Shown: positions 1-33,026 of the stretch, in pieces
Layout of the letters: each line of letters begins with the position of its first letter
Numbering within the stretch: position 1 is the first letter of the stretch
IMG/VR virus record: IMGVR_UViG_3300043410_002126
Span: 1 to 33,026 of that record
Length of the DNA: 33,026 nucleotides
Strand: one strand, 5' to 3'
Origin: a virus
Program-made: the position numbers and the translations under genes
Notes under the pieces: model-generated
The model's database searches: none
What the model was told of the DNA's origin: nothing
The model's input: only the letters and a program-made list of their open reading frames with translations

Positions 1-32
1 GGTCGTGGGTTCAAATCCCACCTCCGCAACCA
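1..32 (+). tRNA. tRNA, 3' part only (cut by window start)
   Basis: Only the T arm (stem 5-9/17-21, loop TTCAAAT) and the 3' acceptor strand with an encoded CCA (30-32) are inside the window. The anticodon is not visible, so the amino acid cannot be named. It is the first visible member of the tRNA cluster. Confidence 0.85.
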
Positions 33-33
33 A

Positions 34-105
34 CTGGATGTAGTGAAGTGGTATCACGCCTGTTTTGGGAACAGGAGACCGTAGGTTCGAACCCTGCCAT
101 CTAGA
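34..105 (+). tRNA. tRNA-Pro(UGG)
   Basis: The acceptor stem 34-40/98-104 pairs fully with one G-U, the anticodon stem CCTGT/ACAGG encloses loop TTTGGGA with anticodon TGG, and the T loop is TTCGAAC. CCA is not encoded. It starts two bases after the preceding tRNA. Confidence 0.93.
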
Positions 106-109
106 CTTT

Positions 110-181
110 ACCAATATAGCTCAGCGGAAGAGCAATGGCCTACGAAGCCATCGGTCAAAGGTTCGAATCCTTTTATTGGTA
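110..181 (+). tRNA. tRNA-Arg(ACG)
   Basis: Acceptor stem 110-116/174-180 is fully paired. Anticodon stem ATGGC/GCCAT holds loop CTACGAA, anticodon ACG. A34 would need conversion to inosine by the host TadA to read CGU/CGC/CGA. CCA is not encoded. Confidence 0.93.
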
Positions 182-309
182 CTATATGCTAACTGCAGAG
201 TCCACAGGATAAACCAGCAGACGCTTAGTAACATATACTCGCTCAGGATGATCGTACTGAGTGTGAAAGATGGGAATGCCGAAAGGTGAGTACTTATCCG
301 ACGATCAAT
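182..309. other. 128-nt foldable spacer inside the tRNA cluster
   Basis: No tRNA could be fitted here although neighbouring tRNAs sit 0-7 nt apart. Two inverted-repeat hairpins are visible. In the first, 183-188 pairs with 232-237, 189-192 with 225-228, and 193-195 with 218-220. In the second, TGATCGT at 249-255 pairs with ACGATCA at 301-307. This could be a small structured RNA or decayed tRNA remnants. Open reading frames crossing it also run through tRNA genes and are not credible. Confidence 0.35.
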
Positions 310-391
310 TGGGGTACGCTGGAGTAGGAGAGCCAGGGCAGTCTGTAAAACTGTTGCGTATGCTGAGTCAGTTCGAATCTGACTACCTCAA
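310..391 (+). tRNA. tRNA-Tyr(GUA)
   Basis: Acceptor stem 310-316/384-390 and D stem CTGG/CCAG are visible. Anticodon stem GCAGT/ACTGT carries loop CTGTAAA, anticodon GTA. The variable region is 12 nt, i.e. the enlarged class II form expected for bacterial tRNA-Tyr. T loop is TTCGAAT; no encoded CCA. Confidence 0.92.
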
Positions 392-393
392 CT

Positions 394-467
394 GTGGCAC
401 TAGTTCAATGGTAGAACGCTTGGTTGTGGTCCAAGGAATGAGGGTTCAATTCCCTCGTGTCACCCCA
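394..467 (+). tRNA. tRNA-His(GUG), CCA encoded, no encoded G-1
   Basis: Acceptor stem 394-400/457-463, anticodon stem CTTGG/CCAAG with loop TTGTGGT (anticodon GTG), T loop TTCAATT. C73 (464) is present as expected for tRNA-His and CCA follows at 465-467. The base at position -1 (393) is T, whereas bacterial tRNA-His genes normally encode a G there that pairs with C73. Confidence 0.92.
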
Positions 468-540
468 GGGTCTTTAGCTCAATTGGGAGAGCGTCTGGTT
501 TGCATCCAGAAGGCTAGGAGTTCGATTCTCCTAAGATCCA
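468..540 (+). tRNA. tRNA-Ala(UGC)
   Basis: Acceptor 468-474/533-539 with one G-U pair. Anticodon stem TCTGG/CCAGA holds loop TTTGCAT, anticodon TGC. T loop TTCGATT. It abuts the CCA of tRNA-His directly. Confidence 0.93.
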
Positions 541-544
541 CAGC

Positions 545-615
545 AGTCCATTAGCTCAATGGTAGAGCAGCTGGCTTACATCCAGTAGACAGGAGTTCGA
601 TTCTCTTATGGACTA
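545..615 (+). tRNA. tRNA-Val(UAC)
   Basis: Acceptor 545-551/608-614 is fully paired. Anticodon stem GCTGG/CCAGT encloses CTTACAT, anticodon TAC. T loop TTCGATT. No encoded CCA. Confidence 0.92.
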
Positions 616-616
616 C

Positions 617-689
617 GCTTCTCTAGCCCAACGGTAGAGGCAGTAGTCTTAGAAGCTACAAAGTGTGAGTTCAAATCTCACGGGAAGCA
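617..689 (+). tRNA. tRNA-Leu(UAG), short variable loop
   Basis: Acceptor 617-623/682-688, anticodon stem GTAGT/GCTAC (one T-G pair) with loop CTTAGAA, anticodon TAG (reads CUA). The discriminator is A73, as in bacterial tRNA-Leu. Only 5 nt (660-664) separate the anticodon and T stems, so this is a class I body; bacterial tRNA-Leu normally has a long class II variable arm. Amino-acid identity is therefore by anticodon only. Confidence 0.85.
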
Positions 690-690
690 C

Positions 691-780
691 GGAAGGACAA
701 TCCGATTGGCGACGGAACCTGTCTTGAAAACAGTTGAGGTGTTAAAGCCCTTGGGAGTTCGACTCTCCCTCCTTCCGCCA
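691..780 (+). tRNA. tRNA-Ser(UGA), CCA encoded
   Basis: Acceptor GGAAGGA/TCCTTCC is fully paired. The anticodon loop is CTTGAAA, anticodon TGA. A long variable arm lies between the anticodon and T stems, the normal class II form for Ser. G73 and an encoded CCA (778-780) follow. Confidence 0.93.
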
Positions 781-781
781 G

Positions 782-854
782 GCTTCCCTAGTCCAACGGT
801 AGAGACATCAGCTTCAAACCCTGATCAGTATAGGTTCAAATCCTATGGGAAGCA
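782..854 (+). tRNA. tRNA-Leu(CAA), short variable loop
   Basis: Acceptor 782-788/847-853, A73 at 854. D arm and body closely resemble the Leu(UAG) gene. With canonical spacing the loop is TTCAAAC, anticodon CAA (815-817, reads UUG), at the cost of a C-C mismatch at pair 31-39 (812/820). A one-base register shift would instead give a 9-nt loop. The variable loop is 5 nt (825-829), class I rather than class II. Confidence 0.78.
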
Positions 855-858
855 CAAA

Positions 859-931
859 GCCCTTATAGCCCAGTGGTAGAGGTAAGCGACTTAAAATCGT
901 TTCAGCGATGGTTCGAATCCATCTGGGGGCA
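859..931 (+). tRNA. tRNA-Leu(UAA), short variable loop
   Basis: Acceptor 859-865/924-930 with two T-G pairs, A73 at 931. Anticodon stem AGCGA/TCGTT holds loop CTTAAAA, anticodon TAA (reads UUA). The variable loop is TCAGC (902-906), so this third Leu-anticodon tRNA is also class I. Confidence 0.85.
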
Positions 932-932
932 C

Positions 933-1016
933 GGAAGCATGGCAGAGTGGTCCATTGCAGCGGTTTGCTAAACCGTGGGTGTAATAGCCCCGTAGGTTCG
1001 AATCCTACTGTTTCCG
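933..1016 (+). tRNA. tRNA-Ser(GCU)
   Basis: Acceptor 933-939/1009-1015, anticodon stem GCGGT/ACCGT with loop TTGCTAA, anticodon GCT. A long variable arm (about 977-991) is retained, as expected for Ser, in contrast to the short arms of the Leu tRNAs beside it. Confidence 0.93.
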
Positions 1017-1020
1017 CTGT

Positions 1021-1094
1021 GGATCTAAAGCATTAAGGTGATGCATCAGACTCTTAATCTGAGGAACATGGTTCGATACCATGTAGATCCACCA
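1021..1094 (+). tRNA. tRNA-Lys(CUU), CCA encoded
   Basis: Acceptor GGATCTA/TAGATCC, anticodon stem TCAGA/TCTGA with loop CTCTTAA, anticodon CTT. T loop TTCGATA; CCA encoded at 1092-1094. Confidence 0.93.
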
Positions 1095-1095
1095 T

Positions 1096-1169
1096 GGGGC
1101 ATAAGCATTAAGGTGATGCAACGGACTTTTAATCCGTGGAAGAAGGATCGTTACCCTCATGCCCTACCA
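1096..1169 (+). tRNA. tRNA-Lys(UUU), CCA encoded
   Basis: Acceptor 1096-1102/1159-1165, anticodon stem ACGGA/TCCGT with loop CTTTTAA, anticodon TTT. The T arm is irregular (loop ATCGTTA, one mismatch in its stem). CCA at 1167-1169. The D-arm region is nearly identical to the neighbouring Lys(CUU), suggesting local duplication. Confidence 0.88.
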
Positions 1170-1170
1170 T

Positions 1171-1241
1171 TCCCAGATGGTGTAACGGTAGCACAACAGA
1201 CTCTGACTCTGTTTGTTTTGGTTCGAATCCAGATCTGGGAG
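1171..1241 (+). tRNA. tRNA-Gln(CUG)
   Basis: Acceptor TCCCAGA/TCTGGGA fully paired, anticodon stem ACAGA/TCTGT with loop CTCTGAC, anticodon CTG. T loop TTCGAAT, G73. No encoded CCA. Confidence 0.92.
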
Positions 1242-1246
1242 CATAG

Positions 1247-1317
1247 TTTCCCTTAGTGTAACGGTAACACTTCTGACTTTGACTCAGACATTCCTGGTTC
1301 GAATCCAGGGGGGAAAG
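1247..1317 (+). tRNA. tRNA-Gln(UUG)
   Basis: Acceptor TTTCCCT with GGGGAAA, anticodon stem TCTGA/TCAGA with loop CTTTGAC, anticodon TTG. T loop TTCGAAT, G73. Last member of the cluster. Confidence 0.92.
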
Positions 1318-1334
1318 CAAAATAAAGCGATTAG

Positions 1335-1343
1335 TGCTATAAT
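1335..1343 (+). promoter_or_regulatory. Extended -10 promoter TGcTATAAT
   Basis: TATAAT at 1338-1343 is preceded by TG one base upstream. No convincing -35. It lies between the last clustered tRNA and the first gene of the seven- to eight-gene operon 1364-6628. The expected transcription start is about 1350. Confidence 0.6.
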
Positions 1344-1363
1344 AGTCTAAGAAAGGTTTGGAT

Positions 1364-2068
1364 GTGGAAAAACCAGATATAATGACGATGGACGTACCCA
1401 ATTTTAATGTGTGGTACGAAACTTTCGATCCTATTTTTTCTAAGATAAGTCAGCAATCAAACATACCATTGAAGTGGATAGAGTTTTGGCCAATAAGATA
1501 TGGCCAGAATAAGAACTCTCCAATCAAACCAATTAATAGGTACGTAGAAAGACTGTACCCTAAGCCAAAGCTTATAGATATTACTAACAATATAGTTAGG
1601 CTTCGACAGGGTAACCATGCAGAAATAATTCTATTGGTAGATCCAGAAAATAGATTTCATAGTGGTGGTCAGGATACAGATGGATTCTATAATGTTGACA
1701 GGCCATGGATGAGACAATACTATCAGTCTAAGCTAGAGCTTCCAAAACCAGACAATTGTTTCGATCCACTGTATAAGTTTTATGTACCATGGTTTCCAGA
1801 TGCTGATGTTACCGTTCATTTTGAACCATCCCCAGTAGATACCCCATTCCATACCTTTGGGTCAGTGGCATCATATACAAAAGTAAACGTATTCCTAAGA
1901 TTTGCTGAACCACATTTCGTTCCATTTTATTTTAAAAAAGAAGGGGCACACATGGAAAGTCCCGTACAAGGAAGAATTCTAAGACAGTCTGCAATGTATG
2001 ATATGGTGTTTCATGCAGATGATGCTTTGATAGAGAGAATAAGGAAACAATATGAAGAAGAAGAATAA
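1364..2068 (+). CDS. Hypothetical protein, first gene of a decoration operon
   Basis: Function not recognised. About 234 residues, without signal peptide or membrane segment. It is rich in Pro, Trp, Tyr and Phe and contains short runs such as PWFPDADVTVHFEP. It may be a distant relative of the two genes downstream, judged only by similar size, composition and position. The GTG at 1364 was chosen because GAAAGG (1351-1356) lies 7 nt upstream; an in-frame TTG at 1358 has no room for a ribosome site. The predicted transcription start near 1350 makes the leader very short, so a later ATG (1382-1389) is possible. It overlaps the next gene by 17 nt and is probably co-transcribed with genes through 6628. 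Confidence 0.75.
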   Translation: MEKPDIMTMDVPNFNVWYETFDPIFSKISQQSNIPLKWIEFWPIRYGQNKNSPIKPINRYVERLYPKPKLIDITNNIVRLRQGNHAEIILLVDPENRFHSGGQDTDGFYNVDRPWMRQYYQSKLELPKPDNCFDPLYKFYVPWFPDADVTVHFEPSPVDTPFHTFGSVASYTKVNVFLRFAEPHFVPFYFKKEGAHMESPVQGRILRQSAMYDMVFHADDALIERIRKQYEEEE

Positions 2069-2792
2069 AGTAAACAAAGTACGTTTTTTTAACATTAGCG
2101 AAAAGACGCTAAACTTTGTTCCAGAACCTGGACCTGCAAGTAAGTTTATGCCAGCTTGGTATAAGAAGCAGCCAGGTAACGTTGACGAAAACATGTTGGC
2201 TGTAACTGGTCAGCCAGCAAATACTGTCAAGAAGTGTATGCCAATCTTTGATGCAATGACTGGTGGATATATCATTACGTTGCCAATGGATATCTATGTA
2301 GATGCAAGCAATCCAGATAAGCTAGATAAGCAGATTCCTGCTGCAATGGGTGCGTATAAAGCAGAAATTTTTGCAACTCATGATCGCAAGCAATACTCAG
2401 AATATCCAATTGATGAAGAAATCTATCACAGAGATCTTTTGAGAATTTTTCCATTTTGGGTTGTTGGAACAAGTGAGGGCGTAAGCTCTTTGTTCATTCA
2501 GCCACTACACAGAGACCAGACACCACTATTTGCATTGTCTGGAATTATTGATACAGACCAGTATCCATCAGATGGTCACCTATCATTTATGGTTAGAAAA
2601 GGATTTAAAGGTATTATTCCACAGGGCACTCCATTAGTACAGGTATTTCCATTTAAGCGAGAATCGTTTGAGATGGAGTTTGTAGACCAGACAGAAACAG
2701 AAGAATATCTGATGAAAAAGCGTATGACATTAAGAAGCTCGTTCTCAAACAGTTATAAAAATAAATTTAGAACTAAGAAGGAATGGAACTAA
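2052..2792 (+). CDS. DUF6065-like protein (paralogue 1)
   Basis: A 246-residue cytosolic protein of unknown function that I relate to the uncharacterised DUF6065 family, as judged by eye. It shares with the next gene an N-terminal PEPGP...P.WY motif (about residues 24-37), MPIFDAMTGGY (about 63-73), a PLxxxxxPLFALSGIID stretch and a C-terminal GxIPxGTPLxQVxPFKR block. The last two recall motif III of the dUTPase/dCTP-deaminase fold (GxID..., then GxxxxQ), but this likeness is weak and unverified. SD AAGGA sits 6 nt before the ATG, inside the preceding gene. Ends directly against the GTG of its paralogue. Confidence 0.8.
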   Translation: MKKKNKVNKVRFFNISEKTLNFVPEPGPASKFMPAWYKKQPGNVDENMLAVTGQPANTVKKCMPIFDAMTGGYIITLPMDIYVDASNPDKLDKQIPAAMGAYKAEIFATHDRKQYSEYPIDEEIYHRDLLRIFPFWVVGTSEGVSSLFIQPLHRDQTPLFALSGIIDTDQYPSDGHLSFMVRKGFKGIIPQGTPLVQVFPFKRESFEMEFVDQTETEEYLMKKRMTLRSSFSNSYKNKFRTKKEWN

Positions 2793-3581
2793 GTGTCAGA
2801 TAAGCCACTAGAGATACGATACATCCCACCTTATCTATACGGTAAGCAGCCTGGGATGACTGAGCATATTCCTCCTGAACCTGCCGTTAGGCATATTCCA
2901 GAATGGTATCGATCTCTAGCTAGGCACAACAAATCTAATGACGATATAACTCTAGATCCACAGAATCATATTGGTAATGATGGTGCACAGGTATCTACAA
3001 AGATGTGTATGCCATATTTTGATGCATTAACCGCAGGGTATGTATATGTTCTAGAAGATGATTTATATGTTGATTTAGATAAAGATGGTCATCCAATACT
3101 ATCTTGGAAGAATGATATCATGCTTGTAGATACACGAATTATCTTCGATGTTCCACTAATTGATAACTGCCACCCAATTCATTATGGATGGAGACAAAAC
3201 TGGTATTATGAAACACCACCAGGATATTCAGTTTTAATTACCCACCCAATGAATAGATTTGACCTACCATTCTATACTCTATCTGGGATAGTAGAGTCAG
3301 ATATCTGGGGTCTTCCAGTGTTTACAGCCTTTCAACTTAAAAGAAATTTTAGGGGGGTTATCCCAAAGGGCACACCACTCTTTCAGGTAATTCCATTCAA
3401 GAGGGATAACTGGGAGCTGAAGGTAGACGATAGCCAAGAAGCAATTGATGAGCATTGGTTTAGGGCTGAGAATAGAAGGTCTATGCTATACGGATACTAT
3501 AAGAAGACTGCGTGGAGAAAAAAGATATTTGGAATCTTTAATAAGAAGGATGACAAGGGGACGGATCATGATGATGTTTGA
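2793..3581 (+). CDS. DUF6065-like protein (paralogue 2)
   Basis: A 262-residue paralogue of the previous gene, with matching blocks: PEPAVRHIPEWY near residues 28-39, MPYFDALTAGY near 72-82, LSGIVESD, and GVIPKGTPLFQVIPFKRD near the C terminus. It starts at GTG immediately after the upstream stop codon; AAGGA about 10 nt upstream is the likely SD. The tail after residue 240 is basic. Neighbouring hydroxylases and glycosyltransferases suggest a role in the same modification process, but nothing in the sequence shows a catalytic activity. Confidence 0.8.
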   Translation: MSDKPLEIRYIPPYLYGKQPGMTEHIPPEPAVRHIPEWYRSLARHNKSNDDITLDPQNHIGNDGAQVSTKMCMPYFDALTAGYVYVLEDDLYVDLDKDGHPILSWKNDIMLVDTRIIFDVPLIDNCHPIHYGWRQNWYYETPPGYSVLITHPMNRFDLPFYTLSGIVESDIWGLPVFTAFQLKRNFRGVIPKGTPLFQVIPFKRDNWELKVDDSQEAIDEHWFRAENRRSMLYGYYKKTAWRKKIFGIFNKKDDKGTDHDDV

Positions 3582-4473
3582 TAAAAAGATAGAAGATCAC
3601 AAAATCATATTTGTCGTTACATCTTACAAGGACAAGAATTTTATTGATTTTCTTAAGCATACCCATGATGTTACGCATAGACATTCTCATTTTGAAGTTT
3701 ATGAATCTAACCCAATTATCCATGATTTAGAAATAAACAAGTTAGATTTTCATGTAGCATATGACTATAAAATCTGGGACTCGATAGAAAGTCCAGTTTC
3801 TAAAAAAACACAACGCCTTGAGTGGCTTGCTAGAGATAACAGAAACGAAGATGATGTTATATGCTTTATAACACCAGACACTATCCTATCTAAAGATTGG
3901 TATGTTGATGTAATCAAATTTCTAAAAGAAAATCCAAACTCAGTCATTTCTGGCAATGGTAAGGCAAAGGTTGGGCAAAAAGATTATTTTTCATATCAGA
4001 TCAACTTTGAAGAGTCTGACCAGTGGGAAAAGAATCAAATCATAACAAAGCATTTTATGGTTGGTTTTTCTGGAACATTCAAATCGATTAAAGGTCCAGG
4101 GTATTTGAAATATAACGGCGAAGACGAAGCTTGGACATTAGAGCTATTATCAAATAATATAGATATATATAGTGCACCATCATCTTTATATATAGATACT
4201 AAGAATAGATCTATGGAGACCACTTATAAAACTTGGTCATCTGATCATAATTACAACGTGGTTGTTGATTTGATTAAGGGAAATAACCTTGATAAGTATA
4301 ACGTTACAGAAGAAGGGCTAGAAAAATTCTTGTCTGCTCATAGCTCCATAAAGCCAGATGAGCTGTACCCACTGCCATACTCTACAAATGATGTTGATTA
4401 TGACCCATATAATCTCAAGATGCATGAGGTTGATGCAAGAAGATTTATTGCTGGAGTAAAGGCTATTTACTAA
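3568..4473 (+). CDS. Glycosyltransferase-like protein, divergent GT-A
   Basis: About 301 residues. It begins with a short strand (KIIFVVTSYKD) like the first Rossmann strand of GT-A enzymes and carries an acidic loop, ICFITPDTILSKDW (about residues 98-111), where the related GT60-like proteins of this window have D-S/A-H...WD. The canonical DxH is replaced by PDT, so metal or donor binding may differ. The start is taken at ATG 3568 after AGGGG; the longer frame from 3445 only reads through the upstream gene. It overlaps that gene by 14 nt and its stop overlaps the next ATG (TAATG). The likely role is sugar transfer in the operon's modification pathway; acceptor unknown. Confidence 0.65.
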   Translation: MMMFDKKIEDHKIIFVVTSYKDKNFIDFLKHTHDVTHRHSHFEVYESNPIIHDLEINKLDFHVAYDYKIWDSIESPVSKKTQRLEWLARDNRNEDDVICFITPDTILSKDWYVDVIKFLKENPNSVISGNGKAKVGQKDYFSYQINFEESDQWEKNQIITKHFMVGFSGTFKSIKGPGYLKYNGEDEAWTLELLSNNIDIYSAPSSLYIDTKNRSMETTYKTWSSDHNYNVVVDLIKGNNLDKYNVTEEGLEKFLSAHSSIKPDELYPLPYSTNDVDYDPYNLKMHEVDARRFIAGVKAIY

Positions 4474-5093
4474 TGACAAATTTAATTCATGTTATACCTA
4501 ATTTTGTAGATACAGAAGATGCAGAGCTTTGGATAAAAGAAGCAGACCACCCATCTTCCAGAGAAGATTATCCAGATTATTATAACGATAGATTTGGTGG
4601 CACAGCATTACCATATAACGAAAATACAAGATATTTAAATAAAAAATATGGTCGCAAGGCTGCGGAATATGTTAAGCAACTGTATGGATTTAAAAGTCCA
4701 GTACATGTCTATAAAGTATTTATGAATCATACTACAGATGTTGGATATTCTGGCGGTGTACATACAGATTCTGTTGATCCAGAACCATGGATAGAGTGGT
4801 CAGCAGTTCTATATTTAGACGATAAGTTTACTGGGGCAAATCTACATTTCCCAAATCAAGATTATATTCATATACCAAAGCCATTAGAGGCTGTGATCTT
4901 TCCATCTTCTGGAACATCACACCTTCATGGTATATCAGAGATGAAGAGTGGTGAGAGATACTCTATAGTTGTTTGTCTAACAAGCCTTCCATGGAAAGCT
5001 GATCCAGATATGCTGGAATCAGATGACAACATGGATTATGTTGGTGGATTATGGGACATGGAAGAAGAGGAGAAGAAGCGTGGAATGGCGTAA
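4473..5093 (+). CDS. 2OG-Fe(II) oxygenase, prolyl 4-hydroxylase-like (1)
   Basis: A 206-residue member of the 2-oxoglutarate/Fe(II) oxygenase superfamily with a double-stranded beta-helix core. The iron triad is visible as H97-x-D99 (GGVHTDS) and H152, with R162 exactly ten residues later (H...GERYSI) for binding the 2-oxoglutarate carboxylate. This is the standard prolyl-4-hydroxylase-type layout. The predicted reaction is hydroxylation of a peptide side chain; proline is the family's commonest substrate but is not proven here. The start codon overlaps the preceding stop (TAATG). A second oxygenase follows directly. The C-terminal tail is highly charged. Confidence 0.85.
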   Translation: MTNLIHVIPNFVDTEDAELWIKEADHPSSREDYPDYYNDRFGGTALPYNENTRYLNKKYGRKAAEYVKQLYGFKSPVHVYKVFMNHTTDVGYSGGVHTDSVDPEPWIEWSAVLYLDDKFTGANLHFPNQDYIHIPKPLEAVIFPSSGTSHLHGISEMKSGERYSIVVCLTSLPWKADPDMLESDDNMDYVGGLWDMEEEEKKRGMA

Positions 5094-5742
5094 AGATTAT
5101 TATAAGCCAAGAATTATCAAGAATGTTCTAACAGAAGAAGAAATTGATGAGCTAACTGCTGCTGTCCATTTTGCCAGAAACAATCAGGGATACTCTCCTG
5201 TTGTATTTAAATGGTGGGGTAGATTATCTCACGATGTAACTGTTCCAGAAAGTGTTAAGAAAAAGTTTGACAGCATAGTTAAACAGATTGATCCAAGCTT
5301 TAATCAGGTAGATCAAAATTCATTTATATACTCTGGAATATATGGAAAGAAGACCCACTTACCGCCACACCAAGACGCTGGTGGAAAATTGGAAATAACC
5401 CTTGACTATCAACTAGATGCAAATGTTAGTTGGCCAGTGGTTGTAGAAGGCGAAGAGTTTGTACTTGAAAACAATGATTTGTTGATTTTTGGTGGGGCAT
5501 CATATGTGCACTGGAGAACAGAGAAGTTTTTAACAGAAGATGAGCACGTTGATATGTTTAGTGTTAGCTATGCACGTCCAGAGTATGCTCAAGAATTTAA
5601 CAATAATCGTGAAACCTACATGGCAGATGTTGACAAGAGAATGCTAGAAGCACACAGAATGTATAACCCATCTTTTGATACAAGATCTTGCATAAGCAAT
5701 GACCAGATAGACCACTCAAGATGCAGTCACGAAGAATTATAA
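5080..5742 (+). CDS. 2OG-Fe(II) oxygenase (2)
   Basis: About 220 residues. Iron ligands are read as H97-x-D99 (LPPHQDAGG) and H144 (SYVHWR), with a beta-helix-like pattern between them (LDANVSWPVVV...NDLLIFGG). The spacing from distal His to a candidate Arg differs from the preceding oxygenase, so substrate preference probably differs. GTG 5080 was chosen because GAGGAG (5067-5072) lies 7 nt upstream; the longer frame from 5023 overlaps the upstream gene deeply and has no SD. The 14-nt overlap matches others in this operon. Confidence 0.75.
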   Translation: MEWRKDYYKPRIIKNVLTEEEIDELTAAVHFARNNQGYSPVVFKWWGRLSHDVTVPESVKKKFDSIVKQIDPSFNQVDQNSFIYSGIYGKKTHLPPHQDAGGKLEITLDYQLDANVSWPVVVEGEEFVLENNDLLIFGGASYVHWRTEKFLTEDEHVDMFSVSYARPEYAQEFNNNRETYMADVDKRMLEAHRMYNPSFDTRSCISNDQIDHSRCSHEEL

Positions 5743-5812
5743 ATAATATAAAGTTCTTTTTTTGGAAAATCAAGAACAGAAAAAAGCTTAAGAAGAAGGA
5801 TTATATTTACTA
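5720..5812 (+). CDS. Possible 30-residue basic peptide
   Basis: A short frame beginning inside the end of the preceding gene and ending directly against the ATG of the SGNH gene (TAA then ATG). The product is strongly basic and aromatic (KFFFWKIKNRKKLKKK). A similar basic, aromatic small frame follows another SGNH gene at 27352. No clear SD, so it may be only a coupling leader or a chance frame. Confidence 0.3.
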
Positions 5813-6628
5813 ATGGGGTTAGCGTTTGATTTTGGTAATAGCTCTAGAGGCAATAGCATGGAGTTTTCTAGAAACCTGCAGGACAGTGGCTATTTAAAAG
5901 ATTTTGGTCACAGGGATTCCTTAGTCAACCATGAGGAACAGCTAAACAGTTTGGGGTTTAGGTGTGATGAATTTATACATGAACATTCAAAAACTCATAT
6001 ATTATTTGCTGGATGTTCAGTTACTTGGGGTGACTATTTAAAAAAAGAAGAATCTTGGCCGATGCTATTGTTAAACAAGATAAAAAATCTTAAACCTGTT
6101 AGTGGATTTTTTAGCGTTGCATATCCAGGCTCTAGTATAGCAAAACAAATATCTCTAATCTTTAAATATATATATGATTTTGGCAATCCAGAAGTTATAT
6201 TTTTTCTTATGCCAAACTCAGGCAGATTCTTTACTATAGAGAATCTGTATGGCGAGGACCAAATAACATCTTCTATCCTAACACCAATTTGTAATAAAAA
6301 TTATCCAGGATCATCAAGAATAGTAAACCATTTATCTTTTGAGATGTATGCAATGCTAGAACAATACTGTATTGCAAATGGTATTAGGTTGATATCATCT
6401 TCTTGGCAAACTACTGAAGATGCAAAAGTTATTGGAAATACTTCTGAGTTGTTTGATGGAAAATTTGAAACATTTTTTTCTTATAAAGATATGGGAGAGA
6501 TGAATTGGATTTATGAATATATGAAAATAGACAAAGATGCAGAGCTTTTAGCTAAAGACGGTGTTCACCCTGGAAAAGCTAGGCAGGCTTGGTTTGCACA
6601 TGTTATGTTTAACAAATATTTAAATTAA
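5813..6628 (+). CDS. SGNH/GDSL-family hydrolase (1)
   Basis: A 271-residue protein with SGNH hydrolase features: block I FAGCSVTWG with nucleophile S69, a Gly-containing block YPGSS, an Asn-bearing strand (FLMPNSGR) and the C-terminal catalytic D249-x-x-H252 (KDGVHPG). The family includes O-acetyl esterases and transferases acting on glycans. GFRCDEF just before block I is shared with the SGNH domain at 20072. No signal peptide, so it works in the host cytoplasm or on assembling particles. It is the last gene of the operon from 1335 and overlaps the opposite-strand gene by 9 nt. Confidence 0.85.
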   Translation: MGLAFDFGNSSRGNSMEFSRNLQDSGYLKDFGHRDSLVNHEEQLNSLGFRCDEFIHEHSKTHILFAGCSVTWGDYLKKEESWPMLLLNKIKNLKPVSGFFSVAYPGSSIAKQISLIFKYIYDFGNPEVIFFLMPNSGRFFTIENLYGEDQITSSILTPICNKNYPGSSRIVNHLSFEMYAMLEQYCIANGIRLISSSWQTTEDAKVIGNTSELFDGKFETFFSYKDMGEMNWIYEYMKIDKDAELLAKDGVHPGKARQAWFAHVMFNKYLN

Positions 6629-7534
6629 CTTACAAGTAACTGGATCATATCCAGCAAATTCAATGTATTCTTCAATTGAGCGTTCTGTAAGTGCACCATT
6701 GATTGGATCATATATCTTATTAATAAAGATAGACTTAAAGTATTCGTGGTCCTCTTGTTCTTTTTTACCCCAAGCCTGTTGCCATTTTGGATCCTTGTAC
6801 CTTGAATACTTGATATATGAGTCTGGATCAGCATGCTTGTAGTCATAGCCAATCAAATAGCATCCAGCAGATCCAACTATGTTATAGCCACCTGTATATG
6901 CTCTAAGCATCATCATGGGCTGTTCATATTTAAACAGAATATTGTTGGCCTGTGGTACATCGTATAAAAATTGTGTCTTTCCGAATAGATGTCCTGCACA
7001 CACAAATCGCTCTATAGTTTGCACATTTTCTTTTGGAACTTGTTTACCCATAATTGGTCCACCATAAATCTCAAACCATTCTTCATCTGGTTCAGCTGTC
7101 CACGTACACCCTTTAAATTCTTCATCCCAATCCGTAAAAGTTGTAGGAATATATCCACCAATAATGCTTTTACCAAAATTAGTATTAGCTTCATCTAACT
7201 CTCTTATAAACTCAGTGTCCCAGTTATCTGCAAATTTTGTGTGAGAATCAACCTGTAAAAAATAATCTTCATCACTTACCATGGTCATCGCAATTTCACC
7301 ACGTATCTTTGTGAGAGATAGTGGGGCAATTTCAGCATCTATCCAAGTAAGCCTTACCTCTGGACCAATATTGTATATATCATTAATCATCCATTTATCT
7401 TCTTCATAACCCTGAAAGACACAGCCAAAAACAACCCTATCTTTGTCAGATGCCGTGGCATAAGCTGACCTAATCGTGTTGATTATGAAGGGATCTCTCC
7501 AGGCAGATACCTGAACAATTATCTTATTTTTCAT
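6620..7534 (-). CDS. GT60-like (GlcNAc-transferase family) glycosyltransferase (1)
   Basis: 304 residues resembling PF11397/GT60, the family of the Skp1 hydroxyproline GlcNAc-transferase. Visible features are the N-terminal VSAWRDPFIINTI strand-loop, Q41 after the second strand, an arginine helix (TKIRGEIAM) and the metal-site motif D96-S-H98 followed by F...NWD. The GT60-type consensus is DSHxxF..xWD. It should transfer a sugar from a nucleotide donor in the cytoplasm. SD AAGGAAA lies before the ATG. Its promoter TGGTATACT (7567-7559, minus) overlaps the divergent endolysin promoter. Its 3' end overlaps the SGNH gene by 9 nt. Confidence 0.78.
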   Translation of the reverse strand: MKNKIIVQVSAWRDPFIINTIRSAYATASDKDRVVFGCVFQGYEEDKWMINDIYNIGPEVRLTWIDAEIAPLSLTKIRGEIAMTMVSDEDYFLQVDSHTKFADNWDTEFIRELDEANTNFGKSIIGGYIPTTFTDWDEEFKGCTWTAEPDEEWFEIYGGPIMGKQVPKENVQTIERFVCAGHLFGKTQFLYDVPQANNILFKYEQPMMMLRAYTGGYNIVGSAGCYLIGYDYKHADPDSYIKYSRYKDPKWQQAWGKKEQEDHEYFKSIFINKIYDPINGALTERSIEEYIEFAGYDPVTCKLI

Positions 7535-7547
7535 GGTTTTCCTTACG

Positions 7548-7556
7548 TGATATAAT
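7548..7556 (+). promoter_or_regulatory. Extended -10 promoter TGaTATAAT for endolysin
   Basis: TATAAT at 7551-7556 with TG one base upstream; predicted start near 7563, followed by AAAGGAGG and the endolysin ATG at 7588. It is interleaved with the minus-strand promoter at 7559-7567. Confidence 0.65.
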
Positions 7557-7558
7557 TA

Positions 7559-7567
7559 AGTATACCA
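7559..7567 (-). promoter_or_regulatory. Extended -10 promoter TGgTATACT for GT60-like gene
   Basis: Read on the minus strand, TGGTATACT occupies 7567-7559 and points left toward the gene starting at 7534. Only two bases separate its -10 hexamer from that of the opposite promoter. Confidence 0.6.
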
Positions 7568-7587
7568 GAAAGCCTAAAGGAGGTAGT

Positions 7588-8178
7588 ATGGCAGAGAAAA
7601 ATACAGCAGCTCTATTAGTAGAGATTGCTAAGCAAGAACTTGGAACTATTGAGGGTCCAAAAGATAACGAAACCAAATATGGTAAATTTACAAAAGCAAA
7701 CTTTCAAGCTTGGTGCGGAAGTTTTGTTATGTGGTGTGCTGATCAGGCAGGGGTAAAGGTGCCCAATACTGTTTACACACCAGCAGGTGCAGCAGCATTT
7801 GAAAAAGCTGGCACATGGATTAGTGCAAAAAGTGGAGAATCGCCACAGCCAGGAGATATCCTTTATTTTGATTTCCCAGAAGATGGGGTCAATAGGATTT
7901 CGCATGTTGGTATTTGCATTAAGGCTGGCAAAGATGGGGTATGCACAACCATTGAGGGAAACACATCAGGAACTGCAAAGGGTGACCAAAGAAATGGTGG
8001 CATGGTTGCAGAAAAGGTGCGTGGGTACGCAAAAAATAAAAAAGGTATTCAGGTATCTATTGTTGGCTGGGGTAGACCAAAGTTTGCATCTTCATCTAAA
8101 CAAACAACAGCTGAAAATGCAACAGTGTTAGATACAGACTCTGTAGAAGAAATTTGTTGCGAATATCCATTAACATAA
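7588..8178 (+). CDS. CHAP-domain endolysin (peptidoglycan amidase/endopeptidase)
   Basis: A 196-residue CHAP-superfamily peptidoglycan hydrolase. The catalytic Cys is C43 in AWCGSFVMWC, the catalytic His is H106 in RISHVGI, and the third polar position is in IEGNTS (about 122-127). These enzymes cut amide bonds in the peptide part of peptidoglycan. No signal peptide, so it needs a holin for export. The tail after about residue 165 is short and contains two adjacent Cys but no recognised wall-binding domain. It has the strongest ribosome site in the window (AAAGGAGGTAGT-ATG). A second lysin gene follows. Confidence 0.9.
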   Translation: MAEKNTAALLVEIAKQELGTIEGPKDNETKYGKFTKANFQAWCGSFVMWCADQAGVKVPNTVYTPAGAAAFEKAGTWISAKSGESPQPGDILYFDFPEDGVNRISHVGICIKAGKDGVCTTIEGNTSGTAKGDQRNGGMVAEKVRGYAKNKKGIQVSIVGWGRPKFASSSKQTTAENATVLDTDSVEEICCEYPLT

Positions 8179-8180
8179 TG

Positions 8181-8189
8181 TGTTAAAAT
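8181..8189 (+). promoter_or_regulatory. Probable extended -10 (TGtTAAAAT)
   Basis: TAAAAT at 8184-8189 preceded by TG, 24 nt before the ATG at 8213, with GAAGGAGG between. It could give the M23/LysM gene its own transcript. Confidence 0.4.
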
Positions 8190-8212
8190 AGATTGTACAG
8201 AAGGAGGGCCAA

Positions 8213-8971
8213 ATGGCCAACTATCAATATCCGATTGACGGAGGAAAGAACAAGGGCTGGAAAGTTAGCAGCCTAATGGGATGGAGAATCCACCCAGTTC
8301 AGAAAACTAAAAAGCACCACAACGGTACTGACATCTTTGGACTAGGCAAAGGTCCATGGTATGTAGAAGCATTTGCTGATGGAAAAGTTCTAAAGGCACA
8401 AAAGTCAACTGCTCCTGGCGGTGGCTTTGGTAACTACGTAGTTCTTTTGCACAAGATTGACGGTGTTGCATATACCTCACTATATGCACACATGGTAGAA
8501 GGATCTTTGCAGGTTAAGGTTGGACAGACAGTAACAGCTGGAACAGTTCTTGGTAAGATGGGAACTACTGGCATGTCAACTGGTGTTCACCTACACTGGG
8601 AGATCTGGAAGGGCAAGGAGCATGGATGGTCTGCAGACGGCAAGGGATTTGTTGAACCAATTCGCTTTGTAGAAGCCCTTATGGCAGCTGAAAAAGTAAA
8701 GGCATCTGCTGATGAAGTAACACCTGCTGACGCACCTGCACAGCCTCTACCAGCACACTCAGCTATGCCAGAGGAGAAGCCAAAGCCAGAACCAAAGCCA
8801 GTTGCAAAGCCAGCAGCAAAGGCTCCAGCTAAGGTATACACTGTTAAGGCAGGAGATAGCCTTTCAGCAATTGCAACTAAAAATAAGACAACAATTGATA
8901 AATTAGTTAAACTTAATGGAATTAAGGATGCTAATAAGATTTCTGTTGGTCAAAAAATTAAGCTTGGCTAG
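8213..8971 (+). CDS. M23 peptidase with C-terminal LysM (lysin)
   Basis: 252 residues. The N-terminal M23/LytM metallopeptidase domain (about 15-155) shows the zinc ligands H36...D40 (HHNGTD) and H128 in HLHWE (126-130), with H93 (YAH) as the additional catalytic His. A Pro/Lys/Ala-rich linker (about 165-207) leads to one LysM domain (208-252: YTVKAGDSLSAIA ... ISVGQKIKLG) that binds peptidoglycan. It cleaves peptide cross-bridges. No signal peptide. Placed right after the CHAP endolysin, it is either a second lysin or a virion-associated one. SD GAAGGAGGG. Confidence 0.92.
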   Translation: MANYQYPIDGGKNKGWKVSSLMGWRIHPVQKTKKHHNGTDIFGLGKGPWYVEAFADGKVLKAQKSTAPGGGFGNYVVLLHKIDGVAYTSLYAHMVEGSLQVKVGQTVTAGTVLGKMGTTGMSTGVHLHWEIWKGKEHGWSADGKGFVEPIRFVEALMAAEKVKASADEVTPADAPAQPLPAHSAMPEEKPKPEPKPVAKPAAKAPAKVYTVKAGDSLSAIATKNKTTIDKLVKLNGIKDANKISVGQKIKLG

Positions 8972-9001
8972 TTGACAAGCATTCCCATTGGGTGGTATAC
9001 T
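8972..9001 (+). promoter_or_regulatory. SigA-type promoter TTGACA-N18-TATACT
   Basis: TTGACA at 8972-8977 and TATACT at 8996-9001, spacing 18. TG at 8993-8994 (TGGTATACT) adds an extended -10. The expected start is about 9008. It drives the 9046 gene and probably the following operon. Confidence 0.8.
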
Positions 9002-9019
9002 TAATATAGTATGCCACCC
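8990..9019. repeat. 11-bp inverted repeat over the promoter
   Basis: GGGTGGTATAC (8990-9000) is mirrored by GTATGCCACCC (9009-9019) with one mismatch, 8 nt apart. It spans the -10 box and start site, the usual place for a repressor operator. The right arm can alternatively form a leader hairpin with 9023-9027. Confidence 0.5.
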
Positions 9020-9045
9020 TTTGTGGCTTTAATCTAGGAGGATAT

Positions 9046-9246
9046 ATGGAATCCAGAAAAAGAAGTCTTATTAAGACTATTAGCTGGCAACTTGTGCACA
9101 TGTCTATGGTTGCTGGAACAATTTTGATCCTAACTGGCGAATGGGAAATTGCAGGAATTGCAGCCATTGCTGAACTATTTTGGGAGTCAGTACTTTATTT
9201 TGCACATGAGCGTGTGTGGGCTAAGTGGGGGAAGAAAGTTAAGTAA
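9046..9246 (+). CDS. DUF2061 small membrane protein
   Basis: A 66-residue protein with the DUF2061 pattern: basic start (ESRKRSLIKTISWQ), two hydrophobic segments (about 17-30 and 36-51), a TG between them and the terminal YFAHERVW motif. The function of the family is unknown; such genes occur in bacteria and phages. SD TAGGAGG lies before the ATG. The leader carries a 5-bp hairpin (9013-9017/9023-9027) close to the predicted 5' end. Confidence 0.85.
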   Translation: MESRKRSLIKTISWQLVHMSMVAGTILILTGEWEIAGIAAIAELFWESVLYFAHERVWAKWGKKVK

Positions 9247-9422
9247 TGCCAGTATATGAATATGCATGTACATCATGTGACAATACTTTTCAAGAAACCA
9301 GAAGCATTCATGACCCATCTCCAGATCACATCTGCGAGAAGTGTGGCTATAGAATGCGTCAGGTATTAGGTACACCAGCTGTTCACTTTAAGGGCAGCGG
9401 TTTTTATAACACAGACAAATAA
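9246..9422 (+). CDS. FmdB-type zinc-ribbon protein
   Basis: 58 residues beginning MPVYEYACTSC with cysteine pairs C8/C11 and C30/C33 and the typical C-terminal FKGSGFYNTD motif of the FmdB family of putative regulatory proteins. Its precise role is unknown. It starts one base inside the preceding stop codon (TAATG), so it is translationally coupled to the DUF2061 gene. Confidence 0.9.
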   Translation: MPVYEYACTSCDNTFQETRSIHDPSPDHICEKCGYRMRQVLGTPAVHFKGSGFYNTDK

Positions 9423-9436
9423 TAGGAGAGACTGTT

Positions 9437-9676
9437 ATGGATGCAGTAGCAGAAGTAAAAGAGTGGGTGTTAACAGCAAATGATCGTTGTGACTCTTGTG
9501 GGGCTCAGGCCTATGTTCAGGTAACTGGTGTTTCTGGTGACTTGCTGTTTTGTTCCCATCATTATAATTCCATCATGGATAACGCTGTTGGATATGACAA
9601 AATGATGAAGTTTGCATACTCGTTTATTGATGAGCGTGAACGACTACAGGAGAACAGGACAAAGGGAGATGACTAA
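9437..9676 (+). CDS. DUF7455-like zinc protein
   Basis: 79 residues. LTANDRCDSCGAQAYVQV (12-29) and LLFCSHH (36-42) match the short actinobacterial family DUF7455 (ADRCDxCGAxA...LLFCxHH), with C18, C21, C39 and H41/H42 as likely zinc ligands. Function unknown. SD AGGAGAG. This family supports an actinobacterial host. Confidence 0.8.
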   Translation: MDAVAEVKEWVLTANDRCDSCGAQAYVQVTGVSGDLLFCSHHYNSIMDNAVGYDKMMKFAYSFIDERERLQENRTKGDD

Positions 9677-10676
9677 AAGAGTATTGCTGACTGGCTCATC
9701 AGGCCTGCTTGGATCTCATACCCTTAAGAGGATTTTGCAAACAACTGATTGGGATGTTGTGTGCCTATCAACATTTAATCATACTGGCATTCAGGATCGT
9801 GTTATCGAGGCTGCGAATCTAAACACTGACATATATCGTGCAAGAGTCAAGGTGTTGATTTGTGACCTGTCTTCTCCAATTTCAGATGTCACTAAGTCAA
9901 AAATTGGAAAAATTGACTATGTTATTAACTTTGCTAGTGAAAGTCATGTGACAAGAAGTATAGAAAATCCCACACCATTTATTTTGAACAATGTTCAGCT
10001 CATCTGTAACCTTTTAGATTGGGCAAGAGAAAATCCAGTAGAAAAGTTTTTGCATATCTCTACAGATGAAGTTTTTGGTCCATATCAGAATAGAGATTTT
10101 ACAGAGTGGGACCCTCATCTTCCTAGTAATCCATACAGTGCTTCTAAGGCTGCTCAGGAAAATATTGCATTCTCTTACTGGAGAACCTATGGGGTTCCAG
10201 TAGGCATTGTAAATATTATGAATATAGTTGGTGAATATCAAAACGTAGAAAAGTATACGCCAATGATCATGAAGAAGGTTATGAGCGATGAGGTTCTAGA
10301 CGTACATACCTATGACAATGGAAGCAAGATTGGTAGACGAAGCTGGCTTTATGTTGGCAATATGGCATCAGCTGTTTTGCATATTCTTGGACAAAGTTTT
10401 GATTCAGTTAATGACTCAAATAAACTAAGTAGATGGAATATTGCTGGCGATGGTGACTACTCTAATCTTGAATGGGCAGAAAAAATTGCAGGCATTATTG
10501 GAAAAGATCTAAAGTATAGACTAGTAGACACAGCATCTTCTAGACCTGGCTATGACGCTAGTTACGCACTAAATAACCAGAAGCTACTTAATTCTGGGTG
10601 GAAGCCACCGTATGACCTAGATGAGGCATTAGTAGATGTTGTTAATTGGTATATGGAGCATCCAGAATGGTTGTAA
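9669..10676 (+). CDS. NDP-sugar 4,6-dehydratase / epimerase (extended SDR)
   Basis: A 335-residue extended short-chain dehydrogenase. The NAD-binding G9-x-x-G12-x-x-G15 motif (LTGSSGLLGS) is at the N terminus; STDEVFG (131-137) and Y156-x-x-x-K160 (YSASK) are the catalytic elements. The D-E pair after the Thr is the signature of dTDP-glucose 4,6-dehydratases, so 4-keto-6-deoxysugar formation is the likeliest reaction. The frame is open from 9612, but ATG 9669 is preceded by AAAGGGAG and gives the normal N terminus. It overlaps both neighbours (8 and 10 nt). The next gene, a sugar C-methyltransferase, would use its product. Confidence 0.85.
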   Translation: MTKRVLLTGSSGLLGSHTLKRILQTTDWDVVCLSTFNHTGIQDRVIEAANLNTDIYRARVKVLICDLSSPISDVTKSKIGKIDYVINFASESHVTRSIENPTPFILNNVQLICNLLDWARENPVEKFLHISTDEVFGPYQNRDFTEWDPHLPSNPYSASKAAQENIAFSYWRTYGVPVGIVNIMNIVGEYQNVEKYTPMIMKKVMSDEVLDVHTYDNGSKIGRRSWLYVGNMASAVLHILGQSFDSVNDSNKLSRWNIAGDGDYSNLEWAEKIAGIIGKDLKYRLVDTASSRPGYDASYALNNQKLLNSGWKPPYDLDEALVDVVNWYMEHPEWL

Positions 10677-11863
10677 GAAATAAGTGTCGTGCATGTAATA
10701 GTTCTAATTTATTTTTAGCGATTGATCTTGGTATTCAGCCATTAGCTGGTGGATTCGTCAAAGAAAAAGAACCATCCTATCTGTATCCAAACAAAATGAT
10801 GGTTTGTAGTGATTGTGGTTTAGGCCAACTATCCGTTGATATCAAGCCAAGTGAACTATACAAGAACTACAACTGGAGAACTTCAACGAGTAAATCTTAT
10901 CTAGAGTATATCTATGAGTTTGCAGATAAAAATATTATACCTAGGGTAAATCCAGGGGAATGGGTTCTAGAGATTGCAAGTAATGATGGGTATCTGCTTA
11001 AGTATCTACAGTCAAATGATATTGATGTGCTTGGTGTAGACCCTGCAGAAAATATATCTAGATATGCTATTTGTGATGGGGTACCAGTCATTACAGACTT
11101 TTTTGGAACAGTGGTAGCAGAAGATATCGTTAGACTAAAGGGTAAGCCAAAGTGGATTATTGCTAATAATGTTATGGCACATACTCCAGATATTCAGGAC
11201 TTTATGGCAGGAATAGCATTGCTATGTGACAGAGATACAATTGTTACAGTGGAGAACCCAACCATTATGAACATCATTGATCATGATCATTTTGATGTAA
11301 TCTTCCATGAACACTATTCTTATTTGTCTGCCCATGCCGTTGCAAAGCTTGCCAATAAGATGGGATTGTCGCTATTCAATGTTCAGTCAGTTCCGCCTCA
11401 AGGTGGTTCAAACAGGTATTGGATAAAGCAGGGTGGAGAACCAACTGAAGGTGTTAGAACCGCAATTAGAGAAGAAATACAGTATGGGCTTCTAGATAGA
11501 AATAAGTGGTCTGAAACTGAGGGTAGGATTCGTAAATCAGCAAATGCATTCAATGGTAAGGTTGAGTCTATTTGGCAGTCTGGTGGCGTTGTGTGTGGTG
11601 TTGGAGCATCTGCAAAGTCAACTGTAGTCCTTAATTTTGCTGGTGTACAATCAAAAAGAATTTCAGCAATTGCTGATGACGTAAAAGAAAAACAGGGTCG
11701 CTATGTTCCAGGACCCAACATACCAATTACAAGTATGGATGAAATGCTAAAACTTGATCCAACTGATATAATAGTTTTTGCATGGAACATCAGAGAGGAT
11801 CTTGAGAAAAAGCTCAGAGATCTTGGGTACACAGGTAATGTCTGGGTATGGAATGGAGAATAA
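10667..11863 (+). CDS. SAM-dependent sugar C-methyltransferase
   Basis: 398 residues with the three-part layout of deoxysugar C-methyltransferases (TylC3/NovU/TcaB9 type): an N-terminal zinc domain (C7, C10, C47, C50), a class I SAM fold with VLEIASNDGYL (100-110), and a C-terminal domain with GASAKS. The active-site motif is FHEHYSY (213-219); in TcaB9, as I recall, it is YHEH, so the catalytic Tyr appears replaced by Phe. It should methylate C3 of a 4-keto sugar made by the preceding dehydratase. ATG 10667 has GGAG 8 nt upstream and overlaps the dehydratase gene by 10 nt. Confidence 0.85.
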   Translation: MVVRNKCRACNSSNLFLAIDLGIQPLAGGFVKEKEPSYLYPNKMMVCSDCGLGQLSVDIKPSELYKNYNWRTSTSKSYLEYIYEFADKNIIPRVNPGEWVLEIASNDGYLLKYLQSNDIDVLGVDPAENISRYAICDGVPVITDFFGTVVAEDIVRLKGKPKWIIANNVMAHTPDIQDFMAGIALLCDRDTIVTVENPTIMNIIDHDHFDVIFHEHYSYLSAHAVAKLANKMGLSLFNVQSVPPQGGSNRYWIKQGGEPTEGVRTAIREEIQYGLLDRNKWSETEGRIRKSANAFNGKVESIWQSGGVVCGVGASAKSTVVLNFAGVQSKRISAIADDVKEKQGRYVPGPNIPITSMDEMLKLDPTDIIVFAWNIREDLEKKLRDLGYTGNVWVWNGE

Positions 11864-12280
11864 ATGTACGAGTATTATGTAAATGAAGTAACCAACGTAG
11901 TAGATGGAGATACCATTGACGTTGTAATTGATCTAGGATTTGATATCCTATTTAAGAGTCGTGTACGCTTGGCTGGTATCGATACCCCAGAGTCACGCAC
12001 TGCAGATAAAGCTGAGAAGGCTTTAGGCCTTGAGGCTAAGGAATACCTCAAGAAGAGCATTAAGTCAGCTAAGAAGGTAGTTATTCGAACTGAGAAGATG
12101 GATTCATCTGAGAAGTATGGACGTATCCTTGGCTGGGTTTATCTAGATGATAGCTCTGAGTCAATTAATAACAAGATGATTAATGATGGCTATGCTTGGG
12201 GCTACCTTGGGGAAACCAAGATTAAAGATTTTGATGCACTAGCAAAGGCAAGAGCAAAGGCTGCTACAAAAACCAATTAA
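11864..12280 (+). CDS. Staphylococcal-nuclease-like thermonuclease
   Basis: 138 residues, one SNase domain. The active-site residues fall at the same numbers as in Staphylococcus nuclease: R35, D40 and E43 in VRLAGIDTPE and R87 in KYGRILGW; NVVDGDT (11-17) is the typical first strand. It is a calcium-dependent nuclease hydrolysing DNA/RNA, here without signal peptide, so probably for host nucleic acid breakdown. It starts right after the preceding stop with GGAG upstream. The C-terminal tail is Ala/Lys-rich. Confidence 0.92.
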   Translation: MYEYYVNEVTNVVDGDTIDVVIDLGFDILFKSRVRLAGIDTPESRTADKAEKALGLEAKEYLKKSIKSAKKVVIRTEKMDSSEKYGRILGWVYLDDSSESINNKMINDGYAWGYLGETKIKDFDALAKARAKAATKTN

Positions 12281-12291
12281 ACAAACAGGAG

Positions 12292-12303
12292 TATAATACT
12301 GTT
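12292..12303 (+). promoter_or_regulatory. Leaderless promoter TATAAT-N6-ATG
   Basis: TATAAT at 12292-12297 leaves exactly 6 nt before ATG 12304, so transcription should begin at or next to the start codon. An AGGAG at about 12286-12291 would be upstream of the start site and not transcribed from this promoter. Confidence 0.65.
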
Positions 12304-12756
12304 ATGGAAGTTCTTTTAGGCTCTTTGTTTACTCTCATTGTCATCATGTTTGCATCTAAACGTTTTAGTGAGAGTACAAAGAATACAAAACTATCTTTGC
12401 GTGTAGACATGACACAGTCAAAGAAATTAGACTTGATGAAAACAACCAATATGTTTGCTGATATGGTTAGATATGTTGAAAAACTGAATAGTGGTCCGCA
12501 AACTCAGAGCCAGAAGCACTTTGACTCTATGCATATTAAGGTTATTATTGCACAAGATGAGGCCTATTGGATTGCAAATAATGTATTCTACGTAGCAGAC
12601 ATTGATTCGGAAAGTAGAATGGTATTGCAGGAAACCGCAAGAGCAGTTGACACAATGACCATGGATGATGTACAATTGAAAAAGATAGAAGAAATAGTTG
12701 AGCTACTTAGAAAGGGCGAAGATGATAGTCGTAGTACAGGGAACCAAGAGTTTTGA
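12304..12756 (+). CDS. Hypothetical membrane-anchored protein
   Basis: 150 residues. A hydrophobic segment at about 3-17 (VLLGSLFTLIVIMFA) is followed by a charged, mostly helical soluble region, a beta stretch near 76-100 (HIKVIIAQDEAYWIANNVFYVAD split by eye) and a charged C terminus. No family recognised. Probably an inner-membrane anchor with a cytoplasmic domain. Start supported by the 6-nt distance from a -10 box. Confidence 0.7.
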   Translation: MEVLLGSLFTLIVIMFASKRFSESTKNTKLSLRVDMTQSKKLDLMKTTNMFADMVRYVEKLNSGPQTQSQKHFDSMHIKVIIAQDEAYWIANNVFYVADIDSESRMVLQETARAVDTMTMDDVQLKKIEEIVELLRKGEDDSRSTGNQEF

Positions 12757-13075
12757 TGATTACTCTGTGTTCCTAACAGCTATGCGTTCAGCATTGATAC
12801 AAATCAATCCAGATGATAAAGAATTTACAGTTTTGTCTGCAGGTCCTTTAAAGATAAATGAAATGGTTATGGAGTTTGTCAACGTTTCGGAAAGATCGTT
12901 GAAGTTGAAGGGAATCAAGGCACGTCATGCCAAGATTCATCCAGAATGGGTGATGCATAATTATGCTGAGATTGACTTTTACGCATACTTGTGCAAGCCT
13001 AAAGAGGAACTTGGCACAATTGTCAAGGATGCTCAAAATAAAGATGTAAACGTACAGGTTTACAGACAATTCTAG
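12722..13075 (+). CDS. Hypothetical, possibly SLOG/DUF2493-like
   Basis: 117 residues starting MIVVVQGTKSFDDY, like the first strand and loop of DUF2493/SLOG Rossmann proteins, followed by a helix and TVLSAGPLKINEMVMEF where those families have a Gly-rich second loop and a helix. The Gly motif is incomplete, so nucleotide-ligand binding is uncertain. ATG 12722 follows AAAGGG; it overlaps the previous gene by 35 nt. Confidence 0.6.
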   Translation: MIVVVQGTKSFDDYSVFLTAMRSALIQINPDDKEFTVLSAGPLKINEMVMEFVNVSERSLKLKGIKARHAKIHPEWVMHNYAEIDFYAYLCKPKEELGTIVKDAQNKDVNVQVYRQF

Positions 13076-13117
13076 ATCTGCAAAGTATGCAGACTATGGA
13101 TATAGAAAGATAATGAA

Positions 13118-13354
13118 ATGAAGAATATCAAGTCATTAGAGCAAATGGAAAAGATTGTGAAATCAACACGCTCTCTTAGCTGGGATGGTTGGGATGTGCT
13201 CAAGTCATACCCAAATCCAACTGCATGGAGAAAGCCAAATGCACGTTTTATCAAGGGCAGATGGTTCACTGTTGACCGCTACCCAGTAACAGAGAATGGG
13301 TGGATCATTCCTGAATCAGCACTAAAGGACAACTATGCAGGTAAAAGAAAATAG
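13118..13354 (+). CDS. Hypothetical small protein
   Basis: 78 residues, basic, rich in Trp and Pro (SWDGWDVLKSYPNP, KGRWFTVDRYPVTENGW). No recognised domain. It overlaps the WhiB-like gene by 20 nt and probably shares its transcript. Confidence 0.65.
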   Translation: MKNIKSLEQMEKIVKSTRSLSWDGWDVLKSYPNPTAWRKPNARFIKGRWFTVDRYPVTENGWIIPESALKDNYAGKRK

Positions 13355-13631
13355 ACATGCATGGAAGTCCAGAGCACAGTGTAAGGGTTTCGACACAGAA
13401 CTATTCTTTGATAAGTATGAAGAAGACGTTGAGCTAAGAGCTGACGTTGATGAGCTATGTGCCATGTGTCCAGTAGCACGTCAATGTTTTGCTACTGGAG
13501 TATCTCAAAAAAGTTGGGGTGTTCATGGTGGGGTTTATCTAGTAGATGGTGAAATCTCTAGAGAATTTAATAATCATAGAACAAAGGCAAAGTGGTCGGA
13601 GACATGGAAGAACTTAACAATGGACAAATAA
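13335..13631 (+). CDS. WhiB-like iron-sulfur transcription factor
   Basis: 98 residues with the four Cys of the WhiB family, C16, C42-x-x-C45 and C51, that hold a [4Fe-4S] cluster, followed by GVHGGV in place of the usual G-V/I-W-G-G turn. WhiB proteins are limited to Actinobacteria and their phages and act on promoters together with the principal sigma factor. The basic C-terminal segment (NHRTKAKW) may contact DNA. The W of the turn replaced by H may alter the sigma contact. Confidence 0.9.
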   Translation: MQVKENRHAWKSRAQCKGFDTELFFDKYEEDVELRADVDELCAMCPVARQCFATGVSQKSWGVHGGVYLVDGEISREFNNHRTKAKWSETWKNLTMDK

Positions 13632-14197
13632 ATGGCCATATAGATGGGCTATTTATTGAAAAAGATACAACGTTATATTCTGAAGGAAACTTTGTTGGGT
13701 ATAATTTTGACAACGTCAGTAGCATTAAGCAGGAGCTGTTTGGTGTCATTAGAAATAAATATTTTAATTTTAATGTTTTTAGTGATGTTCTAGAATCTGA
13801 CAAAATTATAACTGCTATTGTGTTTTTTAAAGACGCTGATATTGAATTATTGGATGTAAAGATACACGTTGCACAAGGTTCAGTTTTTGCATCTACAAAA
13901 CAGATTGACCTTGATGCAATCTCCAATGTTCCCAATATTGCTTTTCATTTTGGGTATGGTCCAAGATCTGCAACAGTTTTTGGAAATGGAGCTAATGAGT
14001 ATGAAGTGTCAGTTTTAATTCGTGACACATATAAAATCAAGGTTTTTGCTAATTCAGAAGATGAGGCACTTAAGATAGCGGATGATGTTCCACTCTATGA
14101 TTGGGAGCACCCAGATGTGTTAGAAGATGCACACCTTGAAGATAGACGTGTAATCCGTCATTGTAGATGGGGAAACCTATCAGTTAAGGAACTGTAA
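13592..14197 (+). CDS. Hypothetical protein
   Basis: About 201 residues, acidic, no membrane segment, no recognised domain. The pattern suggests an N-terminal beta-rich half and a C-terminal half with a segment reading VLIRDTYKIKVFANSEDE. Two starts are possible: GTG 13592 with AAAGG 4 nt upstream, or ATG 13604 with GGAG 2 nt upstream. It overlaps WhiB and its stop overlaps the next start (TAATG). Confidence 0.7.
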   Translation: MVGDMEELNNGQINGHIDGLFIEKDTTLYSEGNFVGYNFDNVSSIKQELFGVIRNKYFNFNVFSDVLESDKIITAIVFFKDADIELLDVKIHVAQGSVFASTKQIDLDAISNVPNIAFHFGYGPRSATVFGNGANEYEVSVLIRDTYKIKVFANSEDEALKIADDVPLYDWEHPDVLEDAHLEDRRVIRHCRWGNLSVKEL

Positions 14198-14442
14198 TGT
14201 ACACAGATGATATGCGAAGAGCATTTAGATCTTTAGATCACCATAAACCAGCAGGATTTAAGCTAAGCATTATAGATAATGAGCATTTCCTGACTGTCAG
14301 TGCTAGTGAGCCTGACTTCTTTAGGCTTGACATCGATGGAAAAATGCAGGCTGTGCAGTATATGATGATGGTTAAAAATGCACTAGAAATGAATGGTGCT
14401 ATTGTAATGCTAGTTCGTGAGGGTGGAAAAGAAGACACATGA
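14197..14442 (+). CDS. Hypothetical small protein
   Basis: 81 residues, mixed alpha/beta by appearance, no recognised family. It starts at the stop of the upstream gene (TAATG) and ends overlapping the next start (ATGA), so it sits in a tightly coupled run of small genes. Confidence 0.65.
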   Translation: MYTDDMRRAFRSLDHHKPAGFKLSIIDNEHFLTVSASEPDFFRLDIDGKMQAVQYMMMVKNALEMNGAIVMLVREGGKEDT

Positions 14443-14585
14443 GAAAAAAGATAAAGATTGTTGCATACTCACTGCTATCTATTAGTGTTGTAGGTGCTTT
14501 ATATGTTGCTGCACAATTGACAAAGCTTAAGGATTCAGATATACTAGAGGTACACTTTGACGAAGATGAAGAGGACCTATTTTAA
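14439..14585 (+). CDS. Small single-pass membrane protein
   Basis: 48 residues: a basic N terminus (MRKKIK), a hydrophobic segment at about 7-26 and a very acidic C terminus (EVHFDEDEEDLF). The charge layout suggests the tail outside or an acidic cytoplasmic tail; function unknown. It overlaps its neighbours as ATGA and TAATG, the same coupling as adjacent genes, which supports it as real. Confidence 0.65.
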   Translation: MRKKIKIVAYSLLSISVVGALYVAAQLTKLKDSDILEVHFDEDEEDLF

Positions 14586-15073
14586 TGCAAACTTTTTTGC
14601 CATCCAAAGATTTTGATGTAGCTGCCAACATGCTTGACTCTAAGCGTCTTAACAAGCAGATTCTTGAATGCTACCAAATCTTAAAAGTATTGTCTAACAA
14701 AGATCCAAAAGCAGCATGGCGTAATCACCCTGCTGTAAAAATGTGGCGTGGGCATGAGCATGGACTATTTACCTACACACTTGCAATGGTTAAAGAGGCA
14801 AATAAGCGTGGCATTAAGACAGATAAAAATATGGAAAACCTAATTGCACTTCGTGTTGTATTCATATCTGAGTGGGGGAGTGGATTTCCTTCCTGGTACT
14901 ATAATAAGAATGAGATGAAGAGAATTACAACTACACATAGAGCACGTCTATATGTGAAAGATCCAGTCTATTATTTTGATTTTGTTTCATATCAGGACCA
15001 CGAAGCAAATAAGCCATGCTGTGATGGGTGCAACTACTATTGGCCAACCCATATGGAGAAGGTGCTATCTTGA
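14585..15073 (+). CDS. MSMEG_6728-like / pyrimidine-dimer glycosylase-type protein
   Basis: 162 residues. MQTFLPSKDFDVAANMLDSKRLNKQ (split as MQTFLP, LDSKRLNKQ), WRNHPAVKMWRGHE (45-58) and PSWYY match an actinobacterial and phage family named MSMEG_6728-like, often annotated as pyrimidine-dimer DNA glycosylase. A DNA repair role is inherited from that annotation and not shown by residues seen here. The C terminus has CCDGC, possibly metal binding. Confidence 0.75.
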   Translation: MQTFLPSKDFDVAANMLDSKRLNKQILECYQILKVLSNKDPKAAWRNHPAVKMWRGHEHGLFTYTLAMVKEANKRGIKTDKNMENLIALRVVFISEWGSGFPSWYYNKNEMKRITTTHRARLYVKDPVYYFDFVSYQDHEANKPCCDGCNYYWPTHMEKVLS

Positions 15074-15495
15074 TACAGACAATTATCACAGACCTACTAC
15101 TTTTGGTTCCAGTTGCAACAACAATTTTGCTAGCATACCAGACTATCAAAATGCGTATTAGCAACATAGAACTTGCCCAAAGACTAGCACAATCAAGCAT
15201 TGACAAAGACATGCTTACTATTGAGCTAGATAGGGCATATGAAGATAAAAAGCTTGTTGAATCTCAGGAGTTTATGCTGTTTTTAAATAAAACCAGAGAT
15301 GATGCATTTGAATATATTGAGAATGTCCAACAAGAGCTGGAAAGATTTGATAAAACAATATCACCAATTCTTGACTATCATCAAACATATGGAACAGTTC
15401 TTGGCGAGACTGTTGACTGGAAAAATATGGAAAGTGTAAACAAAGCATATAAGAGGCTCAAGAAGATTATGCCAGAATCAGCTAAAAACAATTAA
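15070..15495 (+). CDS. Membrane protein with coiled coil
   Basis: 141 residues: a hydrophobic segment at about 4-22 (TIITDLLLLVPVATTILLA), then a long charged helical region (about 25-110) likely to form a coiled coil. TTG 15070 was chosen because GGAGAAGG (15056-15063) lies 7 nt upstream and the TTGA overlaps the previous TGA stop. Function unknown. Lying just upstream of a holin candidate, it might belong to the lysis set. Confidence 0.65.
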   Translation: MIQTIITDLLLLVPVATTILLAYQTIKMRISNIELAQRLAQSSIDKDMLTIELDRAYEDKKLVESQEFMLFLNKTRDDAFEYIENVQQELERFDKTISPILDYHQTYGTVLGETVDWKNMESVNKAYKRLKKIMPESAKNN

Positions 15496-15504
15496 CTGGT
15501 TACA

Positions 15505-15513
15505 TGGTATAAT
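15505..15513 (+). promoter_or_regulatory. Extended -10 promoter TGgTATAAT
   Basis: TATAAT at 15508-15513 with TG upstream; predicted start near 15520, followed by TAGGAGGAAAAA and ATG 15541. Confidence 0.65.
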
Positions 15514-15540
15514 AATAGAAACAATTCCTAGGAGGAAAAA

Positions 15541-15819
15541 ATGAATGAACAACTAAAGGCAATCCTTGCATCATATGGACGCTCAGTCCTCGCAGGTGCT
15601 GCAACACTATACATGGCTGGAGTTACAGATCCAAAGGATCTTGTATACTCTCTAGTCGCTGCTATTGCACCAGTTGCACTTCGCTACATCAATCCAAACG
15701 ACAAGGCTTTTGGTCGCTTGCCAAAGGTCGAAGAGGTTGAGGCTGCAGTAAAGAAGGCAACACCTAAGAAGGCTCCAGTCAAGAAGACTGTTGCAAAGAA
15801 GGCTCCAACAAAGAAGTAA
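15541..15819 (+). CDS. Putative holin (two membrane segments, Lys-rich tail)
   Basis: 92 residues. Two hydrophobic helices (about 12-28 and 33-50) joined by a short polar turn (TDPKD) are followed by a linker and a C-terminal tail dominated by Lys, Ala and Pro (about 68-92). Size, topology and basic tail suit phage holins, and the layout resembles r1t-type holins. It has its own promoter and a strong ribosome site (AGGAGG). It would release the endolysins encoded at 7588-8971, although it is not adjacent to them. A membrane anchor protein is the alternative. Confidence 0.55.
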   Translation: MNEQLKAILASYGRSVLAGAATLYMAGVTDPKDLVYSLVAAIAPVALRYINPNDKAFGRLPKVEEVEAAVKKATPKKAPVKKTVAKKAPTKK

Positions 15820-15827
15820 TGGAGATG

Positions 15828-15853
15828 GTGAGGGGGCACAAAATCCCCCTCAC
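15828..15853 (+). terminator. Terminator-like hairpin
   Basis: GTGAGGGGG (15828-15836) pairs with CCCCCTCAC (15845-15853), a perfect 9-bp stem with an 8-nt loop, 8 nt after the holin stop. Little U tract follows (TAACAAATACT), so it may be a pause or weak terminator, or a 3' end stabiliser. Confidence 0.6.
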
Positions 15854-15864
15854 TAACAAATACT

Positions 15865-16815
15865 ATGAATAATTCAGTTTTTATTATTGTGCCTGCCTAT
15901 GAAGAGACTAGGCTTATAGATACACTACGTAGCTGTATCGATAATGCAGTGTACCCAGAGAGGTTACGATTTGCAGTAGCACTACAGTATAAGGAGTTGC
16001 CAGAGCCAGATCTATCTGAATTTGCTGAATATATTGTAGGCATAGATAGATATGATGTTGATACACGGCCTGGACTAACAAGAATCAGATATAATCTTGT
16101 AAATAATTACTTTACTGATGAAGAATTCTTCATGTCAATTGATGCCCACAACCAGTTTGACAAGAGTTGGGATGAAACTTTGTATAATGATTATGCAGAG
16201 TTGGTTTCTAAATATGGAAACAAGGTTGTATATTCTAAGCAGGTAGCAGACTACTATGGCAAAATTGACAGAGACATTCTTGAGGTAACTCGCTGGGAAT
16301 TTAATAAAGATTTTTCTAATCCAAAAGTAGCCAGTTCTTATGGCATTGATCAAAACCACACAATCATTGGTAATATTTTTGGTGCACCACAGTGGATTAA
16401 TTCTCCAGATAAGTTTGTAAAGACGCAGTTTATCTCTATGCACCTTGCCTTTGCACCAAGAGATTGGGTGCTAGAGGTTGGTGTAAATCCTGATTTGCAG
16501 GTATTTGGAGAAGAAACATTTAGGTCTATAGTTTCATATATGGCTGGCTGGGATACATATGCAAGAACTGACTACAACCACCTTGGACACATGCCAAAAG
16601 TGGGAGATCCAAACAAAAAGCATATGTATGATATGTGGTGGGACCTAAAAGAACTACGAGATGACCCATTAGAGACAGTCCTAGAGCAAGATAAATGTAT
16701 TATACTTAATGATGGGAAATTCTCTACCTATTTTCAACGTGCCCCATTTGATTTTTGGAATGAGATTGGATACGGAAATCTATTCCCAAAGCTTGTTTCT
16801 TTAGTAAAAAAATGA
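15865..16815 (+). CDS. GT60-like glycosyltransferase (2)
   Basis: 316 residues. VFIIVPAYEETRLIDTLRS is the first strand and helix of the GT60-like fold, ALQYKELPEPDL the second-strand loop, TRPGLTRIR the conserved Arg segment and D93-A-H95...F..SWD the donor/metal site, with Ala replacing the usual Ser. The C-terminal part carries GEE, NHLGH and a long Trp-rich segment. Predicted to be a cytoplasmic sugar transferase. ATG 15865 has no clear SD and starts 12 nt after the hairpin. Confidence 0.78.
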   Translation: MNNSVFIIVPAYEETRLIDTLRSCIDNAVYPERLRFAVALQYKELPEPDLSEFAEYIVGIDRYDVDTRPGLTRIRYNLVNNYFTDEEFFMSIDAHNQFDKSWDETLYNDYAELVSKYGNKVVYSKQVADYYGKIDRDILEVTRWEFNKDFSNPKVASSYGIDQNHTIIGNIFGAPQWINSPDKFVKTQFISMHLAFAPRDWVLEVGVNPDLQVFGEETFRSIVSYMAGWDTYARTDYNHLGHMPKVGDPNKKHMYDMWWDLKELRDDPLETVLEQDKCIILNDGKFSTYFQRAPFDFWNEIGYGNLFPKLVSLVKK

Positions 16816-16821
16816 TATAAT
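16813..16821 (+). promoter_or_regulatory. Extended -10 promoter TGaTATAAT for Hsp20
   Basis: TATAAT at 16816-16821 lies at the stop codon of the GT60-like gene. Predicted start near 16828. Confidence 0.65.
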
Positions 16822-16825
16822 AGAT

Positions 16826-16846
16826 TGTCTGCCCAAACGGGGGACA
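16826..16846 (+). promoter_or_regulatory. Leader hairpin before Hsp20
   Basis: TGTC (16826-16829) pairs with GACA (16843-16846) and CCC (16832-16834) with GGG (16839-16841), loop AAAC, with a small internal loop. It begins at the predicted 5' end of the transcript. Confidence 0.4.
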
Positions 16847-16878
16847 CAAAACTCGCTTAATAAAAGGAGATGATATCT

Positions 16879-17283
16879 ATGGTATATACATACGTAGACC
16901 CATTTAAGACCTTTGCAGCACTTGGTCAGGAATTTGACAAGATGTTCAAGGCAACCGCAGTAACAAGCAACTATCCACCACACAACCTTATCAAAGAGGA
17001 CGATGAAAATTTTGTCCTTCAGTTTGCTGTTGCTGGATTTAAAAAAGAGAATATCAGTATCTCTGTTGAGAATGGTATTCTAACAGTGTCTGGCGATAAG
17101 CCTGATGCAGATGAAACAAACTATGTGCATAAGGGTATTGCTACACGTAGATTTGCTCGATCATTCAACCTACCTGAGTATTTTGAGGTAGGACTGGCTA
17201 ACTATGAGGATGGCATTCTATCTATTGATCTATTCAAGGATGTGCCTGAAGAGAAGAAGCCAAAAACAATTGTAATTCAATAA
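16879..17283 (+). CDS. Hsp20 / alpha-crystallin small heat-shock protein
   Basis: 134 residues with an alpha-crystallin domain at about 35-125: FVLQFAVAGFKKENISISVENGILTVSG (split by eye into FVLQFAVAGF and ISVENGILTVSG), the closing YEDGILSIDLFKDV strand and a C-terminal IVI-type motif (TIVIQ) used for oligomer contacts. It is an ATP-independent holdase chaperone. Phage copies are known in cyanophages and other large phages. ATG 16879 lies 9 nt after AAGGAG; the in-frame ATG at 16870 overlaps the SD. It has its own promoter and leader. Confidence 0.92.
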   Translation: MVYTYVDPFKTFAALGQEFDKMFKATAVTSNYPPHNLIKEDDENFVLQFAVAGFKKENISISVENGILTVSGDKPDADETNYVHKGIATRRFARSFNLPEYFEVGLANYEDGILSIDLFKDVPEEKKPKTIVIQ

Positions 17284-17318
17284 GGCAGTTAACCCTGGGC
17301 ATGGTTTAAAACTGCCCA
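17284..17318 (+). terminator. Possible terminator hairpin after Hsp20
   Basis: GGCAGTT just after the stop pairs with AACTGCC about 19 nt later, and AACC/GGTT pair inside it. No strong U run follows, so it may be a pause or processing structure. Confidence 0.45.
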
Positions 17319-17368
17319 CATTTCACTATTTATTGATTTTGGAAAAGATTATACAAAATCTCAAAGAC

Positions 17369-17377
17369 TGATATAAT
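17369..17377 (+). promoter_or_regulatory. Extended -10 promoter TGaTATAAT for a small RNA
   Basis: TATAAT at 17372-17377 with TG upstream and TTATAC at 17349-17354 (17-nt spacing) as a weak -35. The predicted start at about 17384 coincides with the first base of the long stem downstream. Confidence 0.6.
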
Positions 17378-17383
17378 TTAATT

Positions 17384-17473
17384 GTCCCTCATACAGGTCT
17401 ACGCTTAGGATGGATTAGTTACCTATTTTATGACCGTGGCCTTCGTGCTTGAATAGCCTGTATGGGGGATTTT
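17384..17473 (+). ncRNA. Candidate structured small RNA, about 90 nt
   Basis: 17385-17397 pairs with 17457-17469 over 13 bp (one T-G pair), closing the molecule. Inside, TACG (17400-17403) pairs with CGTG (17444-17447) and AGG (17407-17409) with CCT (17440-17442). A short T run (17470-17473) follows the closing stem. Promoter, stem and T run line up as a discrete transcript in a gene-free gap of about 220 nt. It does not fit a tRNA. No known family recognised; a regulatory leader of the GT61 gene is an alternative. Confidence 0.5.
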
Positions 17474-17474
17474 G

Positions 17475-17483
17475 TGTTATAAT
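17475..17483 (+). promoter_or_regulatory. Extended -10 promoter TGtTATAAT
   Basis: TATAAT at 17478-17483 with TG upstream, 24 nt before ATG 17508. It would start the GT61 to carbamoyltransferase operon independently of the small RNA. Confidence 0.5.
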
Positions 17484-17507
17484 TGGTATGTAGAAGAACG
17501 GATCACA

Positions 17508-18569
17508 ATGAAGCTTGAATTGCAAACTGTGTTAGAACAGAGAAAAAGAAATAATAAAATAAAGACTGACAACATATTGCCAGTCCCATGGGTTGAATAT
17601 AAAGATACCTACAATAAAGTTTTTGCGGAAATTGATCCAAACAGGGTAGACTATGTATCCGTTTCACCTGGAAATTCTTTTTCATCAAAAGTAATAGATA
17701 AAAATCTTATGGATGATCAATCTGTAATTCATGATTTTGTTGGTCCAGATAGAAAAATAATCATTACACTTTACCACCAATGGTATCATTTTTTGCTAGA
17801 TACCTTGGTTTATGTGTATCAGGCTTGGCTAGATAACAAAGACACAAAGATAATATTTATCAAAGACATAAGGCAGTTAGATTACTTTGAAGAAAAGTTA
17901 ATGCCATTTTTATATAAATTTTTAAAGCATTTTAATATTACAAACTATACCTTTATTGAGAGAGAGGTCTTTCAGAAAAATCCAGTTTTAAAAATTAATA
18001 ACTATTGCTATAAAAAATTAGATTTTGGATCAGATATCTATTGGCTATGTAATGAATTTATAAAAGATATGTACCCCTGCGATGACGCTGAACCATTTAG
18101 AAAAGTATATATTTCAAGAAGAAAGAATTACGTAAAGCCAACAAATGAAGAGGGCTTTGTTGAAGAAGGATTTGATACATCACGTGTTGGCAATGAAGAG
18201 GCCGTAGAAGAATATCTAAAAAAATATAACTGGGAAATCATGTATGCTGAAGATTTTGAATCAGTAGAAGACCAAGTAAAATATTTAAGAGAGACAAAAT
18301 ATTTAATGGGAGCATCTAGTGCTGGACTAATAAATGCTTGTTTTATGAAGCCAGGCACAAACGTAATCGAACTACTGACCACAATAGCTATGTGGCAAGC
18401 AGGTGGAAAGCTAACTGAGCAACGTGCAGAATTTCATGTTCTATACACTGTTATGTGCTGGAGTCTGTCTATTTTCCATGCCTCAATTCCAAATATTAAA
18501 AACGAGGCAGCTCTTTTTGAATTCATAGAAAGAAATAAACATGCCAAAGAGCTTGTACAAAACACGTAA
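17508..18569 (+). CDS. GT61-family glycosyltransferase (DUF563)
   Basis: 353 residues with the GT61/DUF563 C-terminal signature: YISRRKN (about 199-205), GNEEAVEEYLKK, then the segment YLRETKYLMGASSAGLINACFMKPG (split: YLRETKYLMG, SSAGLIN, FMKPG) and NVIELL, which in family members forms the nucleotide-sugar site. HQWYHFLLDTL near residue 87 matches the conserved His-Trp-Leu region. The family includes xylosyl- and GlcNAc-transferases. ATG 17508 was chosen because the frame upstream overlaps the promoter. It overlaps the next gene by 29 nt, heading an operon with a kinase and nucleotidyltransferase. Confidence 0.82.
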   Translation: MKLELQTVLEQRKRNNKIKTDNILPVPWVEYKDTYNKVFAEIDPNRVDYVSVSPGNSFSSKVIDKNLMDDQSVIHDFVGPDRKIIITLYHQWYHFLLDTLVYVYQAWLDNKDTKIIFIKDIRQLDYFEEKLMPFLYKFLKHFNITNYTFIEREVFQKNPVLKINNYCYKKLDFGSDIYWLCNEFIKDMYPCDDAEPFRKVYISRRKNYVKPTNEEGFVEEGFDTSRVGNEEAVEEYLKKYNWEIMYAEDFESVEDQVKYLRETKYLMGASSAGLINACFMKPGTNVIELLTTIAMWQAGGKLTEQRAEFHVLYTVMCWSLSIFHASIPNIKNEAALFEFIERNKHAKELVQNT

Positions 18570-19386
18570 CTTTAATCAGATTACTGAATTGTTAAATGGG
18601 GCAGTACTCGAAAAAAGATCTACTAATGTGGATAAGCTGAGATCTGAGTATAGATACTATTATGCATGCAATACTATTATGCAAAGATATATGGTAAAGC
18701 CATTTAGCTTTAAGGTTGAAAGCGGAGAGGCTTCTTATCGTATGCATAACTTGAAGTCACCAGACTTAGGATATCTTTATGCTAATGAAATGCTAACTGA
18801 AGATATGTTTAAAACTTTCTTAAACAGCTTTGACATATTTAGAAAATCTGAAAGTGCTAAGCCATTTCATCCTGCAGAATCTTATAGTCTAGTAGTGAGA
18901 AAAGCTAAAACTAGAATTCTAGATATGTATGGCGGTACATTGCCACAAGACAAAAGAGACCTTATCCATAGACTTGATCTTGCATACAATCACTATAATA
19001 ATTTTAGACTTACATCTTTTGCTAGACCGTCACATGGAGACCCATGCTTATCAAATGTTGTCATTACAAAAAGTGGGCATATAAAAATGTTCGATCCCAA
19101 GGGTATAGAGTTTTTTTATCTAGATGAATACTACGACATTGCAAAAATATCACAAAGTATTCATGGTGGTTATGAGCATATAATTCATGACAGGGCCAAT
19201 TTTGTTCCACAATACCAATCAATTTTTGAAAAATATCTAGATGCTAATAAAATAAATATTGGATTGCTGCGTGTTTACGAGGCATCACTATTTATATCTA
19301 TGTGTCCAATGCATCAGGATAGGCCTGACCATATAGATAGATTTTTTAATACTGCAGATAAGATACTGAAAGAGGTTAACTTTTGA
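18541..19386 (+). CDS. Kinase-fold phosphotransferase (APH/choline-kinase-like)
   Basis: 281 residues with the catalytic loop H165-G-D167-x-x-x-x-N172 (SHGDPCLSN) and metal-binding D185 in MFDPKG, the pattern of aminoglycoside/choline-kinase-like phosphotransferases. The N-terminal ATP lobe is less clear, but AYFx-type lysine candidates lie in the strand around residues 53-60. The next gene is a nucleotidyltransferase; such kinase-nucleotidyltransferase pairs make activated sugars or polyol phosphates in capsule pathways. Predicted role: phosphorylate a small sugar or polyol precursor. Confidence 0.78.
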   Translation: MPKSLYKTRNFNQITELLNGAVLEKRSTNVDKLRSEYRYYYACNTIMQRYMVKPFSFKVESGEASYRMHNLKSPDLGYLYANEMLTEDMFKTFLNSFDIFRKSESAKPFHPAESYSLVVRKAKTRILDMYGGTLPQDKRDLIHRLDLAYNHYNNFRLTSFARPSHGDPCLSNVVITKSGHIKMFDPKGIEFFYLDEYYDIAKISQSIHGGYEHIIHDRANFVPQYQSIFEKYLDANKINIGLLRVYEASLFISMCPMHQDRPDHIDRFFNTADKILKEVNF

Positions 19387-20072
19387 TTAACGTTGTTGTT
19401 TTGATGTCTGGTCTTGGAACTAGATTCTATAATAGTGAATTTGAAAAGCCAAAGCCTTTTATAGAGGTAAATGGAAAAGAGATGTATCTAAGGTCTGCCC
19501 ACAACTGTCATGGTGATCGATTTGTGTTTGTTGTTCAAAAAGAAAATTCTGTTCGTTTTAACATGCATACCAAAGTTTTTTCTGAATTTGAATCTTCTGT
19601 AATTATTGAATTAGATAGCGTTACGTCAGGTCCTGCGGTATCTGCACTAAAAGCTGCAGAATGGATTGATAACGAAAATGAATTATTGATTATCAATTCT
19701 GATCAAGAACTATTATGGAATTATGATGATTTTATTTCTGAAGCAAGGAAATCTGATGGTTGCGTTGTGGTTGTTGAACGAGAAGGTGATCGCTGGTCTT
19801 TTGCAAAAGAAGTAGATGGTATCGTTACAATGATAGCTGAAAAAAATCAAATAAGTAAAAATGCATTATGCGGAATACATTATTTCAAAAGGGGTAGCGA
19901 TTTCATAAAGTATGCAAAACAAATGCTAGAGGATGATAATAAGGTTAATAATGAATTCTATGTATCTAATGTATATAACTATGCTATAGAAGATGGAAAA
20001 ATAATAACGATGTATAAGGCAGACGATATGCTAGATTACGGAACACCAGAGAGCTTGAGGGTTTACCTATAA
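19383..20072 (+). CDS. Sugar-nucleotidyltransferase
   Basis: 229 residues with the nucleotidyltransferase (NTP_transferase) pattern: MSGLGTRF (8-15) for the NTP phosphate loop, KPKPFIEV (22-29), IINSDQ with D107 as the metal ligand, and a closing YNYAIEDGKII block. It should join an NTP to a sugar (or polyol) phosphate made by the preceding kinase. The TTG start at 19383 overlaps the upstream TGA (TTGA), and its stop overlaps the next ATG (TAATG). Confidence 0.82.
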   Translation: MINVVVLMSGLGTRFYNSEFEKPKPFIEVNGKEMYLRSAHNCHGDRFVFVVQKENSVRFNMHTKVFSEFESSVIIELDSVTSGPAVSALKAAEWIDNENELLIINSDQELLWNYDDFISEARKSDGCVVVVEREGDRWSFAKEVDGIVTMIAEKNQISKNALCGIHYFKRGSDFIKYAKQMLEDDNKVNNEFYVSNVYNYAIEDGKIITMYKADDMLDYGTPESLRVYL

Positions 20073-21583
20073 TGCTTCATTTATTGGGAATTAATAGATA
20101 TGATCCAAAAGATATTGCACCACGTGTAATCGAGACTCTGGTTAATAGTCACATAATTTTTGGAGAGCATGAGGACGCAGCTAAAGAATTCATGAAGATG
20201 GTTGGCGTAGATTACTCTAATAAAGAAGTTTATGAAGTAAATGCCAGCAATGAGGGTAAATATTCTAGGTGGGCCGTAGAGCAAGTTAGGCTGGGTAAAG
20301 ATATTGCATTCCTTACTGGAGATGGTTATCCAGTAATCACAGACCCAGGATATGTGTTGGTTAATACATTTATTCAAAATGGCGAAGAACTTCGTGTATA
20401 CCCACAGGTATCTGCTATTGCTTCATCAGTTATTCTTTCTGGATATCTTGGTGCAAACAACGAGACATTCTTTTATGGAGGCATGCTAGATTTCATGACA
20501 GATAAAATGAAGTTAGAGGCAAAAAAATCAGAGGATGTTCTTGGTATTTATTTGTTTCAAGGAACTTATCATAAAATACCAAATCTAATAGACATATATG
20601 GCCCAGAGCGTGATGCTGTAATTTGTATAGATATGGGGCATGATACACAAAAAATTATTAGGACAAAGGTTGGTTTGCTGTTTGCAGAACTTAGTTCTGG
20701 ATATACATATGCCACATTTGTTGTAGCTCCAAGAGACAGAGAGTCATTTTTTAATATAGCTAAAATGCCAAATAATGTTCTTGAAAGAGGAAACCTAAAA
20801 AAAATTGGTGAGCAGCAAAAAACAAATTATATACATAATAGTTCAAACTTTAGATGTGATGAATTTAGAAAAGATCATGACAAGGGCTTACACATTCTTT
20901 TTAGTGGATGTTCAAATACCTGGCCACAAGCTATTGACGAGGATAAGGGGTGGGCTAAGCAAATATATAATAAGCTAAATAAAGAATATAATCTAAATGG
21001 CTATTATAATCTTGCAATACCTGGAGCCAGCATATCTGAAATTTGCCAAAATGTAATGAGTTACTGTCAGGTTTATGGTAAGCCAAATGTAATATTTTTA
21101 AATTTACCAGATGCTAATAGAGAAGCAAAAATTCCAGGAGACTTATCACATAAGAATGAGTATACTAGTTTTGAAAAACAAGAGTATGCAGATAAAGAAT
21201 ATGAAAGACTTCAGGGATATTGTTCTGTAAATAATATCTTGCTAATTACTTTTAGTTGGACGGATACAATGCTTAAACCTGGTGGGCATGTAATAGCTGC
21301 ATTAGAATATCTCTTGGGCAGACCACAGAAGCATGTGTCAATATCAAAAGATTTTAATACATATAAAAAATTTGACATCAATGATTTCAAAAACTATGTT
21401 GTTGAATATTTTAAAAACAACCCAGATGATCATGATGCTGATGTAGCAAGGGATGCGGATCATCCTGGTCACGCTGTACATTGGGCATGGTACAATTGCT
21501 TATATGAAATGTTTACAAAAAATCCTGAATATCTTGGCCAGATTGAAAGCTACAAGAAGGTACAACAAGGCAATCAAGCGTAA
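20072..21583 (+). CDS. Fusion: tetrapyrrole-methylase-fold (RsmI-like) domain + SGNH hydrolase
   Basis: 503 residues in one frame. The N-terminal part (about 1-225) resembles the SAM-dependent tetrapyrrole-methylase fold, nearest by eye to RsmI: AFLTGDGYPVITDPGYVLV (79-97; RsmI has SDAGTPLISDPG), a Pro-Gln-Val-Ser-Ala element at 111-115 where RsmI has PGPSA, and NEG at 60-62. The C-terminal part (about 255-490) is an SGNH domain: FSGCSNTW with S281, PGASIS, an Asn-strand FLNLPDANRE and D461-x-x-H464 (DADHPG). NFRCDEF just before block I is shared with the SGNH gene at 5813. The acceptor is unknown. The C terminus extends past the catalytic His by about 40 residues. Confidence 0.75.
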   Translation: MLHLLGINRYDPKDIAPRVIETLVNSHIIFGEHEDAAKEFMKMVGVDYSNKEVYEVNASNEGKYSRWAVEQVRLGKDIAFLTGDGYPVITDPGYVLVNTFIQNGEELRVYPQVSAIASSVILSGYLGANNETFFYGGMLDFMTDKMKLEAKKSEDVLGIYLFQGTYHKIPNLIDIYGPERDAVICIDMGHDTQKIIRTKVGLLFAELSSGYTYATFVVAPRDRESFFNIAKMPNNVLERGNLKKIGEQQKTNYIHNSSNFRCDEFRKDHDKGLHILFSGCSNTWPQAIDEDKGWAKQIYNKLNKEYNLNGYYNLAIPGASISEICQNVMSYCQVYGKPNVIFLNLPDANREAKIPGDLSHKNEYTSFEKQEYADKEYERLQGYCSVNNILLITFSWTDTMLKPGGHVIAALEYLLGRPQKHVSISKDFNTYKKFDINDFKNYVVEYFKNNPDDHDADVARDADHPGHAVHWAWYNCLYEMFTKNPEYLGQIESYKKVQQGNQA

Positions 21584-21598
21584 GAAAGACTATATATA

Positions 21599-23017
21599 TT
21601 GAAAATCTTTGGCTTTAACGAAACCTCTCATGATGCTTCTGTGTCTGTAATTAAAAATGGAATAATCCTATTTGCTGGTCATGCTGAAAGATATAGCAAA
21701 GAAAAAAATGACTGGTATACGAATAAAGAATTGTGGGATGACGCATATATGTGGGGCAAGCCAGATGCCATTGCATACTATGAAAAGCCGTGGTTAAAGA
21801 AGATTAGGCTATCTTTGCGTGGTGGTGCTGCAGACTGGAAACCAAAGCATAGGTATGATGTTTCATTTAAGCATCATTATTCACATGCTTGTGCAGGATA
21901 CTATACAAGCCCATTTAAGAAAGCAGCAATTGTTGTTCTTGATGCAATGGGTGAATTCGCTACATCAACTGTCTGGGCAGGAGATGGAGAGCAGATAAAA
22001 CTTATTAAAGAGATCAAGTATCCACTGAGCTTTGGCCTATTCTATACTGCTTTTACACAACTAATTGGTCTTAAACCAAATGAACACGAATATATTTTAA
22101 TGGGTATGGCAGGGTATGGAAATCCAGATCGATACTATAAAAAGGTATTAGAGTATTTCCCATATACAGGTAAACAAAAGTATAACTATCATAAAGGAAT
22201 TCTGGATTGGAATGAACCAATTACAGAGCAAGATAAATTTGATATAGCTGCTGCTGTACAGAAAGTATATGAGTCAAGACTATGGGACTTTATGTGTCAT
22301 GTCAGAGTATCATGGCTACCAGAATATGATAATTTGGTTTTTATGGGTGGCTGTGCTTTAAATAGTAAAGCCAATACAATGCTATGGAAGATATTTAAAG
22401 ATGTTTGGATTATGCCTAATCCAGGAGATGCAGGAAGCTCTCTTGGTGCTGCCCTTGCACTTCGTGGTAGACATGTAAAGTGGGAAGGACCATACCTTGG
22501 GCATGATCTTGGTAACGAATACCCAGTTGATGCAATCTTTAATGAGATAATGACAAATAAAATTTGTGCTGTTGCTGCAGGTAGAGCAGAATTTGGACCA
22601 CGTGCATTAGGAAACAGAAGTATCTTGGCAGATCCACGGGACCCAGATATCAAAGATAAAGTTAATCTAATTAAACAAAGAGAACTCTTTAGGCCATTTG
22701 CCCCTGTAATAATGGCAGAACATGCATCTGAATGGTTTGATATGGATTATGAATCTCCATACATGCAATACACACCCAAGTGCCTTAAGCCTGAGCTGAT
22801 TCCATCAGTGGTCCATGTAGACGGTACATCTAGAGTTCAGACGGTCACAAAGGAGCAGCATCCAGGGCTGTACGAGGTTCTGAGACGTTTTTATGAGGCA
22901 ACTGGAGTTCCAGTACTACTGAATACTAGTTTAAACGTAAAAGGCCAACCATTGCTTAATGACAAAGAAGATATTAAGCTTTGGGAGCAAACATACAATA
23001 CCAAGATTGTGATATAA
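21599..23017 (+). CDS. O-carbamoyltransferase (NodU/CmcH/TobZ family)
   Basis: 472 residues. The N-terminal Kae1-like carbamoyltransferase domain shows GFNETSHDASVSVI, AERYSKEKND, HHYSHACAGYY and VLDAMGE. The C-terminal YrdC-like/carbamoyltransferase C domain shows RAEFGPRALGNRSILADPRD, LFRPFAPVI and LLNTSLNVKGQPL. It transfers a carbamoyl group from carbamoyl phosphate, through carbamoyl-AMP, to a hydroxyl of a sugar or small molecule. A phage copy could also act on modified DNA bases, but no base hydroxylase is in the window. It starts at TTG 21599, 15 nt after the preceding stop; no strong SD. Confidence 0.9.
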   Translation: MKIFGFNETSHDASVSVIKNGIILFAGHAERYSKEKNDWYTNKELWDDAYMWGKPDAIAYYEKPWLKKIRLSLRGGAADWKPKHRYDVSFKHHYSHACAGYYTSPFKKAAIVVLDAMGEFATSTVWAGDGEQIKLIKEIKYPLSFGLFYTAFTQLIGLKPNEHEYILMGMAGYGNPDRYYKKVLEYFPYTGKQKYNYHKGILDWNEPITEQDKFDIAAAVQKVYESRLWDFMCHVRVSWLPEYDNLVFMGGCALNSKANTMLWKIFKDVWIMPNPGDAGSSLGAALALRGRHVKWEGPYLGHDLGNEYPVDAIFNEIMTNKICAVAAGRAEFGPRALGNRSILADPRDPDIKDKVNLIKQRELFRPFAPVIMAEHASEWFDMDYESPYMQYTPKCLKPELIPSVVHVDGTSRVQTVTKEQHPGLYEVLRRFYEATGVPVLLNTSLNVKGQPLLNDKEDIKLWEQTYNTKIVI

Positions 23018-23024
23018 TTTTAGT
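23010..23024 (+). promoter_or_regulatory. Leaderless extended -10 promoter TGaTATAAT-N6-ATG
   Basis: TATAAT at 23013-23018, overlapping the end of the carbamoyltransferase gene, exactly 6 nt before ATG 23025. Confidence 0.7.
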
Positions 23025-23222
23025 ATGTCAGAAAGCATGTTTGAATCATTATTTGGCTTTAGCAAAAAGCCTGCAGAAGCTCCTGTGGCAGATAGTGTGC
23101 CCCTAACAAATGGAGAGGTGTTTGGCGATCTTAGTCCAATACACCAACGTATCAGTGACGCTGAGTGGGGTTCTAATCAGAATGGACTACCTGACTCGTG
23201 GCAATTGACGACAGACCAGTAA
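23025..23222 (+). CDS. Hypothetical small protein
   Basis: 65 residues, acidic, with low-complexity character (Ser, Pro, Ala), starting MSESMFESLFGFSKK. No family recognised. The start is set by the 6-nt distance to the -10 box. It overlaps the next gene by 25 nt. Confidence 0.65.
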   Translation: MSESMFESLFGFSKKPAEAPVADSVPLTNGEVFGDLSPIHQRISDAEWGSNQNGLPDSWQLTTDQ

Positions 23223-24178
23223 ATCAAAAAACTATATTTGTAACCATTCCGTCTTATAATGACGTATCCCTTTTGCGTACCCTAGACAGGGCATTAGAAA
23301 AGGCACGGTACCCAGAAAACATATACTTCTGTATTGGGCTACAGTATTCTGAAGAGCTTATGCCAGATCTATCTAAGTATAAAGACAACCCAAATTTTAT
23401 TTTCCTAACATACGATGTAGATAAGCGTCCAGGAGTTTATTGGATTAGAAGAGAGATGGCAGAGAAACACTCTGACCAAGATTACTTCCTAATGATAGAC
23501 TCACATATGAATTTTGTTGAAAACTGGGATGTTAGATTAATCAATGACTATGAGTCATTAGTTAGACATCATGGAACAAGGACGATTCTTTCTAAACCAA
23601 CAATGTCTGAGGTTGGGCATACCTTTGATAATGGGCATATACATGATATATGTAGGTGGAAAGCAGACTTTTCTTTTGATCCAAACAGTATAGAAAGAAC
23701 AATATTGCCATGGGTTGATATGGTTCCATGGGATGGAACAAGATTTATTAAGCATCTTTTATCATGCAGCCACTTCTTTTTTACTAACAAGCTTTGGCTT
23801 GAAGAGGTTGGGTTTTTTAATACCATCAGATCATATAGTGAAGAAATGACAATCGCTGTTTCATCCTTCTTATCTGGATGGGATTTCTATTCTATGCCAG
23901 AATTTATACACATAGGTCATGATGATGACGAGACCTCAAAGAGAATATACGGGGGAATGTATACTTTGGCACAGGGTAAAAGATATCAGGCAATCTTTGA
24001 GAATGATGAACTAAAGAAAGAGATTGATAGTTTTTGCTTGCTGGACAACTCCAATATCTTTAAGGTAAGAAATCAGGCAAGATCGATAGATGATTTTTAT
24101 ATTGAAGCTGGGGATGAGATATCTGATGCAAGAAAACAGCTATTGATTAATTTAAGTCTAAATCAATTCCAAGCTTAA
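23198..24178 (+). CDS. GT60-like glycosyltransferase (3)
   Basis: 326 residues, the copy closest to the GT60/PF11397 consensus: IFVTIPSYNDVSLLRTLDRAL (as IFVTIPSYND and LLRTLDRAL), GLQY, KRPGVYWIRREMAEK and D101-S-H103-M-N-F..NWD. Family members with these motifs transfer GlcNAc to hydroxyproline (Skp1). FIHIGHDDDE near the C terminus may supply the third metal ligand. GTG 23198 is the only plausible start but has no clear SD; it probably relies on coupling to the 65-residue gene. Its 3' end overlaps the opposite sulfotransferase gene by 32 nt. Confidence 0.82.
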   Translation: MAIDDRPVNQKTIFVTIPSYNDVSLLRTLDRALEKARYPENIYFCIGLQYSEELMPDLSKYKDNPNFIFLTYDVDKRPGVYWIRREMAEKHSDQDYFLMIDSHMNFVENWDVRLINDYESLVRHHGTRTILSKPTMSEVGHTFDNGHIHDICRWKADFSFDPNSIERTILPWVDMVPWDGTRFIKHLLSCSHFFFTNKLWLEEVGFFNTIRSYSEEMTIAVSSFLSGWDFYSMPEFIHIGHDDDETSKRIYGGMYTLAQGKRYQAIFENDELKKEIDSFCLLDNSNIFKVRNQARSIDDFYIEAGDEISDARKQLLINLSLNQFQA

Positions 24179-24905
24179 GCTGTCTATCTTTAATTAGCTC
24201 AAGGTTAAGCTTATATTCTTCATCCATTTGCTGAGCCCATTCGCTTTTACGAACCATGTCCTTAATCAAATAATATTCTTCTGGCTTTTCTGTTGGCAAA
24301 CCATTTGCAGCACCACTCGAAAAGTTAATGTCATCAGCAAAGTGTTTGGTTAGATGTTTTACTCTATCTTCAACTTCTTCTTTTGACAACACTCTTACAT
24401 CATCTGACACACCAACCAGTCTATGTATGTGTGGCAAGATGTCTGCAACCATTAATGTTGTCTGCTCAAAGGTGAACGGTATAACTCTGTCAATTGCTTT
24501 TCTTAGTCCATAGCTATAGCCAAGCCACATCATAGACTCCTGATACATTGACTCACGAATATATTCTTCTTTTTGTGTCTTGAAGAATTCCATATTACCC
24601 TCAACTATCTCTGGTCTACCAGCAATTGTTGCATTACCATAGCCATAAGATGTTTTTAAAATTTGCGAGGCAACGGCATCAAAAGGATCTCTCATTGTAG
24701 TAATCATACTAATAGAGTCATCAAAGGTAGCATGGAAAAGCAATGGATCATGTGCTAGGGTAATCCATGTATCTTTGTGGCTCCATTCGCCAGCATATCT
24801 TGGCTTATGTAAGTCTCTCTGATTATGTCCATAAGACTCACGAAGAGTGTCAAAAAAGAATGAACTTGCTGACCGTGGCATGAAATTTAAAATTATTTTA
24901 TACAA
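24147..24905 (-). CDS. Sulfotransferase-family protein (PAPS-binding P-loop)
   Basis: About 252 residues. The N-terminal YKIILNFMPRSASSFFFDTL carries the 5'-phosphosulfate loop (PRSxSS, residues 10-15) after strand one, and ITTMRDPFDAVAS matches the 3'-phosphate motif (RDP...S) of PAPS sulfotransferases. It should place sulfate on a sugar or side-chain hydroxyl. TTG 24905 keeps the P-loop strand intact and is preceded by AGGGGA; an ATG at 24935 is in frame but only 2 nt from a -10 box and lacks an SD. It is coupled to the upstream GT60-like gene (8-nt overlap), which suggests that enzyme's product is the substrate. Confidence 0.75.
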   Translation of the reverse strand: MYKIILNFMPRSASSFFFDTLRESYGHNQRDLHKPRYAGEWSHKDTWITLAHDPLLFHATFDDSISMITTMRDPFDAVASQILKTSYGYGNATIAGRPEIVEGNMEFFKTQKEEYIRESMYQESMMWLGYSYGLRKAIDRVIPFTFEQTTLMVADILPHIHRLVGVSDDVRVLSKEEVEDRVKHLTKHFADDINFSSGAANGLPTEKPEEYYLIKDMVRKSEWAQQMDEEYKLNLELIKDRQLKLGIDLDLN

Positions 24906-26013
24906 GACTTCCCCTATATTCGCATCGTTGTGCATTAATTATATCACGATAGATATCTGATGGCAGATCGATCCCTTCATTAAAGGCAATTTCTTTGATA
25001 GCATCAACAAACACTTTATCTGAAATGTATGCTGCATTTTCTAGGCATACTCTGTCATCATTCTTAATCTCAAGAGTTATAGGGTTATACCCAAGAAAGT
25101 CTATAAACTCAGATATTGATCTTTGTTTGAAAGCTCCCCAAGGTAGTTCATATCCAATGTGACCACTCTCAAATACCTCTTTAAATTTTCTATAAGATTC
25201 TTTTACTACATCAAGGTAGATACCCTCTAGCTCTTCTGTTTCCCATCTCACATGGCGGTGCAAGTCTTTGTTATTTCTGTGATCGTCATCCCAATAGTCA
25301 AAATTATTTGTATACATATGAATTGGAGACACTACCTCATATCCAGCAGTCCATGTCCTCAACAACATGATTTGTTGCTCAAATGGTTGTGCCATTTCCA
25401 TTGGGTGTTGTACTGTTTTAGCATAATAGGCATCCGTGAATACACAGTTACCATTATAAAACTTTTCCTTAATCATAAGATTATTTGGCTTTGCATGCAC
25501 CCTGCCATTAAGCGGTGTAACTGCAGGTGATCTAATTACATCTTTAATGGATTGCCACTCTTCAAGATTGGCATATGCAGTCAGTGGGTCTGCCCATAGT
25601 GGGTCTTCCCAACCCAAAAAGTATATTGTTTGAGAATTAATTATGCTTTTGCCAAAAGTTCTATTTGCAATAAGATGTTCAGCCTTAAGCATTATGTCCC
25701 AATTTTTTCTAAACTTTGTGTGTGCATCTATTTGCATCCAATATTTTTCATCAGTCATAAAAGAATCAACAATATCTCTTTTAATTTCACATAGGAATGG
25801 GGAAGCATCCCTACCGTGAACGACCTTTAGCTTAAGATTAACTATCTCAGATAACGATGCAATTTTTTCAATCATCCATTCGTCACCATCTAGCACTTGT
25901 AGAAGTACTCCATAGGTTATACTATCTGGATTTAATGCCTGGCTGTGTGCAGACATAATGGTTTCATATACCATTGGATCTCTCCATGCTGGTATGGATA
26001 CAAAAATACTCAA
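24898..26013 (-). CDS. GT60-like glycosyltransferase (4)
   Basis: 371 residues, the longest GT60-like copy. Motifs are SIFVSIPAWRDPMVYETIMS (N terminus), GVLLQ, FLCEIKRDIVDSFM and D96-A-H98-TKF..NWD. The extra C-terminal 60 residues have no counterpart in the other copies. TTG 26013 is preferred: GAGAGG lies 6 nt upstream and TTGA overlaps the TGA stop of the HNH gene; GTG 26031 is the longer alternative. The downstream sulfotransferase overlaps its 3' end. Confidence 0.8.
   Translation of the reverse strand: MSIFVSIPAWRDPMVYETIMSAHSQALNPDSITYGVLLQVLDGDEWMIEKIASLSEIVNLKLKVVHGRDASPFLCEIKRDIVDSFMTDEKYWMQIDAHTKFRKNWDIMLKAEHLIANRTFGKSIINSQTIYFLGWEDPLWADPLTAYANLEEWQSIKDVIRSPAVTPLNGRVHAKPNNLMIKEKFYNGNCVFTDAYYAKTVQHPMEMAQPFEQQIMLLRTWTAGYEVVSPIHMYTNNFDYWDDDHRNNKDLHRHVRWETEELEGIYLDVVKESYRKFKEVFESGHIGYELPWGAFKQRSISEFIDFLGYNPITLEIKNDDRVCLENAAYISDKVFVDAIKEIAFNEGIDLPSDIYRDIINAQRCEYRGSLV
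24938..24946 (-). promoter_or_regulatory. Internal extended -10 promoter (TGATATAAT, minus)
   Basis: Minus-strand TGATATAAT at 24946-24938 lies inside the end of the GT60-like gene. The predicted start near 24931 gives a leader of about 26 nt to the TTG start of the sulfotransferase. Confidence 0.45.
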
Positions 26014-26249
26014 ATTCTTCCTCTCAGCCACTCACGCTGTTTGTGACAGTTTGAGCAAACAACATCACACTTTTTTACTTCACGCCAAGCAGCATCTTTT
26101 CCATGTTTTCTGAGAACCCTATAGACAAGGTCTATTTTCTTTACACCAGGACGGTGATCAAATTCAAGTATGTAGTGGGGGTATTTGACCTTACAGTCTT
26201 TACACCCCATCCTTTCCTTGTAGGCCTGAAACTCAGAATACTGATTCAT
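26010..26249 (-). CDS. Small HNH endonuclease
   Basis: 79 residues. A zinc-bound HNH core: C16-x-x-C19, D31-H32 (LEFDHRPG), then C65-x-N67-C68-H69 (VVCSNCHKQ). The compact size suits a nicking or homing-type enzyme rather than one with a recognition domain. A -10 (TGATATAAT, minus 26265-26257) lies 7 nt before its ATG, near-leaderless. It heads the minus-strand operon with a GT60-like gene and a sulfotransferase. Confidence 0.85.
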   Translation of the reverse strand: MNQYSEFQAYKERMGCKDCKVKYPHYILEFDHRPGVKKIDLVYRVLRKHGKDAAWREVKKCDVVCSNCHKQREWLRGRI

Positions 26250-26256
26250 TACATAT

Positions 26257-26265
26257 ATTATATCA
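26257..26265 (-). promoter_or_regulatory. Near-leaderless promoter (minus), TGATATAAT-N7-ATG
   Basis: Minus-strand TATAAT at 26262-26257 with TG upstream, 7 nt before the HNH start. It lies back-to-back with the plus-strand promoter at 26276. Confidence 0.6.
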
Positions 26266-26275
26266 AATTTAGCGG

Positions 26276-26287
26276 TATAATGAATGT
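26276..26287 (+). promoter_or_regulatory. Leaderless promoter TATAAT-N6-ATG
   Basis: TATAAT at 26276-26281, ATG 26288 after exactly 6 nt. No TG extension. An out-of-frame ATG at 26284 is closer but leads nowhere. Confidence 0.6.
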
Positions 26288-26512
26288 ATGAATATTGAAA
26301 CTTATGATGATGAAATTGATGAAAGACATCAGCTATTGCTACAAAGAATAGATGATATCACATCTGAGATATATAGTCTTGGTGCCATCGAAGAAAGACA
26401 GGCCATCATGGGCAAGCTAAGAACCCTCATACATCTAAAAGATTATGAAAATGATGAAATTGCATCTGCTGTTCTTGGTTGGGCATATGAACAACTGGGT
26501 TCGGCGGACTAG
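26288..26512 (+). CDS. Hypothetical small helical protein
   Basis: 74 residues, acidic, predicted largely helical (IDERHQLLLQRIDDITSEI). No recognised family. Its TAG stop overlaps the GTG of the SGNH gene by one base (TAGTG), so it may drive translation of that gene. Confidence 0.65.
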   Translation: MNIETYDDEIDERHQLLLQRIDDITSEIYSLGAIEERQAIMGKLRTLIHLKDYENDEIASAVLGWAYEQLGSAD

Positions 26513-27342
26513 TGTCCCCTGCTGCAAACCCACGTGATCCAAAATTTAGCTCTTCCTTATGGACTAGGACATCTGACAATACCAGACTATCTAATTTTAA
26601 ATACATCGCTGCAGAAAAAATACTAGATAACCTAAATGCATCTGAACTGATGCATGGTATGAATGGGTTCAGGATGTGTGAACATTTTTCCAATCTTGAA
26701 GATTTACCAACAAGGGATGACCACCTGATTAAGTTAAATGATAATAAAAAGAATGTGATATTTGCAGGCTGCTCAATGACATCTGGGACTGGCTTAGAGG
26801 TTGGTGAAAGATGGGTAGACAAAGTATATCTAGATTTAAATAAAGATAAAGAATATTCTGGACTTTTTAATTTAGGTCAGGAAGGTGGCGGTATGCAAAG
26901 CCAGATCAGATATATATTTAAATATTGCCAAGAGTATGGAATACCAGACCTAATCATCTTTAATATTCCAGACTTCTGGAGAATGACAATTGACGATAAT
27001 ACATATAAGGTATACTCAAGCAGCCCATCCAACTATTCTCAGGATGCTGTGGGTAAGCTTGTATGCTCTGCTGGTAAGCAACTGTATGAATCCCTAGAGA
27101 TATTCTGTGATTTAAATAAAATTAATTTACTTTCATTTTCTTGGGACAGGGTAACAAATAGTATATTAAAAGATTTTAAAACATTCATGCCAATTGATGA
27201 AAAGGATATACAAAAAGAAATCTTCAATTATGATGATGGTGGCAAATATGCTATACTGGCAAGAGATGATATCCATCCAGGTACTGCCACGCATATGGCA
27301 TGGTCAAAAAAAATACTTGACAAATTAGCTCAAATGCTGTAA
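26512..27342 (+). CDS. SGNH/GDSL-family hydrolase (3)
   Basis: 276 residues: block I VIFAGCSMTSGTG with S88, an Asn/Gly strand (NLGQEGGGMQSQ), a strand FNIPDFWRM and the catalytic D252-x-x-H255 (RDDIHPG). GFRMCEHF about 35 residues before block I matches the GFRCDEF/NFRCDEF segment of the other two SGNH domains here. The N-terminal extension (about 50 residues) differs. GTG start overlapping the previous TAG. Likely a carbohydrate esterase or O-acyl transferase; substrate unknown. Confidence 0.82.
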   Translation: MSPAANPRDPKFSSSLWTRTSDNTRLSNFKYIAAEKILDNLNASELMHGMNGFRMCEHFSNLEDLPTRDDHLIKLNDNKKNVIFAGCSMTSGTGLEVGERWVDKVYLDLNKDKEYSGLFNLGQEGGGMQSQIRYIFKYCQEYGIPDLIIFNIPDFWRMTIDDNTYKVYSSSPSNYSQDAVGKLVCSAGKQLYESLEIFCDLNKINLLSFSWDRVTNSILKDFKTFMPIDEKDIQKEIFNYDDGGKYAILARDDIHPGTATHMAWSKKILDKLAQML

Positions 27343-27351
27343 ACTATTTTT

Positions 27352-27507
27352 ATGGCAAAACACAGAGCAGAAACTATGTATTGGGTAGATCGTATACGTA
27401 TATATGTATTCTTTTTAAAGAATAGATGGTACTTTTTTGTTAAGCCAAAGCTAAAAAAGAAACTAAATAATATAAAGAGTTATATTCAGCAACGCCTGGG
27501 GCAGTAG
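27352..27507 (+). CDS. Possible 51-residue basic aromatic peptide
   Basis: A frame 10 nt after the SGNH gene, very basic and aromatic (FFLKNRWYFFVKPKLKKK). Composition resembles the small frame at 5720 beside the first SGNH gene. Its stop lies inside the tRNA-Ile gene (10-nt overlap), which argues some caution. No clear SD. Confidence 0.4.
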   Translation: MAKHRAETMYWVDRIRIYVFFLKNRWYFFVKPKLKKKLNNIKSYIQQRLGQ

Positions 27508-27571
27508 TTCAGGTGGTTAGAGCACCACTCTTATAAGGTGGCTGTCGTTGGTTCAAGTCCAACCTGCCCTA
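27498..27571 (+). tRNA. tRNA-Ile(UAU)
   Basis: Acceptor GGGGCAG/CTGCCCT, anticodon stem CCACT/GGTGG with loop CTTATAA, anticodon TAT, T stem GTTGG/CCAAC with loop TTCAAGT. Reads AUA directly without the lysidine-modified CAU tRNA that most bacteria use. AUA is common in this window's genes. No encoded CCA. Confidence 0.9.
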
Positions 27572-27603
27572 CAAATAAAAACAAACAATGATTGGAGAAA
27601 CAA

Positions 27604-27894
27604 ATGATTAAACCTCTTGAAGATAAGGTTCTTGTAAAGCCTATTGAGGAAGAAGAAAAGACAAGTGCAAGCGGATTGATTATCTCAAAGCTTGAGAAAG
27701 AAAAGCCAACAGAAGCAATTGTTATTGCAGTTGGTCCTGGATTCACTGCAGCAAATGGAGACAAGGTCACTATTGACCTAAAGCCAGGTGACAAGGTTAT
27801 CTATTCTAAGTACTCTGGTACCGAGGTTGAACACAACTTTGAGAATTTTATTATCCTGCCATACCGTGACATTTTTGCAGTAATCGAGGAATAA
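27604..27894 (+). CDS. groES: GroES-type co-chaperonin (Cpn10)
   Basis: 96 residues. IKPLEDKVLVKPIEEEEKTSASGLIIS (as IKPLEDKVLVKP and TSASGLII) contains the strand and mobile loop that dock on GroEL; VIAVGPG, LKPGDKVIYSKYSGTEV and the closing ILPYRDIFAVIEE complete the fold. No GroEL gene is in the window, so it probably caps the host chaperonin. ATG 27604 has GGAG 6 nt upstream; TTG 27592 is less likely. It lies 32 nt after tRNA-Ile. Confidence 0.93.
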   Translation: MIKPLEDKVLVKPIEEEEKTSASGLIISKLEKEKPTEAIVIAVGPGFTAANGDKVTIDLKPGDKVIYSKYSGTEVEHNFENFIILPYRDIFAVIEE

Positions 27895-28061
27895 TGGAAC
27901 ATTTTCTAGATGTAGTGTTTGGTGTAGACCACATCGTTGCAGAATTTTTTTGGAATGCAGTATTTGCTTTGGTTGTATTTTTATTTTCTAAAGCAAATGC
28001 ACTACGAAAAATTCACAAATATATTGATGATAGGCACGAGGTAAAGCATGACAAGTACTGA
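27894..28061 (+). CDS. Small single-pass membrane protein
   Basis: 55 residues with one hydrophobic helix (about 15-32, AEFFWNAVFALVVFLFS) and a charged tail (KIHKYIDDRHEVKHDKY). No family recognised. It starts at the GroES stop (TAATG) and overlaps the following gene by 14 nt, which supports translation. Confidence 0.65.
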   Translation: MEHFLDVVFGVDHIVAEFFWNAVFALVVFLFSKANALRKIHKYIDDRHEVKHDKY

Positions 28062-28263
28062 GCTGTCCTGTAATTGGCCAGAGTCATATCTACATGTTAC
28101 ACAAAATCTGCTCGATGATCAACGCAAGCATCAAAGGTTTGCGGTTTATAATGAAATCATTAAAGATCTTGAGTCAGAATTATATGCAAATAAGGGTGAA
28201 GATTTGTACTATGCCACAGCAATTGAGTCTCTAATAGATAGACTTAAGAGCAAGGTGGCATAG
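28048..28263 (+). CDS. Hypothetical small protein
   Basis: 71 residues, helical and charged, no recognised domain. Begins inside the preceding small membrane-protein gene and ends 8 nt before tRNA-Arg. Confidence 0.6.
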   Translation: MTSTELSCNWPESYLHVTQNLLDDQRKHQRFAVYNEIIKDLESELYANKGEDLYYATAIESLIDRLKSKVA

Positions 28264-28271
28264 CCCATCAT

Positions 28272-28343
28272 CTCTCCATAGCTCAGCGGAAGAGCAGCAG
28301 GTTTCTACCCTGCGTGTCGGGAGTTCGAATCTCTCTGGGGAGG
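28272..28343 (+). tRNA. tRNA-Arg(UCU)
   Basis: Acceptor 28272-28278/28336-28342, anticodon stem GCAGG/CCTGC with loop TTTCTAC, anticodon TCT, T loop TTCGAAT, G73. Reads AGA, which is frequent in the genes of this window. Confidence 0.9.
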
Positions 28344-28347
28344 CAAC

Positions 28348-28362
28348 TGATATAATATTATT
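28348..28362 (+). promoter_or_regulatory. Leaderless extended -10 promoter TGaTATAAT-N6-ATG
   Basis: TATAAT at 28351-28356, ATG 28363 after exactly 6 nt, immediately after tRNA-Arg. Confidence 0.7.
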
Positions 28363-28911
28363 ATGGTTAAAGTAATTAAGAATTTTGTAAGTCCTGCAGA
28401 TGCAAAGACAGTAGTTGACTTCATAGAAGATAATCACAAGCAATCTTTCAAATATAACGATGATCGCAAACGTTTTATGTTGCGATTTGGTTATGACGAA
28501 GAACTTCCAGACCAAGCAATACACAGCATGTATGCTGTATCTAGCATTAGAAATGTTCTTATAGACATTTTTAAAAAGACAAACAAAGAAGTTGGATACG
28601 ATGTATTCCTGACCTCATGGTTTATGTCTAAACAAATTCCTGGAGCCAAGCTTACACCACACAAGGATGGTTGTGATGGTCTTAATGAGCATCTAGACTA
28701 CACCGCAATGCTTTACCTAAACTCATCTGCTGATGGTGGAGCAATTGGCTTTACAGAAAGCGGTATTGAGATAGTTCCTGAACTAGGTGACCTAATCATA
28801 TTTAAATCTCAAGAAGATGAGCACTATGTAACCGATGTATTAGAAGATAGATACTCATTACCAATGTGGTTTTCAAAAGATCAGGGCAAGAAGTTTGACA
28901 CAAATCGTTAA
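28363..28911 (+). CDS. 2OG-Fe(II) oxygenase, prolyl 4-hydroxylase-like (3)
   Basis: 182 residues. The iron triad reads H100-x-D102 (TPHKDG) and H154 (EDEHYV), and R163 nine residues later (DRYSLPMWF) binds 2-oxoglutarate. YTAMLYLNSSADGGAIGF is the typical strand before the second His region. Predicted protein or small-molecule hydroxylase. It has its own leaderless promoter and is not in an operon with a glycosyltransferase, unlike oxygenases 1 and 2. Confidence 0.85.
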   Translation: MVKVIKNFVSPADAKTVVDFIEDNHKQSFKYNDDRKRFMLRFGYDEELPDQAIHSMYAVSSIRNVLIDIFKKTNKEVGYDVFLTSWFMSKQIPGAKLTPHKDGCDGLNEHLDYTAMLYLNSSADGGAIGFTESGIEIVPELGDLIIFKSQEDEHYVTDVLEDRYSLPMWFSKDQGKKFDTNR

Positions 28912-28929
28912 ACATGCTATACTTATATA
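28895..28929 (+). promoter_or_regulatory. Leaderless SigA promoter TTGACA-N17-TATACT-N6-ATG
   Basis: TTGACA at 28895-28900, 17-nt spacing, TATACT at 28918-28923 with TG upstream, ATG 28930 after 6 nt. The -35 lies inside the end of the oxygenase gene. Confidence 0.8.
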
Positions 28930-29124
28930 ATGACAGAAAATGCTAAGTGTCCAGGATGTGGAAATCTAGAGGTGGTTCCAATCCAGTATGGCTATCCCAC
29001 ACCTACACTAATTGAACGTGCAAAGAAGGAAGAGATTGCATTAGGTGGTCTTTATGATCACGGATATACGCACTATTGTTACAAGTGCCACGAAACATAT
29101 CCAGCAACAGAATATCCTACGTGA
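28930..29124 (+). CDS. Small zinc-ribbon protein
   Basis: 64 residues with C7-x-x-C10 and C50-x-x-C53 framing a helix-rich middle, a likely four-Cys zinc site. Function unknown. Start fixed by the leaderless promoter. Confidence 0.75.
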   Translation: MTENAKCPGCGNLEVVPIQYGYPTPTLIERAKKEEIALGGLYDHGYTHYCYKCHETYPATEYPT

Positions 29125-29142
29125 TTTACATCACACCGTAAT

Positions 29143-29171
29143 TTGCTTTTAAACTTAATATATGGTAAACT
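29143..29171 (+). promoter_or_regulatory. Promoter TTGCTT-N17-TAAACT
   Basis: TTGCTT at 29143-29148, 17-nt spacing, TAAACT at 29166-29171 with TG upstream (TGGTAAACT). Predicted start near 29178, leading to the transglycosylase at 29235. Confidence 0.6.
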
Positions 29172-29184
29172 AATACATAGTATG

Positions 29185-29209
29185 AAGACACCCTTTAACA
29201 AGGTGTCTT
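29185..29209 (+). promoter_or_regulatory. Leader hairpin before the transglycosylase gene
   Basis: AAGACACC (29185-29192) pairs with GGTGTCTT (29202-29209), a perfect 8-bp stem with a 9-nt loop, beginning about 7 nt after the predicted start. It could protect the 5' end, attenuate, or end a short upstream transcript. GGAGG and ATG follow 12-24 nt later. Confidence 0.6.
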
Positions 29210-29234
29210 TATGCATCTATAGGAGGTACTAAGT

Positions 29235-29840
29235 ATGATAAGACCAGAAGATAATCCGAAGGTCATCATGGCTGGACTCACAGTCATCGCAACTCTGGTG
29301 ACGTTTAGTCAAGTTTCTGCTGCAAATGCAGAAATGATAAACAAACCTGGTGTTGCCACAGTAGGGGCTTCTACACCGTATCTGTCTCCCACAGCAACGG
29401 TTGTAAAAGAACCCTCTATTAATAAGCTGGTTGCTGAAAATGCAAAAAAGCTAACTACAACTAAATATAATGGGAGCGATGCATTAACTCCACGTGAGTT
29501 ACAACTTTTACTTTATAAAGTTGGTTTTCGTGGTCAGAACCTAAAAGAAGCCTGGTGTATAGCAATGAGAGAGTCTTCAGGCAGACCTATGGCTCACAAC
29601 ACAAATGCATCTACTGGTGATAATTCATATGGATTGTTTCAAATCAATATGATTGGTTCACTTGGTACGGATCGTCAGGACAAGTATGGGCTAAAAACCT
29701 ATGATGACCTGTTTGACCCAGTCACTAATGCTGAGATTGCATTTCAAATGTCCAATGGTGGAGACAATTGGTCAGCTTGGAAGGGCATGAATGCAGGTGC
29801 AAGACAATGGTTAGATAATTACCCAGGCAATGTTAACTAA
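29235..29840 (+). CDS. Secreted or membrane-anchored lytic transglycosylase
   Basis: 201 residues. An N-terminal hydrophobic segment (about 9-27) followed by SAANA resembles a signal peptide or anchor. The catalytic domain (about 85-200) has the lysozyme-like Glu E113 in AMRESSGRP and SYGLFQIN (131-138), the SLT hallmark. It cleaves glycan strands of peptidoglycan. Being self-exported, it differs from the two holin-dependent lysins and might weaken the wall early or act in release. SD TAGGAGG. Confidence 0.85.
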   Translation: MIRPEDNPKVIMAGLTVIATLVTFSQVSAANAEMINKPGVATVGASTPYLSPTATVVKEPSINKLVAENAKKLTTTKYNGSDALTPRELQLLLYKVGFRGQNLKEAWCIAMRESSGRPMAHNTNASTGDNSYGLFQINMIGSLGTDRQDKYGLKTYDDLFDPVTNAEIAFQMSNGGDNWSAWKGMNAGARQWLDNYPGNVN

Positions 29841-30306
29841 TCACGTTGGTAACGTCTATCCCTACCTAGAGAAGTTTTGGATCACATTAGAGAACCAAGC
29901 TGCTCTAGGTGGGGTAGATTGGGTAATAGATGAGGCTGGCAATAAGTCAGTAACAATTCCGTTTAATGGTTATGAGAGAGACCCATATGCCATAAACGAT
30001 GAGAAGTATAAGTTTGAAGTTAAGATGATTAGATTCATCATGGACTCTGAAATATTAAAATATGTGCCAGACTTTAGAAACATATTTGAGCTTCAAATTA
30101 TTTTAACAAAAGATCATAAAGCAATTAATTTTCCAGAAAAAGATTATCTTTTGTATTTTCCAACAACCAACTCTTTAGCCACTCTATTCAGGGGCATACC
30201 AGTTGATGAAAGAGTTTGGGATGTAACGCAATCAGTTATGATTATTAAGTACGATACTAATTATGTTGCATCGCCACAGACAGAGCAAGATCCAACACAG
30301 TCCTGA
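29830..30306 (+). CDS. Hypothetical protein
   Basis: 158 residues, mixed alpha/beta, soluble, with many aromatic residues (VYPYLEKFWITLENQ, LLYFPTTNS). No recognised domain. It overlaps the preceding gene by 11 nt and the opposite-strand gene by 46 nt at its 3' end. Confidence 0.65.
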   Translation: MLTNHVGNVYPYLEKFWITLENQAALGGVDWVIDEAGNKSVTIPFNGYERDPYAINDEKYKFEVKMIRFIMDSEILKYVPDFRNIFELQIILTKDHKAINFPEKDYLLYFPTTNSLATLFRGIPVDERVWDVTQSVMIIKYDTNYVASPQTEQDPTQS

Positions 30307-30482
30307 CAAACATCTGGATTAGCTATTTGCTCAATCACTTCTGGGTTTCTATAGTCAAAATTAAAAGTGATACATGCTACATACTCACCACGCATACCAA
30401 GAATCCATGCCACACCATTAAGTATCTTAGATTTCCACTCTGGCATATCTAGAATTGAAAGCCCAGTAATCTCTTTATTCAT
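30261..30482 (-). CDS. Small protein with C-terminal Cys motif
   Basis: 73 residues; ATG 30482 has AGGAAAG upstream. The C terminus CQDCVGSCSVCGD carries two CxxC pairs, probably zinc binding. The rest (MPEWKSKILNGVAWILGMRGEYVACITFNF in pieces) is not recognised. It overlaps the preceding HNH gene by 8 nt and converges on the plus-strand gene with a 46-nt overlap. Confidence 0.6.
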   Translation of the reverse strand: MNKEITGLSILDMPEWKSKILNGVAWILGMRGEYVACITFNFDYRNPEVIEQIANPDVCQDCVGSCSVCGDAT

Positions 30483-30933
30483 TGTCTTTCCTAACTGTTG
30501 CTGCTTTAATAACATTACACTGACCATGTGATGGCCTTACGTTATCTATTGTATCAGTGCCACCCTTTGATAATGGAAATACGTGGTCAATATGCAATGA
30601 CTTTTCCCATCCAGGCTTGCCACACTGTCGAGGGGCATCAAGATCAATCGGTCCAAGACAAATATGACACCTAACACCATATATCTGTAATACCTCTATA
30701 TCTGAGTAAAATCCTACTTCACCTTTGTATCTTCTACCTCTACGGTTACCACCAGGAGTACGCTGTCTCCAAGCCCTACGAAGCACGTTAATATCTTCAT
30801 TTCTCTCTACACGCTGCTTCTTCCAATGTGCTCTCATAGCCTCTCTACAGGGCGTACAGGGCTCTTCTCGCAGCTTTCTGGTATGTTTATTGTAACCAGA
30901 CATGGTTCCACAGTTTTCTAGAACGGTACTCAT
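30475..30933 (-). CDS. HNH endonuclease
   Basis: 152 residues. The C-terminal HNH nuclease has C89-x-x-C92 (CHICLGPIDL), LHIDHVFPLSKGGTDTIDN with H114, D116, H117 and N131, and H136...C139-N140 (PSHGQCN). A basic N-terminal region (KQRVERNEDINVLRRAWRQR in pieces) may bind DNA, and C8/C26/C29 could add a zinc finger. Standalone HNH proteins of phages act as homing or packaging nicking enzymes. A -10 (GATAAT) lies exactly 6 nt upstream of its ATG. Confidence 0.88.
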   Translation of the reverse strand: MSTVLENCGTMSGYNKHTRKLREEPCTPCREAMRAHWKKQRVERNEDINVLRRAWRQRTPGGNRRGRRYKGEVGFYSDIEVLQIYGVRCHICLGPIDLDAPRQCGKPGWEKSLHIDHVFPLSKGGTDTIDNVRPSHGQCNVIKAATVRKDNE

Positions 30934-30948
30934 TTAACAATTATCTCA
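30934..30948 (-). promoter_or_regulatory. Leaderless promoter (minus), TGaGATAAT-N6-ATG
   Basis: Minus-strand GATAAT at 30945-30940 with TG upstream, 6 nt before ATG 30933. Confidence 0.6.
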
Positions 30949-30969
30949 TAAAACAGGATAATACGCAAG

Positions 30970-30981
30970 TATAATTGTCTT
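30970..30981 (+). promoter_or_regulatory. Leaderless promoter TATAAT-N6-ATG
   Basis: TATAAT at 30970-30975, ATG 30982 after exactly 6 nt. It is divergent from the HNH promoter. Confidence 0.65.
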
Positions 30982-31176
30982 ATGGATCTTTATGATGAGC
31001 TTGGGAATATACTTTTTAAAATAGGTACTGAGGTAAAAGTTCACAAATTACCAGATGGCAACCTTATATTAGATATCGATTACGATAAGTACATAGAAGA
31101 AATACTGTGTCTATTTGATGATTTCTTAGATTACCAAGAATATCTTAAAGAATCTCAGCCCAAATGGGAAGAGTAA
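30982..31176 (+). CDS. Hypothetical small acidic protein
   Basis: 64 residues, strongly acidic, with aromatic residues in a helical C terminus (IEEILCLFDDFLDYQEYL). No family recognised. An acidic, small, separately transcribed protein of this type could be an inhibitor or DNA mimic, but that is speculation. 3' end overlaps the opposite oxygenase gene by 32 nt. Confidence 0.6.
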   Translation: MDLYDELGNILFKIGTEVKVHKLPDGNLILDIDYDKYIEEILCLFDDFLDYQEYLKESQPKWEE

Positions 31177-31732
31177 TTCTTGCCCCACTCGTAATCTCTT
31201 CTACCTCGTGAGCATAATTTAGGTTTCCAGGGAAGAATATTAGCTCACCAGCCTCTGGACTGATTGATAGATTGTGGGTAGGGAAGTTAATATTTCCACC
31301 TTCGTAATCATCATTTAGATATATAACTGCAGATAGTTGGTTCTCACCACTGCCAAGATCATCTACGTGAAGGTCCATCTTTTTAGACTGTCCCCACTGA
31401 ACCACGTATGAGCCACCAACAAATTTACAGCCAATACCAAATGTGGCCCTAAATAGATTAAGAACTTTCGTTGTGTATGGCTGAATAATTGAGTCTGATT
31501 CTGGTGTTCTCCAGATCATTCCAGACCATTGCCCTGGAGTCTCATCAGCTGGCGTGGAATTAACTAAATCTATTAATGATTGTCTATCTTCGGCTGAAAT
31601 AAAGTTTTTTACTCTATGGACATGTTCTGCACCAGATGAAGTTCGGGCGAAGAAATCTTCATAATTTTTACTACGCACAAATGAGTCTGGGTTATGGCCA
31701 ACCCCTTTGCCGTTAATGCGATAATCATTCAT
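31145..31732 (-). CDS. 2OG-Fe(II) oxygenase, prolyl 4-hydroxylase-like (4)
   Basis: 195 residues. Iron ligands H122-x-D124 (LHVDDLG) and H175 (NYAHEVEEI), with R185 exactly ten residues after H175. LSAVIYLNDDYEGGNINFP and GELIFFPGN are classic strands of the fold, close to phage and prolyl-4-hydroxylase-type enzymes. The N-terminal 40 residues are unique. Its ATG lies 6 nt after a TATACT box on the minus strand. Confidence 0.88.
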   Translation of the reverse strand: MNDYRINGKGVGHNPDSFVRSKNYEDFFARTSSGAEHVHRVKNFISAEDRQSLIDLVNSTPADETPGQWSGMIWRTPESDSIIQPYTTKVLNLFRATFGIGCKFVGGSYVVQWGQSKKMDLHVDDLGSGENQLSAVIYLNDDYEGGNINFPTHNLSISPEAGELIFFPGNLNYAHEVEEITSGARITLPIWAEIL

Positions 31733-31747
31733 ATTAAAAGTATATCA
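31733..31747 (-). promoter_or_regulatory. Leaderless promoter (minus), TGaTATACT-N6-ATG
   Basis: Minus-strand TATACT at 31744-31739 with TG upstream, ATG 31732 after 6 nt. Confidence 0.65.
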
Positions 31748-31794
31748 CGCTTGAAAGCTCGGCGGTAAATAAGAAGGCAATCCAAGCCACAGGC

Positions 31795-31829
31795 TTGACA
31801 AATTCTACTATCCGTGCCATAATAGATAT
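31795..31829 (+). promoter_or_regulatory. Leaderless SigA promoter TTGACA-N17-CATAAT-N6-ATG
   Basis: TTGACA at 31795-31800, 17-nt spacing, CATAAT at 31818-31823, ATG 31830 after 6 nt. This fixes the upstream ATG as the ThyX start. Confidence 0.75.
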
Positions 31830-32603
31830 ATGAAACCAGATTGTCCAGCATGCCACACAGGTAGTTGCTACCACATAGAAGAAAGCAAAGAGATTATGAA
31901 GCAAGAAGAATCTAAGATTAACGTACTTGACAAGGGATACATACGACTAGTAGATACTTTGGGTGACGATCTGTCCATTGTAAATGCTGCACGTGTTAGC
32001 TATGATAAGGAGAGCACAGAGTTTGCTGATAGAGATGGCAAACTAATTAACTTTCTTATTCGTGAGGGACACACCAGCCCACTAAGACATGCTGCCCTAA
32101 CCTTTGAAATCTATGCACCACTAATGGTTGCTAGACAGTGGTGGAAGTACGCAGTAGCATCCACACATGTAGATGACCAGAATGGCTGGAACGAATCGTC
32201 TAGACGATATATTACTGAGCGTGAAGAATTCTACATTCCAAGTGCTTCTTCTTGGCGTAGCAAGCCAGAGAATAGTAAGCAGGGCAGTGGGGAGCCAATC
32301 ACTGCTAGTATTGGGTTCTACTACACTAACAAGCTTAATGAAACCATTATTAAGGCAGAGAGCCTATATCAGGAAGCAATGAATGATGGTATTGCACCTG
32401 AGTTAGCACGTCTCTTCCTACCTGCATACTCGATGTATGTACGCTGGCGTTGGACTGTATCTCTGCAGGGTGCTTTGACATTCCTAGACCAGCGTCTAGA
32501 GCATGATGCACAGGTAGAAATTCAGGAGTATGCCAAGGCAGTTAATGATCTTACAGCGATGGCATTTCCAGAGGTAATCCAGGCATGGAAAGATTTAAAG
32601 TAA
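31830..32603 (+). CDS. thyX: Flavin-dependent thymidylate synthase ThyX, variant motif
   Basis: 257 residues. Makes dTMP from dUMP with FAD, NADPH and methylene-tetrahydrofolate. HTSPLRHAALTFEIYAPLMVARQWW (81-105 in pieces) is typical ThyX; the usual RHRxxSxNxxSxRY signature is replaced by QWWKY (103-107), a longer loop and WNESSRRY (120-127). The S-x-R-Y part is kept; the first R-H-R is not. A Cys-rich N terminus (C5, C8, C13) precedes the usual start and may bind metal. The start is set by the leaderless promoter. The next gene overlaps by 19 nt. Confidence 0.85.
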   Translation: MKPDCPACHTGSCYHIEESKEIMKQEESKINVLDKGYIRLVDTLGDDLSIVNAARVSYDKESTEFADRDGKLINFLIREGHTSPLRHAALTFEIYAPLMVARQWWKYAVASTHVDDQNGWNESSRRYITEREEFYIPSASSWRSKPENSKQGSGEPITASIGFYYTNKLNETIIKAESLYQEAMNDGIAPELARLFLPAYSMYVRWRWTVSLQGALTFLDQRLEHDAQVEIQEYAKAVNDLTAMAFPEVIQAWKDLK

Positions 32604-32869
32604 TGTTAGAAGATGACGTAATCATTCCCCTAGAGCACACAAATAAGTTCTTTAGGGTAATGCATGCTACGAGTAAATGTGCAGGTGAATACTGCACTAT
32701 CCATAATCGCTCTGACCACAAGATGAGGGCTTTCCCACAATCTTGGCGTGGTGACAGGGGTATTATGGAAAGGATTTGTCCACATGGTGTTGGACATCCT
32801 GACCCAGATGAAATTAACTTAGATAAGAATGGACGTGGAGTACATGGCTGTGACGGATGCTGTAGATAG
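32585..32869 (+). CDS. Conserved Cys/His-rich phage protein
   Basis: 94 residues with many Cys and His (CAGEYCTIHNRSDHKM, CPHGVGHPDPDE, HGCDGCC), likely zinc binding. Proteins of this pattern recur in actinophages, from memory, without known function. It overlaps thyX by 19 nt, so it is co-transcribed. Confidence 0.7.
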   Translation: MERFKVMLEDDVIIPLEHTNKFFRVMHATSKCAGEYCTIHNRSDHKMRAFPQSWRGDRGIMERICPHGVGHPDPDEINLDKNGRGVHGCDGCCR

Positions 32870-33026
32870 ACCTAGATACATAATCAAGGTGCATAGAAAT
32901 TGGCATTATGGCCCAAGAGCTAGATTCTGGGATATCCAGGAATGGAAACAGATGGGTAAAAATCCAGAGGATGGATACTGGGGAAATGCCTGTAGAGGTG
33001 GTTTAGCGTATACAAATTGGGGTATG
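32844..33026 (+). CDS. Hypothetical protein, truncated by window end
   Basis: Frame open to the window edge (61 codons seen), starting MAVTDAVDRPRYIIKVHRNW and rich in Trp, Tyr and Gly. GGAG lies 3 nt before ATG 32844; GTG 32850 has better spacing (9 nt). It overlaps the previous gene by about 26 nt. No family recognised from this part. Confidence 0.55.
   Translation, partial: MAVTDAVDRPRYIIKVHRNWHYGPRARFWDIQEWKQMGKNPEDGYWGNACRGGLAYTNWGM

Follow-up and report, generated by a model that had tools for sequence, protein, structure and literature searches.

Results

Gene content of the locus

The window, i.e. the whole stretch of 33,026 nucleotides that was analysed (IMG/VR record IMGVR_UViG_3300043410_002126), derives from an uncultured phage of actinobacteria, and a megablast search of positions 1335-15000 against sequenced phages found no near relatives. 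The genes at 1358-6628 are all located on the plus strand and the gene at 6620-7534 is convergent with them (Table 1; genes are named by their lower coordinate), in agreement with the original prediction of an operon facing a GT60-like gene. The region 1358-5742 forms the main part of a mobile cassette of seven genes. Other phages carry this cassette complete and uninterrupted, with an orthologue of the window GT60 gene 23198 as its last gene. Gene 23198 is the orthologue of the last cassette gene in the phage records G002, G003 and G005 and resembles the last gene at the loci L147 and L107, both of which carry the contiguous seven-gene cassette terminating in GT60. Orthologues of the first gene were found in G001, G002, G003, G005, L107 and L147.

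Table 1 Features of the window discussed in the text
Feature	Coordinates	Strand	Evidence
Cassette gene 1, protein of no assigned function, conserved first gene	1358..2068	+	
Cassette gene 2, phrog_7084 / DUF6065-like	2052..2792	+	phrog_7084 E 9.9e-43
Cassette gene 3, phrog_7084 / DUF6065-like	2793..3581	+	phrog_7084 1.6e-34
Cassette gene 4, GT-A transferase, divergent and distantly related to GT60	3568..4473	+	hhalign 98.6% to GT60
Cassette gene 5, 2OG-Fe(II) oxygenase, putatively nearest prolyl hydroxylases	4473..5093	+	
Cassette gene 6, divergent 2OG-oxygenase-like protein	5080..5742	+	phrog_2954 1.9e-10
SGNH-hydrolase-like protein, accessory	5813..6628	+	motifs GCSVTWG, DGVHPG in translation
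GT60 glycosyltransferase	6620..7534	-	PF11397 5e-19; DSH motif
NAD-dependent sugar epimerase/dehydratase	9612..10676	+	PF01370 2.4e-41, PF16363 8.6e-41
Sugar C-methyltransferase-like	10646..11863	+	PF08484 2.9e-27, PF08421
GT60 glycosyltransferase	15865..16815	+	PF11397 8.3e-14; DAH motif
GT61 glycosyltransferase	17472..18569	+	PF04577 6.2e-18
Sugar nucleotidyltransferase	19383..20072	+	PF00483 2.4e-11
TP_methylase domain fused to SGNH-like domain	20072..21583	+	PF00590 1.9e-11
O-carbamoyltransferase	21599..23017	+	PF16861 2.9e-54, PF02543 7.2e-38
GT60 glycosyltransferase	23198..24178	+	PF11397 2e-16; DSH motif
GT60 glycosyltransferase	24898..26031	-	PF11397 1e-15; DAH motif
2OG-Fe(II) oxygenase	28363..28911	+	PF13640 3.7e-11
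2OG-Fe(II) oxygenase, adjoins thyX	31145..31732	-	PF13640 6.7e-12

Genes 2052 and 2793, which the original prediction had left unlabelled, belong to the same family (phrog_7084 / DUF6065-like). The latter is the best-conserved cassette gene (79% in relatives), and its predicted structure (pLDDT 72) tentatively resembles the beta-clip fold of dUTPases and dCTP deaminases (best E 2.4e-4), a likeness with no obvious fit to protein glycosylation. Haloarchaeal viruses carry phrog_7084 homologues at the margin of their tail module with no GT60 or oxygenase annotated, and therefore no function could be derived from them.

The SGNH hydrolase predicted in the operon is recognizable by its motifs but gave no Pfam or useful PHROG match. 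Its homologue adjoins the cassette in G001 and G003, and the C-terminal part of 20072 is homologous to it as well. Among the sugar-making and tailoring genes, the O-carbamoyltransferase recurs as a GT60 neighbour in many unrelated phages.

GT60 transferases

The original prediction listed four GT60-like proteins and a divergent relative. The four, 6620 (69.4 bits), 15865 (52.2), 23198 (60.9) and 24898 (58.5), all exceeded the curated PF11397 cut-off of 21 bits, whereas the same profile search gave no match in 14 named control genomes. The D-x-H motif (DSH or DAH), which stands in for DxD in GT60 and GT27 (PMC7185993), is kept in all of them and invariant in the GT60 alignments A1 and A6. In sequenced phages, only distant GT60 matches were obtained, in Xanthomonas and Stenotrophomonas jumbo phages, and a search of the PDB with the GT60 sequence profile returned nothing but hemocyanin noise.

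The fifth transferase, 3568, did not match PF11397; its only Pfam hit was PF00535, below the threshold, and ITPD is found where DSH is expected. Its remote kinship to GT60 was upheld by profile-profile comparison, but family membership, as defined by a profile match and D-x-H, was not. The GT60 motif is missing from the transferase encoded within the operon.

2OG-Fe(II) oxygenases

The four predicted oxygenase genes are real and all of them are 2OG-oxygenase-like, candidate rather than established prolyl hydroxylases. Two of the four, 28363 (44.3 bits) and 31145 (46.7 bits), passed the Pfam cut-off (PF13640), whereas 4473 and 5080 passed none. The nearest solved relative of 31145 is a Bacillus anthracis prolyl 4-hydroxylase (P4H; 3itq/5hv0, 2.3e-4). 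In G002 and G003, the orthologue of 28363 overlaps with a GT60 gene.

Gene 4473 gave no 2OG match in Pfam, and a tblastn search of the phage collection found nothing similar; it matches phage 2OG families in PHROG and, beyond these, prolyl 3-hydroxylase 1 (P3H1; E 5.8e-6 by sequence, 2.1e-7 by profile). Structure prediction, proposed originally as a check, yielded a confident 2OG-oxygenase model for 4473 (pLDDT 91) whose fold relatives are P3H1, a viral collagen prolyl hydroxylase and the B. anthracis P4H (TM about 0.6), although PKHD enzymes match too. EF-Tu is a substrate of a B. anthracis P4H according to the title of PDB entry 5v7y. Residues H97, D99, H152 and R162 are invariant across six orthologues.

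The predicted H-x-D...H...R reading is non-canonical for 5080, in which the spacing is HxD...HxR and the invariant Arg lies only two residues past the distal His. The protein is remotely related to the other oxygenases (hhalign 95.8%) and no relative of it was found among solved structures. The HxD...H iron ligands are invariant in alignment A3 and the 4473 model fits 2OG oxygenases; these ligands on a double-stranded beta-helix fold assign the enzymes to the 2OG-Fe(II) superfamily. In collagen-type P4H, the 2OG anchor is a Lys located some 11 residues past the distal His (position from the 2jig/3gze alignment), whereas 4473 and its orthologues carry an Arg (R162) at that place and so lack this mark of the collagen type, and Arg is the likely 2OG anchor in the window oxygenases.

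Association of oxygenases with GT60

A direct oxygenase neighbour was found in about 12.6 of 41 viral GT60 clusters as against 4.2 expected from within-locus permutation, a level reached in none of 2000 permutations. Pairs with translational overlap occur in several unrelated phage arrangements and in both gene orders. A direct oxygenase neighbour is absent from many GT60 clusters, among them the largest one with 37 members. The tail-fibre region of G001 encloses one 2OG oxygenase gene together with a tandem row of four oxygenase-like genes. In marine bacteria of the SAR86 group (six genomes), a single GT60 gene stands head to head with a single PF13640 gene and the pair is isolated from glycan genes; the partner searched (L059, where the pair occupies 5321-5965 and 6001-7008) is a canonical P4H (E 6e-30), and the SAR86 P4H carries GEKW.

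Discussion

Coupling and the proposed pathway

That 2OG oxygenase and GT60 are functionally coupled, as claimed in the original prediction, is strongly supported at the level of genome comparison by the recurrent adjacency in phages and the SAR86 two-gene unit. The two enzymes probably act in sequence on the same substrate. As the most likely reading, to which we give an even chance, the window holds a phage island in which proteins would be hydroxylated and then glycosylated by GT60 enzymes with a carbamoylated sugar. The proposal builds on features seen at the level of sequence: the family to which the transferases belong, the fold and conserved metal ligands of the oxygenases, the gene order of the cassette and the recurrent adjacency. 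The oxygenases would hydroxylate a protein side chain, for which proline is the most probable residue, albeit a tentative assignment in itself. The GT60-type GT-A transferases would add a sugar to the new hydroxyl; the sugar would be built and tailored by 19383, 9612, 10646, 21599 and the SGNH-like proteins, and additional transferases would lengthen the chain.

In the Skp1 system, hydroxyproline is made by a prolyl 4-hydroxylase and GlcNAc is then added by a GT60 enzyme. The PhyA-Gnt1 pair of Dictyostelium and Toxoplasma thus combines a 2OG prolyl hydroxylase with GT60, just as the window GT60s are tied to 2OG oxygenases. The window system differs in being of phage or bacterial origin, in having no Skp1, a protein not expected in bacteria or phages, and in its oxygenases being only remotely related to P4H; it also adds paralogous transferases, an O-carbamoyltransferase and SGNH-like partners.

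The GT60 enzymes characterised are polypeptide O-glycosyltransferases, and Gnt1 is specific for hydroxyproline (PMC6939170). The Trypanosoma cruzi pp-alpha-GlcNAcT, also of GT60, acts directly on Thr (PMC3769586; PMC6939170), and the clusters lacking an oxygenase neighbour would likewise fit a direct, mucin-type glycosylation of Ser/Thr in phage proteins, with the oxygenases acting on another substrate or on the attached sugar itself within the same modification island. We consider this unlikely in view of the translational overlaps in unrelated arrangements and of the SAR86 pair, in which the oxygenase is a true P4H away from glycan genes.

The targets of hydroxylation and glycosylation would most probably be phage structural proteins, although the virion as target falls slightly short of an even chance. 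A search for conserved Pro-rich substrates in the virion found none. A G001 tail-region protein with an SPAPAP-like Pro-rich N-terminus was rejected as a conserved target since this N-terminus is missing in the G002 homologue. The collagen-like G001 tail fibre (PF01391 3.5e-15) is diverged in G002 (41%), and the Pro-rich linker of the lysin (8213) is conserved yet not specific.

Alternative substrates

The many window genes for sugar-nucleotide synthesis and sugar tailoring would also suit an alteration of host surface glycans or lipids, with the oxygenases tailoring sugars and the outcome being receptor change or superinfection exclusion, for which phage glycosyltransferases have been proposed (PMC10202952). 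This is improbable: GT60 enzymes characterised to date modify polypeptides, the annotated part of the window revealed no membrane flippase, polymerase or ligase, and the P4H partner in SAR86 argues for protein.

Hypermodification of DNA against restriction, with a base hydroxylated by the oxygenase, glycosylated by the transferase and carbamoylated by the carbamoyltransferase, is consistent with the carbamoylation known for phage hydroxymethyl bases (PMC8670742). The location of 31145 next to thyX, the predicted likeness of phrog_7084 proteins to the dUTPase/dCTP deaminase fold and weak, sub-threshold Tet_JBP matches in G003 and G005 point the same way. However, neither PF12851 (TET/JBP) above the cut-off nor PF00303 (hydroxymethylase type) was found in the window and four relatives, three of these five records being fragments under 41 kb. 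We know of no nucleic-acid acceptor for GT60, and the SAR86 partner is a P4H. Moreover, carbamoyltransferases that act on DNA are found together with thymidylate synthase, whereas glycosyltransferase-adjacent ones came from unmodified contigs (PMC8670742). DNA modification is not supported by these comparisons and seems improbable.

Comparison with other systems

Mimivirus L230/R699 (PMC9546862) also joins a viral hydroxylase and a glycosyltransferase that modify a viral protein (collagen) one after the other, but it modifies lysine instead of proline, its enzymes are LH/GLT25D-related and not GT60, and the virus is eukaryotic. In mycobacteriophages, where the host is likewise actinobacterial, phage glycosyltransferases modify proteins of the capsid and tail, as in our proposal, although virion glycosylation (Freeman et al. 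2023, as cited in PMC12619734) is described there without an oxygenase partner. Marine phages carry PHD-like 2OG-Fe(II) oxygenases (phrog_61 and relatives) that share the superfamily and fold with those of the window, but they occur singly, whereas the latter are cassette-bound and paired with GT60; 2OG oxygenases without GT60 are common in aquatic phages (PMC12774648).

Taken together, the phage pairing and the SAR86 P4H pair hint at a prokaryotic version of a pathway otherwise known from protists. Glycosylation of hydroxyproline has been described in plants, algae and protists. Prokaryotes and viruses may possess a hydroxyproline O-glycosylation of their own, in the form of a two-gene unit in SAR86 and a mobile cassette adding a carbamoylated glycan to phage proteins in aquatic phages, although we regard this as rather doubtful. 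A phage or bacterial version would offer a simple experimental system, the SAR86 pair being testable in E. coli, and would yield small soluble enzymes for site-selective protein glycosylation. Freshwater phages of Nanopelagicales can by now be grown in culture (PMC10202952). Such a version would also inform the origin of the P4H-GT60 oxygen-sensing pathway. If true, the Skp1 pathway of protists would be a branch of a more ancient module of prokaryotes or viruses, and some of the many oxygenases and glycosyltransferases in aquatic actinophages, which are now frequently interpreted as protecting DNA, would be accounted for.

Oxygenases and transferases of the window

All four transferases assigned to GT60 in the original prediction (6620, 15865, 23198 and 24898, named by their start positions) exceeded the PF11397 cut-off by a wide margin in the profile search and keep D-x-H, a motif reported for GT60 and GT27, both polypeptide O-glycosyltransferase families (PMC7185993). 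Since the last three are only 19-31% identical to 6620, they represent old paralogues or separate acquisitions. The supposed divergent relative 3568 does have the GT-A core common with GT60 (hhalign 98.6%) but carries ITPD at the D-x-H site and, judged by its sequence, should not be classed as GT60. The sulfotransferase-like gene beside 24898 is kept together with its GT60 partner in the related phage records G002 and G003.

Oxygenases 28363 and 31145 were confirmed by scores above the PF13640 cut-off. Gene 4473 did not pass it, although its HxD...H...R residues are invariant in six orthologues; its structure model is confident (pLDDT 91), and its nearest solved relatives, in sequence and fold alike, are prolyl hydroxylases. 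In 5080, HxD is present but the predicted spacing is not, the protein belonging to a divergent HxD...HxR family. Taken singly, such oxygenases are ordinary, because marine phages commonly encode PHD-like proteins (PMC12774648). The HxH...H...R proteins found in G001 and L107 are probably another 2OG-oxygenase family; Pfam did not recognize them, nor did PHROGs (one member tested).

Features of the window and of related loci
Record	Position	Strand	Feature
Window	2052-3581		phrog_7084/DUF6065-like proteins
Window	13335-13631		WhiB-like transcription factor (PF02467, 1.7e-11)
Window	20072-21583		TP_methylase (PF00590) domain fused with SGNH-like domain
Window	24147-24935	-	sulfotransferase-like by eye (PRSASSFFFDTL); no Pfam match; overlaps GT60 gene 24898
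G001 (L036)	4634-7266		four tandem HxH...H...R genes inside tail-fibre region
L107	1448-2080		further HxH...H...R member
L147	44-4948		seven unbroken cassette genes
L025	1233-5890		oxygenase-carbamoyltransferase-GT60, tight overlapping run (compact three-gene version of the system)
HF2 (L162)	8878-9762		phrog_7084 homologue

Relatives and cassette order

The window is a 33-kb IMG/VR fragment with 17 tRNA genes. Its WhiB gene points to an actinobacterial host, whiB being regarded as a key actinophage indicator (PMC10202952). No close relative among sequenced phages was found by megablast. Fuller related records are G001 (116.9 kb; 90-100% identity to the window for most shared proteins) and G002 (110.9 kb); G003 and G005 are shorter.

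In viral locus L147, a 1358-type gene, two phrog_7084 genes, a 3568-type transferase, two oxygenases and a GT60 gene follow one another. L107 has the same plan with an HxH...H...R protein replacing one phrog_7084 gene, and the cassette of G005 ends as in L147. A single oxygenase precedes GT60 in G002; SGNH and carbamoyltransferase genes are inserted ahead of it in G003. In both the window and G001, two oxygenases and an SGNH-like gene close the cassette; the orthologous window GT60, 23198, follows carbamoyltransferase 21599 with just one small gene between them. The operon proposed at 1335-6628 is thus real, and its absent GT60 partner lies elsewhere in the window. The phrog_7084 proteins, the best conserved of the cassette, may resemble the dUTPase/dCTP deaminase beta-clip fold, according to a moderate-confidence model. 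Their homologues adjoin the tail module in haloarchaeal tailed viruses.

Association of oxygenases with GT60

Loci collected by the GT60 profile (viral), from bacteria and, in one case, by oxygenase yielded 160 GT60 ORFs, which clustered into 50 groups at a 50% identity threshold. One member was drawn at random from each of the 41 viral clusters, which are not fully independent and include the 3568 type taken in by the profile. On average, 12.6 of the members drawn had an oxygenase as immediate neighbour; shuffling GT60 among the positions of its locus gave an expectation of 4.2, and no more than 11 in any of 2000 shuffles. The viral arrangements vary: the oxygenase lies ahead of GT60 with 4-26 bp overlaps, behind it or divergently.

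GT60 has carbamoyltransferase neighbours in many unrelated phages and in Xanthomonas phage XacN1; taken with the window's nucleotidyltransferase, epimerase and C-methyltransferase, this suggests a dedicated, carbamoylated sugar. That these enzymes modify DNA instead is improbable: PF00303 and PF12851 were absent above cut-off from the window and four relatives (three of the five records being fragments <41 kb), and DNA-acting carbamoyltransferases co-occur with thymidylate synthase, those by glycosyltransferases coming from unmodified contigs (PMC8670742). Virion proteins are tentatively favoured as the target, because oxygenase 7406 and the four tandem oxygenase-like genes of G001 sit between tail-fibre genes, but a search for a conserved Pro-rich virion substrate found none. 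Direct glycosylation of Ser/Thr by GT60 is a less likely but plausible alternative, since the T. cruzi GT60 acts on Thr (PMC3769586).

As regards hydroxyproline glycosylation, the literature searched, with subscription journals largely outside its scope, contained no report of it in phages or of a bacterial P4H-GT60 pair, a result that does not establish novelty. Among the 27 GT60 loci from bacteria, 13 have an oxygenase gene immediately beside GT60. SAR86 and related gammaproteobacteria carry the two genes head to head, 0-46 bp apart (L059, L060, L062, L063, L066, L069, L071, L074, L076, L078); L077, L080 and L081, from other gammaproteobacteria, have a convergent pair with a different oxygenase. 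Six SAR86-type genomes each contain one PF13640 and one GT60 gene, mutually adjacent; in two genomes that lack the pair, PF13640 matches number three or four. In L059 (SAR86; one member searched) the neighbouring gene encodes a canonical prolyl 4-hydroxylase, with matches to 2jig (6e-30), the B. anthracis enzyme (9e-29) and human P4HA2 (1e-27). The SAR86 pair is the strongest evidence for joint action of GT60 and a prolyl hydroxylase in prokaryotes, bearing on the window by homology only, and it probably offers experiments their best starting point.
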